A DNA stretch of 64,000 bases from Arthrobacter sp. Soil762 (GTDB lineage: Bacteria; Actinomycetota; Actinomycetes; Actinomycetales; Micrococcaceae). This document shows, piece after piece, positions 1 to 64,000 of the stretch. Every line of letters starts with the position of its first letter. Within the stretch, counting starts at the first letter, position 1. Position numbers and translations under genes: made by a program. The notes under the pieces were generated by a model. The model did no database searches. It had not been told where the DNA came from and saw nothing but the letters and a program-made list of their open reading frames with translations. Where the stretch lies: assembly GCF_001428335.1 (NCBI RefSeq), contig NZ_LMSG01000001.1, positions 568,822 to 632,821 on the forward strand, given 5' to 3'.

Positions 1-794
1 TCATGATCGTCCACGCCGAGGACTCCCACGCGATCGACCGCGCCCCGCACCCCGGCGGCGACCACTACGAAACGTTCCTGGCCTCCCGCCCGCGCGGCGC
101 CGAGAACAAGGCCATCGCCGAGGTCATCGAACGGGCCCGCTGGACCGGCGCCCGCGCCCACATCCTGCACCTCTCGTCCTCCGACGCGCTGCCCATGATC
201 GCCAGTGCAAAGCGCGACGGCGTCCACCTCACCGTGGAGACGTGCCCGCACTACCTCACCCTGATGGCCGAGGAAATCCCCGACGGCGCCACCGCGTACA
301 AGTGCTGCCCGCCGATCCGTGAGGCCTCCAACCGCGAACTGCTCTGGAAGGGCCTGCAGGACGGCACCATCGACTGCATCGTCTCGGACCACTCCCCGTC
401 CACCCTGGACCTGAAGGACCTGGAAAACGGCGACTTCGCCGTGGCCTGGGGCGGCGTCTCCTCACTGCAGCTGGGACTCTCCCTGATCTGGACCGAAGCC
501 CGGCACCGCGGCATCACCCTGGAGCAGGTGGTGTCCTGGATGGCTGAGAAGCCCGCCGCCTTGGCCCGCCTGCACAACAAGGGCCAGCTGGCCCTGGGCT
601 ACGATGCGGACTTCTCCATCTTCGCGCCGGACGACGCCTTCGTCGTCGACGTCACCAAGCTCAAGCACAAGAACCCCATCACGCCCTACGACGGCAAGGC
701 GCTCTCCGGCGTCGTCCGCAAAACGTTCCTTCGCGGCAACGAGATTGACGGCCGCACGCCCAGCGGCAAGCTGATCCGCCGCGGCGGCGTCTGA
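1..794 (+). CDS. allB: Allantoinase, C-terminal part (cut by window edge)
   Basis: Metal-dependent cyclic amidohydrolase that opens the hydantoin ring of allantoin to allantoate in purine/ureide nitrogen use. The visible 264 residues are the C-terminal part of a protein usually about 450 long; the frame is open through the left edge. Family signatures seen are VHAE, ILHLSS and SDHSP (metal-ligand and catalytic segments), CPPIR, and [12 protein letters not shown] near the C-terminus, which is typical of allantoinase rather than dihydropyrimidinase. The following regulator starts 11 bases downstream. Function is assigned from motifs; the N-terminal metal site (HxH) lies outside the window. Confidence 0.88.
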
Positions 795-805
795 GGCGCA
801 GCGCG

Positions 806-1462
806 ATGGCCGTCAACGTCCATGCGCCATACCCGCAGCAGCACGCCGGCTCCCGTGTTGGCGTTAGTCCGGGCGCCCGTCCCGGCCTCCAGCCAGGGCT
901 TCAGCCGCGCGGCCTGGCGGTATGGCTCCAGCCCTGTGAAGGCGACGACATCGACCCGGCGGTCTGGGCCGAAGCCGCCAAGGCGGTCCTGGCGCGTGCC
1001 CGCCGGCTTGCTCCGGAAGCCGAAGTCCACGTGTGCAGTGCGGCCGGAACGGCCGGTGCTGATGTTCCGGAAACGGCGTCCGACACCGAAAACGGCACCT
1101 CAGCCGCCGTCGCCCCGCCAGTCGCCCTGGCCGGGCGGCGCAGCATCGTGGCAGTGGATCTGGCCGCGGACACCGTCCTCCTGGACGGTGTCCCGGTCAG
1201 CTTCACCCACATGGAATTCAGCCTCCTGAGGTACCTGGTGGAAAACCAGTCGCGGACGATTCAACGTGAAGAACTGCAACGCGTCCTCGAGTCCCTGGAC
1301 TGCCCCGGCGCGGCATTCCGCTCCATCGACGTGTATGTTGGACGCGTCCGGCGCAAGCTGGGATCGGCCCGCCACGCCATCGCAACAGTGCGCGGCGGCG
1401 GCTACCAGTTTGTGCCCGGACCGGGCAGCACGGTCCGCGGACCCGCGGAATACTGCATCTAG
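806..1462 (+). CDS. Orphan OmpR-type winged-helix DNA-binding protein
   Basis: 218 residues. The C-terminal half (about residues 108-210) is a Trans_reg_C winged helix: a beta strand with DTVLLDGVPVSFTHMEFSLL, then a recognition-helix region with SIDVYVGRVRRKLG and the wing IATVRGGGYQFVP. The N-terminal half has no receiver domain (no acidic pocket or phospho-Asp) and is rich in Ala, Pro and Gly. It is therefore not a classical response regulator. It follows the allantoinase closely on the same strand, so it may be cotranscribed, but no target is evident. The DNA-binding fold is well supported; the role is unknown. Confidence 0.72.
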   Translation: MAVNVHAPYPQQHAGSRVGVSPGARPGLQPGLQPRGLAVWLQPCEGDDIDPAVWAEAAKAVLARARRLAPEAEVHVCSAAGTAGADVPETASDTENGTSAAVAPPVALAGRRSIVAVDLAADTVLLDGVPVSFTHMEFSLLRYLVENQSRTIQREELQRVLESLDCPGAAFRSIDVYVGRVRRKLGSARHAIATVRGGGYQFVPGPGSTVRGPAEYCI

Positions 1463-1529
1463 GCAGCCCGTTGCACCCATAGATTGATCGCCTGCCATGG
1501 CGGTTGCCCCACAAGTCAAGGAACGAAAC

Positions 1530-1997
1530 ATGACCCAGAAACTCCTCGCCGGAACCCAGGCCCCCGATTTCGCCCTGCTCAACGCCGACGGCCAGAAGGT
1601 CTCCCTGTCCGATTACCGCGGACGCAACGTCATTGTGTACTTCTACCCGGAAGCCGCCACGCCCGGCTGCACCACCGAGGCCTGCGACTTCCGCGACAGC
1701 CTCGCCAGCCTGCAGTCCTCCGGCTACGAGGTCCTGGGCATCTCCCCGGACTCGCCGGAGAAGCTGGCAGCCTTCACCGGCGACTTCGCCCTGACATTCC
1801 CGCTGCTCTCCGACGAAGACCACGCAGTGGCGCTGGCCTACGGCGCCTGGGGCGAAAAGCTCGTCAACGGCGAAGTGGTTGACGGCCTGGTCCGTTCCAC
1901 CGTGGTGCTCGACGCCGAAGGCAACGTCACGCTCACGCAGTACCAGATCAAGGCCCAGGGCCACGTCGCAGCGCTTAGGGCAGAGCTCGGCATCTAA
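1530..1997 (+). CDS. bcp: Thioredoxin-dependent peroxiredoxin, BCP/PrxQ type
   Basis: Cytosolic thiol peroxidase that reduces hydroperoxides with electrons from thioredoxin. 155 residues, normal family length. The peroxidatic motif is TPGCTTEAC, with the resolving Cys five residues after the peroxidatic Cys, as in PrxQ/BCP. The PDFALLNADG start and VIVYFYPEAATPGC core are typical. The ATG at 1530 is chosen because AAGGA lies 8 bases upstream (1518-1522); an in-frame ATG at 1497 would add 11 unconserved residues. It converges on the PLP enzyme at 2022 with only 24 bases between stops. Confidence 0.93.
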   Translation: MTQKLLAGTQAPDFALLNADGQKVSLSDYRGRNVIVYFYPEAATPGCTTEACDFRDSLASLQSSGYEVLGISPDSPEKLAAFTGDFALTFPLLSDEDHAVALAYGAWGEKLVNGEVVDGLVRSTVVLDAEGNVTLTQYQIKAQGHVAALRAELGI

Positions 1998-2021
1998 GGA
2001 TCGCCGCCGTCTCTGACGGGT

Positions 2022-3122
2022 TTATTTGTTTCGTCCGCGTGCGGCCACGTGCCAGCGGTCCACGATTTTGCCGCCGCTGATCACTGTGACGTCGTCGACG
2101 AGGTTCATCGCGATGCAGACGTGATTGGGGACCACACGCAGCCGGTCTCCGAGTGCCGGCAGCGATGCCTCCGCCGGCCAGACGACGGTGGCGTGGTGTT
2201 CTGACAGTGCGGTAATTCGGGCTTCCGGGTGGTCCAGGAGACGCCCGAAGCCGGTGGCCCAGCCGGGCCGGTCCCCGCCGAGGATCTTGCTGCCGGAGTC
2301 CAGGATGACCCTTCGCGGTATGAGGTCGGTGCCTTCATGCCGGCTGACGACTGTTGCCGCGATGGTCAGTGCGATATCTTCGGCCGCACAGCGTTCCAGT
2401 TCCAGCTGTTGGGCATCTCCGAAAACGTACACGCCGGGCCGGACTTCTGTGGCTCCGGAGTCGCCGGCGGTGAGGGTGGCGGTGGGTGTGGACCCGCCGC
2501 TGCGGTGGGTGATGGGGAAACCTGCCGCGGTGAGCAGGTCGGCGGCTTCGCCGAGGGCCAGCCGTTCCTCGTCCATAGCCTTTAAAGGCATGCCCGGGGC
2601 ATAGCTGTGTCCTGGGAACGTGAAAATTCCCGTGACGCGCAGCCCTCCCCGCGCCGCGGCCTGGGCGACGCCGACGACGGCGTCGGGTGCTATCCCGCTG
2701 CGGTGATGGCCGCTGTCGATCTCCAGCACCACTTCAATCTCCCCGACGGCATCGCCCAGTGACGCGGCCATGGTTTCGGCTGCTTCCCGTGAGTCCAGAC
2801 CGACTGCGATCCTGGCTTTTGCTGCAAGGCGCTGGAGCCGTTCAGCCTGCCGGGGACCGACCCACAGCGGATACGCGATGAAGATGTCCTTGGCCCCATG
2901 CTCTGCAAAGACTTCGGCCTCCCCGAGGGTGGCCACTGTCAGCCCGACGGCTCCGGCCGCCAGCTGCATTTCCGCGATTTCGGGCACTTTGTGCGTCTTG
3001 ACATGCGGCCGGAGATGCAGACCCTTGGCCCGGACCGTCGTTGCCATGCGCTCGATATTTCGCTGGAGCACGTCCCGGTCGATGATGATCTCAGGTGTGT
3101 CGATTTCCTCTGGGATGGTCAT
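2022..3122 (-). CDS. PLP enzyme of the D-threonine aldolase / D-serine dehydratase family
   Basis: 366 residues with the alanine-racemase-like barrel fold expected of fold-type III PLP enzymes. The PLP-binding Lys is in LRPHVKTHK near residue 43, and the N-terminal [18 protein letters not shown] is typical. A C-terminal metal-site segment with [12 protein letters not shown] is present, as in D-threonine aldolases and eukaryotic-type D-serine dehydratases. It probably cleaves or dehydrates a D-beta-hydroxy amino acid; the substrate cannot be decided from sequence. Its 5' end lies immediately beside a cupin gene fragment that lacks its own start, suggesting a past rearrangement here. Confidence 0.82.
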
Positions 3123-3158
3123 CCTTACACTTTATGCGGAACCCCTCGCATACCATAT

Positions 3159-3443
3159 GTATACAACACTGACCTTGCTGCGGATCCGCTGAGCGGAGAT
3201 TCGACCCTGCTCCAACGCTATGAGCCCGGCGCCGACACCATTGCCAGCGGCGTGATCGTCCACGACTACTGGGAGGAGGTCATGATTCTCTCGGGGGAAC
3301 TCACCGATGTGACCCTCGGGAAGACATTTACCCCCGGCATGTACGCGTGCCGTCCACCTGGCATGCGCCACGGACCTTACCTCAGCGGCGCCGGCTGCAG
3401 CATGCTCGTTGTTGTTCGGCCGCAGCCAGATACAAGTGTGTGA
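3159..3443 (+). pseudogene. Cupin protein remnant lacking its start
   Basis: The frame encodes a cupin barrel: DSTLLQRYEPGADT, then HDYWEEVMILSGELTD, then FTPGMYACRPPGMRHGPY and CSMLVVVRP. This is the usual order of strands and metal-binding His/Glu in small single-domain cupins. Homologous-looking sequence begins near residue TDLAADPLSGDS, with no ATG, GTG or TTG in frame between 3123 and that point. The only upstream starts lie deep inside the oppositely oriented PLP gene. The N-terminal 15-20 residues therefore seem to have been lost, probably by recombination next to position 3160. An unrecognised start is the alternative. Confidence 0.55.
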
Positions 3444-3535
3444 GATCTGGCTCCATGGCTGTGGTGTGACGGCCGTTGGCATCGCCGCCAGAACCCTGCG
3501 CGATCGGACACTTGGGCCCCTCTGGTCGACCGGAC

Positions 3536-3567
3536 GCACGACGGCGGGACCTCCCGCCGTCGTCCGC
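3536..3567. repeat. Copy 1 of the dispersed GC palindrome
   Basis: Near-perfect inverted repeat; arms GCACGACGGCGGG and CCCGCCGTCGTCCGC around an ACCT centre. It lies between the convergent ends of the cupin remnant and the fructokinase, six bases from the kinase stop. It is placed as a bidirectional terminator but lacks a T-run. The same element occurs 13 times in the window. Confidence 0.9.
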
Positions 3568-3572
3568 TTTCG

Positions 3573-4532
3573 TTAATGCCCCAACGGGGTCCGCAACGGA
3601 ACAGACAGCCGACCGAGCTCGGCCGAGGTGGGTGGGTTTGCCCCCGGCCGGGAGCAGGTGATCGCCGCGGCGCCGTTGGCGTAGGCGGCGAGCGCATGCA
3701 GTTCATCGTGGGACAGGCTGTGGAGCCTGTCCCGCGCGCCGGCCCCGAGCGCTGCGAGCTGGTCCAGACCGGATATGAGTGCGGCCATGAAGGAGTCGCC
3801 TGCGCCCACGGTGTCCGCCACAGTGACGGGTTTGGCTGCCATTTCCACGCGACCTCGGCGGGCAAGAATGACCGGTCCGGATGCTCCGCGCGTCAGGGCA
3901 ACGAGTGCGGGGCCGAGTTGAAGCCAGGCTGCCAGGCTTTCCTCCGGCGTCCGGTGCGGATAGAGCCAGGCGAGGTCCTCTTCGCTGGCCTTGACGACGT
4001 CGCTCACGGCGACGAAACGCTCTGCCTTCGTGCGGGCCACGGCCGCATCGGGGCAAATCGCCGGCCGGCAATTGGGGTCGAAACTGGTCGTCGCCCGCTC
4101 ACGGGCGGCCTCCAGCAGTCCAAGCGTGGCCTGTTCACCGGGCCCCAGCACCGCCGCAATTGATCCCGTGTGAACGTGGTTGGAATCTTGCACGGCTGCC
4201 AATGCCGGAAGGGCCGCGCCGTTAATGTCCCAGCTGATGTCGAACGCGTAGGTGGCGGCGCCGTCGGAACCCAGCGTTGCGGTCGCCGTCGACGTCGGTG
4301 CACTGCCGCCGATGATCGCGGTGACGCCGTTGGTGTTCAGGTGTCCCTCGATCATGTCGCCATAGGGGTCGGCGGCGTAGTGCGTCACAAGGGTCGCCGC
4401 CAGCCCCAGTCGGGCAACGCCCACCGCCACGTTGAGGGGACTACCTCCCGAATGGGCCTGGACCTCCCCCGGCCTGCGGGGGTCGCTGATGATGTCCACG
4501 AGCGATTCGCCGATGACGGTGATCATGGTCAT
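3573..4532 (-). CDS. PfkB-family carbohydrate kinase, probably fructokinase
   Basis: Cytosolic ATP-dependent sugar kinase, 319 residues. The N-terminal GESLVDI and GGSPLNVAVGVARLG correspond to the sugar-binding lid region; the C-terminal DTVGAGDSFMAALISG is the second PfkB signature carrying the catalytic Asp. Its start overlaps the polyol dehydrogenase stop by ATGA (4529-4532), so the two are translationally coupled. In an operon with a polyol ABC importer and a sorbitol-type dehydrogenase, phosphorylating the resulting fructose is the natural role. Ribokinase or another ketose specificity cannot be excluded. Confidence 0.85.
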   Translation of the reverse strand: MTMITVIGESLVDIISDPRRPGEVQAHSGGSPLNVAVGVARLGLAATLVTHYAADPYGDMIEGHLNTNGVTAIIGGSAPTSTATATLGSDGAATYAFDISWDINGAALPALAAVQDSNHVHTGSIAAVLGPGEQATLGLLEAARERATTSFDPNCRPAICPDAAVARTKAERFVAVSDVVKASEEDLAWLYPHRTPEESLAAWLQLGPALVALTRGASGPVILARRGRVEMAAKPVTVADTVGAGDSFMAALISGLDQLAALGAGARDRLHSLSHDELHALAAYANGAAAITCSRPGANPPTSAELGRLSVPLRTPLGH

Positions 4533-5590
4533 CGGCCCGGGTAGACGACGGCTTTGAGCTGGCCGGCCTGCTTGCCTGCTTTCAGGGCCTCTTCGGACTC
4601 CGCGAGGGTGAACTTGCCGGTCACGAGGATGTCCAGGTCCACCTTGCCGTCGGCGATCAGCTGGATCGCCAGCGGCCAGGTGTTGGTGTAGCGGAAGACG
4701 CCGGAGAGCCAGATCTCCCGGTTCTGGATAAATGAAACGGGAAGTTCGACGTCGTCCGCCCCGAGCCCCACGAGAATGACCCTTCCTGCCGGTCCAACGG
4801 CCTTGATCCCGGACCGGACCGCCTGGGGTGCGCCGGAAGCGTCGATGAACGCGTCGACGTCAAGCCCTTCCACACTGTCGGTCTTGGCGTTGAGCGCGTG
4901 CGTTGCCCCGTGCTTGAGGGCGAAGGCGAGCCGGTCTTCGGCGATGTCGGTGATGTAGATTTCCGTGGCGCCGAAGGCGCGTGCGGCCTGGGCGGCGATG
5001 ATGCCGATGGGGCCGGCGCCGGCGATCAGAACCCGGCTGCCCGGCTTGATTTCGGCACGCTCACATGCCCAGAGGCCAACGGAGAGGGGTTCGATGAGGG
5101 CGGCCGCCTCGTCGCTGACACTGTCCGGGATGTCGTAGGCGAAGTCGCTCTGTATGGTGACGTACTCGGCGAAGGCGCCGTCGATCGGCGGAGTGGCGTA
5201 GAACTCGATGTCCGGGCACAGGTTGTAGCGTCCGGCTTTGCATTGCTTGCACGTGCGGCAGGGTCGCTGGGGTTCGACGGCGACGCGGTTGCCGATGCGT
5301 GCAGGGTCAACGGCGCTTCCGACGGCGGCGATCCGGCCGGAGAGTTCGTGGCCCAGGATCAGCGGGTGGTCCACCACGTAGTCGCCGATCCGGCCGTGTT
5401 CGTAGTAGTGGACGTCGCTGCCGCAGATGCCGACGGCGGCCACCTGCACCAGGACCTGGTCGGCGTCGAGCTGCGGCAGGGGCAGCGTTTCCATGATCAT
5501 GTCGCCTTGGCGCTTCAGAACGGAGGCGCGCATGGTGGCTGGCAGTTCGGCGGGGGCCAGGATGGTGGACTGGGCGGTTGATGCTGTCAT
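4529..5590 (-). CDS. Zinc-dependent polyol dehydrogenase (sorbitol/xylitol dehydrogenase-like)
   Basis: Medium-chain NAD(P)-dependent dehydrogenase, 353 residues, oxidising a polyol to a ketose. Catalytic zinc ligands are in ICGSDVHYYEHG and GHELSG; the four-Cys structural zinc loop is CRTCKQCKAGRYNLC; the Rossmann motif is GAGPIG. The Ser-Asp-Val-His-Tyr-Tyr context is typical of L-iditol/xylitol dehydrogenases. An AAGGA Shine-Dalgarno precedes the ATG. It sits between the ABC permeases and the fructokinase, implying import, then oxidation, then phosphorylation. Confidence 0.88.
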   Translation of the reverse strand: MTASTAQSTILAPAELPATMRASVLKRQGDMIMETLPLPQLDADQVLVQVAAVGICGSDVHYYEHGRIGDYVVDHPLILGHELSGRIAAVGSAVDPARIGNRVAVEPQRPCRTCKQCKAGRYNLCPDIEFYATPPIDGAFAEYVTIQSDFAYDIPDSVSDEAAALIEPLSVGLWACERAEIKPGSRVLIAGAGPIGIIAAQAARAFGATEIYITDIAEDRLAFALKHGATHALNAKTDSVEGLDVDAFIDASGAPQAVRSGIKAVGPAGRVILVGLGADDVELPVSFIQNREIWLSGVFRYTNTWPLAIQLIADGKVDLDILVTGKFTLAESEEALKAGKQAGQLKAVVYPGR

Positions 5591-5642
5591 CGAAGTGGTC
5601 CTTTCGGGAATTCGGAAATGGAAGGCCGGGTGCCGGGCGGCG

Positions 5643-6560
5643 TTATTTCACGGCGCCGAGGGAGAGACCCTGGACGAGCTTGTCCTGGGCGGCGAAGCCG
5701 GCGAACAGCACGGGAAGGGAGATCACGACGGCCGCGGCGCAGACCTTGGCGAGGAAGAGGCCCTGGCTGGAGACAAACCCGGTGAGGAAGACCGGCGCGG
5801 TTCCGGCCATGACGCCGGTGAGGACACGGGCCAGCAGCAGTTCGTTCCAGCTAAAGATGAAGCAGATTAGTGCCGTCGCGGCGATGCCGGGCATGGCGAC
5901 GGGGGCAATGATCTTCCGCAGCGTCAGGAGCAGGCCGGCGCCGTCGATCTGGGCGGCTTCCAGCATTTCCACCGGCACTTCGGCGAGGAAGGAGCGCATC
6001 ATCCAGACCGCAATGGGCAGGTTCATTGACGTGTACATCAGGATCAGGAACCAGATGTTGTCCAGCGCGCCCACCGTCTTGGCGAACAGGAACAGCGGCA
6101 GTATCGCCGCGACCACCGGCATCATTTTCGTGGAGAGGAAGAAGAACATCACGTCGGTCCACTTCTTGACCGGCCTGATGGACAGTGCGTACGCCGCGGG
6201 GATGGCCAGGGCCAGGACAACGACCGTGGACAGGATGGATGCAGTTGCCGAGTTGATCAGCGGCGGCCAGGGGCTCACCCCGGAGCTTGCGCCAAAGAAC
6301 TCCGCGTAGGCGTCCAGGGTCAGGTTCGCCGCGACAGACGGCGGGTTCGTGGCGGCGTCCGTTTCGGAGTGGAACGACGTCAGGATCATCCACAGGACCG
6401 GGGCGGCGAACAGCAGGGCGAGCAGCCAGGCGGCGAGGCCGGCGGCGGTGTTGTTGCGGGTGGGGTCCATGCGGGACTTGCCGCGCCGCCGGGGCCCGAC
6501 GTTCAGTGCGGTGGGGCCAGCGGGCGTGTTGCGGGGTGCGGCAGGGGTGAGGGTGCTCAT
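5643..6560 (-). CDS. Sugar ABC transporter permease (CUT1, MalG type)
   Basis: 305-residue inner-membrane permease with about six transmembrane helices. The cytoplasmic EAA loop is EAAQIDGAGLLLTLRKIIAP, which docks the ATPase. The ATG at 6560 overlaps the TGA of the upstream permease by four bases and is preferred over longer in-frame extensions that only shadow that gene. It pairs with the next permease to form the channel of the polyol importer. No ATPase gene is in this operon, so a shared MsiK/UgpC-type ATPase elsewhere is likely. Confidence 0.88.
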   Translation of the reverse strand: MSTLTPAAPRNTPAGPTALNVGPRRRGKSRMDPTRNNTAAGLAAWLLALLFAAPVLWMILTSFHSETDAATNPPSVAANLTLDAYAEFFGASSGVSPWPPLINSATASILSTVVVLALAIPAAYALSIRPVKKWTDVMFFFLSTKMMPVVAAILPLFLFAKTVGALDNIWFLILMYTSMNLPIAVWMMRSFLAEVPVEMLEAAQIDGAGLLLTLRKIIAPVAMPGIAATALICFIFSWNELLLARVLTGVMAGTAPVFLTGFVSSQGLFLAKVCAAAVVISLPVLFAGFAAQDKLVQGLSLGAVK

Positions 6561-7525
6561 CGTGCTGCCTCCTTCTTGAAGAGCGAAAAGACGGTGCGGA
6601 GGGCGAAGGTCGCCACGACGATGGTGCCGATGACCACCACGACACCGGCGGCTGAGGCCAGGCCGTATTCGTTGGCGAAGTAGAAGGTCTGGTAGATGGC
6701 GTAGGGCAGGTTGGCGGTGCCCAGGCCGCCAGACGTAAGCGTGAACACTGCGTCGAAGTTCTGCACGATGTAGATGGCTCCGAGCAGGCCGCCGAGTTCC
6801 AGGTACTGGCGCAGGTGCGGCAGCGTGAGGTGGCGGAAGATCGCCCAGGGCGTGGCGCCGTCCATCTGGGCGGCTTCCACGGTGTCCATGGGCCGGGACT
6901 GAAGGCCCGCGAGCAGGATGAGCATCATGAACGGCGTCCACTGCCAGACCAGTGAGACGATCACGGCCATCAAGGGCGTTTGCGAGAGCAGGTCCGGCTG
7001 CGGCGGTGTGTCGCTGCCGAACAGTGACCAGATCCAGGTCAGGGTGCCGTTGATCAGGCCGTACGTGGGGTTGAGCAGGGCGTGCTTCCAGATGAGGGCC
7101 GCGGCTACGGGAACCACCAGGAACGGTGCAATCAGCAACGTGCGGGCGAGACCGCGCCCAATGAACTTCTTGTCCAGCAGCAGTGCCAGCCCCAGCCCGA
7201 TGAGCAGGCTGGCCAGGACGACGGAGACGGTGAGCACGATGGTTGTGAAGATGGCCTGGCGCAGGTCCGCGTTAGTGAGGACCTGGATGTAGTTGTCGAA
7301 CCCGGCGAACCCGGTCTGGTCCGGACGCAGGCTGTTCCAGTTGAGGAAGGAAATGATCAGGGTCACCACGAACGGCAGCTGGGTGACGATGATGAGGAAA
7401 ATCAGGGCCGGCAGCAGCGGCGCACGCCGAGCCCAGGCCAGGGCGCGTTCACGGGACCTGGCGTTCTTGGAAGGTTTCGTTGCGCTGTGCCCGGTGCGGG
7501 CGGTGCGCGCTGTTGCGGTAGTCAT
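6557..7525 (-). CDS. Sugar ABC transporter permease (CUT1, MalF type)
   Basis: 322-residue permease with a basic cytoplasmic N-terminus and about six membrane helices, starting with LLPALIFLIIVTQLPFVVTLI. The EAA motif is EAAQMDGATPWAIFRHLTLP. AGGAG lies just upstream of the ATG. It follows the binding-protein gene after a strong hairpin (7543-7570) and overlaps the second permease by ATGA, so expression of the two channel subunits is coupled. Substrate is inferred from the dehydrogenase and kinase in the operon. Confidence 0.88.
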   Translation of the reverse strand: MTTATARTARTGHSATKPSKNARSRERALAWARRAPLLPALIFLIIVTQLPFVVTLIISFLNWNSLRPDQTGFAGFDNYIQVLTNADLRQAIFTTIVLTVSVVLASLLIGLGLALLLDKKFIGRGLARTLLIAPFLVVPVAAALIWKHALLNPTYGLINGTLTWIWSLFGSDTPPQPDLLSQTPLMAVIVSLVWQWTPFMMLILLAGLQSRPMDTVEAAQMDGATPWAIFRHLTLPHLRQYLELGGLLGAIYIVQNFDAVFTLTSGGLGTANLPYAIYQTFYFANEYGLASAAGVVVVIGTIVVATFALRTVFSLFKKEAAR

Positions 7526-7542
7526 GGTGTTCTCCTGCGGTT

Positions 7543-7570
7543 CTGTGGCCCGCCCTCAGGCGGGCCACAG
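7543..7570 (-). terminator. Intercistronic hairpin after binding-protein gene
   Basis: Perfect 12-bp stem CTGTGGCCCGCC / GGCGGGCCACAG with a CTCA loop, between the binding-protein stop (7588) and the permease start (7525). There is no U-run. It probably stabilises the upstream mRNA or partially terminates, giving more binding protein than permease. Confidence 0.7.
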
Positions 7571-7587
7571 ATCCGGTTGTGGGGTGG

Positions 7588-8937
7588 TTACTTCTTGTAC
7601 TTGTCGCCGATTTTCTGGGCGGCTTCCTGGCCCTTGGCCAGTGCGTCAGCCACGGTGCCCTGGCCGGCGATGGCCGAGCTCACACCCTGGGAGACAGTGG
7701 TGCCCAGGTCGGCGAACTCGGGGATGCCGACGAACTGGATGCCAACAACGGGGCGTTCCTGAACGCCTGGATTCTTCGGGTCGGCGTTTTCAATAGCGGA
7801 GCGTTCTGCCTCGAAGAACGGGGCGGCCTTTTGGAAGTCGGCGTTCTCGTAGGTGGAGATACGCTTGCCCGACGGAACCTTGGCCCAGCCCAGTTTTGAC
7901 GCCACCAGTTCCTCGTACTCCTTCGAGCTTGCCCAGGCAATGAACTTGCCTGCTGCGTCCTGCTTCTTGGACGCAGCCTGGACGCCCCATGACCATGTCC
8001 ACAGCCAGCCGGAGGAGTCAGTCTTCTTCACGGGAGCCTGGGCGTAACCGATCTTGCCCTTCACCGGAGAAGCATCTGCTTCCAGGGCGCCTGCGGCTGA
8101 CGTGGCGTCATACCACATGGCCACTTTGCTCTGGCTCATGTTGTTCAGGCACTCGGTGAATCCGGCCTGGGCAGCGCCTGCTTCACCGTGCTCGCGCACC
8201 AGTTTGGTATAGAACTCTGTGGCCTCGGTGAATTCAGGGGAGTTGACCTTGGCGTTCCAGTCCTTGTCGAACCAGGTGCCGCCGAAGGTGTTCACCACCG
8301 TGGTCAGCGGTGCGAAGACCTGGCCCCAGCCCGGCTGGCCACGGAGGCAGATGCCCTTCATTCCCGGGGCTGCGCCGTCGGCCTGTGCCGCTATCTCAGC
8401 CACCTCATCCCACGTGGGCTTCTCTGGCATCGTCAGGCCCTTGGCCTCCAGGATGTCCTTCCGGTACATCAGGAAGGAGGATTCGCCGTAGAACGGTTCG
8501 CCATAGAGCTTGCCGTCCGTGCCGGTGAGGGAGGCCGTGTAGGCCGGCAGGATGTCGTCCTGGTCGAACTCCGCGTCGTTGGCCACGCTGTCAAGCGGCG
8601 CGAGCCACTTGTTCGCGGAGTAGAACGGGATCTCGTAGTTGGACAGGGATGCGACGTCGTACTGGCCCGCCTGGCTGGAAAACTCCTGGCTGATCTTGGC
8701 CCGGACATCGTTCTCCGGCAGGATCGTGTAATTGACCTTGATGCCGGTGTCCTTGGTGAAGTTGTCAGCGGTGAGCTTCTGCAGGTCCTCCATTTGGGGG
8801 TTGTTCACCATCAGGACGTTGATGCTGTTTTGGTCCCCGGCGGTGGTCCCACCGCCGGCTCCGGAGCAGGCGGACGCAGACAGTGCAAGACACAGGGCAC
8901 CGGCGGCCAGCGAGGCAGCGCGCATTTTTGAGCGCAT
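7588..8937 (-). CDS. Sugar/polyol ABC transporter substrate-binding lipoprotein
   Basis: 449-residue family 1 solute-binding protein. A lipoprotein signal is present: basic MRSKMR, a hydrophobic stretch and the lipobox SASACSG, so the mature protein is anchored to the membrane outer face. The body shows the features of CUT1 binding proteins (INVLMVNNPQM, YDVASLSNYEIPFY, YGEPFYGESSFLMYRKD, WKF-like aromatic clusters). GGAG lies 6 bases before the ATG. It is the first gene of the polyol operon and is divergent from the AraC regulator across 270 bases. Mannitol or sorbitol are the likely ligands, judged from the dehydrogenase. Confidence 0.88.
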   Translation of the reverse strand: MRSKMRAASLAAGALCLALSASACSGAGGGTTAGDQNSINVLMVNNPQMEDLQKLTADNFTKDTGIKVNYTILPENDVRAKISQEFSSQAGQYDVASLSNYEIPFYSANKWLAPLDSVANDAEFDQDDILPAYTASLTGTDGKLYGEPFYGESSFLMYRKDILEAKGLTMPEKPTWDEVAEIAAQADGAAPGMKGICLRGQPGWGQVFAPLTTVVNTFGGTWFDKDWNAKVNSPEFTEATEFYTKLVREHGEAGAAQAGFTECLNNMSQSKVAMWYDATSAAGALEADASPVKGKIGYAQAPVKKTDSSGWLWTWSWGVQAASKKQDAAGKFIAWASSKEYEELVASKLGWAKVPSGKRISTYENADFQKAAPFFEAERSAIENADPKNPGVQERPVVGIQFVGIPEFADLGTTVSQGVSSAIAGQGTVADALAKGQEAAQKIGDKYKK

Positions 8938-9207
8938 TAAGGACTCCTTTGTTCTTCATGAGGGTGCACAGTCACCTTGTTCCGGCTGCTTTGCCGAGGT
9001 AGGGACTGAAGCGGGGCACTGGATCTACAAGTTGGTGTCCCGCTGATGTTCCTCAACATTAGGCCTGTGGGATAGGGCACAACTAGCGTCCTGGTTGCCG
9101 ATTTCTGATACTTATTTTCCGGTCCATTTCGAGGCAGTAGGCGTTAGTCTGGGGAAAGGCTGCCTAAAGCTGTCCATAATTCATAAGACCCAGTACGGAG
9201 ATTCCCC

Positions 9208-10131
9208 ATGACTGCCGCGGACACCGCCGACGGAGCAACGGCCAGGCTGGCCGAACGGCTGCTGGGAATGCGGGCCAGCCGGGAGGTCATCCCGGCGGAC
9301 CCGCACCATTCCGTCCGGTGGCACGAGCATGACTACCCCACCGCGGCGGCCCGCTGGAATTACCACCCCGAGTACGAGATCCACCTGATCAGGAAAGGGA
9401 CGGGTAAGTTCATTGTCGGGGACCACATCGGCACGTTCGAGGCCGGGCATGTGTCCCTGGTGGGATCAGGACTGCCCCACGACTGGGTCAGCGACCTCGA
9501 GCCCGGCGAGGTCATTGCCGGCAGGGACGCCCTGATCCAGTTCGATGGAAAGTGGGTGGAGCAGACTGCGGCCCTCGTCCCGGAGCTGGCCGAAATCGAA
9601 CCCCTGCTGGAACAGTCCGCACGCGGCATCGAGTTTCTCGGGAGCACGGCACTGTCTGCGGCCGCATCCATCGAAGCGATGGGCACCGCCACCGGGCTGG
9701 GGCGTCTGCACCACCTGCTGGAACTCTTTGCCATCCTTGCGCGCTCACCGCAGGAGGACCGGCGCTACCTCGCTGACGAATGGTTCAGGCCGCAGCTGGA
9801 CGGCCAGGCCGCGGCGGTGGTGGACATTGTCCTGGAGTACGTGTTCGGCAATCACGCCGGCACCGTCAAGATGTCCGAGGCGGCGGCCCTGGTAGGCATG
9901 TCCGAGCCGACCTTCTCGAAATACTTCAAGCGCGCCACCGGGCAGAACTTCAGCGATCTGGTCCGCAAACTCCGGCTGGCCCATGCACGGCGGCTGCTCG
10001 AGCGCAGCGACAAACCCATCTCGGACATTTGCTACGAAGTCGGGTTCTCCAACCTGTCCAACTTCAACCGGCATTTCCTGAACGACGCCGGCGAAACGCC
10101 CCGGAACTACCGCCAACGAATGCAGGGGTGA
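9208..10131 (+). CDS. AraC-family transcriptional regulator
   Basis: 307 residues. The N-terminal cupin-like sensing domain includes HYHPEYEIHLIRKGTGKFIVGDHIG. The C-terminal double helix-turn-helix includes MSEAAALVGMSEPTFSKYFKRATG and ISDICYEVGFSNLSNFNRHFLNDAGETP, the classic AraC signature. CGGAGA precedes the ATG. Divergent orientation from the polyol importer operon makes it the probable activator of that operon. The 270-base gap between them (8938-9207) has no evident ORF; no clean direct-repeat operator was recognised in it. Confidence 0.9.
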   Translation: MTAADTADGATARLAERLLGMRASREVIPADPHHSVRWHEHDYPTAAARWNYHPEYEIHLIRKGTGKFIVGDHIGTFEAGHVSLVGSGLPHDWVSDLEPGEVIAGRDALIQFDGKWVEQTAALVPELAEIEPLLEQSARGIEFLGSTALSAAASIEAMGTATGLGRLHHLLELFAILARSPQEDRRYLADEWFRPQLDGQAAAVVDIVLEYVFGNHAGTVKMSEAAALVGMSEPTFSKYFKRATGQNFSDLVRKLRLAHARRLLERSDKPISDICYEVGFSNLSNFNRHFLNDAGETPRNYRQRMQG

Positions 10132-10198
10132 CCCACACCCAACGTGCCCTAAGCGGTGGGCGGGCTAGAGTGAAAGCCCACTTTCGAGGAGGCCATGC

Positions 10199-10623
10199 AT
10201 GGAGAAGGAACCGATGCCGTCCGAAGCCAAAGACCCCGGGCCCTTTTACCACGGCACCAAAGCTGACTTGAAGCGTGGGACCTGCTGAAACCCGGCAAAA
10301 CATCGAATTACGGGGAGCGAAAGACGGCGAACTACATCTACCTGACTGCCACGTTGGATGCGGCAACCTGGGGAGCAGAGCTCGGGGTGGGCGAGGGACC
10401 AGGCAGGATCTACCGCGTGGAACCCACGGGCTCCTTTGAGGATGACCCCAATCTGACGGACAAGAAGTTCCCGGGCAACCCCACCAGGTCCTACCGCACC
10501 CAAGAGCCGCTGCGGGTGGTTGACGAGATCTTGGATTGGCAGCCCCATTCCCCCGAGGTGCTTCAGAACATGCGGAACCACCTTGAAGAACTCAAGCGGC
10601 TTGGCATCGAGGCCATCAACTGA
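10199..10623 (+). pseudogene. arr: Rifampin ADP-ribosyltransferase gene, frameshifted
   Basis: Arr enzymes inactivate rifamycins by ADP-ribosylation with NAD. Here the N-terminal FYHGTKADLKRG is encoded from ATG 10199 (SD GAGGAGG at 10186-10192). The rest (TSNYGERKTANYIYLTATL, DAATWGAEL, GRIYRVEPTG, NPTRSYRTQEPLRVVDEI) is in another frame. Adding one G to the GGG at 10277-10279 restores a continuous 141-residue Arr, normal length. As written, translation stops at a TGA at 10283. Either a true inactivating deletion or a homopolymer base-calling error. Confidence 0.85.
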
Positions 10624-10661
10624 ACTCCCGCCCCGTGCAGGCGCTGAGGGCAGTCCGGCCG

Positions 10662-11579
10662 TCAGAACCGGGTGCCAGCTTCGGGCGGGGTGATCGTTGA
10701 CGTGTTGGAATCACCTTGAGCCGATTCAACCGGGCGCTTGTTGGAGGAGGTCCACATGATGAGGAAGTCCAGTTTTTCCTGTGATTCGCTTCCCGGTTCG
10801 GCCGTGTAGGCGATGAGCGTCAGACCTTCTCCGGGCAGTTCAAGTGAATCGCCCGTGAGTTCGAGGTCGCCGACTAACGGGTTGTGCAGTGTCTTGCGGG
10901 CCGAACGGTGGAAGCGGACATTGTGCCGTGCCCAGCGTGTCGAGAATTCCGTGCTTCCCGTGGCCAGGTCACCGATGAGGATGTTCAAGGCCCGGTCGCG
11001 GGGGTTCCGTCCGGCTTCGGTGCGCAGCGCTGCGGCGAGGTCATCGGCGATGGTTTCCCATTCGACAAAGAAGTCTCGTGACCGGGGGTCAAGGAACATG
11101 AACCGTGCGAGGTTCAGAGGCAGCGTATCGGCGTTGAGGATGTCCCTATACAGGGCGAAGCAGAGGTTGTTAGCGGCCACGATGTCCATGCGTGAGTTGC
11201 GGACGTAGGCGGGCGTGCCGGTCATACCCGCCAGGATCCTTTGAACGCTGGGGCGTACTTCCGCCCGGACCTTGCGCGTTCCTGATGTTTGCGAGGGCGC
11301 AGCCACCTTGGCCAGGTCGAGCAGGTGGGCCCGTTCGGCCTCGTCGAGCTGGAGGGCGGCGGCGAGGGACTCAAGGACACTGTCGGAGACTCCCCGCAGG
11401 TTTCCCCGTTCGAGCCGGGCGTAGTATTCCGTGCTGACGCCGGTGAGCATGGCCACTTCCTCGCGTTTTAGACCGGCCACTCTCCTGGCCCCGCCGTAAG
11501 CAGGCAGCCCGGCTTGAGCCGGGGTGATTCGCGACCGCCGACTCATGAGGAACTCGCGGACGTCTTTGCTGTTCTGCAT
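10662..11579 (-). CDS. XRE-type regulator with MmyB-like ligand-binding domain
   Basis: 305 residues. The N-terminal helix-turn-helix (GLKREEVAMLTGVSTEYYARLERG) is preceded by the family hallmark FLMSRRSRITPAQAGLP. The C-terminal MmyB-like PAS-fold domain includes VRNSRMDIVAANNLCFALYRD and ARHNVRFHRSARKTLHNPLVGDLEL. This family commonly represses neighbouring oxidoreductase genes. It is divergent from the cupin-aldo/keto reductase operon, which is its likely target. Start 11579 (MQNSKDVREF) is chosen because homologs begin just before the RSRI motif; the longer frame to 11804 overlaps the promoter region. Confidence 0.87.
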   Translation of the reverse strand: MQNSKDVREFLMSRRSRITPAQAGLPAYGGARRVAGLKREEVAMLTGVSTEYYARLERGNLRGVSDSVLESLAAALQLDEAERAHLLDLAKVAAPSQTSGTRKVRAEVRPSVQRILAGMTGTPAYVRNSRMDIVAANNLCFALYRDILNADTLPLNLARFMFLDPRSRDFFVEWETIADDLAAALRTEAGRNPRDRALNILIGDLATGSTEFSTRWARHNVRFHRSARKTLHNPLVGDLELTGDSLELPGEGLTLIAYTAEPGSESQEKLDFLIMWTSSNKRPVESAQGDSNTSTITPPEAGTRF

Positions 11580-11751
11580 AACCTCCACGTTACGACGGAG
11601 CCGGGCTGGCCTAACAGGAACTGGCAGAACACCGCACAGCAGTGACTCCCCCGCGCGGGAAATGGCTGGTTTCCTTGAATGCAGTGGACCCGCCGCGGCA
11701 GTCCAACTCCTCGAAATCAATGACGGGACAGCCCCCATCAAGGACCACAGA

Positions 11752-12183
11752 ATGCATCTCATACCCTCCACCCCCACCGCCAAGGCCCCTGAGGACAGGT
11801 TCACAGGGGACGTCTACCTGGACATGCTTCACAATGGCCAGGCTCCCTCGGCCCTCGTCGCGGCGATCGTCCGCTTCACGCCAGGGGCCCGCACGAACTG
11901 GCACTCCCACCCTTTGGGCCAGACGCTGCACTGCAGTGACGGCATCGGGATCGTCGCCACGCGCGACGGCCACGCCATCCTCATGCGACCCGGAGACACG
12001 GTCCACACACCGCCCGGCGAGGAGCACTGGCACGGCGCAACCCAGTCCAACATGATGTGCCACCTGGCCCTGGTCGAGCACCACCACGGACAGAGCGCCA
12101 CCTGGCTGGAAGCCGTCACTGACCAGGACTACGAAACCGCCCACACGATAGTCATCCACCAAGCAAAGGAAACTCATGAATAG
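11752..12183 (+). CDS. Cupin-domain protein
   Basis: 143 residues, single double-stranded beta-helix. Motif 1 is [23 protein letters not shown] and motif 2 is [20 protein letters not shown], giving the expected metal-binding His set. Proteins of this type are often carboxymuconolactone-decarboxylase-associated cupins of unknown substrate. AAGGA lies 8 bases before the ATG. Its stop overlaps the start of the aldo/keto reductase by 8 bases. With a decayed flavodoxin and a CMD-like gene following, this looks like a redox/detoxification cassette under the MmyB-like regulator. Confidence 0.82.
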
Positions 12184-13033
12184 CGTGACCCTCAACAACG
12201 GCATCGAGATGCCCATCCTGGGCTTCGGCGTCTTCCAGATCCCCGATGTGGAGACGCAGCCCGCCGTCGAAGCCGCCCTCGCAGCCGGCTACCGGCACTT
12301 GGACACGGCAGCCTCCTATGGCAACGAAGCGGCCGTGGGTGCGGCGATCAAGGCCAGCGGTATCCCCCGTGAAGATCTTTTCGTCACCACCAAGCTCTGG
12401 ATCCAGCACGCCCCGACCGGCAGCGTTCAAGACGACACCAGGCGGGCCTTTGAAAACTCCCTCGACAGGCTCGGGCTGGACTACCTCGACCTCTACCTGA
12501 TCCACCAACCGCTCGGGGACTACTACAGCAAGTGGCGGGCCATGCAGGACCTCAACAAGGAAGGCCAGGCCCGTGCGATCGGCGTATCGAACTTCCACTC
12601 CGACCGGCTTGTCGACCTCATTGACCACAACGAGATTGTCCCCGCCGTCAACCAAATCGAGACCCACCCTTTCCACCAGCGCGCCGCTGATCAGGCGGTG
12701 ATGCGCGAACGCGGCGTCCAAATTGAGTCCTGGGGGCCGTTCGCGGAAGGGCGGAATGATTTGTTCACGAACCCGGTGCTCGCCGCCGTCGCCGAGGAAC
12801 ACGATAAGTCCGTCGCACAGGTCGTCCTCCGTTGGCTCATCCAACGCGGGGTCGTCGCAATCCCGAAGTCCGTGCGGCCGGAGCGGATGGCCGAAAACCT
12901 TGCGGTGTTCGACTTCGCCATCACCGAGGAGCAGATGAGCCGGATCGCTGCCCTGGACGCCGGCACGAGCCTGTTCTTCGACCACCGAGACCCCGCGATG
13001 GTGACCTGGTTGGGTGGCCGCAGAATCGACTGA
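12176..13033 (+). CDS. Aldo/keto reductase (2,5-diketo-D-gluconate reductase-like)
   Basis: 285-residue TIM-barrel NADPH-dependent carbonyl reductase. Catalytic tetrad segments are [13 protein letters not shown] (Asp, Tyr), VTTKLWI (Lys) and YLIHQPLG (His). The cofactor region near the C-terminus is [17 protein letters not shown]. Length is normal. It overlaps the cupin gene by 8 bases and is probably cotranscribed. The physiological substrate is unknown; the family reduces small aldehydes and keto sugars. Confidence 0.9.
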
Positions 13034-13134
13034 TGCCGTGATGACCACAAACCACAGGGCTATCGGCCGGCACTCCGTACTGCGTGCAGCCGTCACCGGC
13101 ATGCCTGCCTGCCTGCCTGCTGGCCTGTTTCTAG

Positions 13135-13411
13135 CCCTACCCCGAGAACTACGACGCCGCGGTCGCACGAAACGTCCGCGAGCAAAGCACTGATGCCCGC
13201 CCGGCCATGGCCTCCTCGTTGGCGTCCATCGACCAATACGACACCGTGTTGCTGGCCAGCGGGAGCTGGAACGTCCGGGCACCAATGATCATGACGACAT
13301 TCACCGAAAGGTACGACTTGGCCGGCATAACAATCCATCCGTCACCACCCACGCCATGAGCGGGCACCGGGCTGCTCAAAAGCTACCCCAACGCAGACAC
13401 GTCGGCCCAGC
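13135..13411 (+). pseudogene. Decayed flavodoxin-like gene
   Basis: This stretch, in a 407-base gap between two intact genes, translates as flavodoxin sequence: YPENYDAAVARNVREQ, RPAMASSLASIDQYDTVLLA, SWNVRAPMIMTTFTER and DLAGITIHP. This is the usual C-terminal part of actinobacterial flavodoxins in AKR/CMD clusters. The frame then breaks: TTHAMSG continues in a second frame, and an in-frame TGA lies at 13357. No start or N-terminal FMN phosphate loop is seen. A run of TGCC repeats (about 13102-13122) lies just upstream. It is a remnant of a gene lost from this cassette. Confidence 0.75.
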
Positions 13412-13440
13412 TTGCTCCATCACCCTGAAGGACTGACCCA

Positions 13441-13761
13441 TTGAACGATTCCAATCAGACCCGCGCCCAACAACTAATTGGCGACTTCGCACCCAAACTC
13501 GTCGACCTCACAGACAACGTGCTCTTCGGAGACATCTGGGAGCGCAGTGCACTCTCACCACGGGACCGCAGCCTCGTTACTGTTGCCAGCTTGGTCACCA
13601 GCGGCAGCATGGAGCAGCTCCGAGGACATCTCGTCCGGGCCAAGGCCAATGGCCTCACCGAAGCCGAACTCAAGGAAACCATCATCCACCTGGCTTTCTA
13701 CGCGGGGTGGCCCAAAGCCATGTCCGCCATCACGGTAGCCAAGGAAATCTTTCGCTCCTGA
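13441..13761 (+). CDS. Carboxymuconolactone decarboxylase-family protein
   Basis: 106-residue, all-helical CMD-fold protein. Typical segments are FGDIWERSALSPRDRSLVTVASLV, LRGHLVRAKANGLTEAELKETIIHLAFYAGWPKAMSAI. There is no CxxC, so it is of the decarboxylase-like rather than AhpD peroxidase type. It starts with TTG at 13441 after a weak purine-rich stretch. These small proteins often accompany aldo/keto reductases, cupins and flavodoxins, as here. The reaction is not known. Confidence 0.86.
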   Translation: MNDSNQTRAQQLIGDFAPKLVDLTDNVLFGDIWERSALSPRDRSLVTVASLVTSGSMEQLRGHLVRAKANGLTEAELKETIIHLAFYAGWPKAMSAITVAKEIFRS

Positions 13762-13782
13762 ATCCGCCCACCGCCGCGGAGC

Positions 13783-13814
13783 GCACGACGGCGGCACCTC
13801 CCGCCGTCGTCCGC
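13783..13814. repeat. Copy 2 of the dispersed GC palindrome
   Basis: Arms GCACGACGGCGG and CCGCCGTCGTCCGC with an ACCT centre. It lies between the convergent ends of the CMD-like gene (13761) and the hydrolase gene (13823), nine bases from the latter stop. Confidence 0.88.
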
Positions 13815-13822
13815 TCTCTGTT

Positions 13823-14599
13823 TCAGAGGGGTGCTTTAGCGGCGATGAACTGCCGGATCCACTGGATGGTTTCCGGACGGTCCAGGTGGAGGCCGTGGCC
13901 GGCGCCGGGGACCTTGACCAGCGTGGAACGGCGGATGTGCCGGTGCAGCTGGATGGCGTTGGGCATGGGCGTCAGGGCGTCATCAGTGCCGTGGAGGATG
14001 AGCGTGGGCGATTCGATGGCGCCGAGCCGGCTCCACGCATCGTGGTCCCGGCTGGCGCGGAAGTGGCGTGCCTTGGCCCAGGCTGTGGCCCGTGAGTTGA
14101 AGAACGTGTGTGTTGCATCGGGGTGATCGGCGGCCCATTCCGGCGCGAAGAACAGGGGCTCCAGTCGCGCCATGTCGCCGCTGACCAGCGCTTCCATGGC
14201 GTACTTGGTGGGCTCGGCCCCGGCCAGTTTGCCTCCGCTGGTGGCAGCAAGAATCAGCGTACGAACACCGTGCGGGTGGTCGATGGCGAGCCAGTGGGCC
14301 ACCCGCCCGCCCATGGAGTGGCCGTACACGTGTGCACTGTCCACGTTCGCCGCTTTGAGGACAGCAGCCGCATCGGCGGCGAGGAGCCGCGTGGTGTAGC
14401 GGCCGGCGTCGCCATTGCTGCTCCCGCCGATCCCCCGGTGGTCGAAGCGGATGACGCGGAAATGCTGTGCCAGGGCCGCCGCCGTTGGTCCCCAACCGTC
14501 CATGGCCGTTGCCTGGCCGGCGATCAGGAGGAGGGGCTCGCCGCTGCCCTCGTCGGCCCAGGCCAGCTCGGCGTCATCGGGAGCCAGGGCAATCTTCAC
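13823..14599 (-). CDS. Alpha/beta-fold hydrolase
   Basis: 258-residue serine hydrolase. The nucleophile elbow is GHSMGG; the acid/His region is LILHGTDDALTPM and GAGHGLHLDRPETI. The oxyanion strand is LLLIAGQATAMDGW. The sequence resembles 3-oxoadipate enol-lactonase/esterase-type hydrolases, but the substrate is not determined. It stands alone on the minus strand, with its stop next to a dispersed palindrome and its start 94 bases from the DtxR gene stop. Confidence 0.85.
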   Translation of the reverse strand: MKIALAPDDAELAWADEGSGEPLLLIAGQATAMDGWGPTAAALAQHFRVIRFDHRGIGGSSNGDAGRYTTRLLAADAAAVLKAANVDSAHVYGHSMGGRVAHWLAIDHPHGVRTLILAATSGGKLAGAEPTKYAMEALVSGDMARLEPLFFAPEWAADHPDATHTFFNSRATAWAKARHFRASRDHDAWSRLGAIESPTLILHGTDDALTPMPNAIQLHRHIRRSTLVKVPGAGHGLHLDRPETIQWIRQFIAAKAPL

Positions 14600-14693
14600 C
14601 GTGACACTCTATCTTTACCCGCAGTCAGGCCGCTGTGGTGCAGGGCACGGCGGGCACGCGCCGGGCCAGCCCGGAACGCTGTCCCGGGGGGCC

Positions 14694-15362
14694 TTAGTTT
14701 GCCACTACCCAGATGGCTTCGGCTGCGGAGGGGCCCAGGTCAACGTCGCGGTCGCCGACCCGAATCGTGGTCACGTCGGCATACGGTCGGTGTGCCAAGA
14801 CTTGAAGCCGGGTGTCCGGTCCCAGCCCGAGCTGGGTGAAGTACCGAAGCATGTCCGGGTCCGCGTCCGAGATTCTTGTGATGGTGACCGTTCGTTCCGG
14901 TTCCACGGATGTCAGCGGATCCCCTTGCGGGCGGTGCGGCAGCCCATTCCCCGAGGGGATCGGGTCTCCGTGCGGATCCCTGGTGGGGTGGCCGAGCTTC
15001 TCGTCAATGCGCTGGATCATGGTGTCGGAAACGGCGTGCTCGAGGATCTCGGCCTCGTCGTGCACCTCGTCCCAGCCGTATCCCAGAACCTGCACGAGGA
15101 ATGTTTCCAGGAGACGGTGCCTGCGCACCATTTCGACGGCGTGTGCCCGGCCGGCGGGCGTCAGTTCGATGCTGCCATAGGGGGCATGCGTGACCAGGCC
15201 CTGCTTGGCCAGCCGACGGATGCCGTCCGAAACAGTTGACGGTTTCAGCGCCATCCGCTCAGCCATGGCGCCAACGGTGATGGGAGCCTCGGCCCATTCC
15301 GTTGAAGACCAGATCATCTTCAGGTAGTCCTGCGCGGAAGCTGTCAGCTCGGAGACGGTCAT
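14694..15362 (-). CDS. DtxR-family metal-dependent transcriptional regulator
   Basis: 222 residues: N-terminal winged helix (AQDYLKMIWSSTEWAEAPITVGAMAERM, KPSTVSDGIRRLAKQGLV), then the metal-binding/dimerisation domain (HRLLETFLVQVLGYGWDEVHDEAEILEHAVSD), and a C-terminal FeoA/SH3-like domain. It senses Fe(II) or Mn(II) and represses metal-handling genes. It is divergent from the multicopper oxidase-ZIP pair, with an inverted repeat (15391-15406) in the short shared promoter. Whether it is iron (IdeR-like) or manganese (MntR-like) responsive cannot be read from sequence. Confidence 0.9.
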   Translation of the reverse strand: MTVSELTASAQDYLKMIWSSTEWAEAPITVGAMAERMALKPSTVSDGIRRLAKQGLVTHAPYGSIELTPAGRAHAVEMVRRHRLLETFLVQVLGYGWDEVHDEAEILEHAVSDTMIQRIDEKLGHPTRDPHGDPIPSGNGLPHRPQGDPLTSVEPERTVTITRISDADPDMLRYFTQLGLGPDTRLQVLAHRPYADVTTIRVGDRDVDLGPSAAEAIWVVAN

Positions 15363-15390
15363 ATTTTCATATTACCCGCCGAACATGAAT

Positions 15391-15406
15391 GTTAGACTGG
15401 CCTAAC
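15391..15406. promoter_or_regulatory. Candidate DtxR-family operator
   Basis: GTTAGACTGGCCTAAC, an imperfect dyad with GTTAG/CTAAC ends, resembling DtxR boxes. It lies in the 70-base divergent promoter between the regulator gene (start 15362) and the oxidase gene (start 15433), so it could control both. Confidence 0.6.
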
Positions 15407-15432
15407 AAAACTGTTTGATCTATGGAGATGAA

Positions 15433-16539
15433 ATGGACGGCACGCCGAAACCAGCGGAAAAGACGCTGCCGACGCGGCGTGCCATGCTCACGGGAGCCGC
15501 GGCGTTCGCCGCCGCGCCTGCGCTTGCCGGCTGGGTGCCGTTGGATTCCAAGGATCCCGGGCATCACGCCGGACACGGCACGGTGTCCGGTCCGGCGGCG
15601 ACGGGTTCTAGTTCGCCCCTCACCGACGCTGGCCACATGGTGAACCATGCCGGTCACGCAGGCTTCGCCGGCGGTTCCGTCCCGCCGGAGCGCGCCGGGA
15701 TCGACCCGACCGCGATCCTGCACGATTTCGATCGAGGCAAAACCAGCACTCTTCCGGACGGCCGCACCCTTCGGGAATGGGACATCGTCGCAGTAGATAT
15801 GGACTTCGAGATCGCGCCGGGGGTGACGTTCCCGGGCTGGAGCTACAACGGCCGGATCCCCGGTCCGACTCTCTGGGCGCAGGAAGGTGATGCCCTGAGG
15901 ATCCACTTCACCAACGCCGGCGCGCACCCCCACACCATCCACTTTCACGGGATCCACCGGGCCGAGATGGACGGCACCCCGGGGATCGGCGCCGGATCCA
16001 TCGCCCCGGGCCAAAGCTTCACCTACGAATTCGATGCCACCCCGTTCGGCACGCACCTCTACCACTGCCACCAGTCACCACTGGCGCCGCACATCGCCAA
16101 GGGCCTCTACGGCGGCTTCATCATCGAACCCAAAGAAGGCCGGCCGAAAGCCGACAACGAAATGGTCATGGTGATGAACGGCTACAACACCGACGGCGGC
16201 GACGACAACGAGTTCTACTCCGTCAACGGCCTGCCCTTCCATTTTATGGACTTCCCCGTCCAGGTCAGGCAGCACGAGCTGGTCCGAATCCACCTGATCA
16301 ACGTCCTCGAATACGACCCCATCAATTCCTTCCACGTGCACGGGAACTTCTTCCACTACTACCCCACCGGGACCATGCTGGCCCCGAGTGAATACACGGA
16401 CACCGTCTCGCAGGTGCAGGGCCAGCGCGGCATCGTGGAACTCCGCTTCCCGTACCCGGGCAAATACATGTTCCACGCCCACAAGACCGAGTTCGCTGAA
16501 CTGGGCTGGATGGGCTTCTTCGAGGTGGGCCCATCATGA
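15433..16539 (+). CDS. Two-domain multicopper oxidase, Tat-exported
   Basis: 368 residues. The N-terminal TRRAMLTGAAAFAAAPALAG is a Tat-type signal. A His/Gly/Met-rich linker follows (HHAGHG, GHMVNHAGHAG). Cupredoxin domain 1 carries HTIHFHGIH and HLYHCHQSPLAPH, so the type 1 copper Cys is in domain 1. Domain 2 carries NSFHVHGNFFHYY and MFHAHKTEFAELGW, with no Cys. This is the small two-domain laccase arrangement. GGAGA precedes ATG 15433. The stop overlaps the ZIP transporter start by ATGA, so a metal-oxidase role coupled to transport (Fe(II), Mn(II) or Cu(I)) is inferred. Confidence 0.88.
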   Translation: MDGTPKPAEKTLPTRRAMLTGAAAFAAAPALAGWVPLDSKDPGHHAGHGTVSGPAATGSSSPLTDAGHMVNHAGHAGFAGGSVPPERAGIDPTAILHDFDRGKTSTLPDGRTLREWDIVAVDMDFEIAPGVTFPGWSYNGRIPGPTLWAQEGDALRIHFTNAGAHPHTIHFHGIHRAEMDGTPGIGAGSIAPGQSFTYEFDATPFGTHLYHCHQSPLAPHIAKGLYGGFIIEPKEGRPKADNEMVMVMNGYNTDGGDDNEFYSVNGLPFHFMDFPVQVRQHELVRIHLINVLEYDPINSFHVHGNFFHYYPTGTMLAPSEYTDTVSQVQGQRGIVELRFPYPGKYMFHAHKTEFAELGWMGFFEVGPS

Positions 16540-17768
16540 GCCTTGACGAAAAGTCAGCTGCCGCTCTGGCCGCAGCACCTCACCGCCGGCCACCGGTCCC
16601 GCGGTGGCTGCTCGGCATTGGGCCGCTGGTGGTGATCGCGATCCTGCTGGGCCTGTTCACCCTGCTCAACGCACCCGGTCTCAACAAACTCTCCGAGGGT
16701 GTTCCGCCGAAGGAGGAGGTCGCCGTCGAAGGTGTCCGCCTGACAGCGGGCCAGATCACCATTACCGTCCGGAACGAGGGACCGGATCCGGTGTCCATCG
16801 CGCAGGTCAATGTCTCGGACTACTACGCCTTGTTCACGCAGACGCGGGGAACCATGGCGCCGCTGGAGTCCACCACCCTCACCATCATCTACAACTGGGT
16901 GGAAGGGGATCCCTACGAGGTGGCGCTGGTGACCTCGAACGGCGGCAAGATCCCGGCGGTTATTGACGCGGCCGCCCTGAGTCCGGAGCGCGGCAGCTCC
17001 TTCTTCGGACTCATGTTGCTCATGGGGGTCTATGTCGGCGTAATACCGGTAGCCCTGGGAATGCTGTGGATGCCGTTCGTGCGCCGTTCGTCCGCGTCTT
17101 GGGTCCGCGTCCTCTTGGGAGTCACCGTCGGGCTGCTGGCCTTCCTGGCCTTCGACGCGACCCTCGAAGCCGTGGGACTCGTCACTGGCAACGGCGCGTT
17201 CGGCGGCCCCATGGTCGTCTTCCTCGGCGCCGTGACCGCCTACCTCATCCTCGAGGGAACGGATGCGTGGATGCGCCGGCACCAGAACTCAACTACCGCC
17301 AGCCAACCTTCAGCCCTGCCGCCCCAGCACCTGGCGCTGCTGATCGCTGTTGGCATCGGCCTGCACAACTTCGGCGAAGGCCTCGCCATAGGATCCGCCT
17401 ACGCGGTGGGCTCACTCGCCCTGGGCGCGTCCCTGATTGTCGGCTTCGCCATCCACAACACCACCGAGGGCCTGGCGATCGTCACACCGCTCGCCAAACA
17501 AGCCCCCGGCCTGGGCCGCCTGGCAATCCTGGGACTCATCGCAGGAGCACCCGCCGCCGCCGGCGCCCTCATCGGAGCGACCGTGTACCAGCCGGCCCTT
17601 GCAGCCTTCCTGCTCGGCATCGGAGCCGGAGCCGTCGCCCAGGTTGCCGTCAAACTCCTGCCAATGCTCAGGGACACCGCGGGCAAGACCTTCACCCCGC
17701 TCACCGGGGCAGGCATCGTCCTGGGCATGGGGCTGATGTTCGCCACCGGCCTGCTCGTCCAGGCCTAG
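16536..17768 (+). CDS. ZIP-family metal transporter with an N-terminal extracytoplasmic domain
   Basis: 410 residues. One N-terminal membrane helix (about 24-45) is followed by a roughly 100-residue soluble domain with beta-rich sequence (VAVEGVRLTAGQITITVRNEGPDPVSIAQV). Then come about eight helices. ZIP metal-site motifs are HNFGEGLAIG and HNTTEGLAIV. Ordinary bacterial ZIP proteins lack the N-terminal soluble domain. It is translationally coupled to the multicopper oxidase. The extra domain may contact or receive metal from the oxidase. Metal and direction are unknown. Confidence 0.87.
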   Translation: MSLDEKSAAALAAAPHRRPPVPRWLLGIGPLVVIAILLGLFTLLNAPGLNKLSEGVPPKEEVAVEGVRLTAGQITITVRNEGPDPVSIAQVNVSDYYALFTQTRGTMAPLESTTLTIIYNWVEGDPYEVALVTSNGGKIPAVIDAAALSPERGSSFFGLMLLMGVYVGVIPVALGMLWMPFVRRSSASWVRVLLGVTVGLLAFLAFDATLEAVGLVTGNGAFGGPMVVFLGAVTAYLILEGTDAWMRRHQNSTTASQPSALPPQHLALLIAVGIGLHNFGEGLAIGSAYAVGSLALGASLIVGFAIHNTTEGLAIVTPLAKQAPGLGRLAILGLIAGAPAAAGALIGATVYQPALAAFLLGIGAGAVAQVAVKLLPMLRDTAGKTFTPLTGAGIVLGMGLMFATGLLVQA

Positions 17769-17776
17769 GCAACGGA

Positions 17777-17806
17777 GCGGACGACGGCGGGACCTCCCGC
17801 CGTCGT
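17777..17806. repeat. Copy 3 of the dispersed GC palindrome
   Basis: Arms GACGACGGCGGG / CCCGCCGTCGT with ACCT centre; the right arm is shortened. Nine bases after the ZIP transporter stop, so in terminator position. Confidence 0.88.
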
Positions 17807-18068
17807 ACCCTGACGTTTAGCTGGGCTCCTCGGATTTTTCGGCCCACCTATTGCCTAGGGACCATCGCTTCAGGCACACTGGCTACAGATCCGCAGGAAC
17901 AAATGCTTCCGCCGATCCAGCCCGCCGGACAATTCGGCCGGCCACCGCCCCATCAGAGATGCCGGGCAACCCCTCTGGAACCACCGCTTTCCGCCTCCCC
18001 GGGTGCACCCGGCCCCGGAAGCCTGTGCCCAGCCAGAGTCCCGGGATCCCGCCGAGAAAGAGACCACC

Positions 18069-18293
18069 ATGATCAAGCGCCACTCTGACCTCGTCCTGGC
18101 AATCACAGCCCACGATCCTGACACCGTCGAAAACGACCTCAACACCGCCGTGGAAATGGCCCGCGAACACGCCATGAGGGAAAGCCGCCACGGCATCCTG
18201 GTCACACAGCACAGCTACACCAGCTACACCGTCGCCGTCAGCCGCGACGTCCCCTACGGGCAGACACACGAAAGGCGAGAACAGACCGCCTAG
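18069..18293 (+). CDS. Small conserved-looking protein, function unknown
   Basis: 74 residues: MIKRHSDLVLAITAHDPDTV at the start, then a helical middle (NDLNTAVEMAREHAMRESRHG) and a short beta segment (ILVTQHSYTSYTVAVSRDVPYG). Composition and codon use match real genes here, and a dispersed palindrome follows the stop by about 10 bases. No domain recognised. The 260-base stretch upstream (17807-18068) has no evident gene; the ATG at 18069 follows AGAAAGAG. Confidence 0.6.
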   Translation: MIKRHSDLVLAITAHDPDTVENDLNTAVEMAREHAMRESRHGILVTQHSYTSYTVAVSRDVPYGQTHERREQTA

Positions 18294-18302
18294 CAGTAAC
18301 GC

Positions 18303-18340
18303 AAGCGGACGACGGCGGAACCTCCCGCCGTCGTCCGCTT
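18303..18340. repeat. Copy 4 of the dispersed GC palindrome
   Basis: Arms AAGCGGACGACGGCGG / CCGCCGTCGTCCGCTT with an AACCTC centre. It follows the small + strand gene (stop 18293) and is followed by GCGTTTGCGTTTGG, a variant of the flank seen at other copies. Confidence 0.9.
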
Positions 18341-18376
18341 GCGTTTGCGTTTGGGGCGTGCGCGAAAGGTCAGTTA

Positions 18377-18412
18377 AGCCCCCGCGGCCCCCGCAGCCCC
18401 CGCAGCCCCCGC
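18377..18412. repeat. Four tandem 9-bp units upstream of the MOSC gene
   Basis: Four consecutive copies of RGCCCCCGC (second copy starts with G, the others with A). They end 21 bases before the MOSC gene start, so copy-number change would alter promoter/leader spacing. Confidence 0.8.
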
Positions 18413-18433
18413 GCGGCGGAGTACCTTAGTGGC

Positions 18434-19006
18434 ATGACGGAAAGCTACCGGTATGACGTAGAGGTCCTGCATCTGCTGGTGTCTCCGGCGCACGCCTACT
18501 TCGGCCGGGCCCGCGAGGGTGCCGCGGATGTCCCCACCACGGATGCCGAGCGAGCGGAGCTTGTAGCGGGCAAGGGCATCGTCGGGGATCGGTTCTTCGG
18601 CAAGGCCGCGCACATGGACGCGGCAGTCACGCTGTTTGCCATCGAGTCCCTTGAGGCCATCGCCGCAGAGCTGGGAACGGGGCCGTTTGACCCGCTCCTG
18701 ACCCGGCGCAACGTTGTACTCCGGGGCGCCCACCTGGCCCCGCTGCTGGGACACGACTTCGCGCTGGAATCCCAGGGTGCCTTGGTGCGGCTCACGGCCG
18801 GGCGGCCCGCCCACCCCTGCGTCTGGATGGATGAGATGCTCGCCCCGGGTGCCCACAAAGCGATGCGCGGGCGCGGCGGCGTGCGGTGCCGGGTAATTTC
18901 CGATGGCGTCCTGCACCGCGGGCCGGCGGTGCTGGTCAGCCCTGTGCCGCTGGAGCCTGAGCGCGCAGGCGAGGCGACGCTGTTGCGAGCTTCGCGGCTG
19001 CCCTAA
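18434..19006 (+). CDS. MOSC-domain protein
   Basis: 190 residues with a MOSC (molybdenum cofactor sulfurase C-terminal) domain. It begins with EVLHLLVSPAHAYFGRA, the usual first strand. Later segments GIVGDRFFGKAAHMDAAVTLFAIESLEAI and LTRRNVVLRGAHLAPLLG are diagnostic. The conserved Cys lies in HPCVWMDEMLAPG. MOSC proteins bind or transfer sulfur/molybdenum cofactor or act on N-hydroxylated compounds. The gene stands alone; its stop directly abuts the VOC gene stop on the other strand. Confidence 0.88.
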   Translation: MTESYRYDVEVLHLLVSPAHAYFGRAREGAADVPTTDAERAELVAGKGIVGDRFFGKAAHMDAAVTLFAIESLEAIAAELGTGPFDPLLTRRNVVLRGAHLAPLLGHDFALESQGALVRLTAGRPAHPCVWMDEMLAPGAHKAMRGRGGVRCRVISDGVLHRGPAVLVSPVPLEPERAGEATLLRASRLP

Positions 19007-19378
19007 TTAGACGTGCTGATCCACAAGCACCGGGTTGCCGTCCGGATCCACGACAATAAAGCTCCCCGGACCGGTGGTGGCCTCGTCAGCCTCGGCAACG
19101 AACTCCGCGCCGGCGGCTTTGAGTTCCCGCTGGAGGTCGCGCACATCGGTGAAGGAATCCAGCGCTTCCGCGTTCTGGCTCCAGCCCGGGTTGAACGTCA
19201 GCATGTTCTTCTCAAACATCCCCTGGAAGAGGCCGATGACGGTCTCGCCGTTCTTGAGGATCAGCCAGTTCTGGGTGATGTCGCCGCCGAAACTGGTGAA
19301 GCCCAGCTTCTCGTAGAACGCAGCCGACGCCGCGATGTCCTTAACGGTGAGGCTGATCGAAAAAGCGCCGAGCTGCAT
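19007..19378 (-). CDS. VOC-family (glyoxalase/bleomycin-resistance fold) protein
   Basis: 123 residues. The paired beta-alpha-beta-beta-beta modules are visible: [22 protein letters not shown] and [21 protein letters not shown] at the C-terminus. Start 19378 is chosen because GGAG lies suitably upstream and the protein then begins directly at the first strand; a longer frame to 19570 runs through a dispersed palindrome. Substrate unknown; a small-molecule-modifying or binding role is typical. Confidence 0.86.
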
Positions 19379-19429
19379 GCGTAACTCCACTCTCAAAGGG
19401 ACGGGTGTTCCGATGATACCCACAGACGC

Positions 19430-19467
19430 AAGCGGACGACGGCGGGAGGTCCCGCCGTCGTCCGCTT
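19430..19467. repeat. Copy 5 of the dispersed GC palindrome
   Basis: Arms AAGCGGACGACGGCGGG / CCCGCCGTCGTCCGCTT with AGGT centre (opposite orientation to copy 1). Six bases beyond the TetR gene stop at 19473, in terminator position for that minus-strand gene. Confidence 0.9.
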
Positions 19468-19472
19468 CCGGT

Positions 19473-20204
19473 TTAACCCCGCTCGAGTCGGGCGGCTGTG
19501 GGGCTGTAGTCCCGCTGGTGCAGCCGCTCGATGCCGTCCAGGAGGAGGTCCAGGGCGAACTCGAACTCAAACTGGTCGTCGCAGCCGCTGCCGACTACCG
19601 AGCCGTCATCGTGGCTGGCAGAAGTGGCCACCTGTATGACGTTCGGGTAGCTGGCGGACATTTCCTGGAACATGGCGGCCTGGACTTCCGGTGCCACCGC
19701 AGCGGGAGTGTCGCCCTCTGAAATGGCCGTGGAGTCGAACAGTTCCTGCGTGAAGCCCCACATCCGGCTTCCGATGGCATGCATCACGTGGTGCGTGAGG
19801 TCAACGGAAAAGCCCCCGGCGAAGAACATGCCGATGAACGAGTCCATGTAGCCAAGGACGGCGGGCGTCGGGTTGGTGCGGGTTTCCAGGACGCGCCTGG
19901 CCCACTGGTGGCGCTGGAGCACCCGCCTCGCGGAGAGCACCCGCAGCCGCACCATGCTCTTCCAGTCAGCACCGGCAACGGGAGGATCAATCTCGCCGAT
20001 GACCACGTCCACCATGCCGTCGAGGAGCTCCTCCTTGTTGGCCACGTGTTTGTACAGCGCCATCGGCACCACGTCCAGTTCTTGGGCGAGGCGGCGCATG
20101 CTCAGCGGGCCGATCCCCACCTCGTCGGCGAGTGCAACGGCCGCCCGCAACACCCGCGCCCGGTTTAGCCGCGCCCGGCGTTCGGCGGCAATCTGCTGAG
20201 TCAC
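19473..20204 (-). CDS. TetR/AcrR-family repressor (TetR_C type)
   Basis: 243 residues. The N-terminal helix-turn-helix is [50 protein letters not shown]. The C-terminal part fits the tetracycline-repressor-like ligand domain (TFTR TetR_C family). GTG at 20204 is used as start because it is preceded by AGGGA and sits just outside the operator region. It is divergent from the quinone-oxidoreductase gene, with two matching operators between them, so it is a local repressor (probably also autorepressor) responding to an unknown small molecule. Confidence 0.87.
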
Positions 20205-20238
20205 TGTTCCCTGCTTCCGACGCTGCAAACATCTTCCA

Positions 20239-20267
20239 TTGACAAGTGTACTAAGTACACCTAATGT
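20239..20267 (+). promoter_or_regulatory. Promoter with TetR operator in its spacer
   Basis: TTGACA (20239-20244), 17-bp spacer, TAATGT (20262-20267). The spacer contains the dyad GTGTACTAAGTACAC (20246-20260). A repressor bound there would directly block RNA polymerase on the oxidoreductase gene. Confidence 0.78.
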
Positions 20268-20281
20268 CAGTTCCAACAGGC

Positions 20282-20300
20282 AGGTGTACGCCGTACACCT
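20282..20300. promoter_or_regulatory. Second TetR operator
   Basis: Perfect dyad AGGTGTAC-GCC-GTACACCT, the same half-site and 3-base spacing as the operator within the promoter 36 bases upstream. It lies in the leader, 25 bases before the oxidoreductase ATG. Confidence 0.8.
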
Positions 20301-20324
20301 CATGGAAAATCGAGGAGCCAACCC

Positions 20325-21350
20325 ATGAACCCAATCCAGCCGGCGGCCGCAACGGCCGCGGGAGCACGGACCATGAAAGCCGCGACCTACCGCCGGTTCG
20401 GCGGGCCGGATGTGGTCCGCGTCGAGGAGATCGCACAGCCCGCTCCGAGCGCCGGAGAGGTGCTCATCAAAGTCATGGCCAGCACTGTCAGCGTCGCCGA
20501 CCACCGCGTCCGCAGCCGCAATGTCCCCACGGGACTCGTGGTATTCACGGCCCTGGCCCTCGGCGTCTTCCGCCCGCGGACCCGGGTCCTCGGCATGGAC
20601 GTGGCCGGCGTGGTGGAGTCCGTCGGCCCGGGCGTGACCGCCTTCCAGGCTGGCGACGAGGTTATTGCGATGCTCGGGGCAGGGTTCGGCGGCCACGCCG
20701 AGTACGTGTCCGTTCCGGCGGACGGGCCCATCGCCGCCAAGCCGCGGAACATGGGCTTTGAGGAGGCCGTCACGCTGCTCTTCGGCGGACTCACAGCGAA
20801 AACCTTCCTGGGCATGGCGGACATCAAGACCGGCGACACGGTTCTTATCAACGGCGCCTCGGGCGCGGTGGGAACGGCGGCAATACAGTTGGCCAAACAC
20901 CTGGGCGCCCACGTCACCGCTGTGAGCAGCGGGGTCAACAGGGAACTGGTGGAATCACTCGGCGCGGACGGCTTCATCGACTACACCTCGGCGGATTTCA
21001 CCGCAGACGGAACAACGTACGACGTCGTCATTGACTGCGTGGGGAACGCCCCGTTCGCGAGGGTGCAAGGCAGCATCGCCCCGGGAGGTGCCTTGCTCCT
21101 GGTCATCGCCGACCTCAAAGGCATGCTCGGCGCGCGGGGACAGAGCCGCCGAAGCGGCAAGCTGGTCACTTTCGGCGGCCTCAAGCTCATGTACACCGCC
21201 GACGACGTCGCCTACCTCGTGAGCCTCGCGGAGGAAGGCAAGTATCAGGCTGTCATCGACAGGACCTACAACCTCGCCGACATCGTCGAGGCCCACCGCT
21301 TCGTGGACACCGGACGGAAGCGGGGCAACGTGGTCCTGCGCATCCGTTAG
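20325..21350 (+). CDS. Zinc-independent quinone oxidoreductase-like MDR enzyme
   Basis: 341-residue medium-chain dehydrogenase/reductase. The N-terminal catalytic domain starts MKAATYRRFGGPDVVRVEEI. The Rossmann segment is GDTVLINGASGAVGTAAIQLAK. Zinc-ligand Cys/His residues of alcohol dehydrogenases are absent, so it is of the NADPH:quinone/enone reductase group. GAGGAG lies upstream of ATG 20325. Control by the adjacent TetR protein suggests induction by an electrophile or quinone. Confidence 0.88.
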   Translation: MNPIQPAAATAAGARTMKAATYRRFGGPDVVRVEEIAQPAPSAGEVLIKVMASTVSVADHRVRSRNVPTGLVVFTALALGVFRPRTRVLGMDVAGVVESVGPGVTAFQAGDEVIAMLGAGFGGHAEYVSVPADGPIAAKPRNMGFEEAVTLLFGGLTAKTFLGMADIKTGDTVLINGASGAVGTAAIQLAKHLGAHVTAVSSGVNRELVESLGADGFIDYTSADFTADGTTYDVVIDCVGNAPFARVQGSIAPGGALLLVIADLKGMLGARGQSRRSGKLVTFGGLKLMYTADDVAYLVSLAEEGKYQAVIDRTYNLADIVEAHRFVDTGRKRGNVVLRIR

Positions 21351-21366
21351 GCAGCATGCCCCCGGA

Positions 21367-21606
21367 TCATTTCTCCGCCGGGGATCCTTCGCCCTCGCTG
21401 TCCAGTGGACCCACCTCTTCGGACTCAGACACCGCATCGTGGTGCGGATCGTCTTTGTGGCGGGCTTGCTCGAGGTGCTGCTCTAACTTTTCCTCCGACT
21501 CCCGGCGGCGTTGACCCACGGTCCGCATTTGCTGCGTTGTCGGAGCGGCGTGGGCATGCTGGTGCGGGCCATGATCCTGCGGGCCGTCAGCGATCTTCTC
21601 ACTCAT
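21367..21606 (-). CDS. Small charged protein, function unknown
   Basis: 79 residues, very hydrophilic: His/Gln-rich near the N-terminus (DHGPHQHAHAAPTTQQ), then a helical basic/acidic segment (QRRRESEEKLEQHLEQARHKDD) and an acidic tail (SESEEVGPLDSEGEG). Likely a disordered/helical cytosolic protein. It converges with the oxidoreductase gene, 17 bases between stops. No domain recognised; it could be a false gene, but it is not a shadow of any other frame. Confidence 0.5.
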   Translation of the reverse strand: MSEKIADGPQDHGPHQHAHAAPTTQQMRTVGQRRRESEEKLEQHLEQARHKDDPHHDAVSESEEVGPLDSEGEGSPAEK

Positions 21607-21619
21607 ACTGAAATCGTCT

Positions 21620-21708
21620 CACCGTGCGTCAGCGTCGGGAAGGTGCTGCTTCAGGTGGAAACGAACGACGGCGGGAGGTCCCGCCGTCGTCCGCTTGTCG
21701 CCGGTGCA
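21620..21708. repeat. Left direct repeat flanking the HNH gene (includes palindrome copy 6)
   Basis: About 85 bases that recur, imperfectly and in the same orientation, at 23486-23574 on the other side of the HNH gene. Shared blocks include TGTCGCCGGTGC after the palindrome and GCTTCA before it. The palindrome core (21663-21696) has the AGGT centre. Confidence 0.75.
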
Positions 21709-21851
21709 CGGCGGGGTTGCCGGGCGCCAAGCTTGCCGGGTGCGCGGGGGGTTCCAGACTCCAGGATTGCCGGGCGCCCGGGTTGCGATCACAGGCGGCG
21801 GAAACCCGGAGGCAGGCTGGGGCGTGCATTGTGCACGGTTCACGGGCACAA

Positions 21852-21889
<38 letters not shown>

Positions 21890-21909
21890 AGACTGCTCTT
21901 GGGCGCGCA

Positions 21910-23397
21910 TCAACCGGTGGAGTGGAGGAACCGTTCCACGCCGTTCTCTCCAAGAGACAGTCCGATATGAACAAAATCCGGATCGCCGCAACCTTCGCGC
22001 GGCGTGGGGAGCCAGTGCCCGTTCCTGCGCGCTTCCGGTTTTGGTTCTTTTGGCCAGTGTGGAGGTTCCCAGTCCTGGTGTTCGCTCTTGTAGTGCCGGC
22101 CCGTGGGCGAGATCCAACCCGGTGGTTCGTTCTTGGTGGCTGGTGTGGGATGCCAGGCGCTGGTGTGTCTCAGGCGGTGATGTTTGGGGCAGGGCTGTCC
22201 CAAATTCGATACACCAGTAGTTCCGCCCTTATGCCAGGCGAGGATGTGGTCCGCTTCGTTGTCCAGGGAGTGGTTGGAACAGCCCGGGAAGGGGCATTTG
22301 CCGTCGCGCATCCTGAGCCAGTTCCGCATAGCCTTGGTGAGACGGTAGTTGGTGCGGCCGATCTCCAGGGGCGCCCCGTCCCGCGGGTCAACCAGGACCC
22401 GGTAGAACGAATCGGCCCCGTTCGCCACGAGGTCCCTGGCCATCGACGCGGGGATAGGACCGTAGCCGTCAAGCATCGCCGGCTCCTCGGTCGCGCCGAG
22501 CAGGGAAAACACCGGGACCGTCACCATCACGAGGGCCCGGGGCGGCGGAACCTGCCCGGGATCATGTTCTGCCGGATTCCCGCTGCTGAGGAGGGCGGCG
22601 GCGAGTACGTCGGCGCGTAGCTGTGTGAGGGTCAGGGGCTCGTCCGGGCCCTGCAAACCACGGGCGACGGCAGTGGTCCGGTTCCAGATTGCTGCCGCCT
22701 GGTCGGCGGGAAGGTATGCAGAGAGCCAAGCCATCCCGTCCTGATCCGGGGCGTACTCCACCCGGCGGTCAAGGACACCCTTTGCGTGGCGCTTCTCGAT
22801 ACTCTCGGTGTGGTGGCGCTCGCGCCAGGTGCGTGCCCTGTGACGGAACCGGGACGCCGGCATCTCCCCTGCGGGACAACCGCCGGCCGGGTTCGGCGCA
22901 TCCGGGTCCAAAAAGTGGGCCTCCAGGGCCGCGGCACCGGCAGGGTCGAGGGTTGCGGCTTCATCCACCATGGCCCGCGCGTGCTGCCACGAAATGGTGC
23001 CAGATTGCAGAGCAGACAGCGTCAGCGGCAAAGCGGTGGTCAGCAGTTGTGACTGGTTCAGCAGGGCCCCCGAAGCACGGTCACCGATGTTCAGTACGCA
23101 GGCGACCTCCGCGGTCACCGCCATCTCCTGTGCCCGAACAGGTGCATCGGGCGAAGCGAGGGCTTGGGCGGCGTTCGAATATTTCACTGCAGCCCGGGCC
23201 TTCAGTCCCGCCACCCGCGCCTCCACTCCCGCAGCGCCGGAGAGGATGTCCAGGCACGTATCACCCATGCCATGCAAAGGATCAGCCTCCGATGACGCTT
23301 CAGAACCAGACTCGTCATCCCCGTCCAGTGCGGAATTCAGCACATCAATGGCGGCAAAGATGTCCTCATATGCGTTCGCCACCGCTGCGTTTCCCAT
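21910..23397 (-). CDS. DUF222-domain HNH endonuclease (13E12-repeat family)
   Basis: 495 residues. The large N-terminal DUF222 region (SQLLTTALPLTLSALQSGTI, HARAMVDEAATLDPAGAAALE) is followed by a C-terminal HNH nuclease: CPFPGC, then NEADHILAWHKGGTTGVSNL, then CPKHHRLRH. This is the actinobacterial REP13E12-like family, often multicopy and of unknown biological role. Start 23397 (MGNAAVANAYEDIF) is chosen; the frame extends to 23595 but that part reads through the palindrome. The gene is flanked by direct repeats of about 85 bp, hinting at mobility. Confidence 0.9.
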   Translation of the reverse strand: MGNAAVANAYEDIFAAIDVLNSALDGDDESGSEASSEADPLHGMGDTCLDILSGAAGVEARVAGLKARAAVKYSNAAQALASPDAPVRAQEMAVTAEVACVLNIGDRASGALLNQSQLLTTALPLTLSALQSGTISWQHARAMVDEAATLDPAGAAALEAHFLDPDAPNPAGGCPAGEMPASRFRHRARTWRERHHTESIEKRHAKGVLDRRVEYAPDQDGMAWLSAYLPADQAAAIWNRTTAVARGLQGPDEPLTLTQLRADVLAAALLSSGNPAEHDPGQVPPPRALVMVTVPVFSLLGATEEPAMLDGYGPIPASMARDLVANGADSFYRVLVDPRDGAPLEIGRTNYRLTKAMRNWLRMRDGKCPFPGCSNHSLDNEADHILAWHKGGTTGVSNLGQPCPKHHRLRHTSAWHPTPATKNEPPGWISPTGRHYKSEHQDWEPPHWPKEPKPEARRNGHWLPTPREGCGDPDFVHIGLSLGENGVERFLHSTG

Positions 23398-23485
23398 AAC
23401 TCCATCATTTAGTGGGGGTCTGACATTTAAGCGCGAACGGATTTCGGGGCGTGTGTGGCCAAACGGGATCGGGTCCTTGGACGGA

Positions 23486-23574
23486 GGCACCGCGTCGTGT
23501 CGGAAAGGCGCCGCTTCAAATGGCAACGGACGACGGCGGGAGGTCCCGCCGTCGTCCGCCTGTCGCCGGTGCCC
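23486..23574. repeat. Right direct repeat flanking the HNH gene (includes palindrome copy 7)
   Basis: Counterpart of 21620-21708 in the same orientation. Palindrome core at 23528-23559 with AGGT centre. It lies between the HNH gene start and the stop of the acetyltransferase at 23654. Confidence 0.75.
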
Positions 23575-23653
23575 GGTGGTTGAGCTTGGGGCCACGACCG
23601 CCGGTTCCCTGGCGGAGCTTGCGAGGTTAGGGAGCGGATGGGGAATAAAACCG

Positions 23654-24178
23654 TCAGTAGACGGCCCGGCCTCCTGCGAGGCGCCTTTTCATGACGATTC
23701 GTGGCCACGCATCCAAACCATGATCACGTTCTGATTGCACGATCCGACGCAGACCGGCGGACCACTCGTCTTCGGGCACCGGCTGGAATCCCAGGCGGGC
23801 GTAGTACGGAGCGTTCCAAGGAACGTCTGCGAAGGTGGTCAGAGTCATTCCCTTGAGGCCGAGGGTCGCCGCCCAGAGGGCCGCTTCCTCGATGAGCTTC
23901 CGGCCAAGACCCTGCCGTGCATAAAGCGGGTGGACAGTCACCTGCTCGATATGGGCAAACCGCTCCACCACATCCACCAATAAGTAAGCCACCGCCACGT
24001 CACCGGAATCGGTGGCAACCCATGCCCTGCCGTCCTGCTGATAGTTGGCCAGGGTTTCCAAACTGGGTGGTGGATCATCAGCGACGGCTCCCATCCCAAG
24101 GTTCCGGAATGCTTCGCCGGCCGCGACTTCGATGCCGCGCATCGCCGGAAGGTCTTCTGCTCTCGCTTCCCTGATCAT
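23654..24178 (-). CDS. GNAT-family N-acetyltransferase
   Basis: 174 residues. Acetyl-CoA-dependent transferase with the pyrophosphate loop ARQGLGRKL following the strand FAHIEQVTVHPLY, and the C-terminal NAPYYARLGFQPV typical of GNAT motif B. Its ATG overlaps the stop of the upstream acetyltransferase (ATGA, 24175-24178), so two GNAT genes form one operon. Acceptor unknown. Confidence 0.88.
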   Translation of the reverse strand: MIREARAEDLPAMRGIEVAAGEAFRNLGMGAVADDPPPSLETLANYQQDGRAWVATDSGDVAVAYLLVDVVERFAHIEQVTVHPLYARQGLGRKLIEEAALWAATLGLKGMTLTTFADVPWNAPYYARLGFQPVPEDEWSAGLRRIVQSERDHGLDAWPRIVMKRRLAGGRAVY

Positions 24179-24603
24179 CGGGCCAGTGGCTTCTTAAAGA
24201 ACGTGGCAGTGTCCTCATACGCGAGAGCACGATAAAAGTCGCCCGCCTGCCGGCTGGCTAACGAAACATGGGCAGCGCCCTGGGACTCCGCCCATGACTC
24301 GACTTCATTCATCAGGCCCTGTCCCACACCTTGCCGGCGTGATCGCTCGGCGACCATAACCTCCTCGACCCCGACGGCTGGGCCGTTCGCCAGAAACGTG
24401 GCGCGGCAATGGGCCAAAAGATAACCGACGACGGATCCGGAACCCTGTTCGGCCACTAGAACGAGTGTCTGGGACGCCTCGGCCACCAGCTCACGGAACG
24501 TCAGTTCAAAAGCTTCCCGGTCTGGCCGGAACGTCGGCGGGAAATCCTGAACGAGACGCCAAACGTCGTCCGCGTCGCTGATGGCGGCGAGTCTGATGTT
24601 CAT
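24175..24603 (-). CDS. GNAT-family N-acetyltransferase
   Basis: 142 residues from ATG 24603 (MNIRLAAISDADDVWRL), the usual GNAT first strand and helix. The acetyl-CoA loop is RSRRQGVGQGLMNEVE; the C-terminal AGDFYRALAYEDTATFFKK is motif B. A start five codons earlier (24618) is possible. It is the first gene of a two-GNAT operon and is divergent from a third GNAT gene 45 bases away. Acceptor substrate not predictable. Confidence 0.87.
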   Translation of the reverse strand: MNIRLAAISDADDVWRLVQDFPPTFRPDREAFELTFRELVAEASQTLVLVAEQGSGSVVGYLLAHCRATFLANGPAVGVEEVMVAERSRRQGVGQGLMNEVESWAESQGAAHVSLASRQAGDFYRALAYEDTATFFKKPLAR

Positions 24604-24648
24604 GCTGAGGTTGAGCATTTGGCCACACTACCTGCAAGGCTGTTCTGC

Positions 24649-25047
24649 ATGACGATGACCTTTGAATGGCGCGGAGCGGTTAGGAACGAAGAAATCAACC
24701 AGCTGCATGCGGAAGGCTTCGACCATGCCGGCGGTGACGACGATTGGACTGACAGGCTCGCGCGCTTCAGCCTGGGGTGGGTCACAGCGCGGGACGAACA
24801 GGGGCTCGTAGGCTTCGTCAACGTGATCTGGGACGGCCAAGCGCACGCGTTCATCGAAGACACTTTGGTCGCGCATCGTGCCCGCCGGCAAGGAATCGGG
24901 AAAAGACTGCTCGCCGTCGCCACCGAGGAGTCCAAGGAAGCGGGCTGCGAGTGGCTTCATGTTGACTTCGACGATCATCTGAAGAGTTTCTACTTCGATG
25001 CATGCGGTTTCCGCCCCACCAGTGCCGGACTAATCCAACTGAGCTAA
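24649..25047 (+). CDS. GNAT-family N-acetyltransferase
   Basis: 132 residues from ATG 24649. Motifs: LGWVTARDEQGLVGFVNVIWDG, the strand AFIEDTLVAHRARRQGIGKRLL (acetyl-CoA loop), and CGFRPTSAGLIQL at the C-terminus. Divergent from the two-gene GNAT operon, sharing a 45-base promoter region. A start at TTG 24619 would overlap the divergent gene region and is less likely. Confidence 0.87.
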   Translation: MTMTFEWRGAVRNEEINQLHAEGFDHAGGDDDWTDRLARFSLGWVTARDEQGLVGFVNVIWDGQAHAFIEDTLVAHRARRQGIGKRLLAVATEESKEAGCEWLHVDFDDHLKSFYFDACGFRPTSAGLIQLS

Positions 25048-25097
25048 CCGCTGATCCACGGCCCCGACCAGCCGCCGCCGCGCGGCACGTGGAAGCA

Positions 25098-25370
25098 AGT
25101 CGCCGAACTCCAGGGCCGGGGTGAAGTTCGCGATGGTCTGTGACGGGGCGAACGACTCCACAGCGCTGGCCCGGGCCGAGGTTGGCATCACGATCGGCGC
25201 CGGTACCGACGTGGCCATGGAATATTCAGGAGTGGTCCTGGCGGGAAACGATCCCCGGCTGTGCTGTCCATGGTGGACCTGTCCAGGGCGAGCTAGCGGA
25301 AGATGTGGCAAAACCTTATCTGGGCCACCGGCTACAAGATTTTGTCCGTCCCGCTGGCACGCCTGACCAT
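25098..25370 (+). pseudogene. Decayed C-terminus of a heavy-metal P-type ATPase
   Basis: Two frames give pieces of a CopA/CopB-like ATPase end: [20 protein letters not shown] and [20 protein letters not shown] (hinge motif GDGxND altered to CDGAND), then in a second frame [11 protein letters not shown], a TAG stop, and [20 protein letters not shown]. The frame change near 25260, the in-frame TAG (25294-25296) and loss of everything upstream show a dead remnant. It lies directly before the DUF6153-like and DUF305 genes, which usually accompany copper ATPases. Confidence 0.82.
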
Positions 25371-25423
25371 GCCCGGCCGGTAGCCTTTGACACAGACGAA
25401 CCCAACTCGGAAGGAGGAACACC

Positions 25424-25918
25424 ATGAGCGCAGCATCCCGCGGGCCCGTCACGGCGTTCCTCCTCCGCGCCGGCATCGTGGCGGGGATCCTGGCCATCAT
25501 CGCCGGGATCTTCGGCATGCACGTCATGACCGGCAACCACATCATGCACTCCCCCGCCGCAGCGCAGGCACCAGCCGCAGCCGTGAGCGTCGGTGACAGC
25601 CACGCCAGCCACCAGAGCACAGCCCACCAGGGGCTCCCTGACACCTAAACAGCCGGGGCCGCCGAGCACCGGGTGGCCGGTGCTTTGGGTGCAGGGCAGG
25701 CGGCGTCGTGTACGTGTTCTGCCCAATGCACCAGCGTCCAGGCGATGAGCGCGGCATGCATCCCCTCAACCAATGCAGGGGCCTTGACCGCGCCCGAGCC
25801 GGGTCAGGGCACTCTGGCTTCCGATAGCTGGGACGGGCTTCCGGTCCGGGCAGGTGCTTCCTATGCCTATGTCCCCGGCAGTCCTTCACCGGGTGAGCTG
25901 TCCTTCAGCCGGACGTAA
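25424..25918 (+). pseudogene. DUF6153-like small membrane/secreted protein, interrupted by TAA
   Basis: Strong SD AAGGAGG (25411-25417) before ATG 25424. The first 74 residues contain a membrane helix (LLRAGIVAGILAIIAGIFGMHVM) and a His-rich segment. A TAA at 25646-25648 stops translation. The same frame continues without another stop to 25918, with CTCSAQCTSVQAMSAACIPS, ALTAPEPGQGTL and YVPGSPSPGELSFSRT, which match the usual C-terminal part of this family. A single point mutation (or sequencing error) therefore splits a 164-codon gene. Family name is from recall of sequence style and neighbourhood, so moderate. Confidence 0.62.
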
Positions 25919-26048
25919 ACAGGGCACACCGCTGCCCACACGGCGCAGCCCCGTTTTGACGCGCGACTACCGCGTTTCCCGGCATCCCCCGGAATGCTCC
26001 CCGTTCACCCGGCCCGGCGCGGCCGAAACCTTGAAGGACCGATTTCCC

Positions 26049-26648
26049 ATGAATAAGAAACTGTTGACCCTTTCGACAACCGCCATCGCAGCAGCCATTG
26101 CCCTGGCCGGGTGCGCGTCCGGTTCGGGCCCCGAGAGCATGTCCGGGATGACCCACGGCAGCTCCAGCGCACTGGCTGCCTCGACGGAGTACAACTCCGC
26201 CGACGTGACGTTCGCGCAGATGATGATCCCCCACCACGCCCAGGCCGTGGAGATGTCCGACATGATCCTCGCCAAACAGGGCATCCCGGCCCCCGTCACC
26301 GCACTGGCCACCAAAATCAAGGAAGCCCAGGGCCCGGAGATCCAGACCATGACTGGCTGGCTTGAAGGCTGGAACAAACCGACCGAAATGGCCTCCGGCC
26401 ACGACGGTCATTCCATGACCGGCATGCTGGATGAGACGGCGCTGAAGGAACTTGAGGCCGCGCACGGCACCGAAGCCGCCAAGCTGTTTTTGAAGCAAAT
26501 GATCGCCCATCACGAGGGTGCCATCATGATGGCCAACGCGGAAAATACCGACGGCAAGGATCCCAAGGCCCTGGAGCTGAGCAAGGAAATAGTGTCCGCG
26601 CAGGATGCGGAGGTCAAGGAAATGCAGGACCTCCTGGCCACCCTGTGA
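26049..26648 (+). CDS. DUF305 lipoprotein (metal/copper-associated)
   Basis: 199 residues. Lipoprotein signal MNKKLLTLSTTAIAAAIALA with lipobox LAGCAS. Ferritin-like DUF305 repeats: FAQMMIPHHAQAVEMSDMIL and FLKQMIAHHEGAIMMANAE, the paired HH motifs typical of the family. Met/His-rich segments (MSGMTHG, GHDGHSM) suggest metal binding outside the membrane. AAGGA lies 11 bases upstream of the ATG. It is the intact survivor of a copper-type locus whose ATPase and DUF6153-like genes are broken. Confidence 0.9.
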   Translation: MNKKLLTLSTTAIAAAIALAGCASGSGPESMSGMTHGSSSALAASTEYNSADVTFAQMMIPHHAQAVEMSDMILAKQGIPAPVTALATKIKEAQGPEIQTMTGWLEGWNKPTEMASGHDGHSMTGMLDETALKELEAAHGTEAAKLFLKQMIAHHEGAIMMANAENTDGKDPKALELSKEIVSAQDAEVKEMQDLLATL

Positions 26649-26720
26649 AACTAGCCGGGCCAGGAGTGGATCGGGTGTAACGTCACTGCATATAGCCCTT
26701 CCGACTCACGGAGAAAACCG

Positions 26721-28982
26721 ATGACGGACACTAACGAGTCGTTTCCCCTGCTTGGTGCCGTTCGTGCGGGACAGGCATCGCCGGGCAGCAAAGCGTCGGC
26801 GCTCAATGACCTCTCGAAGGTTGGATTCCGTGTTCCGCCGGGGTTCGTCGTCACGGCAGAGACTTGTGACCGGCCCGGCCGGATCCTCGCCGATGCCTTG
26901 CACGAAGCCGCCGACAGGATCGGCCCGGGCCCTTTTGCCGTCAGGTCCTCCGCAGCCGCGGAGGACCTGCCCGGCGCCTCGTATGCGGGCCTCTACGAGA
27001 CCTTCCTCAACGTTGCACGCGATGACCTTGAGGATGCAGTCAGGCGCTGTCTGGCGTCCGCTGCCCACGAAAGGGTGGCGGCGTATGAGTCAGCGCGCGG
27101 AGCGTCGGGTCAGGCACAACCGGCCGCGACTGCCATGGCGGTACTCGTGCAGCAGATGGTCCAGCCCCTTGCCGCCGGCGTCGCTTTCACCGCCAATCCT
27201 CTTACCGGTGACCGTGACGAAACCAGCATCACCGCCGTCCAAGGGCTCGGCGAATCCCTAGTGGCCGGTGACGCCATCGGGGAACAATGGACCGTCCGGG
27301 ATCAGGACGCAGTCTGCATCCGGAGCGCCGGCACGCTCACTCCAGCCCAGGCGCTGGAAGTCGCGGAGCTGGCCCGCCGTGTCGCAGCCCATGCCGGGGC
27401 CCCTCAGGATACTGAGTGGGCCATCGACACAGATGGTGTCCTGTTCCTTCTGCAGGCGCGGCCCATGACAGCCCTGCCGGAGGCTGTTGATTGGGTGGCG
27501 CCCGGCAAGGGACTATGGTCCCGGAACTTCCGTCTCGGTGAATGGCTGCCGGACCCAATGACCCCGCTGTTCGAGGAATGGCTCCTGCCCCGGATCGAAA
27601 TCGGATTCCTCGACGGTATGCAGACCGACGCCCGAGTGCGGGTGCCCTTCCGCTATGCCTCCGTCAACGGTTGGTACTACAACGCCCCGCCGGTGCCCTC
27701 CCCGAGGCTACTCGCGCGCGTAATTCTAGACAGCCGCGGCCGGGCACCCTGGTTCCTGTTCAACGCACTCATCCGCGTCTCCACCAATCCTGCCGCGGCA
27801 CACCGGGCAGTTCTCAGCGGTCTGGAAGTACGATGGCGCAACCACCTGCTGCCCGGTTACCGCCAGCTCGTCCGGAAGGCGGAACAGGAGGTTGATTCAG
27901 CATCCCCCGGCAGGATTGTCGAGCTCGTGGATGCTGTGTGCAATCAGGCAGGAATCTATCTTTGGTCCCTGTCCGTCGTTGGCGGATCTGCCTGGAAGAT
28001 GGAATCCGCGCTGGCCCGCTTCTGGCACAAGCATTTGGCTGGCCCCCTGAGCGGGACGGCGGCAGGAGAAACCGGCCACCAGGTCCTTCTTCGCGGCCTG
28101 CCCGGAACCACGCCGGCACAGGCTCCTCACGCTGTCTACTCCCTGGACTGGTATCACCCCACTGCCGGCGAATCGTGGCCTGGGCACCAGCGAGCCGGAC
28201 AACTGCCGACAACTGGGAAGGCCGAGGCTCTTAGCGTCCAGCGAGTGGACGCCGAAGCGGCCGCACGCACGACGCTCAAGGATCAGCCACGGCTGCTCAC
28301 ACACTTCAACGCCCTTCTTGAGGTCGCCCAGCACTACGCGGCCCTCCGGGAAGAACAGTCCCGCGACCTTAGCCTGGGATGGCCACTCCTGCGCCGCTGC
28401 GCCCGCCACCTCGGCGAACAGCTGGCAGCCACCGGCCTCGTCGAAGATCCAGCGGACCTGCATTTCCTTAAACTGAAGGAGGTCACCGGCCCATCAACGG
28501 GCACGCGGCCACCTGTGACCAGCCGGCGCGACGCTTGGCAACAACAGCGCAACGTAGCCGCACCGTTGACACTCGGCAAGCCCGCCAGGTTCATCGGCGA
28601 TCCGATCGCCCGAGCGGTGAACGCGGCAAGAAGCCTACATGACCTGCCGGAAGGCGCAATCGTCGGCCATCCCGCCAGCGCCGGACGGGTCACAGGGATC
28701 GTCCGCGTCATGCATGGACCGGAAGACTTCGACTCCTTCCTCGAAGGCGAAGTCCTGGTTGCCAAGTCAACAGCGCCGGCATGGACACCTCTCTTCGCAC
28801 GCGCCGCAGCTGTCGTCACCGACGGCGGCACCCTGGCGGCTCACGCTTCCTTGGTTGCCAGGGAATTCGGAATCCCAGCCGTCGTAGGAACGGGAGACTC
28901 AACCCTCCGCCTCCGCACAGGACAACGCGTCACTGTCGACGGCCGGGCAGGCATCGTCGTGCCGATTCAGGCGGAACTCTGA
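26721..28982 (+). CDS. PEP-synthase/pyruvate-phosphate-dikinase-like phosphotransferase
   Basis: 753 residues. The N-terminal ATP-grasp-like PEP/pyruvate-binding domain includes GSKASALNDLSKVGFRVPPGFVV, GPFAVRSSAAAEDLPGASYAGLYETFL and ALPEAVDW after LLQARPMTA. A long middle region (about 260-600) carries WSRNFRLGEWLPDPMTPL. The C-terminal swivelling domain has the phospho-His near residue 708 in TDGGTLAAHASLVAREFGIPAVVGTG. The three-part layout and length resemble rifampin phosphotransferases and related antibiotic-type dikinases more than PEP synthase. The substrate is not established. Confidence 0.78.
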   Translation: MTDTNESFPLLGAVRAGQASPGSKASALNDLSKVGFRVPPGFVVTAETCDRPGRILADALHEAADRIGPGPFAVRSSAAAEDLPGASYAGLYETFLNVARDDLEDAVRRCLASAAHERVAAYESARGASGQAQPAATAMAVLVQQMVQPLAAGVAFTANPLTGDRDETSITAVQGLGESLVAGDAIGEQWTVRDQDAVCIRSAGTLTPAQALEVAELARRVAAHAGAPQDTEWAIDTDGVLFLLQARPMTALPEAVDWVAPGKGLWSRNFRLGEWLPDPMTPLFEEWLLPRIEIGFLDGMQTDARVRVPFRYASVNGWYYNAPPVPSPRLLARVILDSRGRAPWFLFNALIRVSTNPAAAHRAVLSGLEVRWRNHLLPGYRQLVRKAEQEVDSASPGRIVELVDAVCNQAGIYLWSLSVVGGSAWKMESALARFWHKHLAGPLSGTAAGETGHQVLLRGLPGTTPAQAPHAVYSLDWYHPTAGESWPGHQRAGQLPTTGKAEALSVQRVDAEAAARTTLKDQPRLLTHFNALLEVAQHYAALREEQSRDLSLGWPLLRRCARHLGEQLAATGLVEDPADLHFLKLKEVTGPSTGTRPPVTSRRDAWQQQRNVAAPLTLGKPARFIGDPIARAVNAARSLHDLPEGAIVGHPASAGRVTGIVRVMHGPEDFDSFLEGEVLVAKSTAPAWTPLFARAAAVVTDGGTLAAHASLVAREFGIPAVVGTGDSTLRLRTGQRVTVDGRAGIVVPIQAEL

Positions 28983-29116
28983 ATCGCCGTGACAGCCAAG
29001 GACCTACGTCTCGTCCGAAACAGTGCCTGGACTTCAACGCGATGACGCGGACTCGCCGACCGCCCCTGGATTAGTCCAGCGACAGTTGATGGCCTGGCAC
29101 GTGGAAGTATTCAGGT

Positions 29117-29617
29117 ATGACTATCGACAATGATGATGCCAACCTTCCGGCGCCAACGGACTCACAGGGCACAGACGCCTCAACCGAAGTCAGCCGTGGT
29201 TGGGACCACATAGGGGCCATCATTGTGGATGCCACGCTGCAGCGCCGGCAGAACTACAACGAAACCGTCAAGCCTCGCGTCGAAGCCCTGGTCGCGGAAT
29301 GGCCGGATGCCGCCACAACGAGTGGATTCCGGCGGCACCTCGATATGGGGAAGCTCTCGGAAGTCATCGACTGGCCGTCGCCCGGCCGCCTTGCCCAGGT
29401 AGAGGACATCACGCAAGTGTTCGAGCGTGAGGGCATCGAAACGGTAGCGGAGCTCCGCGGCACGCTCGAGGACCACGCCAAGGGTGCCGCTCTTCGGGAA
29501 GCCCTTGCGCAGGTGCGGCATGTCAGTCCCAAAACGCTGGATTACATTGGCACGCTGAGCGGGATGTCAACGGGTGAGGCCGCCGACCAGGCTGCCCGCA
29601 TCGAGGACTTGCCCTAG
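29117..29617 (+). CDS. Hypothetical helical protein
   Basis: 166 residues, soluble, mainly helical. A region with IGAIIVDATLQRRQNYNETVKPRVEAL is followed by FRRHLDMGKLSEVIDWPSPGRLAQVEDITQVFEREGIETVAELRGTLED and a C-terminal VSPKTLDYIGTLSGMSTGEAADQAARIEDL. The C-terminal part resembles helix-hairpin-helix style sequence, but this is only an impression. No catalytic motif. The gene stands alone; codon use is normal for the region. Confidence 0.62.
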   Translation: MTIDNDDANLPAPTDSQGTDASTEVSRGWDHIGAIIVDATLQRRQNYNETVKPRVEALVAEWPDAATTSGFRRHLDMGKLSEVIDWPSPGRLAQVEDITQVFEREGIETVAELRGTLEDHAKGAALREALAQVRHVSPKTLDYIGTLSGMSTGEAADQAARIEDLP

Positions 29618-29639
29618 GAGATCGCCTTTGATCGGCCGG

Positions 29640-29798
29640 TCAGCCAATGCGTTCTGGGTTGTCTGGCCGAAGCCTGAGGGCAACCCATAAACCGCAGCGC
29701 CGGCACATGTAGGCGGGTTCGGTTCCGAGTGCATGAAGCTTCTTGCGACTCATGGTCCTGCCGCAGCAGGAGCATCTGCACGTGGCTTCAGAGTCCAT
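29640..29798 (-). CDS. Small zinc-ribbon protein (52 aa)
   Basis: ATG at 29798 to TGA at 29640. The protein carries two Cys pairs typical of a zinc ribbon: CSCCGRTMSRKKLHALGTE and YMCRRCGLWVALRLRP. Its start overlaps the 3' end of the thioredoxin-like gene by 11 bases, so it is probably cotranscribed with it. Its length keeps it below most gene-calling cutoffs. Function unknown; nucleic acid or metal binding is possible. Confidence 0.6.
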   Translation of the reverse strand: MDSEATCRCSCCGRTMSRKKLHALGTEPAYMCRRCGLWVALRLRPDNPERIG

Positions 29799-30099
29799 TG
29801 TTCTTGAGCGCTTCGGTTATTTGGCTGATCGTTGGAAGGCCTGCCAGCCCGCTTGGAGTCGCGTAAATCCGGCAGGCCAGGTCATCTGCAGGTGCACCGG
29901 TCGGGAAAATGTCAGACCCATTGAGGGTGATCGTGGGGGAACCCGCGAATCCCGTCCCCGCAGTATCGGCCGCGGACTCCAGGAGTCGCATCGTCACTGG
30001 AATGTCGCTGTGTCCCAAGGCGGCCAGGGCTGATTCCAGGCGCTCCTGCGTCGTGGCAACGTTGGGGCAGTCGTCGATGTGCAGCAGTTCGATCCTCAT
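29788..30099 (-). CDS. Small thioredoxin-fold-like protein
   Basis: 103 residues from ATG 30099 (GGAG 9 bases upstream). It begins MRIELLHIDDCPNVATTQERL, a thioredoxin-like first strand with one Cys before Pro. The middle has TGFAGSPTITLNGSDIFP (the cis-Pro region of thioredoxin folds) and the C-terminus ends AGLPTISQITEALK. Similar actinobacterial proteins are annotated near mercury or metal genes, but no CxxC is present, so classical disulfide exchange is unlikely. A GTG start at 30114 would add five residues. Confidence 0.7.
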   Translation of the reverse strand: MRIELLHIDDCPNVATTQERLESALAALGHSDIPVTMRLLESAADTAGTGFAGSPTITLNGSDIFPTGAPADDLACRIYATPSGLAGLPTISQITEALKNNGL

Positions 30100-30161
30100 A
30101 GAATCATTCTCCACCCCCCAGCATCAGCCTCCGGAACTCACCGGCGGTGTGTGCAGTGGAG

Positions 30162-30199
30162 AAGCGGACGACGGCGGGACCTCCCGCCGTCGTCCGCTT
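30162..30199. repeat. Copy 8 of the dispersed GC palindrome
   Basis: Arms AAGCGGACGACGGCGGG / CCCGCCGTCGTCCGCTT, ACCT centre, followed by GCGTTGGTGCC flank. It lies 18 bases beyond the MFS gene stop at 30217, in terminator position. Confidence 0.9.
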
Positions 30200-30216
30200 G
30201 CGTTGGTGCCGCTCGC

Positions 30217-31566
30217 CTACGCCGCGGCGGAGGCGGGAACCTTCAGTGGCTCCACCTTGCCAAGGACGAACAGGTAGTTCGCCGCACCGGCCAGCGATAC
30301 CAATCCGATGACCGCGAGCGGCGCCACGTAGGATCCCGTCTGGTCCACCAGGACACCGATCAGGACCGGCGTGAAGATGCCTGCCAGGTTGGAGGCGAAG
30401 TTCTGGAGCCCGCCAATGGATCCGACGTGGCGGGAGCTCGGGGCAACGTCCGCGGGGAGCGACCAGATGCCGGTAGCAGCAACCGTGAGGCTGGAGTACG
30501 CCACCGACAGGAGGGCAAGTGCCATCCATGCCTCCGGGACCACGGCGGCGAACATGATGACCGAGCCGCCGATCAGACCGCCGGCGATGGCGGTCTTGCG
30601 GACCCGTGTCAGCGCGACGCCGCGCTGGACGGCCTTGTCCGCAACGTAGCCGGCCAGCCAGCCGAAGCCCACCGCGCAGATGCCGGGGATGGCACCGAAC
30701 ATGCCGAGTTTGAGCAGGTCGAAGCCGCGTTCCTTCACGAGGTAGCTCGGGAAGAAGGTGATGAAGAAGTAGATGGCGCTGTTCAGGCAGAAGAAGCCGA
30801 ACATCATGCTGAGGATGGTGCGGTACTTGAAGAGCGAGCGCCAGGGAAGCTTCGCTGCGTCGGCGTCGTCGTCTGCTTCGCTCCGGGCACCGCCTTCCCG
30901 GATATAGGCCCGCTCCTCGTCATTGGCCGTGGGGTGATCCTCGGGGTTGCGGTACATCTTCCACCACACGACAGCCCAGATCAGGCCGGCTACACCAATG
31001 ATGATGAAGACCGCGTGCCAGGACGTGAAGGCGACGATCAATGTGACGATGGGCAGCGCGATGACCGCACCCACACGGGAGCCTGAGTCCCAGATGCTGG
31101 TGGCAAAGGCCCGTTCGCGGACCGGGAACCAGGTGGCCACCACTTTGGCGGCGGTGCTTGGGGCCGGGCTTTCACCGACGCCGAGCAGGAACCGCGCGGC
31201 GAACAGCGACCAGAAATTCTGTGCAAAGGCGGTGACCATGGTGAAGACGGACCACCAAACCGCTGCCAGGGCGAAGGACTTTCGGGGCCCGACCTTGTCG
31301 ACGTACCACCCGGCGGCCAGCTGGCAGAAGTCATACGCCCAGAAGAAGGCGGCGAAAATGAGCCCCTGCTGGGTGGCCGAGAGCTCAAAATCCTTACCCA
31401 TGAACGGCAGGGCCACGCTGAGGCTGGATCGGTCAAGGTAGTTAATGCTGAGCCCCACGAACGCGAGCCAGATGATCACCCAGCGCTTGCGGGTCATGGT
31501 GCGGGGAGCCTTGGACGAAAGATCGGGGGAAGAATTGGGGGCGAGCCTGCTGCCTAGGACAGTCAT
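30217..31566 (-). CDS. MFS transporter, anion:cation symporter (sugar-acid) family
   Basis: 449 residues, 12 membrane helices. After a 22-residue polar leader comes RKRWVIIWLAFVGLSINYLDRSSLSVALPFMGKDF, the first-helix hallmark of GudP/GarP/DgoT-type carriers for glucarate, galactonate and related acids. The loop GWYVDKVGPRKSF is the MFS signature. GGAGACGG precedes the ATG. It is divergent from the FCD-GntR gene and carries a copy of the island's operator-like sequence upstream, so it probably imports a hexonate or pentonate for the adjacent pathway. Confidence 0.88.
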   Translation of the reverse strand: MTVLGSRLAPNSSPDLSSKAPRTMTRKRWVIIWLAFVGLSINYLDRSSLSVALPFMGKDFELSATQQGLIFAAFFWAYDFCQLAAGWYVDKVGPRKSFALAAVWWSVFTMVTAFAQNFWSLFAARFLLGVGESPAPSTAAKVVATWFPVRERAFATSIWDSGSRVGAVIALPIVTLIVAFTSWHAVFIIIGVAGLIWAVVWWKMYRNPEDHPTANDEERAYIREGGARSEADDDADAAKLPWRSLFKYRTILSMMFGFFCLNSAIYFFITFFPSYLVKERGFDLLKLGMFGAIPGICAVGFGWLAGYVADKAVQRGVALTRVRKTAIAGGLIGGSVIMFAAVVPEAWMALALLSVAYSSLTVAATGIWSLPADVAPSSRHVGSIGGLQNFASNLAGIFTPVLIGVLVDQTGSYVAPLAVIGLVSLAGAANYLFVLGKVEPLKVPASAAA

Positions 31567-31639
31567 ACCGTCTCCTTTGACGTAAACGTGGCTTTCGAGT
31601 GCCTGGACACCGAGGAAGACGCCGAGGATTGCGGCGCAA

Positions 31640-31654
31640 GATCATGTAGGAATC
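31640..31654 (-). promoter_or_regulatory. Operator-like site upstream of the MFS gene
   Basis: GATCATGTAGGAATC; one base different in the core from TCATATAGGAATC seen in the fucD promoter. It lies 74 bases upstream of the MFS start in the divergent region with the GntR regulator. Confidence 0.6.
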
Positions 31655-31780
31655 TGAACAATAATATAGTTAATGTGATCCAGAGCAACTTTTGGAAGAA
31701 AACACCCCACCCGGCCGCTCCCACCCCGTGGAATATGATTCCCAAAGCGACTCCACCAACCAGCACAAAGAGGTAACCGC

Positions 31781-32512
31781 GTGCCCACACGTCAATCATC
31801 CGATGCATCCAAAGGCAAGGCCGCCGTAAGTGACGTCTATGCCTCCATGCGGGCCTCCATCCTCAAGGGCGAAATCGAACCCGGCGCACGGATCAATATT
31901 GATGCGGTCTCCCGCAGCCTGGGAGTCTCACAGACCCCGGTCCGCGAAGTGCTGCAACGGCTGGAAGGCGACAACTTGGTGGTCTACAGTCCCGGCCGAG
32001 GATACAGCACCACACCGCTGCTGGACCTACCCGCACTGCGATCGCTCTTTGAATTCCGGCTGCTGGTGGAACCGTGGGCCGCGCGGTCCGCTGCCGTGGA
32101 CCGCCTCGCCAACCCGGCCGCGGCCCTGGAGAAGGAACTGTCGGCCATCCGCAACTCCATGAAGACCACCAGCGGCGACGCTCGGCAGGACCTCGTGGCC
32201 CATGACACCCGCTTCCATGACACCATCCTGCTGGCAGCCGGGAACCCGGTAGTCCAGCACGCCTTCGCCCAGACCCACTGCCACCTGCATACCTTCCGCC
32301 TCTACCCGGCGGACATCGACGGCGCCATCACCATCGCCGAGCACGCCACCGTACGGGAGGCCATCGCGTCCTGCCTGCCCGACCGCGCCGAGGAAGCCAT
32401 GGCCGAGCACATCAGGAACTCCTTCGCCCGGTTCGCCAAGGCCTTCGAAGGCACGGCAGACCTCTCGCCGCTGGAGAACGGCGGACCACCAGGAAGGCAT
32501 ATCGTCACCTGA
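31781..32512 (+). CDS. GntR-family regulator, FCD subfamily
   Basis: 243 residues. The N-terminal winged helix has VYASMRASILKGEIEPGARINIDAVSRSLGVSQTPVREVLQRLEGDNLV, the GntR hallmark. The C-terminal FCD domain (about 85-225) has FEFRLLVEPWAARSA, DTRFHDTILLAAGNP and EHATVREAIASCL; its His/Asp set normally binds a metal and an organic-acid ligand. GTG 31781 follows AGAGG. It sits between the MFS gene and the catabolic genes and is the likely repressor acting at the shared CCTATATGAT-type sites. An intrinsic terminator follows. Confidence 0.88.
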   Translation: MPTRQSSDASKGKAAVSDVYASMRASILKGEIEPGARINIDAVSRSLGVSQTPVREVLQRLEGDNLVVYSPGRGYSTTPLLDLPALRSLFEFRLLVEPWAARSAAVDRLANPAAALEKELSAIRNSMKTTSGDARQDLVAHDTRFHDTILLAAGNPVVQHAFAQTHCHLHTFRLYPADIDGAITIAEHATVREAIASCLPDRAEEAMAEHIRNSFARFAKAFEGTADLSPLENGGPPGRHIVT

Positions 32513-32516
32513 AATC

Positions 32517-32550
32517 GAAGCTCCGGCCTGCTGGCCGGGGCTTCTTTTTT
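32517..32550 (+). terminator. Intrinsic terminator after the GntR gene
   Basis: GAAGCTCCGGCC, a TGCT loop and GGCCGGGGCTTC form a stem followed by TTTTTT. This is the only hairpin in the window with a classical U-run, separating the regulator from the catabolic operon. Confidence 0.88.
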
Positions 32551-32559
32551 CTCCGGCAC

Positions 32560-32612
32560 TTGATCCGAGTCACGATTCCTATATGATTATAAGAATTCAT
32601 ATAGGAATCGTG
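32560..32612 (+). promoter_or_regulatory. Promoter and operator of the fuconate operon
   Basis: TTGATC (32560-32565), 16-bp spacer, TATGAT (32582-32587). Overlapping it is a perfect 16-bp inverted repeat, CACGATTCCTATATGA (32571-32586) and its complement (32597-32612), 10 bases apart. The arm core CCTATATGA recurs in the promoter of the island's ABC importer. Confidence 0.78.
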
Positions 32613-32648
32613 TTCACGAATTGAATTGACCAGAGAGAGAAGAAACCC

Positions 32649-33995
32649 ATGACCTCCATCATTTCCATCCACACCCAGGACGTGCGGTTCCCCACGTCCC
32701 TGGAGCTCGACGGTTCCGACGCGGTCAACGTTGACCCGGACTACTCCGCCGCGTACGTCGTCATCCGCACTGACGCGGGCGACGAAGGCCACGGCTTTGT
32801 TTTCACCTGCGGCCGCGGCAACGAAATCCTCACGCACGCCATTGACGCCTACGCCGGCCTGCTCCTCGGCCGGGACATCGATGAACTGATCTACGACCTC
32901 GGTGGCGCGTCGAAGCGGCTCATCCACGATTCCCAGCTGCGCTGGCTCGGCCCCGAGAAGGGCGTCACGCAGATGGCGGCCGGCGCCCTCGTCAGCGCAC
33001 TCTGGGACATCCGCGCACGGCGCGAGAACAAGCCCCTGTGGCTCCTGCTCAGCGAGATGCCCGCCGAGGAAATCGTCGACGTCGTTGATTTCACCCACAT
33101 CCGCGACGCGCTGAACCCCCAGCAGGCACTGGACATCCTGCGCGCCGGCGAAGACGGCAAGGCCGCCCGGATCGCCGCCCTGAAGGTGGACGGGTACCCC
33201 GCCTACACCACCTCGCCGGGCTGGCTGGGCTACAGCGACGAGAAGCTGGTCCGGCTGAGCAAGGAAGCCGCCGCGGACGGCTTCTCCATGATCAAGCTGA
33301 AGGTGGGCGGCGACATCAATGACGACCGCCGCCGCATGGCCTTGGCCCGAAGGGCCGTGGGCGACCTCCCGATCGCCATCGACGCCAACCAGCGGTGGGA
33401 AGTCTCCGAGGCCATCGAGTGGGTCAACCAGCTCTCCGAGTTCAACCCGTACTGGATCGAAGAACCCACCAGCACGGACGACATCCTGGGCCACGCGGAG
33501 ATCCGGAAGGGCGTTGCCCCCGTCCGGGTCGCCACCGGCGAGGCCGTGGCCAGCCGCATCGTGTTCAAGCAGCTGCTCCAGGCCGGTTCCATCGACGTCC
33601 TCCAGCTGGATTCCACCCGCGTGGGCGGCGTCAACGAGAACATCGCCAACCTTCTGCTCGCGGCCCGCTTCAATGTTCCGGTTTGCCCGCACGCCGGCGG
33701 CGTGGGGCTGTGCGAACTCGTCCAGCACTTCTCCTTCTTCGACTACGCGGCGATCACCGGCAGCCAGGACGGCCGGATGATCGAGTACGTTGACCACCTG
33801 CACGAGCACTTCGCCGAGCCCGTCCGGATCGTCAACGGCCGCTACGCCGCCCCGGCGCTCCCGGGCACCGGCGCCGAAATGCTCAGCGCCTCGCGGGCCC
33901 GCTGGGAGTTCCCCGCCGGGGACGGATGGCTCGAAGTGGGCGACCGCGCCGCGGTTACCGGCGCCTCCGTGACGGGAGCCGGTGCACTCCGATGA
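32649..33995 (+). CDS. fucD: L-fuconate dehydratase (enolase superfamily)
   Basis: 448-residue enolase-superfamily dehydratase converting L-fuconate to 2-keto-3-deoxy-L-fuconate. Characteristic segments: [14 protein letters not shown] near residue 45, the base Lys in [15 protein letters not shown], metal ligands in [16 protein letters not shown] and VATGEAV, and the His of [21 protein letters not shown]. The length and N-terminal extension match FucD rather than mandelate racemase proper. FucD enzymes are known to accept D-arabinonate too, which matters for the neighbouring genes. The stop overlaps the aldehyde dehydrogenase start (ATGA). Confidence 0.9.
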
Positions 33996-35491
33996 CCACC
34001 ACGGTCCATGACCTCAACACGAGTGTCGACGCCGCCCACGCCGCCTTCGAAAAGGGCCGTGCCGCGGACCCCGGCACCCGGGCATCCTGGCTGGAAGCGA
34101 TAGCAGCTGCACTGGAGAACGACGCCGAAGCGCTGGTGGAGCTCGCCGCCCAGGAAACCCACCTGGGCGAGCCACGGCTCCGGGGCGAGTTCAAGCGCAC
34201 GGTCTTCCAGCTCCGGCTCTTCGCCACGGAGGTCCGCGACGGTGAGCACTTCGACGCCACCATCGACCATATGGACGCGGACTGGGGCATGGGCCCGCGG
34301 CCGGACCTGCGCCGGCTCAACGTGCCCATCGGCGTGGTGGGCGTCTTCGGAGCCTCCAACTTCCCCTTCGCCTTCAGCGTGATGGGCGGCGACAGCGCCT
34401 CGGCACTGGCCGCCGGGTGCGCAGTGGTGCACAAGGCACATGACGGGCACCGGAACCTCGCGCTCCGCACCGCCGAGATCGTCATCGCCGCGCTGGATGC
34501 CGCCGGAGCCCCTTCCGGGCTGTTCTCGCTCGTCACCGGCCGGCCTGCCGCGGAGGCCCTGGTGGACCATCCTGCCGTGAAGGCCATCGGGTTCACGGGT
34601 TCGACGGCGGGCGGCCGGGCACTGTTCAACCGCGCCGCCGCCCGGCCCGAACCGATTCCCTTCTTCGGCGAACTGGGCGGCATCAACGCCGTTTTCGTCA
34701 CCGAGAACGCCTGGGCGGTGCGGCGCGACGAAATCCTCAGCGGATACGCCGCTTCATTCACCATGGGAATGGGACAGTTCTGCACCAAGCCGGGGCTGCT
34801 GTTTGTTCCGGCTGGAGAGGCCGACGGCGTCCGGCAGGTTCTGAGCGCCGCGCTGGCGGACTTTGCCGCAGCGCGGCTGCTGAACCCGCGGTTGCACGAG
34901 GGCTACCGGCAGTCCGTGCAGGATCTGCGGGGCACTACCGGCGTGGAGGTTCTCGTGGAAGGAGACTTCGACGAGGCACCGGCGCCAACCGTACTCCACA
35001 CGACTTCCGCGGCTGTCCGCAGTGATCCGTCAATCCTGCGGCAGGAAATGTTCGGGCCCGCCAGCCTGGTGGTGGAGTACGGCGACGAATCGGAACTCCT
35101 GGAACTCACCGGACTGCTGGAGGGACAGCTGACCACCACGCTCCAGGCGGAGCCGGAGGATGACGTGTCAGAACTGGCCGCTCGGCTGACTGACATCAGC
35201 GGCCGGGTCCTCTGGAACGGCTGGCCCACGGGGGTCACGGTCAGCTACGCCCAGCACCACGGCGGACCGTACCCCGCCACAACATCGGCCACCACCTCCG
35301 TAGGAACGGCCGCGATCCGGCGCTTCCTCCGGCCCGTGGCCTACCAGTCGTTCCCGGAAGGTCGCCTGCCCGAACCTCTGCAGGACGCCAATCCCTGGCG
35401 CGTTCCGCAGCGAGTGGATGGGGTGTGGCAGCGGCCCACACGGCAGGGACAGACTGCAGTCCAGACTGCAGGAATCGAGGTCCGGCCATGA
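33992..35491 (+). CDS. Aldehyde dehydrogenase (NADP+), 2-oxoglutarate semialdehyde dehydrogenase-like
   Basis: 499 residues. The catalytic Cys is in [13 protein letters not shown], the Glu in [12 protein letters not shown], and the cofactor loop in [13 protein letters not shown]. The sequence around [32 protein letters not shown] is typical of the KGSADH group that ends oxidative pentose pathways at 2-oxoglutarate. ATG 33992 is coupled to fucD; the next gene starts within its stop. Together with the FAH-fold gene that follows it could convert 2-keto-3-deoxy-pentonate to 2-oxoglutarate. Lactaldehyde oxidation is an alternative. Confidence 0.85.
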
Positions 35492-36693
35492 GCGCCGCAT
35501 TGGACCTCGGCGGGGCCTCGGTGCTCCCGGACGACGCGGTGCGGGCACTCCTGATCGGCCGCGTCTGGGACGTCGAAACCGGCGGACCACGCGTGGTCGC
35601 CGTCCAGGAGCATGACGTCTTCGACCTCCAGCATCTGGCCGAAACCGTCTCCGAGCTCCTGGAACGGCCGGATCTCGTGGCCGCCGTCCGCGCCGCCATG
35701 ACGCTGCCCCGGTGGAAGACCAGCGAGATCATCCACGCGTCGCTGACGCGGGACGCGGCCCGTCCGCATTTCCTGGCTCCGGTGGACCTTCAGGTCATCA
35801 AGGCCTGCGGCGTGACGTTTGTGGACAGCATGATCGAACGGGTCATCGAGGAGCGCTGCGGCGGAGACGCGAGCCGCGCGGCCGAGATGCGGGAACTGGT
35901 GGGCCGTGCCCTCGGCGGCAGCATCGGCTCCATCCGGCCCGGCTCCCCCGCGGCAGCCGAAGCCAAGAAGGTGCTCATCGCCGAAGGGCTCTGGTCACAG
36001 TACCTGGAGGTGGGGATCGGCCCGGACCCCGAGGTCTTCACGAAGGCTCCGGTGCTCTCCTCGGTCGGGCTGGGCGCCGGGATCGGGATCCCTGCGTTTT
36101 CCTCGTGGAACAACCCGGAACCGGAACTGGTGCTTATTGCCACTTCAGACGGCACCGTTGTGGGCGCAACCCTGGGCAACGACGTGAACCTCCGCGATGT
36201 GGAGGGCCGGAGTGCCCTGCTGCTCGGAAAGGCGAAGGACAACAACGCGTCCAGCGCCTTGGGTCCTTTGATCCGGTTGTTCGACGACGGGTTCACACTG
36301 GAGACGCTGCGCCAGGAGGAGATCCTGCTGCGCGTGGACGGCCGGGACGGCTACTCACTGGAGGGACGCAATTCCGTATCCCGGATCAGCCGTCCGTTCG
36401 AAGAACTCGTCGCCGCGACGATCGGAAAACACCACCAGTACCCGGACGGGCTTGCCCTGTTCACCGGCACGCTGTTCGCACCGACCCAGGACAGGGACCA
36501 CCCGGGCCAGGGGTTCACCCACCATATGGGCGACACCGTGACCATCCGCAGCCGCCACCTCGGCGCCCTCGTGAACGTTGTGGGGGCTGCGGAAGAGTTG
36601 CCGGAATGGTCGTTTGGCCTGCGGCAGCTGTTCGGCTACCTTCATGCCCAACGCGAAGTCCGCGAATCAAGCAGTAAGGAATATGCCTCATGA
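35488..36693 (+). CDS. FAH-superfamily 2-keto-3-deoxy-pentonate dehydratase-like protein
   Basis: 401 residues; the FAH-fold part (about residues 100-385) carries KACGVTFVDSMIERVIEER, AFSSWNNPEPELVLIATSDG and GATLGNDVNLRDVEGRSALLLGKAKDNN, with the acidic metal-ligand positions of the superfamily. Larger FAH proteins like this act as 2-keto-3-deoxy-D-arabinonate dehydratases or are found in L-arabinose/D-xylose oxidative clusters. The ATG (35488) overlaps the preceding stop by 4 bases. Being beside a KGSADH-like dehydrogenase strongly suggests the dehydratase role; hydrolase activity cannot be ruled out. Confidence 0.76.
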   Translation: MSAALDLGGASVLPDDAVRALLIGRVWDVETGGPRVVAVQEHDVFDLQHLAETVSELLERPDLVAAVRAAMTLPRWKTSEIIHASLTRDAARPHFLAPVDLQVIKACGVTFVDSMIERVIEERCGGDASRAAEMRELVGRALGGSIGSIRPGSPAAAEAKKVLIAEGLWSQYLEVGIGPDPEVFTKAPVLSSVGLGAGIGIPAFSSWNNPEPELVLIATSDGTVVGATLGNDVNLRDVEGRSALLLGKAKDNNASSALGPLIRLFDDGFTLETLRQEEILLRVDGRDGYSLEGRNSVSRISRPFEELVAATIGKHHQYPDGLALFTGTLFAPTQDRDHPGQGFTHHMGDTVTIRSRHLGALVNVVGAAEELPEWSFGLRQLFGYLHAQREVRESSSKEYAS

Positions 36694-37532
36694 AGTTCGC
36701 CCAGATTGGCGCCCCGGGCGCCGAACAACCGGTCCTGGTCCACGGGGACCGGCATTACTCGCTCCAAAGCATCACACCCGCCATCAACGGTGACTTTCTG
36801 TCCAACGGTGGCCCCGCGGCTGCCGCCGCCGCACTGGCCGCAGGAACACTGCCGGACGTCACCTCCGACGTCGTACGCTACGGCGCCCCGGTGGTGCGCC
36901 CGTCCGCCGTCGTCTGCGTTGGCTTGAACTATGCCGCCCACGCAGCGGAATCAGGTGCCCAGCCGCCTGAGCATCCGGTCATCTTCCTCAAGACGCCCAA
37001 TACGGTCGGCGGGCCGGACGATGCCGTCGCCATCCCCCGGGGCTCAACCAAGACCGACTGGGAGGTGGAGCTCGGGATCATCATCGGGAAACGTGCCTCC
37101 TACCTGGACTCCCCCGAAGCCGCGCGGGACCACATCGGCGGGTTTGTGGTGGTGGACGATCTCTCCGAGCGTGACTTCCAGCTGAACGTTTCCGGCGGCC
37201 AGTGGTCCAAGGGCAAGAGCTCACCGGGGTTCTGCCCCACGGGTCCCTACCTGGTCACCCCGGACGAGGTCGACGCCGGCAAGCTGCGGCTTCGCAGCTG
37301 GGTCAACGGCGAAATCCGCCAGGACTCATCCACGGCGGACATGATCTTCGACGTCGGGACCATCGTCTGGAACCTGAGCCAGTACATGGTGCTTGAGCCC
37401 GGCGACCTCATCTGCACCGGCACCCCCGAGGGAGTCGCGCTGTCCGGGCGGTTCCCGTACCTGAAGGCCGGCGACGTTGTGGAAATCGAAATTGACGGGC
37501 TGGGGCGGCAGCGCCATGAATTCATCGCATGA
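36690..37532 (+). CDS. FAH-family hydrolase, probably 2,4-diketo-3-deoxy-L-fuconate hydrolase
   Basis: 280 residues with the complete C-terminal FAH fold: VVCVGLNYAAHAAESG, the metal-ligand Glu pair in DWEVELGIIIG, VVVDDLSERDFQ, GPYLVTPDEV and LICTGTPEGVALS. Length and the N-terminal MKFAQIG domain match acylpyruvase/diketo-deoxy-fuconate hydrolases, which split the diketo acid to pyruvate and lactate. It overlaps the gene before it and is adjacent to the SDR after it, the order seen in non-phosphorylative L-fucose pathways. A ureidoglycolate lyase-like role is less likely here. Confidence 0.83.
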   Translation: MKFAQIGAPGAEQPVLVHGDRHYSLQSITPAINGDFLSNGGPAAAAAALAAGTLPDVTSDVVRYGAPVVRPSAVVCVGLNYAAHAAESGAQPPEHPVIFLKTPNTVGGPDDAVAIPRGSTKTDWEVELGIIIGKRASYLDSPEAARDHIGGFVVVDDLSERDFQLNVSGGQWSKGKSSPGFCPTGPYLVTPDEVDAGKLRLRSWVNGEIRQDSSTADMIFDVGTIVWNLSQYMVLEPGDLICTGTPEGVALSGRFPYLKAGDVVEIEIDGLGRQRHEFIA

Positions 37533-37546
37533 ACGGAGACCCGGCA

Positions 37547-38296
37547 ATGGAGTTTGAAGGCATCCGTGCCATCGTCACCGGCGGGGCTTCCGGCATCGGA
37601 GCGGCCATAACGGCGCATCTGACCCGGCGCGGGGCGAAGGTGGCGGTGCTGGATCTGAACCCGGACGCAGCATCCGAAGCGGCGCTGTCGATCCGATGCG
37701 ACGTGGCCGATGATGCTTCGGTGCGTGCCGCCGTCGAACGCGTTGCCCGCGAATTCGGGGGGATCGACGTCGTGGTCAACAATGCAGGCATTGGAGCCCA
37801 GGGCACCGTTGCGGACAACGACGACGCCGAGTGGCAGCGCGTCCTGGACGTCAACGTGATCGGCGCGGTGCGGGTGAGCCGTGCCGCCTTGCCCCATCTC
37901 CGGCAGTCTCCCGCCGCCGCGATCGTCAACACGTCCTCCATCGCCGCCACGGCCGGGCTGCCCGCCCGCGCACTCTACGCGGCCACCAAGGGCGCCATCC
38001 GGGCGCTGACGCTCAGCATGGCGGCCGATCACGTCCGCGAAGGCATCCGGGTCAACTGCGTCAATCCGGGCACCGCTGACACGCCCTGGATCAACCGGCT
38101 GCTGAGCCAGGCGGATGACCCGGTAGCGGAACGCGCGGCGCTGGAGGCCCGGCAGCCGCACGGCCGGCTGGTGACGCCGGAGGAGGTTGCAGCAGCGGTC
38201 GCGTACCTGGCCAGTCCGCTGGCCGGTTCGACGACGGGCACTGAACTGGCGGTCGACGGCGGCATGCAGGCCGTGCGTCTGCGTCCCGTCGGGTAG
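37547..38296 (+). CDS. SDR dehydrogenase, probable 2-keto-3-deoxy-L-fuconate dehydrogenase
   Basis: 249-residue short-chain dehydrogenase: cofactor motif TGGASGIG, NNAGIGAQG, catalytic Ser/Tyr/Lys in NTSSIAATAGLPARALYAATKG, and GTELAVDGGM at the end. In this operon it should oxidise C4 of 2-keto-3-deoxy-L-fuconate before hydrolysis. ATG 37547 is preferred because GGAGA lies 7 bases upstream; ATG 37529 overlaps the preceding stop (ATGA) and is the alternative. The stop codon lies inside a 15-bp tandem repeat. Confidence 0.85.
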   Translation: MEFEGIRAIVTGGASGIGAAITAHLTRRGAKVAVLDLNPDAASEAALSIRCDVADDASVRAAVERVAREFGGIDVVVNNAGIGAQGTVADNDDAEWQRVLDVNVIGAVRVSRAALPHLRQSPAAAIVNTSSIAATAGLPARALYAATKGAIRALTLSMAADHVREGIRVNCVNPGTADTPWINRLLSQADDPVAERAALEARQPHGRLVTPEEVAAAVAYLASPLAGSTTGTELAVDGGMQAVRLRPVG

Positions 38297-38341
38297 CGTC
38301 CCGCCGAGTACCGTCCCGCCGGGTAACGCCCCGGCGAAGTA
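38282..38341. repeat. Four tandem 15-bp units spanning the SDR stop codon
   Basis: Units resemble CGTCCCGCCGGGTAN; the first contains the SDR stop TAG and the third a TAA. The unit length is a multiple of 3. The fourth copy is degenerate. Confidence 0.8.
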
Positions 38342-38350
38342 AGAAGCTGC

Positions 38351-38394
38351 GAGGCGCCGTCGTGTCCTGATTTATCGGGGCACGGCGGCGCCTC
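38351..38394 (+). terminator. Hairpin after the fuconate operon
   Basis: Stem GAGGCGCCGTCGTG against CACGGCGGCGCCTC (one mismatch) with a loop of about 16 bases. It lies between the SDR gene and the importer promoter. No U-run. Confidence 0.7.
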
Positions 38395-38460
38395 TGGCGT
38401 TTCAGGAGCGAGGCGCGGTCCCCTTCCGGCGAGCGCACGCAAGCGGTTTTCAGGAGGGGC

Positions 38461-38509
38461 TTGACCTGTGTCACATCCCCTATATGATAGTGCGTATTCC
38501 TATATGATC
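38461..38509 (+). promoter_or_regulatory. Promoter with two direct operator half-sites for the ABC importer
   Basis: TTGACC (38461-38466), 16-bp spacer, TATGAT (38483-38488), the same geometry as the fucD promoter. CCTATATGAT occurs at the -10 and again at 38500-38509. The match to the fucD operator arm suggests control by the same GntR protein. Confidence 0.74.
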
Positions 38510-38588
38510 TTCGACGGCGAACGACCGGGATCCCCGGACTCCGTCACCCCCGCATCCGATCCGCATCAATAATCCCCAGGAGAGCACC

Positions 38589-39428
38589 ATGTTCAAAGCA
38601 ACACCGAAGTTGCTTCTTGTACCGGCTATCGCGTTGGCCCTCACGCTGGGAGGCTGCTCCTCCGGCGGTGCCTCGGCCGGCGCTGCGAGCGCAACAGGAG
38701 CCGTGGCGGACAGCCACCTCACCCAGATCCTCAAGACGAAGACGATCAAGATCGCCGTCAGTGCCGACTCTCCGGGATACGGCGTGATGACGTCATCCGG
38801 TGAGCACGAGGGTTTCGACATTGATGTCGCGAACGCGCTCGGCGCCTCGCTGGGCGCAAAGATTGAGTTCGTCACGGCCACGAACGAAAGCCGCATTCCG
38901 CTGCTGCAGACCGACAAGGCGGACGCCGTCATTGCAACCTTCACGGCATCGGATGCGCGCGCCCAGGTAGTGGATATGTCCGAGCCGTACGCCGCCAGCT
39001 CCACCGTCTTTATGGTTCCCGTGGGAAGCCCGATTGCCAGCTATGCGGATCTGGACGGGAAATCCGTGGCCACGTCGCGCGGAAGTGTGGGCGAGCAAAT
39101 CCTCAAGGCCACCTTCCCGAACGCCAAGATCGCCGGCTTCAACACCACGGCCGATTCCATCCAGGCCCTCAAGAGCGGCAAAGTGGACGCGCTGATTGAA
39201 AACAACGCCATCATCGGCGGGCTCGTGAAGAGCGAGCCATCCGCATTCCAGGTGCTCAAGGGCGACCCGATCAAGCCGGCGCTGTTCTCCATCGGCGTCA
39301 AGCAGGGCGACCAGACGTGGGTTAACTACATCAACAACTTCATCCGGAACTACACCATCTCCGGACAGAACGAAGCCTCCCTGCAGAAGTGGTTCGGGCT
39401 GGAACTTCCGCCCTTCCTCGCCCACTAA
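38589..39428 (+). CDS. ABC transporter substrate-binding lipoprotein (family 3, amino-acid type)
   Basis: 279 residues. Lipoprotein signal MFKATPKLLLVPAIALALTLG with lipobox LGGCSS. Family 3 features: IKIAVSADSPGYG, HEGFDIDVANALGASLGAKIEFV, DAVIATFTASDARAQVVDMSEPY and LKSGKVDALIENNAII. GGAG precedes the ATG. Family 3 proteins usually bind amino acids or opines, yet the promoter links this gene to sugar-acid catabolism, so the ligand may be an acidic sugar derivative. A strong hairpin follows the stop. Confidence 0.88.
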   Translation: MFKATPKLLLVPAIALALTLGGCSSGGASAGAASATGAVADSHLTQILKTKTIKIAVSADSPGYGVMTSSGEHEGFDIDVANALGASLGAKIEFVTATNESRIPLLQTDKADAVIATFTASDARAQVVDMSEPYAASSTVFMVPVGSPIASYADLDGKSVATSRGSVGEQILKATFPNAKIAGFNTTADSIQALKSGKVDALIENNAIIGGLVKSEPSAFQVLKGDPIKPALFSIGVKQGDQTWVNYINNFIRNYTISGQNEASLQKWFGLELPPFLAH

Positions 39429-39448
39429 CAGTATTCGGACGCACTCTC

Positions 39449-39487
39449 CGGTGTGGGTGAAGGACAGGCAGTCATTCACCCACACCG
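39449..39487 (+). terminator. Intercistronic hairpin after binding-protein gene
   Basis: Perfect 13-bp stem CGGTGTGGGTGAA / TTCACCCACACCG with a 13-base loop, between the binding-protein stop and the first permease. Same position and strength as the hairpins at 7543, 47859 and 56488. Confidence 0.72.
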
Positions 39488-39513
39488 CCGTTCACGGATA
39501 GGACCCTTTGCTC

Positions 39514-40185
39514 ATGGCTTTATATTTCGGAGACCTTCTCCCGTTCAGCTCGCTATTGCTTGAGGGGCTCTGGACAGCTCTGTACATCACGCTCGTGGCC
39601 ATGGTGGCGGGAAGCGCACTCGGCGTGTTTCTGTACCTGGGGAAGGTCGGGCCCGGAAAGGCAGTCAGCATCTTCTGCACGTGCTACATCGAGGCCATCC
39701 GCAACACGCCTCTGCTGGTGCAGCTGTACCTGATCTACTTTGCCCTTCCCGCGCTGGGCATCAACCTCGAACCCATCTGGGCCGCCGTTATTGGCCTGAC
39801 CCTCAACAACGCGGCCTACACTGCGGAAATTTACCGGGCCGGCTTCGAGTCCGTGCCCCACGGCCTGCGCGAGGCCGGCAAGGCGCTGGGCATGAAAAAC
39901 GCCCAGATCGTGCGCTACATCGTCCTGCTGCCGGCCACCCGGAACGTCTTCCCCGCCCTGACCAACCAGCTGATCCTGCTGTTCCTGGCTTCGTCGATTG
40001 GATCCATCATCTCGCTTCCTGAACTGACCAACGCGATCATGAGCGTCAGCAACACCACGTACCGGACCATCGAGGTGCTCGCAGTGGGCGGGCTGCTCTA
40101 CCTTGGCGTATCCGCCCTGTTGTCCCTGGCCTCGAAACGGGCCGAAACGACGCTGTTCCGGTGGGCGGTGGGCGCACGTGTTTAG
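39514..40185 (+). CDS. ABC transporter permease (HisM/GlnP type)
   Basis: 223 residues, about five membrane helices. The typical motif IEAIRNTPLLVQLYLIYFALP and the EAA-like loop GLREAGKALGMKNAQIVRYIVLP-type segment (near residues 125-147) identify the amino-acid permease family. ATG 39514 is chosen; TTG 39508 is two codons earlier. The stop overlaps the second permease start by 8 bases. Forms the channel with that permease and the ATPase at 40876. Confidence 0.88.
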   Translation: MALYFGDLLPFSSLLLEGLWTALYITLVAMVAGSALGVFLYLGKVGPGKAVSIFCTCYIEAIRNTPLLVQLYLIYFALPALGINLEPIWAAVIGLTLNNAAYTAEIYRAGFESVPHGLREAGKALGMKNAQIVRYIVLLPATRNVFPALTNQLILLFLASSIGSIISLPELTNAIMSVSNTTYRTIEVLAVGGLLYLGVSALLSLASKRAETTLFRWAVGARV

Positions 40186-40867
40186 GGCCTTTGATTGGCA
40201 GGACCTCATTCCGCTGGCCAAGGGGGCATGGCTGACCATTCAGCTCTGCGCCATGTCCGGCATTCTCGGAGTCATCTTCGGACTGATCCTTGGCATCGCC
40301 AGAACGTCCCCCAGCAGGATCGCGAGGTGGATCAGCACCATCTACATCAGCTGTGTACGCGGCATCCCGATTCTGGTCATCATCTTCTTCATCTTCTTCG
40401 GGATCCCGCTGCTGTTCCCCGGCCTGGAACTGGACAAGTTCACCTCGGCCGTCATCGCGCTGACCTGCTTCGCCGCCGCCTATGTGGCAGAAATCGTGCG
40501 TGGCAGCATCGAGGCGGTGTCCAGGGGGCAAAGTGAAGCGGCAGATGCCCTCGGCCTCAACTACTGGGCGAAGCTCCGGTATGTGGTGATGCCGCAGGCC
40601 AGGAAGATCATGGTTCCGCCCGGCGTCGGCTTCATCATCGGCCTGGTGAAGGATTCCTCCCTGGTGACGGTGACCGGGCTGGTCGAGTTGACCCACGCGG
40701 GCAACATTGTCACCAACCTCACCGGCGACCCCATCATGACGTTCCTCACCGTCGCCGCCATGTACTTCGTCATTTGCTACAGCATCTCCCTGCTGGGGCG
40801 CCTGTACGAGAAACGGACCGGCATCCAGGTGGACCCCCTCAAACTTCCCGAGCCCGCGAGCGTTTAG
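40178..40867 (+). CDS. ABC transporter permease (HisQ/GlnP type)
   Basis: 229 residues, about five membrane helices: [26 protein letters not shown], then [22 protein letters not shown] (permease signature) and the ATPase-contact loop [25 protein letters not shown] 40178 overlaps the previous gene and places the protein start at FRAFDWQDL, just before the first helix; longer in-frame extensions only shadow the first permease. Followed after 8 bases by the ATPase gene. Confidence 0.87.
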
Positions 40868-40875
40868 ATCGGAAT

Positions 40876-41604
40876 ATGACTGTGATTTTTGTTGAGAATC
40901 TGAATAAGAAGTTCGGCCCGAACCATGTCCTCAAAGGCGTTGACTGCCACATCCGTGAGCGCGAGGTGGTGTGCGTCATTGGCCCCTCGGGTTCAGGCAA
41001 GAGCACGTTCCTGAGGTGCATGAACGGCCTGGAATCGATCACGTCCGGCAGCATCGTGATCAACAAGCACCGGTTGGACGACTCGAAAACGAACATCAAC
41101 CTGGTCCGGCAGGAAGCGGGAATGGTCTTCCAGCATTTCAACCTGTTCCCGCACCTTAAGGTCATCGACAACGTCATGCTGGCCCCGCTCAAGGTGGCCA
41201 AGGCCAACAAGGACGAAGCCCGCGCCAAAGCCGAAATGCTGCTGGCAAAAGTGGGACTGGCCGAAAAGATGGAGGCCTTCCCGGGGAGCCTGTCCGGCGG
41301 TCAGATGCAGCGTGTGGCCATAGCCCGGGCGCTGGCCATGGATCCAAAAATCATGCTCTTTGACGAGCCCACCTCAGCCCTGGACCCGGAAATTGTCGGC
41401 GAGGTTCTCACCGTCATGAAGGATCTGGCCAATGAGGGTATGACCATGGTGGTAGTTACCCACGAAATGGGCTTCGCCCGGGAAGTGGCCGACCGGGTGC
41501 TTTTTATGGACCAGGGACTGATCGTCGAGGAAGGCTCCCCCGATGAGATCTTCTCCTCGCCGCGGAACGCCAGAACTCAGGGGTTCCTCAGCAAGGTTCT
41601 GTAA
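40876..41604 (+). CDS. ABC transporter ATPase (GlnQ/HisP type)
   Basis: 242 residues. Walker [10 protein letters not shown], signature [15 protein letters not shown], Walker [15 protein letters not shown] and switch His in [32 protein letters not shown] is the polar-amino-acid subfamily Q-loop. It is the last gene of the importer operon and is followed by a dispersed palindrome 14 bases beyond its stop. Confidence 0.92.
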
Positions 41605-41618
41605 CCGGGGCAGGAAGT

Positions 41619-41655
41619 AAGCGGACGACGGCGGGAGGTTCCGCCGTCGTCCGCT
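41619..41655. repeat. Copy 9 of the dispersed GC palindrome
   Basis: Arms AAGCGGACGACGGCGG / CCGCCGTCGTCCGCTT with a GAGGTT centre, followed by TGCGTTTGGTGCC. Located between the convergent importer operon and the DUF3846 gene. Confidence 0.9.
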
Positions 41656-41715
41656 TTGCGTTTGGTGCCATGCCCGGGGTGGTGCCGTACCCGGCTTGGC
41701 GCCGCACCCTACGTG

Positions 41716-42060
41716 TCAGGCCGCCAGCGGCAGGTCGAAAAGCTGCTCGGCAAGCCGGATGAGGTGCCCGGGTGTATCGGATTCGTCTCCGCGGCGTCCG
41801 TTCCCGAGGAACACCGCCGTCCCGTTGAGGGTGTCGTCGAGATAGACGCCTGCTTCGCGGACGAGCACTTCGGCCCGCGGGTTCTGGGGCAGGCGGGGTC
41901 CCTCGTCGTTCAAGTAGACATGCCAGTCTCTGCTGGTGATGGATTCGATGTTTCCTGCAACGAGTTTCTGCAGGGATGCCATGACTGTGTCCACGGTTTC
42001 AATGCGCACCGGTTGAGTGAGGTGCGCCGGGACGATCAGGGCGTTGTAGGTGGTGTTCAT
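41716..42060 (-). CDS. DUF3846-like protein
   Basis: 114 residues. It begins YNALIVPAHLTQPVRIETVDTVMASLQKLVAGNIESI, then WHVYLNDEGPRLPQNPRAEVLV and LNGTAVFLGNGRRGDESD. This order (short first strand, repeated sheet with LNDEG and NGTAVFLG) is that of DUF3846 proteins, often plasmid- or phage-associated in actinobacteria. Function unknown. The tiny basic gene (42173) is upstream on the same strand. Confidence 0.72.
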   Translation of the reverse strand: MNTTYNALIVPAHLTQPVRIETVDTVMASLQKLVAGNIESITSRDWHVYLNDEGPRLPQNPRAEVLVREAGVYLDDTLNGTAVFLGNGRRGDESDTPGHLIRLAEQLFDLPLAA

Positions 42061-42125
42061 GGTCTTGTCCTTGTGGCTGAAACGATGTTCTCTGCTGCGG
42101 CCTCAGGCCGGGATAGGTGGTGGCG

Positions 42126-42164
42126 GGCAGCCGAACGGGGCTAGGAGTCTCGCATTCGGCTGCC
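42126..42164 (-). terminator. Hairpin after the tiny basic gene
   Basis: Perfect 10-bp stem GGCAGCCGAA / TTCGGCTGCC, starting 9 bases beyond the stop at 42173 on the minus strand. No clear U-run. Confidence 0.55.
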
Positions 42165-42172
42165 CGAGTTTA

Positions 42173-42307
42173 TTAGCGCTGGTTTTTGCGCGGCTTTGCG
42201 AACAGAGTTTCACTGGATTCGTTTTTAGCTCTTTTATCAGCCCTTTTTTCGAGAATTGATTTTCCCGCTTTTTTGGCGCTGACGCTTTTGGGCGATTTTC
42301 CTGACAT
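42173..42307 (-). CDS. Tiny Lys/Ser-rich basic protein (44 aa)
   Basis: MSGKSPKSVSAKKAGKSILE start and a basic C-terminus with EKRADKRAKNESSETLFAKPRK. Highly positively charged, probably unstructured, possibly nucleic-acid binding. ATG 42307 follows AGGTG; a start 16 codons earlier is possible. It lies in the most AT-rich part of the window. Short proteins of similar composition are common in Arthrobacter-type genomes, which supports a real gene. Confidence 0.58.
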   Translation of the reverse strand: MSGKSPKSVSAKKAGKSILEKRADKRAKNESSETLFAKPRKNQR

Positions 42308-42529
42308 TGGAATCACACCTTTCTTTGTTTTGTATCTACCCGATACCATACACACTTATATTTTTAATGCCAGTTTCCATAAAAAAGCACGACTAAGGCG
42401 GAATATTAATGCCCGTTAGACAAATTGCACGCCGCATAAATGCGGCATGGACAGGGCATCAACAACAGCTCCTGGCGTGGCGCAGCCAGACGTGTCGCCA
42501 GTTCGAGCCGTTGCTGCCAAACTGAGCCA
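42308..42529. other. AT-rich intergenic stretch with a GCCGCAT hairpin
   Basis: Clearly lower GC than all surrounding DNA (runs such as CTTATATTTTTAATGCC). It contains the inverted repeat GCCGCAT (42431-42437) / ATGCGGC (42440-42446) about 85 bases before the NYN gene start. No ORF of note. Could hold divergent promoters for the basic protein and the NYN gene. Confidence 0.55.
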
Positions 42530-43756
42530 ATGAATGAGGCGCACCCACCGTCCCGCAGGCCTGGCATCCGAGCTGCGATGTTTGTTGATTTCGACAATGT
42601 CTTCACCGGCCTGCAGTCGCTGGATCCGCTGGCGGCGAAGCGCTTTGCCGAAGACCCGAAGCACTGGGCGGATGCGTTGTCAGCAGGTGGTTCCGGCGAG
42701 GACGCCCGCCGGTTCCTGATCCGCAACTGCTACCTGAACCCGGTGGTGTACTCGAAGTACCGGACCTACTGGACGCGCGCCGGTTTCCGCGTGATTGACT
42801 GCCCGTCGCTGACGCAGCGGGGCAAGAGCAGCACGGACATCAATCTGGTGCTTGATGCGATGGATGCACTGTCCGGGAACGTTGGCATCGAAGAGTTCTT
42901 CATCGCCTCGGCCGACGCCGATTTCACGTCCCTGATCCAGCGGTTCCGTGCCGCTGACCGGATGACTACGGTTATCGCAGCCGGCGCGGTGGCCTTCGCG
43001 TACCGGGAGATGGCGGACCACGTTGTGGAATCCCACGACTTCGTCGCCATCCTCAACGGCTCAACTGTGGAGCCGGTTCATGCGGTGGCGCCCGGGAAAC
43101 AGCAGCAGCCGGCGAAGTCTAAAACCAAGTCCACCTCGCCCGCGATCCGTGAGGTTCTCGAGTTCGTCCGCACCGCGCCTGGCCCTGTCGTCGGCGCAAT
43201 GGTGGCCCACCGGGCACTCACTGCAGAGCCTTCCCTGAAGACGGACTGGGGCGGCTGGGGAAAGTTCGGGACGTGGGTGTCCCAGATCGGCCAGGGCGTC
43301 GAATATTCCCCGGCACAAGGTGGCTGGGTGTGGGACGCGAAGCGGTTCTCAAGCGAGGATCTTCCTGCGCCCGCGGACCTGCAGCCGGGCATCGAGGAAC
43401 AGGTCACCAGGGTGACGGACGTGCCGGCCCTTTCCGCAGCCCAGTTCCGGCAGATGTTCCAGTCCATGGCAGCCAGGCTTCGTGAGCATCCGCTCAACCG
43501 CACCGAACTGTCCCGGCAGGTGCGGGATGACTGCGTCAACGCGGACCAGCCGGTCTCCCGCAACGCCGTGAGCTTTGTCCTTCAAGGCCTGGCCTACGTC
43601 AATTTCCCGCTCACCGACGAGGCGACAGCGGAAGGCCTGGCAGCAGCGTGGACCGCGAACGTCGAGGAACTCTGCCGGGTGGCTCTGCTGGAGTTCGACG
43701 CCGCAGAGAAGCTCGCCGTCCGCCGCTGGGCCAGCGGCGGACTCCTGGACAACTGA
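42530..43756 (+). CDS. NYN-domain (PIN-like RNase) protein with LOTUS/OST-HTH-like C-terminus
   Basis: 408 residues. The N-terminal NYN domain has acidic-site segments AAMFVDFDNVFTGLQSL, GKSSTDINLVLDAMDAL and FFIASADADFTSLIQRFR, the Asp pattern of LabA/limkain-type nucleases. A linker rich in Lys/Gln follows. Then IREVLEFVRTAPGPVVGAMVA to KFGTWVSQIGQGVEYSPAQG resembles an OST-HTH/LOTUS RNA-binding domain, and a second helical region (FRQMFQSMAARLREHPLN) follows. Probably an RNA-targeting nuclease or RNA-binding regulator. ATG 42530 is chosen as homology starts soon after. Confidence 0.85.
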   Translation: MNEAHPPSRRPGIRAAMFVDFDNVFTGLQSLDPLAAKRFAEDPKHWADALSAGGSGEDARRFLIRNCYLNPVVYSKYRTYWTRAGFRVIDCPSLTQRGKSSTDINLVLDAMDALSGNVGIEEFFIASADADFTSLIQRFRAADRMTTVIAAGAVAFAYREMADHVVESHDFVAILNGSTVEPVHAVAPGKQQQPAKSKTKSTSPAIREVLEFVRTAPGPVVGAMVAHRALTAEPSLKTDWGGWGKFGTWVSQIGQGVEYSPAQGGWVWDAKRFSSEDLPAPADLQPGIEEQVTRVTDVPALSAAQFRQMFQSMAARLREHPLNRTELSRQVRDDCVNADQPVSRNAVSFVLQGLAYVNFPLTDEATAEGLAAAWTANVEELCRVALLEFDAAEKLAVRRWASGGLLDN

Positions 43757-43766
43757 ACAACGGGAG

Positions 43767-43802
43767 AAGCGGACGACGGCGGGACCTCCCGCCGTCGTCC
43801 GC
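43767..43802. repeat. Copy 10 of the dispersed GC palindrome
   Basis: Arms AAGCGGACGACGGCGGG / CCCGCCGTCGTCCGC, ACCT centre, 11 bases after the NYN gene stop and between convergent genes. The GTTTGGTGCC flank is absent here. Confidence 0.9.
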
Positions 43803-43836
43803 CAGCCTCATGGGGCGCTGAGCAGATGGTGGCGCG

Positions 43837-44736
43837 CTAGGACGCCACCAGCGTCCCGTCCACAACGGCTTCGAGCTCTTGCAGGCGGGGAAGCGCACGC
43901 GTCGTCAGCAGTCGCTCGCGGACTTCTGCCGACACAGCCAGGCTGTCCTTCCAGAGCGAGCGTCCCGCCATGGCGCCGCCGGCACCGTTTGCGACAGCGA
44001 TCTCTACCTGCCTGATGAACGTCTCGTGGTCCACGCCTGCAGACAGTACGGCCCACGGCACGCCTGCGGCCGCCTCGGTGACCAAGGCACTGGCCTCACC
44101 GGATCCGGGGTACTGCAGCTTAAGCACCTTGGCGCCGCATTCGACGGACAGCCGGGCAGCACCGGCGACGAGTCCGGGGAACGCAGCAGCATAGGCCTCT
44201 TCGCTTTCGTCTTCGAGGCGATAGACCAGGATCTCGACAATGAGGAGGAGTCCTTCGTCGGTGCATGCCGTGACGAGTTCGCGGATTTCATCCGCGACGC
44301 GCGAGCTGGCGTCCTGAAGATCGGGGCGCATGTACCAGAGCATCTTCGCCACGTCGCCGCCGAGTTCGCGCACCCTGCGGGGCGTCATTCCCGGGACGAA
44401 CTTTGTGTACTGAAGGCCGTCGACCGTGTCGAAGCCCGAAGCGTCAAGACCGACAACCAGCGCGGTATCGCGGGAGAGAACGCCCTCATCGGCCACACGG
44501 GGCAGGGCAATCTCAGGATCGAGCAGAATGGCCGGCGCGGCGTTTCCGAGGTATCGGACCAGGTCCACCTTCGCGTCGGAGAGCTGCTCGGCCGTGATGG
44601 AGCCCGGCCCGTCCGGTGCGTCGTTCATGACGGCCTTCATGCCGTTGCGCTGGTCGGCAGCAACGATGAGCATCTTGCCGCCGGGGGTCGAGATCGCTGC
44701 CATGCCGCGGCGCTCGAGAGTGGTGAGAGTGTTCAC
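43837..44736 (-). CDS. LacD/YihT-like class I sugar-phosphate aldolase
   Basis: 299 residues. AADQRNGMKAVM near residue 27 corresponds to the DQR motif of tagatose-1,6-bisphosphate and sulfofructose-phosphate aldolases. The Schiff-base Lys is expected in CGAKVLKLQYPG, and PWAVLSAGVDHETF plus GAGGAMAGRSLWKD complete the barrel. GTG 44736 follows AGGAGAT. With the P-loop kinase upstream and polyol genes nearby it may cleave a phosphorylated ketose, but no bisphosphate-forming kinase is adjacent. The 170 bases upstream (44737-44906) hold no convincing gene. Confidence 0.8.
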   Translation of the reverse strand: MNTLTTLERRGMAAISTPGGKMLIVAADQRNGMKAVMNDAPDGPGSITAEQLSDAKVDLVRYLGNAAPAILLDPEIALPRVADEGVLSRDTALVVGLDASGFDTVDGLQYTKFVPGMTPRRVRELGGDVAKMLWYMRPDLQDASSRVADEIRELVTACTDEGLLLIVEILVYRLEDESEEAYAAAFPGLVAGAARLSVECGAKVLKLQYPGSGEASALVTEAAAGVPWAVLSAGVDHETFIRQVEIAVANGAGGAMAGRSLWKDSLAVSAEVRERLLTTRALPRLQELEAVVDGTLVAS

Positions 44737-44906
44737 TGGTATCTCCTACTTAGATGGTTTTGGTCTTGTGAGGATCTGGGGTCCGGCGGCCGGATGCACC
44801 GGAAATCGCCGTCGTGAGGGCACGACGAATCGCGTCTCGGAGGAGGTGCGCCTTGGGAGGCATGGCCCCTCGGTAGAGGAATGACGTGGTAACTGCTAGC
44901 GGCGGC

Positions 44907-45497
44907 TCAGTGCACGGCCTCGCGCACGGCGAAGTCCGACAGGAAGTGCTCGAGCTGTTGACGCGGCGTAAGTAAGCCATCAATTCGGATATGAGCGACG
45001 CCGGGGGCCTGCGTAACCTCTGGAGAGAGGAAACGCTCCGGGTTCTTGACCTTGTCGAGGTCGCGTGCCGCTCCGCGTAGCCGCATTCGCCTCACGACCT
45101 CGCCCGGCGGGGTGTCCATCCAGGCCAGGTGCACCCGCGGTTCAGGGATCGCGAGGCGCTCAACGAGCCGTGCCCATGCAGCCGGGAAGGTGCGTTCGGA
45201 AGTGAACGGAGCAACAACAACCACGCTGTTGCCCAGAGCGAGATTCTCCCGGGTGGTGTCAAAGAGGCAGGTGTAGCGGATATCGTTCACGCTCGCACGC
45301 GCTGCGGGTTGTGCTGTGGGGACATCGACCAGGAATTCGCCGCCCATGTGCTCAAACAAGGGATTCGTGACGGTGTCCAGGTCAAGGATGGTCCAGTGGA
45401 GCTCGCGGGCCAGGTCATGGGCAAACGTCGTCTTGCCACTCGCCGGCACTCCGCAGACGATAATCGCCTCGGATGCGCGTTCGTCGGTCAGGTTCAT
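44907..45497 (-). CDS. P-loop AAA-type kinase (gluconokinase/shikimate-kinase-like fold)
   Basis: 196 residues. Walker A GVPASGKTTFAHDLA; a second acidic strand LDLDTVTNPLFEHM; LID-like basic segment RRMRLRGAARDLDK. These match small nucleoside-monophosphate-kinase-fold sugar or nucleotide kinases. The substrate is not predictable. It may be cotranscribed with the aldolase downstream and lies 55 bases from the SDR gene of the polyol operon upstream, so it could belong to that transcript. Confidence 0.8.
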   Translation of the reverse strand: MNLTDERASEAIIVCGVPASGKTTFAHDLARELHWTILDLDTVTNPLFEHMGGEFLVDVPTAQPAARASVNDIRYTCLFDTTRENLALGNSVVVVAPFTSERTFPAAWARLVERLAIPEPRVHLAWMDTPPGEVVRRMRLRGAARDLDKVKNPERFLSPEVTQAPGVAHIRIDGLLTPRQQLEHFLSDFAVREAVH

Positions 45498-45552
45498 TTG
45501 TCATCCATTTCAAATTGAGGTCGGGTCGCGGCGCCCCGCGGCGGAACGGAGG

Positions 45553-46329
45553 TCAGCGGCCGGTGTAGCCGCCGTCGACCGGGAGGGAAATGCCCGTGAT
45601 CATGGCGGCGGCGTCACTGAGCAGGAAGACAATGGGGCCGGCCACGTCGTCCACCGTGGCCCATCGTCCGAGTGGCATTTGCTCAAGGAAGGGGCCGCCG
45701 ACTTCCGGCCGTCCCCAGTAGAAGTTGGACATGTCGGTCATGACCACTGTCGGGTTGACGCTGTTGACGCGGATGTTGTGCTTGCCAAGTTCCAGCGCCG
45801 ATACGCGGGTGATGTTGTCCAGAGCGGCTTTGGAGGAGCCGTAGGAGATGTGGCCGTGAAGTGCCACCATGCTGGCCTGGCTGGAGACGTTGACGATTGC
45901 GCCGCCATTGCCCTGGCGGATCATGGAGGGCACCGCATGTTTGATGACCAGCAGGGCGCCGCGGGCGTTGATGCTGATGACCTTGTCGAAGACGTCGATG
46001 TCGGTATCCTGCGGTGTGGCGATTTCGCCGCCGAAGCCGCCGCAGTTCACGACGCCCCACAGGTCCAGGCCCTCGATGGCGTCTCTGATGCTTTCCTCGG
46101 AGGTCAGGTCGAATGCCAGGGGCTGGGCGCCGGTTTCATCGCAGAGCGGCGCTAACGACTCGAGCGTGCGGGCGCTGGCGATGACCTTCGCACCCGCGGC
46201 GGTGAGTTGCCGGACGGTGGCGGCCCCGATGCCACCGCTGGCGCCGGTGACGAGGACGGAACGGCCGTTGAAGTCGGTTGTTTCAGATCGGGCTTCGGCT
46301 GCCATGCTGGCTGTGGGTGAGTCGGTCAT
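45553..46329 (-). CDS. SDR, L-xylulose reductase/polyol dehydrogenase-like
   Basis: 258 residues. Cofactor loop TGASGGIG; catalytic VSSQASMVALHGHISYGSSKAAL; and RVNSVNPTVVMTDMSNFYW, a segment characteristic of dicarbonyl/L-xylulose reductases and arabinitol dehydrogenases. DGGYTGR ends the protein. ATG overlaps the mannitol-type dehydrogenase stop (ATGA), so both are translated together. It likely interconverts a pentitol or hexitol with its ketose. Confidence 0.87.
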   Translation of the reverse strand: MTDSPTASMAAEARSETTDFNGRSVLVTGASGGIGAATVRQLTAAGAKVIASARTLESLAPLCDETGAQPLAFDLTSEESIRDAIEGLDLWGVVNCGGFGGEIATPQDTDIDVFDKVISINARGALLVIKHAVPSMIRQGNGGAIVNVSSQASMVALHGHISYGSSKAALDNITRVSALELGKHNIRVNSVNPTVVMTDMSNFYWGRPEVGGPFLEQMPLGRWATVDDVAGPIVFLLSDAAAMITGISLPVDGGYTGR

Positions 46330-47825
46330 GAAGTACTCCCTATAGGCATCAAGAGTTCGGTCAGGCCCTGAACGGCGGTCCGCGCCCCGGAGCGTTCCAG
46401 GGCTTCGCGGGCCTGCCGGTACGCGGCGGCGAAACGGGTGTCCTGGCCCAGGCCGCCGAATATTTCGGTCAGGTTGAGGAAGGCGCCCGGCTCGCTCTGG
46501 TCCGCACGGGCGGCCGCGCGGAGTTCGCTGAGGCGCCGGTCGGTGACGGCTACGGGTTCGCCACGGTCGTCTGTACTTCCCAGGAACCGGGCCCAGGCTG
46601 CGATCGCGAGCACGGCCCGGTCTATGGGGCCTCCGAGTTCGAGCTGTTCACGCACCACCGGAAGCACGAATTTGGGGATCCGTTCTGATCCGTCGACCAT
46701 TTGGCGGGCGAGGGTGTCACGGATTGCGGGGTTGGCGAAGCGGTGGATGAGTTCGTCCCGGTACGCGTGCAGATCGATGCCGGGCACGGGTCGCAGGGTG
46801 GGCATCGCCTCGCGTTCCATGAAGCCGCTGATGAACTCGGCGAACAGCGGATCGGCGCAGACCTCATGGACGTACTTGTGTCCGGCGAGATATCCGAGAT
46901 AGCTCATGACCTGGTGGCTCGCGTTGAGGAGCCGAAGTTTCATGAGTTCGTAAGGCTCGACGTCGTCCACGATCTGCACACCGGCGTCTTCCAAAGGCGG
47001 ACGCCCGGCTGTGAACTTGTCCTCGAGAACCCATTGTTCAAACGGCTCGGCAACCACCGGCCATGCATCTGAGAATCCGTAGGCTTCGGCCACCGCAGCC
47101 CGGTCATGGTCGGTGGTGACTGGGGTGATGCGGTCGACCATGGAGTTGGGAAAGGCCACGGTCTCTGCGATCCAGCCGGCGAGTTCGGGATCCATGAGTC
47201 GGGCGAAGGACACGAGCGCTTTGCGGGCGACGTTGCCATTCCCCTGAATGTTGTCGCAGGACATGACGGTGAACGGGGCAGTGCCCTGATCACGGCGCCG
47301 GGCCAGGGCAGCGGTGATCAGACCGAACGCGGAGCCTGGAGCGGTGTTCGGTATCAGGTCGCGGAGAATGTCCGGTGTACGGGGATCGGATTCTCCTGTG
47401 CTGTCGCTGATGTTGTAGCCGCCCTCGGTAATGGACAGGGAGACTATGCGGGTAGCGGGATCTGCGAGCTTGCGGATGACCGCGGCCGGGTCGTCAGGGG
47501 CATAAAGGTACTCGGTGATGGAACCGATGATTCTGGCCTCTTCGGTGCCTTCGGCGCCCTTCAACACGAGTGTGTACAGGCCGTCCTGGCTTTCGAGGAC
47601 ATCGCGCATGCGGGCATCCGAGGCGAGCACTCCGACGCCGCAGATTCCCCAGTCCTGGGAGCCGCCCAGGTTCAGGAGGCGGTCGATGAACATGGCCTGG
47701 TGCGATCGGTGGAATCCGCCGACGCCGAAGTGGACAATCCCGGTCCGGACCGCGCGGCGCTGATACAAGGGGATGGGTAGCCGGCCTGCCGCTTCTGGAA
47801 GGGCCGCTTCATTCAGGGACGTCAT
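46326..47825 (-). CDS. Long-chain mannitol/polyol dehydrogenase (fructuronate reductase family)
   Basis: 499-residue NAD-dependent, metal-free polyol dehydrogenase. N-terminal Rossmann: IVHFGVGGFHRSHQAMFIDRL. The catalytic motif KLRLLNASHQVMSYLG (Lys, Asn, His) is diagnostic of mannitol dehydrogenase 2/arabinitol dehydrogenases. SCDNIQGNG and VDRITPVTT are family markers. ATG 47825 is used; a frame extension upstream overlaps a hairpin. It follows the CUT2 importer genes and precedes the SDR in one operon, suggesting use of D-mannitol, D-arabinitol or a similar alditol. Confidence 0.9.
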   Translation of the reverse strand: MTSLNEAALPEAAGRLPIPLYQRRAVRTGIVHFGVGGFHRSHQAMFIDRLLNLGGSQDWGICGVGVLASDARMRDVLESQDGLYTLVLKGAEGTEEARIIGSITEYLYAPDDPAAVIRKLADPATRIVSLSITEGGYNISDSTGESDPRTPDILRDLIPNTAPGSAFGLITAALARRRDQGTAPFTVMSCDNIQGNGNVARKALVSFARLMDPELAGWIAETVAFPNSMVDRITPVTTDHDRAAVAEAYGFSDAWPVVAEPFEQWVLEDKFTAGRPPLEDAGVQIVDDVEPYELMKLRLLNASHQVMSYLGYLAGHKYVHEVCADPLFAEFISGFMEREAMPTLRPVPGIDLHAYRDELIHRFANPAIRDTLARQMVDGSERIPKFVLPVVREQLELGGPIDRAVLAIAAWARFLGSTDDRGEPVAVTDRRLSELRAAARADQSEPGAFLNLTEIFGGLGQDTRFAAAYRQAREALERSGARTAVQGLTELLMPIGSTS

Positions 47826-47858
47826 GTCATTCTTCTCTTCGGTCGGGAGAGGCGGGAT

Positions 47859-47898
47859 GGTGCCGTTGCCAGCTTGGGAGTCTGCGGGCAACGGCACC
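47859..47898 (-). terminator. Intercistronic hairpin after binding-protein gene
   Basis: Perfect 12-bp stem GGTGCCGTTGCC / GGCAACGGCACC with a 16-base loop, between the binding-protein stop (47912) and the dehydrogenase start (47825). Confidence 0.72.
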
Positions 47899-47911
47899 GG
47901 AACGCTCGCTG

Positions 47912-48892
47912 TTAGCAGGAGGACTTGTAGACGTACTCGGCGCCGTCACCGCTGATGTTGTCCGTGGTGATCTGCTTGAACCCGGTCTGGATTTCCTTCT
48001 CTGTGGGCTCGCCCTTGATGGCCTTGAGTGCCTGGTCCACACCCTGGGTCCCGATTGACGCCGGTTCCTGTGCGATCAGGGCTTGGACGATGCCCTCCTT
48101 GAGCTGCTTGACCTGTGCCGGGCCGGCATCGAAGCCGACGATTTTCACCTGGTTCTGTTTGCCGGCCTGGCGGATGCCCGTAGCTGTTCCTTCTGCCGCG
48201 AAGGTGTTGGCCGCGAAGACGCCGACAATGTCCGGGTCCTTGGTCAATGCAGCAGAAACGAGTCTGGCGGCTTCAGCCGGATCGTTGTGGCTGTACTGCA
48301 CTCCCAGGTACTGGAAGGCTGAGTCAGCTTTGGCGCCCTCTTCGAAGCCAGCAACGCGGGCATCGGCTGTTGAGACACCGGGGTCGGTGGAAATTACGAG
48401 GACTTTGCCTCCGTTGGGGCTGAGGTTCTTGATTGCCTTGAAGGCTTCAAGGCCGCCGCCTTTGTTGTCCGAGGCGATCGCAGACGCGGCGAACGACGGG
48501 TCCTGCACCGTGGTGTCAACCAGGATGACCTTGATGCCTGCCGCCGCGGCGGCCTTCAAGGGCGCCTGCATTGCAGCCACGTCCGTTGGTGCGATCAGGA
48601 TGGCATCCGGCTGGGCTGCCACAACAGAATCAACGATGGGCTTTTGAAGCGTCGGGTCGAACTTGGCCGGCCCTTGCGTGTTTATTGTTGCGCCGGCTGC
48701 CTTGGCGGCGGCGTCGATGCCACATTGCATGCTGACGTAGAACTCGTCACCGGCGACACCCTGGATGAAGGTGAGCTTGGGCTGGTCTCCGGCCGAACTC
48801 CCGGCCGAGGCAGTTCCGCCGGCGCAGGCCGTGAGGGAAGTTGCGGCGAGGAGGCCTGCCGCGAGCAGGGTGGCTTTAGGGGTCAACTTCAT
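47912..48892 (-). CDS. CUT2 sugar ABC transporter binding lipoprotein (ribose/fructose type)
   Basis: 326 residues. Signal MKLTPKATLLAAGLLAATSL with lipobox LTACAG. The periplasmic-binding type 1 fold shows KLTFIQGVAGDEFYVSMQCG, DAILIAPTDVAAMQAPLKAA, VDTTVQDPSFAASAIASDN and IVGVFAANTFAAEGTATGIRQ. AGGAG is 6 bases before the ATG. A longer in-frame extension (to 49195) only shadows the permease. It is the third gene of ATPase-permease-binding protein order; the polyol dehydrogenase follows a hairpin. Confidence 0.9.
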   Translation of the reverse strand: MKLTPKATLLAAGLLAATSLTACAGGTASAGSSAGDQPKLTFIQGVAGDEFYVSMQCGIDAAAKAAGATINTQGPAKFDPTLQKPIVDSVVAAQPDAILIAPTDVAAMQAPLKAAAAAGIKVILVDTTVQDPSFAASAIASDNKGGGLEAFKAIKNLSPNGGKVLVISTDPGVSTADARVAGFEEGAKADSAFQYLGVQYSHNDPAEAARLVSAALTKDPDIVGVFAANTFAAEGTATGIRQAGKQNQVKIVGFDAGPAQVKQLKEGIVQALIAQEPASIGTQGVDQALKAIKGEPTEKEIQTGFKQITTDNISGDGAEYVYKSSC

Positions 48893-48950
48893 TGTGTGCT
48901 CCTGGTTTGCTTGGACGGGTTGATGCGGGAGGTTGATGCGGGGAGGAAGA

Positions 48951-50036
48951 TCAGTTGGAGCGTCGGCCGAACAGCTTCTTTTTGCCCTCAGCCTTGGCGG
49001 ACTGCCCTCGGGCTGCCGCCGCCCGGCGGCGCTGATCGACATAGACGGCCAGGACCAGAACGGCACCGACCGCCACCTGCTGCCAGAACGGCTGAATGCC
49101 GACGATGACGAAGCCGTTTTGGAGTACCGCGGGGATGAAGAGGCCAATGACGGTTCCGAAGATGGTGCCGACACCGCCGAAGAGTGACGTTCCACCGATC
49201 ACGACGGCGGCGATTACGTTAAGGTTTGTCGCTGACTGACCGGCGATGGCGGTCGTGCCGTACTGGGACAGCGACAGGATGCCTGCCACGCCGGCGAGGC
49301 CACCGGAGAGTGCGTAGATGGAAATCAGTTGGCGGTCCACTTTCACGCCAACGCGGCGGGCGGATTCCTCGTTGGAGCCAACGGCGAAGGTGTAGAGGCC
49401 GAACCTGGTCCGGTGAAGTACGGTCCCGAAGATCAGGATCAGGACCATCGCGATCAGGGAAATTGTCGGCCAGGTGGTTCCCGGAACGTTGCCGTATCCG
49501 ATGGTGTCCTGGAGAACAGCAGGGACCTCGCGGATGTCCACGCCGCCTGTGATGACCTGCGCCAGCCCCAAGGCGCCGCCAAGTGTTCCCAGGGTGACAA
49601 TCAGCGGCGGCACCTTGGCCTTCGCGATGAGAACACCGTTGAGAAGACCCCACCCGAGCCCGCAGCCGACGGCCACGAAGATACCGACAATGGCAGTTCC
49701 CCATCCGGAGCCGCCCATGGCTTGCATGACTTTTGCCGCCACGACTCCGGAGAAGACAAGGTTGGATCCGACGGACAAGTCGATGCCCGAGGTGACAATG
49801 ACGAAGGTCATGCCGATACCCAGGACACCCAGGATGGAGACATTCTGAATGATCTGGCGGACGTTGCCCCAGGTCGGAAACACGTCCGGTGCCAGGGCTG
49901 TGAAGGCCAGGAAGATGACCATCAGAACAAGCAGGATTTGGAACGATTGAACCTGGAGAACCTGCCGGAGGGTGTGTGCGTGAGAGATTTCGGGTGCGGT
50001 CCCGGCTGCGCGGGGTACGGCTTCGGTTGCGGTCAT
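48951..50036 (-). CDS. CUT2 sugar ABC transporter permease (RbsC/FrcC type)
   Basis: 361 residues, about 8-10 membrane helices. The family marker GMTFVIVTSGIDLSVGSNLVFSGV is present, followed by GLLNGVLIAKAKVPPLIVTLGT and GVKVDRQLISIYALSGGLAGVAGIL, and VIGGTSLFGGVGTIFGTVIG near the C-terminus. The basic C-terminal tail (RRRAAAARGQSAKAEGKKK) is cytoplasmic. Start overlaps the ATPase stop by ATGA. Confidence 0.9.
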   Translation of the reverse strand: MTATEAVPRAAGTAPEISHAHTLRQVLQVQSFQILLVLMVIFLAFTALAPDVFPTWGNVRQIIQNVSILGVLGIGMTFVIVTSGIDLSVGSNLVFSGVVAAKVMQAMGGSGWGTAIVGIFVAVGCGLGWGLLNGVLIAKAKVPPLIVTLGTLGGALGLAQVITGGVDIREVPAVLQDTIGYGNVPGTTWPTISLIAMVLILIFGTVLHRTRFGLYTFAVGSNEESARRVGVKVDRQLISIYALSGGLAGVAGILSLSQYGTTAIAGQSATNLNVIAAVVIGGTSLFGGVGTIFGTVIGLFIPAVLQNGFVIVGIQPFWQQVAVGAVLVLAVYVDQRRRAAAARGQSAKAEGKKKLFGRRSN

Positions 50037-50797
50037 GAGTGTGCTCCATCAAGTGCGCCGGTCATTGCGCCGACTAGTTCTTCCACCGTCGTTTTCTTCG
50101 CCTCGTAGGTGGCCACCCGGCGTCCGAGCCGGAGTACCTGGACCCGGTCCGCTACATCGATGACGTGCGGCATCGAGTGGCTGATGAACACGACGCCCAC
50201 TCCTTTGTCACGGACCCTCCGGATCGTCTCGAGCACGTTTTTTGTCTGCACAACTCCCAGTGCGGCTGTCGGTTCGTCCAGGAAGATGACACCCTTGGCC
50301 CAGGCAACAGCCCGTGCGATGGCGATTGCCTGCTTCTGGCCTCCCGACATGCTGCCGACTGGGTCGGACAGGCTTCGAACCGTAGCTCCAAGTTCATCGA
50401 AGGCTTCCCGTGATTTGGCACGCATCGTCCTGTTGTCCATGAATCCGAGCCGTCCTTGAAAGCCGGGCTTGGGGATTTCTCGGCCGAGGAACATGTTTTG
50501 GGCCGCGTTCAGGTGTGGTGCCAGGGCAAGGTCCTGATAGACGGTTTCGATGCCGAGGCTGCTGGCATGGCTCGGGGAATTTAGTTCAACCTCGCCGCCG
50601 GCAAACAGGATCTTGCCGGAGTCCAAAGCAAGGTTCCCCGACAGGGCCTTTACGAGGGTCGATTTTCCGGCGCCGTTGTCACCTATGAGTGCAACCACTT
50701 CGCCTGCGTTGACGTCAAAGTCGACGCAATCGAGGGCACGCACGTTGCCAAAGCTGCGGGTAAGGCCGCGGGCTTCCAAAACGGGGATTGTTGTCAT
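50033..50797 (-). CDS. CUT2 sugar ABC transporter ATPase, single nucleotide-binding domain
   Basis: 254 residues. Walker A LIGDNGAGKST, signature MSGGQKQAIAIARAV, Walker B VIFLDEPTAALG, switch His in FISHSMPHVIDVADRV. It has one ABC domain, half the length of RbsA, as in FrcA-type importers; it must dimerise. First gene of the importer operon; the kinase gene upstream is 98 bases away on the same strand. Confidence 0.92.
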   Translation of the reverse strand: MTTIPVLEARGLTRSFGNVRALDCVDFDVNAGEVVALIGDNGAGKSTLVKALSGNLALDSGKILFAGGEVELNSPSHASSLGIETVYQDLALAPHLNAAQNMFLGREIPKPGFQGRLGFMDNRTMRAKSREAFDELGATVRSLSDPVGSMSGGQKQAIAIARAVAWAKGVIFLDEPTAALGVVQTKNVLETIRRVRDKGVGVVFISHSMPHVIDVADRVQVLRLGRRVATYEAKKTTVEELVGAMTGALDGAHS

Positions 50798-50895
50798 GGG
50801 GTAACACCTGTCAGCTGGTACGGGACGAATGCGGCGACCCCGGCCATGCAGCCGGAGACACTTCGTTGTGCTGTCACTTCTGTCTTCCTCTTCAT

Positions 50896-51600
50896 TCAGG
50901 CCTTCGTGAAGGTCTCACGGCTGTCGGAATAGCTCAGGTCAATGATCAAATCGGCGCGTCTTCGGGTAGCAGCAACCACCGCAGCATTCCTCTGGTCGCT
51001 GCCTAGGACCCATGCCTCTGCTTCCGCGGGCGGCTTTCCGAAGGCTTCGTGGCGCCGGAGCAGCCGCAGCTGCCGCTCGTCGTCGCTTAGGTCCAGGAAC
51101 CAGACCTCGTCGATCTGCGCCCGGCTCTCCCGCCAGCCCTCGGCGTCCAGGAGAAGATAATTCCCTTCGGTAATGACCAGCGGCACCTCGCGGGCCACCG
51201 GGATCGCGCAGCCGATCGATTCCTCGAGGCCGCGATCGAACATCGGGGCGTAAACAACCGGCTCGCCGTTCGACTTGAGCCGGTGTAGCAGGTGGGCGTA
51301 TCCCCACGGGTCAAACGTGTCCGGAGCGCCCTTGCGGTCCGTCGAGCCACGCGCAGCAAGAACTCCGTTCGCCAGATGGAAAGCATCCATTCCGACCCGG
51401 GCAGCCTGGCCATCCAAGGCATCGGCGATAGCCTGCGCCACGGTGGACTTTCCAGCACCAGGCGCTCCCGCAATGCCCAGGATGCGCCGGCTTCCACTGA
51501 CAGCGAGAGTGCGGGCCCGCTCTACCAGCTCATCCAAGGTGCACGTCAGATGCTCGGCCTCTCGCTGGGAAACCGGGGTCCGAACTTCAGCGGTGTTCAT
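50896..51600 (-). CDS. Uridine-kinase-like P-loop kinase (FrcK type)
   Basis: 234 residues. Walker A IAGAPGAGKSTVAQAIADAL, substrate segment VGMDAFHLANGVLAARGSTDRKGAPDTFD, and the Walker-B-like strand LVITEGNYLLLDAEGW. This is the nucleoside/nucleotide kinase family that includes the FrcK gene of fructose importer operons. ATG 51600 follows GGAG at 6 bases; a GTG one codon earlier is possible. It is the first gene of the divergent polyol unit facing the LacI regulator. The sugar or nucleoside substrate is not known. Confidence 0.85.
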   Translation of the reverse strand: MNTAEVRTPVSQREAEHLTCTLDELVERARTLAVSGSRRILGIAGAPGAGKSTVAQAIADALDGQAARVGMDAFHLANGVLAARGSTDRKGAPDTFDPWGYAHLLHRLKSNGEPVVYAPMFDRGLEESIGCAIPVAREVPLVITEGNYLLLDAEGWRESRAQIDEVWFLDLSDDERQLRLLRRHEAFGKPPAEAEAWVLGSDQRNAAVVAATRRRADLIIDLSYSDSRETFTKA

Positions 51601-51758
51601 CACTGTCTCCTCCGTTGGTCATGCCACGGTGAAGAAGCTCTGCTGCTACACCCTTGAAGCGCTGCCTTGAATCAAACCCGCAGGTCTGGATCGAGTGGCT
51701 CTAACCTTCGGCTTCGAGGAACTCGCTGTGACCTGCCTTACAGAAACTTAGATGCCCC

Positions 51759-51776
51759 ATGTCATCGATGTCAAGG
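51759..51776. promoter_or_regulatory. LacI operator, site 1
   Basis: CATGTCATCGATGTCAAG, an imperfect copy of the nearby perfect palindrome, 28 bases from it toward the kinase gene. Confidence 0.7.
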
Positions 51777-51786
51777 AAAACCGAAA

Positions 51787-51812
51787 AACTCATGTCATCG
51801 ATGACATGAGTT
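51787..51812. promoter_or_regulatory. LacI operator, site 2 (perfect palindrome)
   Basis: 26-bp perfect palindrome; half-site AACTCATGTCATC, centre at 51799/51800. The even-length dyad with central CG is usual for LacI-family proteins. It lies in the 350-base divergent region between the kinase and LacI genes (51604-51953), which holds no gene. Confidence 0.82.
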
Positions 51813-51859
51813 GCTTGAAGTTACTTCGAACATCGGGCAGGATGGGGTGGGCGGCGGAT

Positions 51860-51875
51860 TGACACCGATGACATC
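51860..51875. promoter_or_regulatory. LacI operator, site 3
   Basis: TGACACCGATGACATC, one half matching the palindrome core. It overlaps a TTGACA hexamer (51859-51864) that could be the -35 of the LacI gene itself, giving autoregulation. Confidence 0.55.
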
Positions 51876-51953
51876 TTTAGCAGTGGAGGTGTTCCCGCTT
51901 TCGAACAGCCCAGCCTGTAGGGTGTGCCCAGCGAACAATGAAGGAGCCGAACC

Positions 51954-52973
51954 GTGACTACGATGCAGGATGTGGCCACGCGCGCCGGAGTGAGTGCCAA
52001 GACGGTTTCCCGGGTTTTTAACGACGACCCGCACGTCACGGAAGACACGCGGCAGCGCGTCCAGTCGGCCATGCGCGAACTCAAGTACGTGCCGAACATG
52101 CTTGCGCGCACCTTCCGCGAAGGCAAGTCCGCCGTCATTGGCATCGCCGTGCCTGACGTCGCCGACCCATTCTTCGCTGCCGTCACGAAGGGGATCGAGC
52201 TGGCCGCACGCGAGCACGACATGGCCATAGTCGTGACCAGCCTCGGGGATAACCCGTCCCTGGAACAAAGCATCATTGAAGCGACGGTCCGCCGCCAGAT
52301 CGACGGCCTCATTATCGCCCCGATCGCGGCCGATCAGTCCTACCTCGCACGGTGGCAGGACAGCTTCCCCATCGTCTTCATTGACCGCGTACCCACCAAG
52401 CTCAACGCCGACTATTTCGTCGAAGACGACTTCGGGGGGGCCTTCGAAGCGACGCAGCACCTCATCGCCCACGGCCACCGCCGTATCGCCATCGTCGGAG
52501 ACTCACCGGACGTCCCCACCACAAGGCTGCGCCTGGAAGGCTACCGCGCCGCCCTTGATGATGCCGGCTTGGAGATCGCCGAGGAACTGATTGCGCTTGG
52601 GTCACGCGACGCAGACGCTGCCGCCCAGGTCTGCAAGACCCTGCTGGCGCTGCGCAATGCGCCGACGGCCATCTTCTCCTCCAACGCGCGGTTCTCAACG
52701 GGCGTTTTCCCGGCCCTTCAGGCTTTGAAAAGAAGCGACATTGCGCTCATCAGTTTTGGCGACTTTCCCATGGCGGATGTCCTCCAACCCTCAGTGTCAG
52801 TCATCGACCAGAATCCTCGTCAGGTCGGACGGATTGCTGCCGAGCGCATCCTCGCCCGAATCGCGACGCCCGACAAGAGGTTCCGGCGCAAAAACGTCAT
52901 TCCCGTCAGGTTGATCGAACGCCAGTCTTGCCAGCCGGCCGGAGCGGTGTTGGCATCCGCCGTCGCAGTGTGA
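51954..52973 (+). CDS. LacI-family repressor of the polyol importer
   Basis: 339 residues. N-terminal helix-turn-helix and hinge: TMQDVATRAGVSAKTVSRVFNDDPHVTEDTRQRV, RELKYVPNMLARTFR. The C-terminal ligand domain is of the sugar-binding type (VIGIAVPDVADPFFAAVTKGIE, IIAPIAADQSYLARW, HGHRRIAIVGD). GTG 51954 follows AAGGAG. It is divergent from the kinase-importer-dehydrogenase genes; the three operator sites between them make it their repressor, relieved by the imported polyol or its ketose. Confidence 0.9.
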   Translation: MTTMQDVATRAGVSAKTVSRVFNDDPHVTEDTRQRVQSAMRELKYVPNMLARTFREGKSAVIGIAVPDVADPFFAAVTKGIELAAREHDMAIVVTSLGDNPSLEQSIIEATVRRQIDGLIIAPIAADQSYLARWQDSFPIVFIDRVPTKLNADYFVEDDFGGAFEATQHLIAHGHRRIAIVGDSPDVPTTRLRLEGYRAALDDAGLEIAEELIALGSRDADAAAQVCKTLLALRNAPTAIFSSNARFSTGVFPALQALKRSDIALISFGDFPMADVLQPSVSVIDQNPRQVGRIAAERILARIATPDKRFRRKNVIPVRLIERQSCQPAGAVLASAVAV

Positions 52974-53040
52974 ACGCCTCAAGGTTCCATTCCCCCACCG
53001 AATCCGCCCCGCACCGGAAATCAGCAGCTAATGGACGCAC

Positions 53041-53331
53041 AAGCACCTTTGAGTGGGCCTGCGACCGGAGCATCTCACGGTCTCAGCCGACGTCGGCGGC
53101 CGGCGTCTGGCGGGTACCGTCCGGCGAATCGAAGACCTCGGCGCGGACACCCTGATCGGAGTCCAGCCGGACCCTGCCCTCGGCCCGAAAATGTGGGAAC
53201 TCAACCAGGACGACCTCATCTGGATCCGCCAGACGGGACAAGCACGCCTGATGGCCGGAGATCCCTGCACCATAGCCCTCGAGGCCAGAATGGCCAGCTA
53301 CTTCGACAGCGAGGCCGGCGCGAATCTGGCA
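53041..53331 (+). pseudogene. Remnant of a CUT1-type ABC ATPase (TOBE domain end)
   Basis: One frame reads GLRPEHLTVSADVGG, then AGTVRRIEDLGADTLIGVQ and DLIWIRQTGQARLMAGDPCT, the C-terminal TOBE/regulatory domain of maltose-type (MsiK/UgpC) ATPases. There is no Walker A, signature or Walker B upstream, and the LacI gene ends at 52973. It is therefore a truncated 3' fragment. The 3' part of the same stretch to 53507 is open in another frame (AGAELLDAHGDGDPVKRL) but is not recognised. Confidence 0.7.
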
Positions 53332-53528
53332 TCATCCGACCAGGTCTCAGCCGCTGGGTTGCTGGCGCCGAACTGCTCGACGCCCACGGCGACGGGGATC
53401 CCGTCAAGCGGCTCAATGCTGCGCTCGAGGGACTCCTGGCGGAACCCGTGAAGGTCGTCCGCCAGGTGCCGATCCCAGCCGGAACTTCCCAAGAGGGCGC
53501 ACTCTAGGCAGTACCCGCTACCGGCAAG

Positions 53529-53568
53529 AAGCGAACGACGGCGGGCGACCTCCCGCCGTCGTCCGCTT
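53529..53568. repeat. Copy 11 of the dispersed GC palindrome
   Basis: Arms AAGCGAACGACGGCGGG / TCCCGCCGTCGTCCGCTT around a CGACC centre, followed by GCGTTGGTGCC. 38 bases beyond the GntR gene stop at 53606. Confidence 0.9.
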
Positions 53569-53605
53569 GCGTTGGTGCCGCTTTTATACGCAGCCGACCA
53601 GCCGT

Positions 53606-54367
53606 CTACTTGTCGACCAGCGTGATGTCGAATGAGTACAGGTCTGGACGGTAGCAATGGCGGCCGATCTCGACAGCCTTCCCGAGGCTGTCATAGACCC
53701 GGCGGTTGACGGTAAGTACGGGAGCTCCAGGAGGCATTTCAAGGAGCCGTTCCTCGTCCGGCTCGGCAGTACGGGCGCCGATGTTCTGTTTGGCCACCCG
53801 CATGGTTGCGCCACGGGCTCGCATCAGCCGGTAGAGGCTGCCTTGCTCCAACTGTCCGTGCGACAAGGCGGCAAACCTTTCCGGCAGGTAGTTCTCGAGG
53901 ATGGCGAACGGGACGCCGTCTGCGAGACGTACCCTGCGCAGGTGCAAGACCCTGGCGCCAGGTCCGGTGCCGAGGGCTTCGGCAACTTGTGGAGGGGCTG
54001 TTATGAGCTCGTGCGTCAGAACGCTGGAACTCGGGCGCTTGCCAATCCTGGACAGGTCTTCAAAGAGGCTGGACAGTGCCACATCCCGGGTGAGCTGGCC
54101 GTGGACAACCTGGGTGCCGACTCCCCGGCTTTTCACCAGGAGTCCTTTGTCGACGAGCTCTTGGATCGCGTGGCGGATGGTTGGCCGTGAGAGGCCCAGC
54201 CGTCGCCCCAGAACCATCTCGTTCTCCAGGCGTGCACCGGCGGGCAGGTGGCCGGTGAGAATTGCTTGCTCAATGCAGGACGAGACCTGGAAGTAGAGGG
54301 GAACGGGACCTGCGCGGTCGACATCCACGAAAAGGTCCTCTGGCAAGACGATGTGATCCTGCAGCAT
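53606..54367 (-). CDS. GntR-family regulator with UTRA domain
   Basis: 253 residues. The winged helix has VPLYFQVSSCIEQAILTGHLPAGARLENEMVLGRRLGLSRPTIRHAIQELVDKGLLV. The UTRA ligand domain has ARVLHLRRVRLADGVPFAILENYLPERFAAL and VYDSLGKAVEIGRHCYRPDLYSFDITL. UTRA proteins sense sugars, sugar phosphates or amino sugars. GGAGG is 6 bases from ATG 54367. It is on the same strand as the importer genes, downstream of the ATPase after 180 bases, so it may be independently transcribed. Its target is unproven. Confidence 0.88.
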   Translation of the reverse strand: MLQDHIVLPEDLFVDVDRAGPVPLYFQVSSCIEQAILTGHLPAGARLENEMVLGRRLGLSRPTIRHAIQELVDKGLLVKSRGVGTQVVHGQLTRDVALSSLFEDLSRIGKRPSSSVLTHELITAPPQVAEALGTGPGARVLHLRRVRLADGVPFAILENYLPERFAALSHGQLEQGSLYRLMRARGATMRVAKQNIGARTAEPDEERLLEMPPGAPVLTVNRRVYDSLGKAVEIGRHCYRPDLYSFDITLVDK

Positions 54368-54547
54368 TGTGGTCCTCCGGAATGACGTTGCGAACGGGTA
54401 GGGGCAGGAAGCCAGCGGACGTCCGTTGACGATGAGAAACCGTGACGTCTGCCCGACTCGACGGCCCTGCCGCCCCATGGGCAAGGCCGTCGCCGGGGAA
54501 CCTCTTCCGAGGCGTGCGCCGGGTCCCGTCATCACCGGCTTGTCGGG

Positions 54548-55333
54548 TCAGGCCGCGGTGGCGTTCTCACGGTATCGGCGGATGCCGAGTTCACCTTCGA
54601 CGACGGCGGCTGTCAGTTCTTCGACGCTCGTGTCCTCGCGGCGAACGTCGAGGATCTTGCGCCCGTGGTTCATGACGATGTGCCGATCGCAGACTTCGAA
54701 GGCGTGGTGGAGGTTGTGGGTGACCAGCACGGAGCTGATTCCGTCGGCCTTCAGTGCCCGCAGGTAGTCCAGCAACGCTTCTGTGGCGCGAACCGCAAGC
54801 GCGGAGGTGGGCTCGTCAAGGATCAGCAGACTCCGTTTGAAGTGGACGGCCCGGGCAATGGCCACCGCCTGCGCCTGACCTCCGGACAGCGACGAGACAA
54901 GCTGCTTGGAGCTCTTGATGCCTTCAATGGTCACCACGGAGTCCAGGATTTCGGAGGTGATGGCATCCATCTCCTTGATCTTCATCAGACCCAGGCGGTT
55001 CGTGATCTCGCGGCCCATGAAGATGTTGCGGCTAATGGACATCTGCGGGACCAGCGCCGAGTCCTGGAAGATCGTTTCGATGCCCAGGCTCTCGGTCAGG
55101 GCCCTGTTCACGTGCGGGTGCTTGGTTCCGTCCCAGGAGAAGTCGCCTGCGGTGGCCGCGACCACGCCTGACATGATCTTGACCAGGGTCGACTTGCCAG
55201 CACCGTTGTCGCCGAGGAGGCCCACAACCTCGCCTTTTCCGATATCGAAAGACACGTCGTCCAGGACGGTGTTGACGCCGTACTTCTTGGTGATGCCCTC
55301 AATCCGGAGCAGGTAGTCCTCGTTGATGGTCAT
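54548..55333 (-). CDS. CUT2 sugar ABC transporter ATPase, single domain
   Basis: 261 residues. Walker A LLGDNGAGKST, signature LSGGQAQAVAIARAV, Walker B LLILDEPTSALA, switch His in LVTHNLHHAFEVCD. Half-length relative to RbsA, as in the importer at 50033. ATG 55333 overlaps the permease stop (ATGA). Last gene of the binding protein-permease-ATPase operon whose promoter carries LacI-type sites like those of the P450 operon. Confidence 0.92.
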   Translation of the reverse strand: MTINEDYLLRIEGITKKYGVNTVLDDVSFDIGKGEVVGLLGDNGAGKSTLVKIMSGVVAATAGDFSWDGTKHPHVNRALTESLGIETIFQDSALVPQMSISRNIFMGREITNRLGLMKIKEMDAITSEILDSVVTIEGIKSSKQLVSSLSGGQAQAVAIARAVHFKRSLLILDEPTSALAVRATEALLDYLRALKADGISSVLVTHNLHHAFEVCDRHIVMNHGRKILDVRREDTSVEELTAAVVEGELGIRRYRENATAA

Positions 55334-56418
55334 GATGCTTTGCCTTCCATGAGCTTGTTGAAGATGGCGGCGACCACGATGATCAGGCCGACGAAGAGCT
55401 GGATGTAGAAGCCGGGCGCCTTGCCCAGGATCAGGCCGTTTTCGATGATGCGGATCAGGGCAGCGCCGACGATCATGCCGATGATAGTGCCCCGGCCTCC
55501 GAGGAGGGAGGTTCCGCCGACCACGGCAGCCGCTATCGCCATCAGGGTGTAATCCTCCGTGGAACCGGGCTGCATGGACGAGGTCCGGACCGAGATCAGG
55601 ATGCTGGCCAAGCCCACCATGGCTCCGAACAGGGCGTAGGAGAGGAGCTTGACCTTGAAAGGGTTGATGGAGATGGCCCTCGCGGCCGACGCGTTGCCGC
55701 CGACGGCGAAGATGTGGTTGCCGAGCTTGTGGCGGTGCAGGAAGAACCACGCCACTACTCCCACCACGATCATCCAGACCAGCTGCGAGCGGAAGAAACC
55801 GAAATCGCCGGCGAAGAGGGTGACGAGTGCTTCGTCTTTTCCTTTGCGCAGCAGCGCCGGCGCGGTGCCGTTGATGAAGATGCTGGCGCCGGTCCAGAAG
55901 AATGCCATGCCAAGAGTCGCGATGAAGGACGGGATGCCGGTGATGACCACGATCAGTCCGTTGATCAGGGCAATACCGGTGGCCGCGGCGATTGCGGCCA
56001 GGACCCCCCAGCCCCAGCCGAACGAGTTGGAGACGTGAATGAACGTGATGGAAGAGAACCCGATGCTCGCGCCCAGGGAGAGGTCGAATTCTCCGGCGAT
56101 CATCAGGATGCCGACTCCGATGGCCAGGATGGCCAATACCGGAATGCTCTGGGAGATGACGCCCGAGAGGTTGTTGGCCGACAGGAATGGGAAGGCGGGG
56201 CTGGCGATGCTGGCGATGACGAAGCCGATGATGACGACCGCCAGGATCGCGCCGATTTCGAGGGCTCCGCGGCCACGGGTGTAGCGGATGTAGTCCTTGA
56301 ATTTCTCGGCTGTTGTGACGGGTTGGTTATCGGCAAGGCGGCGGACTTTGGTGATGGCCCCTGTTTCCAACGGCGCCGTGAGGACGTGTTGGCCGGTGCC
56401 TGTCTCTTGTGGTGACAT
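55330..56418 (-). CDS. CUT2 sugar ABC transporter permease (RbsC/FrcC type)
   Basis: 362 residues. Cytoplasmic N-terminus (about 60 residues), then membrane helices: EIGAILAVVIIGFVIAS, ILAIGVGILMIAGEFDLSLGASIGFSSI (hallmark), GIALINGLIVVITGIPSFIATLGMAF and GGTSLLGGRGTIIGMIVGAALIR. ATG 56418 (MSPQETGTG) follows AGG; the longer frame to 56520 passes through the preceding hairpin and is rejected. Confidence 0.9.
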   Translation of the reverse strand: MSPQETGTGQHVLTAPLETGAITKVRRLADNQPVTTAEKFKDYIRYTRGRGALEIGAILAVVIIGFVIASIASPAFPFLSANNLSGVISQSIPVLAILAIGVGILMIAGEFDLSLGASIGFSSITFIHVSNSFGWGWGVLAAIAAATGIALINGLIVVITGIPSFIATLGMAFFWTGASIFINGTAPALLRKGKDEALVTLFAGDFGFFRSQLVWMIVVGVVAWFFLHRHKLGNHIFAVGGNASAARAISINPFKVKLLSYALFGAMVGLASILISVRTSSMQPGSTEDYTLMAIAAAVVGGTSLLGGRGTIIGMIVGAALIRIIENGLILGKAPGFYIQLFVGLIIVVAAIFNKLMEGKAS

Positions 56419-56487
56419 GACCTGATCTTTCGATGGCAGCGGCGTCGATGCCGCGGAATGGGAGAGGTGGGCGCTGAGGCCCGGAGA

Positions 56488-56524
56488 GGGGATGGAGCGG
56501 GGGCGTGGCCGCCGCTCCATCCCC
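56488..56524 (-). terminator. Intercistronic hairpin after binding-protein gene
   Basis: Perfect 13-bp stem GGGGATGGAGCGG / CCGCTCCATCCCC with an 11-base loop, 12 bases beyond the repaired binding-protein stop (56536) and before the permease start (56418). Confidence 0.74.
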
Positions 56525-56535
56525 TTAGGGCGCAG

Positions 56536-57557
56536 TTACCAGCGGACGCCCTGGAGGTCCGGCGCTTCGAGGTTTTCCACGTTGGTCTTGTCGATGAGGG
56601 AGACGCCGCCGGAGTTGATGTTTGCCGGTGCCAGGCCGAAGTCGATGGCAAGGGCGCTCTGCATCAGCGACTGGAATCCCTGGACGAAGCCTGCTGGTCA
56701 GCCGTGGCGATGATGTCCCCGGCCTTGATGCCGTCGATAACCTGCGGGGAGGTGTCAAAGCCGACGATAGGAACCTTCACGCCGGCTGCCTCCATGGCAG
56801 CCAGGATGTTGCGGTGCGGGGTGCCTCCCAGGGGCGCCACTGCCTTGACGTCCTTGTTGGCGATGAGCCATGAGGTGAGGGAGTTCAGAGCTTCCTCATC
56901 GGAGGCGGAGGTCCGGAGGTACTCGCCCTTCGCACCCACCTTGTCGAACGCTTTCTGCACGCCGCCGCCGCGCTGGATGGCGTAGTTCTGCTCGGGTTCT
57001 TCCGCCGGGAAGAGGACCTTGTCGCCGGCGCCCAGCTTGGCCTCCGCGGCGAGACGCTCGCCAACGAGCGTGCCGACCTCGAAGAAGTCCTGACCGACGA
57101 AACCGCTGACGCAGTCGGCGGCACTCTCGGGTGCCGGCACGTTGTAGGCGACGACCTTGATGCCTGCCTTGGAGGCGTCACACGCCACCTTGACCCACTT
57201 CTCGCCTTCGTTGAACGGCATCACGATGACTGCGGGCTTGGACGCCGTGGCTGTTGCCACGAGGTCCACCATTTTGTCCGGATCGGCATCGGCGGTCTGG
57301 TGCGTCAGCTGCAGGCCACCGAGGGTGGAGGCATCCTCCGCCCCCTTGAGGATCTGGGCCCAGAATGCGTCGCCGGCCGGGTTGTAATACGTCAGGAAGT
57401 AAACGCTGCGGTTTTCGGCGCGGCTGCCAAACTTGTCGGCCAGGCCGGTGGTTGATGATGCATTGGACGTTGCGGTGCAGCCTGCCAGAGCCAGCGTAGC
57501 CACGCCTGCCATGGCAATTACGCCGAGTCCCCGCTTGAAGGTAGAAATAGGTTTCAC
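56536..57557 (-). pseudogene. CUT2 sugar-binding lipoprotein gene with a late frameshift
   Basis: Lipoprotein signal MKPISTFKRGLGVIAMAGV with lipobox LAGCTA. Body: VYFLTYYNPAGDAFWAQILKGAED, VIVMPFNEGEKWVKVACDASKAG, ADCVSGFVGQDFFEVGTLVGERLA, VPIVGFDTSPQVIDGIKAGDIIATADQQ. After this, the written frame ends in SSRDSSR and stop at 56664. Adding one base in the CC at 56690-56691 (GG on the coding strand) restores GFVQGFQSLMQSALAIDFGL, ending LEAPDLQGVRW with a TAA at 56536-56538. A 340-residue protein is restored. True mutation or base-calling indel; function otherwise intact-looking. Confidence 0.85.
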
Positions 57558-57649
57558 TTCGTCGTGTCCCTCTCATAGGTGCCGAAGCCTGCCCCCATCC
57601 AGAACTGATGCTCGTGGGGAGTGCCGATCTTCGACTTATTGTCAGGACA

Positions 57650-57711
57650 TTCTTACGCACAATAACTGGCACGTGCAAGACCCTTCGAGAAAAATCTGTC
57701 TCGTGCCAGTT
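57650..57711 (-). promoter_or_regulatory. Promoter and LacI-type operators of the P450-linked importer
   Basis: Reading toward the binding-protein gene: TTGCAC (57678-57673), 17-bp spacer, TAAGAA (57655-57650). ACTGGCACGTGCAAG (57665-57679) covers the -35. A second site with CGTGCCAGTT (57702-57711) is inverted relative to it. The GCACGTGC core matches the operator before the P450 gene. Confidence 0.68.
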
Positions 57712-57802
57712 TTGTGACGCGGGGCACATGGTATGGATTGCGGCTGCGGGCATACACCTCCCGCGAAAGACACTGCGCCCGGACGTCGACGTCCGCGCCC
57801 GC

Positions 57803-58825
57803 TCACCTGGGGTGCAGCTGCGCCTCTGACCGGGGCTGGCCCGTACTTCCCCTGATGACCAGCGTGGGAACGATCATGCGTTCCCGGGGCGCCGACTCCT
57901 CGTCTGACATCATCTGAACGGCGGCCTCGACGGCCGCCGTGCTCATTTCCTCGGGATCCTGGCGGACGCTCGTCAGGTCAACAAACGACAGCCTGGCGAT
58001 GCGGCTGTCATCGTAGCCCGTGACCGAAACATCCTCGGGCACCCGCAAGCCGGCACGCAGAAGCCTATTGATGAGGCCCATGGCAGCATGGTCATTGGAG
58101 CAGACTACCGCGGTGGGCATGACCGGCTCCGCGAGAAGCGACTCGGCGGCACTTGCACCGGATTCCTCGGTGAAGTCCCCGTCAATCTCCCGGACCCGAG
58201 AGGGCAGTCCGTGCCTGTCCATGGCTGTCACGTATCCCTGGTGGCGGGCAGCGAATTCAGGAAGTGACCGCGTCAGAACGTAGGCAATATCCCGGTGCCC
58301 GAGTTCCACCAAATGGTCCACCGCCGCCGCGATCCCCCGCTGCCCGTCTGACCGGACGGCACCGCAGACACCCTGCGGCAGAGGTCTGCCGATGCTGACC
58401 ACCGGCAGCCGCTTTGCCAGTTTCCGCAGCTCGTTTACAGGCGTTTCCGGCGAAATCAGGATGACGGACTCAGTGCGGAACCCGAGCAGTTCCGTGATGG
58501 CATCCCGCTCGTCCCGCGTCGCCGTCAGGGCACCGAGAATCAGGTTGTAGCCACGCTCGTGGGCCGCCGCATAGAGGGCTTCGACAATGTCGTCCGCGGA
58601 TGAGTGGGCGGGATTGAAGAGCACACCGATGTAGTTGCTGCTCCGCCGGCGAAGCGACCGCGCTGCTATGTCCGGGCTGTATCCGAGCTCGGAAGCCGCC
58701 TCAAAGATGCGCTCCCGTGTCGAGGAACTGACGCCGGCCTCATTGCGGAAGGCGAGCCCCACAAGCTGCCGTGAAACGCCGACGCGCGTGGCGACGTCCA
58801 TCATGGTCGGCCGTTTAGAGATCAC
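57803..58825 (-). CDS. LacI-family regulator between importer and P450 genes
   Basis: 340 residues. HTH and hinge: TMMDVATRVGVSRQLVGLAFRNEAGVSSSTRERIFEAASELGYSPDIAARSLR. Ligand domain: IGVLFNPAHSSADDIVEALYAAAHERGYNLILG, HLVELGHRDIAYVLTRS, AVVCSNDHAAMGLINRLL and VTGYDDSRIARLSFVDLTSVRQDP. It sits between the importer operon (same strand, downstream) and the P450 operon (divergent). Matching operator cores at both promoters make it the probable common regulator, responding to the transported carbohydrate. Confidence 0.9.
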   Translation of the reverse strand: MISKRPTMMDVATRVGVSRQLVGLAFRNEAGVSSSTRERIFEAASELGYSPDIAARSLRRRSSNYIGVLFNPAHSSADDIVEALYAAAHERGYNLILGALTATRDERDAITELLGFRTESVILISPETPVNELRKLAKRLPVVSIGRPLPQGVCGAVRSDGQRGIAAAVDHLVELGHRDIAYVLTRSLPEFAARHQGYVTAMDRHGLPSRVREIDGDFTEESGASAAESLLAEPVMPTAVVCSNDHAAMGLINRLLRAGLRVPEDVSVTGYDDSRIARLSFVDLTSVRQDPEEMSTAAVEAAVQMMSDEESAPRERMIVPTLVIRGSTGQPRSEAQLHPR

Positions 58826-58883
58826 TTGGACATCCTATACGCGGAGGGTTGATGGCTCTCCGCCGGGTTTGTCAGGACATCCC

Positions 58884-58911
58884 TTGACGAAAACCTAGCA
58901 CGTGCTAGTCT
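58884..58911 (+). promoter_or_regulatory. P450-operon promoter with perfect LacI operator
   Basis: TTGACG (58884-58889), 16-bp spacer, TAGTCT (58906-58911). The perfect palindrome CTAGCACGTGCTAG (58895-58908) lies between and over the -10, so a bound repressor would block transcription. About 90 bases upstream of the P450 ATG. Confidence 0.74.
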
Positions 58912-58999
58912 TTAGGAAATCCAGCCCAAATGCCCTTCCTCACACGGCTGAGGTCTCGTTCTCCCATCCACGCAAAACGCACGAAAGCAGGGCCTACCA

Positions 59000-60334
59000 A
59001 TGTCGCTAGCCACTGATCCGAACACCACCGACATCCAGCGATGCCCTTTCAGCGGCGCCGCTCTCGCCGGCGAGGAATCACGCACGCCGGACCCTGTCGC
59101 GGCGCCCGGGATTGGCCCGAATCCCGGCCTGGAGACAGATCCCGGCGTCTTCTACGATCCGCTCTCCTACGCCGCGTATGACCATCCCTATGAGCTGTAC
59201 AAAATCCTGCGGGACAAGGCGCCGGTCTACTACAACGAGCGCCGCGACTTGTACGTCGTCTCGCGTTACACCGATGTCCAGGCAGGCCTGCGAAACCACG
59301 GGCAGCTCTCCAGCGCCCTGGGCAATGACATGGACGGTACCCATGCGTCCTACGGGGCAGGCAACCTGATCATGGTCGACGCTCCCCGGCACACCTCTCT
59401 GCGATCGGCCGTCCGTCGCGTCTTTGTCGGACGCGAGATACTGTCCAAGGAAGACGGCATCAGGGAACTGGCCCGCCACCTGATCACGGAGCTCCGCGCG
59501 AACGGCGGCGGTGATTTTGCCACTGAGGTGGCGCTTCCGTTGGCTATCGGTGCGGCCACGAAAATGATCGGCATGGCCGTCGAGGACAGCGGAATGCTGC
59601 AGGAACATCTCCTGCGCTCCATGGTGCGGACGGTGGGCGAGTTCGGCGTGCCGGACGACGCCGCCTTCTCCAATCAGGAAGCCGAAGAGCACCTCGCGGA
59701 CGTGTTTGGGAAGCGGAGCGAAGAGGTCGAAGCCGGCGGCGCCGCCACAGGGTCGGATGCCATCACCCAAATCATCCTCGGCATGCACGCCGGCAAAGTG
59801 GAGCCGGGTGAACAGGTGGGCCTCGCCCATCTGATTCTGTCGGCAGCCATCGACGCCCCCGCCGCCCTCCTCACCAACCTCGTGGCCACCCTCGACAAGT
59901 TCCCGGCCTTCCAACAGTGCCTTGCGAAGGACCCGGCCACCATTCCGGCCTTTGTGGAGGAGACACTCCGCTTTGACACCCCCGGCCAGAACCTCTGCCG
60001 GCAGACCACCGCCGAGATCACCATCGCCGGCGTGACCATACCGGCGGACTCCCGGGTGATGTTCCTGCTGGGCTCCGCCAACCGGGACGAAAGGGTCTTC
60101 CAGAACCCGGACTTCTTTGATATCAGCCGCGAGCTGACGCCGGAGAACCGCATCATGACCTTCGGCGACGGTATCCACGCTTGCCTGGGCGCACCCCTGG
60201 CCCGGCTCGCCGGACGCGTCCTCGTGGAGACTCTCCTCGAAGGCCCTGAGATCCGCGTCGTCGGGCTGCCCGAGCGCTGGGCCAAGCAAATGGTCCGCGG
60301 CTTCGCAAAGCTTCCGGTGAAGTTCGTTGACTGA
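59000..60334 (+). CDS. Cytochrome P450, class I
   Basis: 444 residues, soluble bacterial type. Heme-binding motif FGDGIHACLGAPLARLAG with Cys at residue 395; ExxR in VEETLRFDTPGQNLCRQ (Glu 321, Arg 324). The I-helix reads LILSAAIDAPAALLTN: the acidic residue (Asp 285) is kept, but the position 35 residues before the ExxR Glu, normally Thr, is Ala 286. VDAPRHTSLRSAVRRVF is the C-helix. It is followed by an overlapping NHL-like gene and a reductase. Substrate is inferred to be a carbohydrate or its ether from the linked sugar importer. Confidence 0.9.
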   Translation: MSLATDPNTTDIQRCPFSGAALAGEESRTPDPVAAPGIGPNPGLETDPGVFYDPLSYAAYDHPYELYKILRDKAPVYYNERRDLYVVSRYTDVQAGLRNHGQLSSALGNDMDGTHASYGAGNLIMVDAPRHTSLRSAVRRVFVGREILSKEDGIRELARHLITELRANGGGDFATEVALPLAIGAATKMIGMAVEDSGMLQEHLLRSMVRTVGEFGVPDDAAFSNQEAEEHLADVFGKRSEEVEAGGAATGSDAITQIILGMHAGKVEPGEQVGLAHLILSAAIDAPAALLTNLVATLDKFPAFQQCLAKDPATIPAFVEETLRFDTPGQNLCRQTTAEITIAGVTIPADSRVMFLLGSANRDERVFQNPDFFDISRELTPENRIMTFGDGIHACLGAPLARLAGRVLVETLLEGPEIRVVGLPERWAKQMVRGFAKLPVKFVD

Positions 60335-61301
60335 GGTCAAAGGCTGGGAGGACCTCTCCGGACTCCTGCCACAGTCACGCGGCTGGATGCACTCCGGTGT
60401 CGCAGTCCTCAGCGACGGCAGAGTCCTCTGCGCCCACCCGGAAGGCCGCGACCTGTTGGTCATCGATCCTTCGGGTCGCTCCGAAACCATACCAACGTCC
60501 CTGACCGAAATGCACAGCATTTTCACCTGCCAACGCGACGGCGAGGAAGTCATCGCCGTGGCCGACCCCGGGCACCGCTTCGTCGAGGATCCCGCCGACA
60601 CATCGGCCTACGCCGATCACTTCTCGCCCGGGCGCGCAGTGATCCTGAACAGGGACGGAAGCGTCCTCCTGGAACTGAAATGCCCGCCACTGCTGGACTA
60701 TGCACTTGAGTCATGGCGCCCGACGTCGATCGCCGTCGACGACTCCCGATACACCGATAGCGGTGACATCTGGGTAGCCGACGGGTACGGCGCCAGCCTG
60801 GTGCACCGTTTCGACGCCTCGGGCCGCTATCTCGGAACTCGGGACGGCGCAGAAACGGGCACCGCCTTCGCCTGCCCGCACGGGATAATGCTGCGGACCG
60901 ACCATGGGCGCCTCGAAATCTACGTGGCGGACCGCACCAACTGCAGAATCGTCGTCATGGACCGGAGCGGAATACAGCCGCGGATCCTGGGCGAAGGAGT
61001 CCTGGACAGCCCGTCCTCGCTCGTGCTCGTGGAGAACCGGATCTACGTTACCGAACTCTTCGGCGGAGTCGCGAGGTTCGACGGCGATGCATTCACCCGC
61101 GTTCTGGAACGGGCCCGGCCCCGGTCGAACGAGGACGATGCCTGGCCCAACCGTCGCGTTCCCGGGGGCCTGAACGGACCGGTTGTGGACCCGGGCTTCT
61201 TCAACAGCCCCCACGGAATCGCCGCCGACGGCCACTGGCTCTACGTCACCGAGTGGTTCATCGGCGGGCGGCTCAGCCGTCTGTCACTCACGCAGTACTA
61301 A
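60327..61301 (+). CDS. SMP-30/NHL beta-propeller-like protein
   Basis: 324 residues, likely a six-bladed propeller. Repeated blade-like motifs: RPTSIAVDDSRYTDSGDIWVADGYG, CPHGIMLRTDHGRLEIYVADRTNCRIVVMD, DSPSSLVLVENRIYVTELFGG and NSPHGIAADGHWLYVTEWF. These carry the conserved Asp/Asn positions of SMP-30/gluconolactonase-type enzymes. TTG 60327 overlaps the P450 stop by 8 bases. No signal peptide. A lactonase or sugar-derivative hydrolase acting on the P450 product is plausible; a binding-only role is possible. Confidence 0.78.
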   Translation: MTEVKGWEDLSGLLPQSRGWMHSGVAVLSDGRVLCAHPEGRDLLVIDPSGRSETIPTSLTEMHSIFTCQRDGEEVIAVADPGHRFVEDPADTSAYADHFSPGRAVILNRDGSVLLELKCPPLLDYALESWRPTSIAVDDSRYTDSGDIWVADGYGASLVHRFDASGRYLGTRDGAETGTAFACPHGIMLRTDHGRLEIYVADRTNCRIVVMDRSGIQPRILGEGVLDSPSSLVLVENRIYVTELFGGVARFDGDAFTRVLERARPRSNEDDAWPNRRVPGGLNGPVVDPGFFNSPHGIAADGHWLYVTEWFIGGRLSRLSLTQY

Positions 61302-61356
61302 ACACACTTCCCCTCAGCGCATCCCACGCGACGACTTTCAGATTGAGAGCAGGACC

Positions 61357-62349
61357 ATGAGCACAACAGAGACCATCTCCGGGCCGATTTCGGACCTCAC
61401 CCTCGAAGAGGCCCATTTCTTTGCCCGCGTCGCGGCGAAAACACACGCGGCCGACGACGTCGTACTCCTCACCCTCCGGCACCAGGACGGCGAAGACCTT
61501 CCGCCGTGGCGTCCCGGCGCCCACATCGATCTGGTCCTTTCCAACGGCCTGACGCGGCAGTACTCCCTCTGCGGCGATCCGGCAGATCGGAGCAGCTACG
61601 TCGTTGGTGTCCTCAATGCGCCCAACAGCCGCGGCGGCTCGCGGTTCGTTCACGAGTCACTGGCCACCGGCGATTCGGTGACCGTCCGCGGTCCGCGGAA
61701 CCACTTCCGGCTGGTCGATGCCCCCAGCTACCTGTTCGTCGCCGGTGGCATCGGAATCACGCCCATTGCCGCGATGATCCGCGAAGTACAGCAGCAGGGG
61801 AAGCCGTGGACGCTTGTCTACGGAGGCCGGACACTTTCCTCCATGGCCTTCAGGGATGAGCTGACCGCCTACGGCACCCGAACCACCCTGTGGCCCCAGG
61901 ACCAGAAGGGGATCATCGATCTGCCCACGGCCCTGGGCTCCCCGGACTGCCACACAGCCGTCTACACCTGCGGTCCGGAACCGCTCCTGGCCGCCGTCGA
62001 GGCAATCTGTGCCGAGAAGTGGCCCTCCGGGTCCCTGCACCTGGAACGGTTCACGGCAAAGAAGGTGGACACCGCGCACGATGTGGCGTTCGAAATCGAA
62101 CTGGCAACGAGCGGCGTGCGGCTGACCGTCCCGGCGGATAAATCCGTCCTGAGTGTTCTCGAAGAAGCCGGCACACGCATCCTTTCCTCCTGCGGCGAAG
62201 GGACCTGCGGTACCTGCGAAACCACGGTCATCGAGGGAACCATCGACCACCGCGACTCCGTCCTCACCCTCGAAGAAAAAGCCGAGAACAGCTGCATGAT
62301 GGTCTGCGTCTCCCGCGCCACCTGCCCCGTGCTGGTGCTGGACCTCTAA
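61357..62349 (+). CDS. Phthalate-dioxygenase-type reductase with C-terminal [2Fe-2S] ferredoxin
   Basis: 330 residues. FMN/flavin domain with GAHIDLVLSNGLTRQYSLCGDP; NAD-binding domain with FVAGGIGITPIAAMIREVQ and AVYTCGPEPLLAAVEAI; C-terminal plant-type ferredoxin with CGEGTCGTCETTVIEG and a fourth Cys in CMMVCVSRA. This order (reductase then ferredoxin) is the PDR/VanB type and lets a single protein pass NADH electrons to an oxygenase. Being last in the P450 operon it is the obvious redox partner, making a two-component system like known O-demethylating P450 pairs. Confidence 0.93.
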   Translation: MSTTETISGPISDLTLEEAHFFARVAAKTHAADDVVLLTLRHQDGEDLPPWRPGAHIDLVLSNGLTRQYSLCGDPADRSSYVVGVLNAPNSRGGSRFVHESLATGDSVTVRGPRNHFRLVDAPSYLFVAGGIGITPIAAMIREVQQQGKPWTLVYGGRTLSSMAFRDELTAYGTRTTLWPQDQKGIIDLPTALGSPDCHTAVYTCGPEPLLAAVEAICAEKWPSGSLHLERFTAKKVDTAHDVAFEIELATSGVRLTVPADKSVLSVLEEAGTRILSSCGEGTCGTCETTVIEGTIDHRDSVLTLEEKAENSCMMVCVSRATCPVLVLDL

Positions 62350-62367
62350 CCTTCCTGCCGCCCAGTT

Positions 62368-62405
62368 AAGCGGACGACGGCGGGACCTCCCGCCGTCGTC
62401 CGTTT
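62368..62405. repeat. Copy 12 of the dispersed GC palindrome
   Basis: Arms AAGCGGACGACGGCGGG / CCCGCCGTCGTCCGTTT, ACCT centre, 19 bases after the reductase stop; followed by CCGTTTGGTGCC flank. Confidence 0.9.
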
Positions 62406-62523
62406 CCGTTTGGTGCCTCACCAGGCAGCTGTGCTCTGCACGTCCGGTCCGGTCCAGTAACGCCACGGCTCCGAATCCTTTGTAGAGATCAACAGCGTTA
62501 GGGAACACCAGAGGAAGGCGGGC

Positions 62524-63430
62524 ATGAGCGTTCGGCAGGAACCCGCGACGTGGGCAGCCACGCTGCGGCGGCACATGGTTCCAACCGGGCTGGGCCCGTG
62601 CACGGTGCGTGTCCAGCATGGCACCGGAGGCGTCCGGCACAGCGGAGGTCTATCTTCACGGCGCCGCGGGATCCTGGACCACTTTTGAGCCGCTGCTTTC
62701 CGCAGCTTCGCCCCACGATCGTGTTCTGATTGATCTGCCGGGGTGGGGCGAATCCACCAAGCGTGCCAGGCTGGAACTCTTCGGCATCGAGGCGATGGCA
62801 CGCGCCGTCACTGAGGTGCTGGCCTTGCTCGGCTACCCGCGGTGGAACCTCGTGGGCCACTCCATGGGAGGCTTCCTGGCGTTGCATATAGCCGCGGCAT
62901 GGCCGGAGCGGACCGCGAGCGTCGCCGCCATTTCGGCCACGACATTCGGCGTGTCCGAGGCCGCCCGCGAGCCGCTGCGCAGCGTGTCCCGATTCCCGGC
63001 GTTTGTCGGCATGAGGCTGCTCATGCGCTCACTGGCGGCCCTGGGCCCGGCCGGGCCGGCGCTGGTCCGTGCAATCGGCGCCACACCCGTGATGGGACCG
63101 TTGACGGCACCGCTGTTCGCCGATCCCGCAGGCATATCCGCAGGGGTGATCCGCGGGCTCGGCCGTGACGCCCGGCCGGCCAGCTTCTCCGCGGCTGCCC
63201 GGGCAGTGGCGCACTACGACTTTGACCAGTGGCGCGGCATCCGCTGCCCCGTGCTGGCGACCCGCGGGGACACTGATGTGTTCACGTCTCCTTCCGACCT
63301 GGACCGGCTGGCCGCCACAATTCCGAACGTCCGGACTGTGACGATCCCGCTCTGCGGCCACTTCGCCAACGTCGAGCAGCCGGAACAGGTGCAGCAACTG
63401 CTCGGGGGCCTGTGGACCGACGCGCAGTAG
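62524..63430 (+). pseudogene. Alpha/beta hydrolase gene with a frame break near its start
   Basis: A strong SD GAGGAAGG (62511-62518) precedes ATG 62524, which encodes MSVRQEPATWAATLRRHMVP and GPCTVRVQHGTG, a plausible hydrolase N-terminus. The main frame, EASGTAEVYLHGAAGSWTTF onward, is shifted by one base and has no SD of its own (first starts GTG 62609, ATG 62618). It carries GHSMGGFLALHIAAAWPE and GDTDVFTSPSDLDRL and CGHFANVEQPEQV, all catalytic segments. One extra base near 62625 would explain it. If the later start is used, the protein is 271 residues and intact. Substrate unknown. Confidence 0.7.
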
Positions 63431-63566
63431 TCCGCCTTCCCGGTGATTGCCGGGAGTTCCCGTCGTATTCCCGGCAGAAATTTATGGCCAGGCTGTCGCG
63501 GTTTGACGACCGGGCCCCTGCCACTGCCCTGTGGCTGGCGCTTCTCATTATTGGAGCCCACGCCAA

Positions 63567-63598
63567 CGGACGACGGCGGGACGTCCCGCCGTCGTCCG
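63567..63598. repeat. Copy 13 of the dispersed GC palindrome
   Basis: Fully symmetric copy; half CGGACGACGGCGGGAC. Followed by CTTCCGTCTGGTGCC. It lies in the 310-base stretch 63431-63740 between convergent genes, which otherwise has only the next hairpin. Confidence 0.92.
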
Positions 63599-63682
63599 CT
63601 TCCGTCTGGTGCCTACTGGCTGAAGGGCGCCGTTACGGCGGGTGAACCGGGTCGGTCCAATGCCCCTCACGGAACCACCTCA

Positions 63683-63719
63683 CGACGGAACCCCCCGGGA
63701 GATCCCGGGGGTTCCGTCG
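63683..63719. terminator. Unrelated strong hairpin before the MFS gene end
   Basis: Stem CGACGGAACCCCC / GGGGGTTCCGTCG with a short GGGA/TCCC continuation and one bulged C. Different sequence from the dispersed palindrome. 22 bases beyond the MFS stop at 63741. Confidence 0.7.
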
Positions 63720-63740
63720 TCGTCCGCGTCGGGTAAAAGA

Positions 63741-64000
63741 TCAGACCTCGGCCATTGCCCGTCGGGCCCGGGCGGCCCGCACGAGCCCGCTGGACACGAC
63801 CGCTCCCACGAGCGCGAGCGCCGCGAGCACGATGAACACGATGTGGTAGCCGCCGGCTCCCGGATTCGCATCGAGGATTGCCCCGTAGACGATGAACGCG
63901 AACATCCCGGGTGCATAGCCGACCAGGCAGGCGATTCCGAAGGCGGTGCCGCTGGTCTCCTCAGGGATCCCCACCTCGTCCATCGGCGCCCAGAACACAC
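63741..64000 (-). CDS. MFS transporter, C-terminal end (cut by window edge)
   Basis: 86 residues visible, the frame open through the right edge. Last two transmembrane helices: GTAFGIACLVGYAPGMFAFIVYGAILDANPG and YHIVFIVLAALALVGAVVSSGLV, then a basic cytoplasmic tail (RAARARRAMAEV). The pattern fits the C-terminal half of a 12-helix major facilitator protein. Substrate cannot be assigned from this part. Confidence 0.72.
   Translation of the reverse strand, partial: VFWAPMDEVGIPEETSGTAFGIACLVGYAPGMFAFIVYGAILDANPGAGGYHIVFIVLAALALVGAVVSSGLVRAARARRAMAEV

Follow-up and report, generated by a model that had tools for sequence, protein, structure and literature searches.

A LacI-linked cytochrome P450 operon and CUT2 importer in Arthrobacter sp. 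Soil762, a candidate regulon for O-methylated inositols

The 64,000-nucleotide stretch of Arthrobacter sp. Soil762 DNA analysed here (the window) carries a LacI gene located between a CUT2 importer and an operon encoding a cytochrome P450, an NHL-propeller protein and a reductase, with matching operators 5′ of both. Sequence comparison with related loci gives us high confidence that these genes represent a real, conserved regulon with conserved linkage. We infer, with slightly better than even confidence, that this LacI-controlled regulon serves the catabolism of an O-methylated inositol or a closely related cyclitol ether (such as pinitol, ononitol or sequoyitol), which would be O-demethylated and passed to the iol pathway.

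Gene organization and predicted operators

The genome of the window strain is 4.5 Mb in size, and the closest P450s from named organisms are those of Pseudarthrobacter (97% and 94% identity) and Arthrobacter Hiyo4 (94%). The importer, LacI, P450, NHL and reductase genes listed in an earlier note on this sequence were all found at their places by open reading frame and Pfam/NCBIfam analyses. On the minus strand, the importer comprises a single-domain CUT2-type ABC ATPase of 260 amino acids (54548–55330; ABC_tran, with xylG and YtfR as the best NCBIfam models, below cut-off), an RbsC-like permease (55330–56415; BPD_transp_2) and a sugar/cyclitol-binding protein encoded by a frameshifted gene (56541–57557; Peripla_BP_4), so that all the components of a CUT2 importer are present. 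The LacI-family repressor gene (57803–58825; LacI HTH and Peripla_BP_3) is on the same strand. On the plus strand, the P450 gene (59000–60334; Pfam p450 above cut-off) is followed by the gene for a six-bladed NHL propeller protein (60327–61301; Pfam NHL), which resembles peptidyl-alpha-hydroxyglycine lyase (PAL) and the start of which overlaps the P450 stop by 8 bases, and by the gene for a PDR-type reductase with an NAD-binding and a C-terminal 2Fe-2S ferredoxin domain (61357–62349; Pfam). The start of the latter is likely the ATG at 61357, not 61183. A 13-bp perfect stem with a 4-base loop, read off the sequence at 62372–62401 (plus strand), probably marks the end of the P450 operon, and therefore the alpha/beta hydrolase gene at 62609 does not clearly belong to this operon.

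Further genes for regulation and transport lie nearby. A GntR/UTRA regulator is encoded 3′ of the importer (53606–54379, minus strand, with a possible upstream start extending it to 54535; Pfam GntR and UTRA). It has 94–96% identical orthologs in three close strains and 45–56% identical homologs in five distant P450 loci (L017, L018, L020, L032 and L035). A second CUT2 importer (47912–50797) is found together with mannitol-dehydrogenase-like, SDR, aldolase-like and two kinase-like genes at 43837–51603, near a further LacI gene at 51954. This region and its LacI gene probably constitute a separate polyol pathway.

The importer ATPase does not show the duplicated form of about 500 amino acids that is usual for CUT2, and short single-domain forms are known to exist. 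It has 78–82% identical orthologs in P450 loci L015, L017, L021, L022 and L024, and the permease has 61–68% identical orthologs in five distant P450 loci. For the binding protein, the best NCBIfam model, below cut-off, is the rhizopine (inosamine class) binding protein. Its gene has lost one G from a GGG run near 56685: the first frame covers 56664–57557, and the C-terminal part is read in a different frame, ending at about 56541. The missing G may be an assembly error. Alternatively, the frameshift could be real and the regulon could be decaying in this strain, with import lost or taken over by another carrier, a side question that is compatible with our main reading. The window gene is indeed one base shorter than its three intact orthologs (341 amino acids each), but a lone base missing from a short G run could be an error of assembly and all the other genes of the set are open, and we regard decay as rather unlikely. 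In the Hiyo4 locus (L014), several reading frames are broken across the P450 region, probably through sequencing errors.

The putative operator before the P450 operon, CTAGCACGTGCTAG (58895–58908), is a perfect palindrome located 5 bp downstream of a -35-like TTGACG. The one before the importer, CTGGCACGTGCAAG (57666–57679), has two mismatches to the palindrome and is identical in loci L012, L013 and L014 amid variable flanks. A second, degenerate operator-like site, CTGTCTCGTGCCAG (57696–57709), lies 30 bp from CTGGCACGTGCAAG and is kept in four of four strains. A scan of the intergenic regions for the sigma-70 consensus did not find a promoter. The 8-mer GCACGTGC alone was rejected as evidence, as it is not significant (four occurrences in the window versus 2.6 expected). 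The 14-mer is significant, and to this extent the matching sites that had been claimed before both promoters stand. With up to two mismatches, it occurs at six places in the whole 4.5-Mb genome, two of which are the P450 and importer promoters; none of the genes of the system were found at two other such 2-mismatch places that we inspected. Exact copies of CTAGCACGTGCTAG were present in 2 of 395 family genomes. One exact 14-bp copy, at position 1501 of locus L055 (genome G079), lies between a LacI gene (28% identical to the window LacI) and an MFS-like gene.

A profile scan of genome contigs with an alignment of four P450s yielded 25 loci, or 26 with the window. LacI orthologs (43–54% identity) are located near the P450 in L019, L022, L024–L027, L029, L030, L034 and L035. 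A search for the operator across these loci found 15 sites similar to CTAGCACGTGCTAG (at most one mismatch) in the 14 loci with a LacI ortholog, the window included, versus two in the other 12, while a Markov null model gave an expectation of 0. Both of the latter sites are in L023, the genome of which has a LacI ortholog (45%) on another contig. The sites sit before P450, FAD-reductase, importer, aldo-keto reductase (AKR) and LacI genes. No site at this threshold was found in the GntR-type loci (L015–L018, L020, L021, L031 and L032), nor within the stretch seen of the LacI locus L034. Because the operators recur in distant LacI-linked P450 loci, this phylogenetic footprinting is strong indirect evidence for the co-regulation of the importer and the P450 operon by LacI via the predicted operators, as the earlier note had proposed.

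Neighbourhoods of related P450s and the link to inositol catabolism

Besides three close orthologs, the loci include 22 distant relatives with P450 identities of 53–64%, mostly accompanied by CUT2 or MFS transporters. Their neighbourhoods are catabolic and polyol-related, with CUT2 importers of two types, sugar porters, and LacI or GntR regulators; further neighbours are an AKR, a creatininase-family protein and isomerase-like TIM barrels. The gene set is thus kept well beyond the window strain, including the importer, LacI and the operator across genera. The best solved matches of the neighbouring AKR are general stress protein 69, an unnamed oxidoreductase and IolS. We considered IolI as an identity for the TIM-barrel gene and rejected it, as the gene matched no PDB entry at 1e-8 and no NCBIfam model strongly. 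The genome of the window strain encodes no orthologs of the relatives' AKR (best match 31%) or creatininase (no match).

Nine of the 22 distant loci have curated inositol genes (iolC, iolB or iolD) next to the P450. Near the P450, iolC scored above cut-off in L015, L018, L020, L023, L027 and L036, iolD was found in L022, L023 and L029, and iolB in L023, L029 and L036; L024 is counted through its 94–95% identity to iol genes of the other loci. We estimate roughly that an iol cluster would be met in about 1% of 20-kb stretches picked at random from such a genome. In Cryobacterium (L022 and L024), a single stretch contains iolC-J-A-B-D-E-G, the P450, AKR, creatininase, FAD reductase, flavodoxin and LacI genes, and the same importer. 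No iol genes were found beside the window P450 in the 43–64 kb searched; those of the window genome lie on another contig (C19). In one of its own iol clusters are genes 81% and 91% identical to TIM-barrel genes that accompany the P450 in related loci; the iol regions of the window genome also contain the two nearest paralogs of the window LacI. Contig C19 carries two iolD genes above cut-off (18716 and 101567), in different iol-like clusters. Since the P450 clade is recurrently linked to iol genes, and since orthologs of the TIM-barrel genes and the nearest LacI paralogs lie in the strain's own iol regions, a cyclitol is quite likely the substrate. The recurrent iol linkage supports the methylated cyclitol or sugar guessed at before; this substrate and its demethylation are both inferred.

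The P450, its electron supply and the NHL protein

The heme-thiolate motif (FGxGxHxCxG) and the ExxR motif of the P450 are intact, with C395, H393 and E321/R324 conserved in 26 aligned sequences. In the I helix of P450s, an acid-alcohol pair, (D/E)-T, is usual, though not universal. In the window P450, this pair is replaced by D285-A286-P287, and Ala in place of the catalytic Thr is invariant in the 26 sequences. The same Thr to Ala change is found in CYP107A1 (P450eryF), in which a hydroxyl group of the substrate is the probable proton donor (PMC10741444). The invariant Ala thus suits a polyol substrate, and we suggest by analogy that such a substrate could donate the proton in this DAP-type P450.

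Among the matches listed, the window P450 showed at most 29% identity to solved P450s, the nearest of which include CYP199A4 (sequence match E = 1e-40) and CYP125/CYP142, and the fold comparison returned generic bacterial P450s only. No characterised terpene, steroid or aromatic P450 family is therefore close to it among these matches. CYP236A, the family of the 6-O-methyl-galactose P450s, is absent among the matches listed. The P450 clade is rare, being detected in 4 of 395 family genomes at E = 1e-60, and a phylum sample of 396 genomes contained no other member at this threshold. One member of the clade is found with a PDR reductase in Paracoccus (Pseudomonadota; L028), which suggests transfer between phyla.

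The PDR-type assignment of the reductase is based on its NAD_binding_1 (127–214) and Fer2 (250–322) domains in Pfam and on the PDR structure 2pia, which aligns over its full length (E = 1e-59) and is one of its best PDB matches together with the CYP116B reductase domains 6kbh and 6laa. Reductases of this type are found in the window group and in L026, L028, L029 and L033–L035, while other relatives have an FAD reductase and a flavodoxin. On the P450 tree, the distribution of partner types requires 2 changes, compared with 7.5 when the labels are shuffled; the window group branches next to a flavodoxin user (support 92/91, below the star mark). This distribution suggests that the redox partner was probably exchanged or lost at least once. 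In several flavodoxin-type loci, a small HtaA-domain protein is encoded between the P450 and the AKR (L018, position 11092; L020, 7812; L021, 11095; L027, 11137; L031, 11146; L032, 11101).

The NHL protein had been described as SMP-30/NHL-like and as a possible lactone hydrolase. We do not retain the assignment to SMP-30-like lactonases: Pfam gave NHL alone (E up to 0.001) and no support for SMP-30/gluconolactonase (SGL), and among enzymes it is the lyase PAL that matches best. The predicted model (pLDDT 82) is an NHL-type propeller. In the fold search, many propellers tied for best, among them PAL (3fvz; structurally aligned at about 20% identity) and the propeller lactonase 8djf. PAL is the sole enzyme among the better profile matches, and for a 38%-identical homolog of the NHL protein it is the best solved sequence match (E = 9e-11). 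In PAL, three His residues are metal ligands, and the tyrosine of a DGY motif lies in the NHL propeller. Tyr154 and His185 of the NHL protein align to the SDGY and PHSL motifs of PAL, and the assignment of His63 and His296 to PHGL and PHDI relies only on motif and blade position. All four residues are invariant, and the histidines are placed in the model at strand starts about two blades apart. Among the loci studied, the NHL gene is confined to the window group. A distant actinobacterium (L050 in G501, 3964–8394) carries adjacent genes for a LacI, a PAL-like NHL protein (38%) and a P450 (32%), with 31–38% identity overall; the pairing of NHL and P450 genes thus recurs. PAL cleaves a carbinol produced by a monooxygenase (PMC3241674), to which a hemiacetal made by the P450 would be analogous as a substrate, though such hemiacetals also collapse unaided. 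A PAL-like lyase role for the NHL protein is accordingly a tentative proposal, which we consider improbable on balance.

Proposed pathway, alternatives and known systems

Without substrate, LacI would occupy its operators at both the P450 and the importer promoter; binding of the substrate or a product by LacI would then open both operons. The CUT2 importer would take up the cyclitol, and the PDR-type reductase would pass electrons from NADH to the P450, which would hydroxylate the O-methyl carbon to give a hemiacetal. This would yield free inositol and formaldehyde, possibly with the help of the PAL-like NHL protein, and the inositol would enter the iol pathway, for which the genes lie on another contig. 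We favour an O-methyl ether because its removal is the simplest need for a P450 ahead of iol and follows the precedent of 6-O-methyl-galactose. Several observations argue against this pathway. The core iol genes are outside the window, and no formaldehyde dehydrogenase or other formaldehyde-handling gene was recognised in the P450 neighbourhoods. The AKR and creatininase companions of the relatives have neither an ortholog here nor an assigned step in a simple demethylation, and the binding-protein gene is frameshifted in the assembly. In an extended form of the proposal, methyl-inositols would be O-dealkylated by two enzymes of one LacI regulon, the P450 acting with a proton donated by the polyol and the PAL-like NHL lyase then splitting the hemiacetal. 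Such a pair of enzymes would correspond, for carbohydrates, to PHM and PAL in peptide amidation; we consider this extended form unlikely.

Also unlikely is an alternative in which the regulon and importer are the same and the P450 performs no O-demethylation, either hydroxylating a deoxy-inositol (quercitol) or oxidising the ring carbon of the ether to give methanol and an inosose. The iol linkage fixes the pathway, not the reaction, and the AKR and creatininase-family genes of the relatives suggest keto or ring-opened intermediates; however, the carbohydrate P450 precedent that we found is an O-demethylation, and we know of no precedent for a P450 acting on a cyclitol in another way. A methylated or alkylated sugar or glycoside would fit the CUT2, MFS sugar porter and LacI genes, which are typical of sugars, as well as the 6-O-methyl-galactose precedent, but the repeated linkage to iolC, iolB and iolD of inositol breakdown makes such a substrate distinctly improbable. 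An ordinary aromatic or terpenoid P450 beside a sugar importer by chance is very improbable: although CYP199A4 and CYP125/CYP142 are among its nearest solved structures in the matches listed and PDR reductases often partner aromatic oxygenases, its identity to those structures is low, the importer, LacI and operator are kept with it across genera, and the P450 loci showed no recognisable genes for aromatic ring cleavage.

Legumes and conifers are rich in methyl-inositols such as pinitol. In the open-access literature searched, we found no earlier report of a bacterial P450 or other enzyme that demethylates these compounds, an absence that is weak evidence. If O-demethylation of methyl-inositols is correct, the system would provide a missing entry step for their breakdown and extend the known P450 demethylation of sugars. 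It would also represent a regulon with a defined 14-bp operator and a P450 family with cyclitol substrates, tying P450s to polyol catabolism in Actinomycetota, and would make a case for asking whether a PAL-like lyase aids P450 dealkylation.

Among known systems, relatives of the window P450 resemble P450cin/cindoxin in being located with a flavodoxin and an FAD reductase. P450cin uses partners of these types; its substrate, however, is cineole, and it is only 23% identical to the window P450. In marine Flavobacteriia, a P450 demethylates 6-O-methyl-D-galactose (PMC10033563). In that system too, a carbohydrate-use locus encodes a P450 together with redox partners, and removal of a methyl ether feeds sugar catabolism. 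It differs in having a separate ferredoxin and ferredoxin reductase and in acting on a galactose of porphyran; as described there, it includes no inositol genes, window operator or NHL lyase. In Rhodococcus jostii, the P450 PbdA and a single reductase, PbdB, carry out O-demethylation of para-methoxybenzoate (PMC11530827). As in the window, a stand-alone P450 is served by one flavin plus iron-sulfur reductase. However, PbdA belongs to the CYP199A family, with aromatic substrates, and CYP199A4 is only a distant match of the window P450.

Two other systems are related to the proposal through their substrate or reaction type. In rhizopine catabolism, MocD is a non-P450 oxygenase and MocB is a binding protein. 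The mocDEF/mocBA genes (PMC10107442) form an inducible system of several transcription units for an inositol-derived compound that can be O-methylated, but its regulator is MocR and the moc system was not found in the window. Finally, in the PHM and PAL pair (PMC3241674), a monooxygenase forms a carbinol that an NHL-propeller lyase splits, and the window NHL protein keeps the His and Tyr motifs of PAL. There, the oxygenase is a copper enzyme, the substrate is a peptide and a C-N bond is cleaved, whereas the cleavage proposed here would be of a C-O bond.
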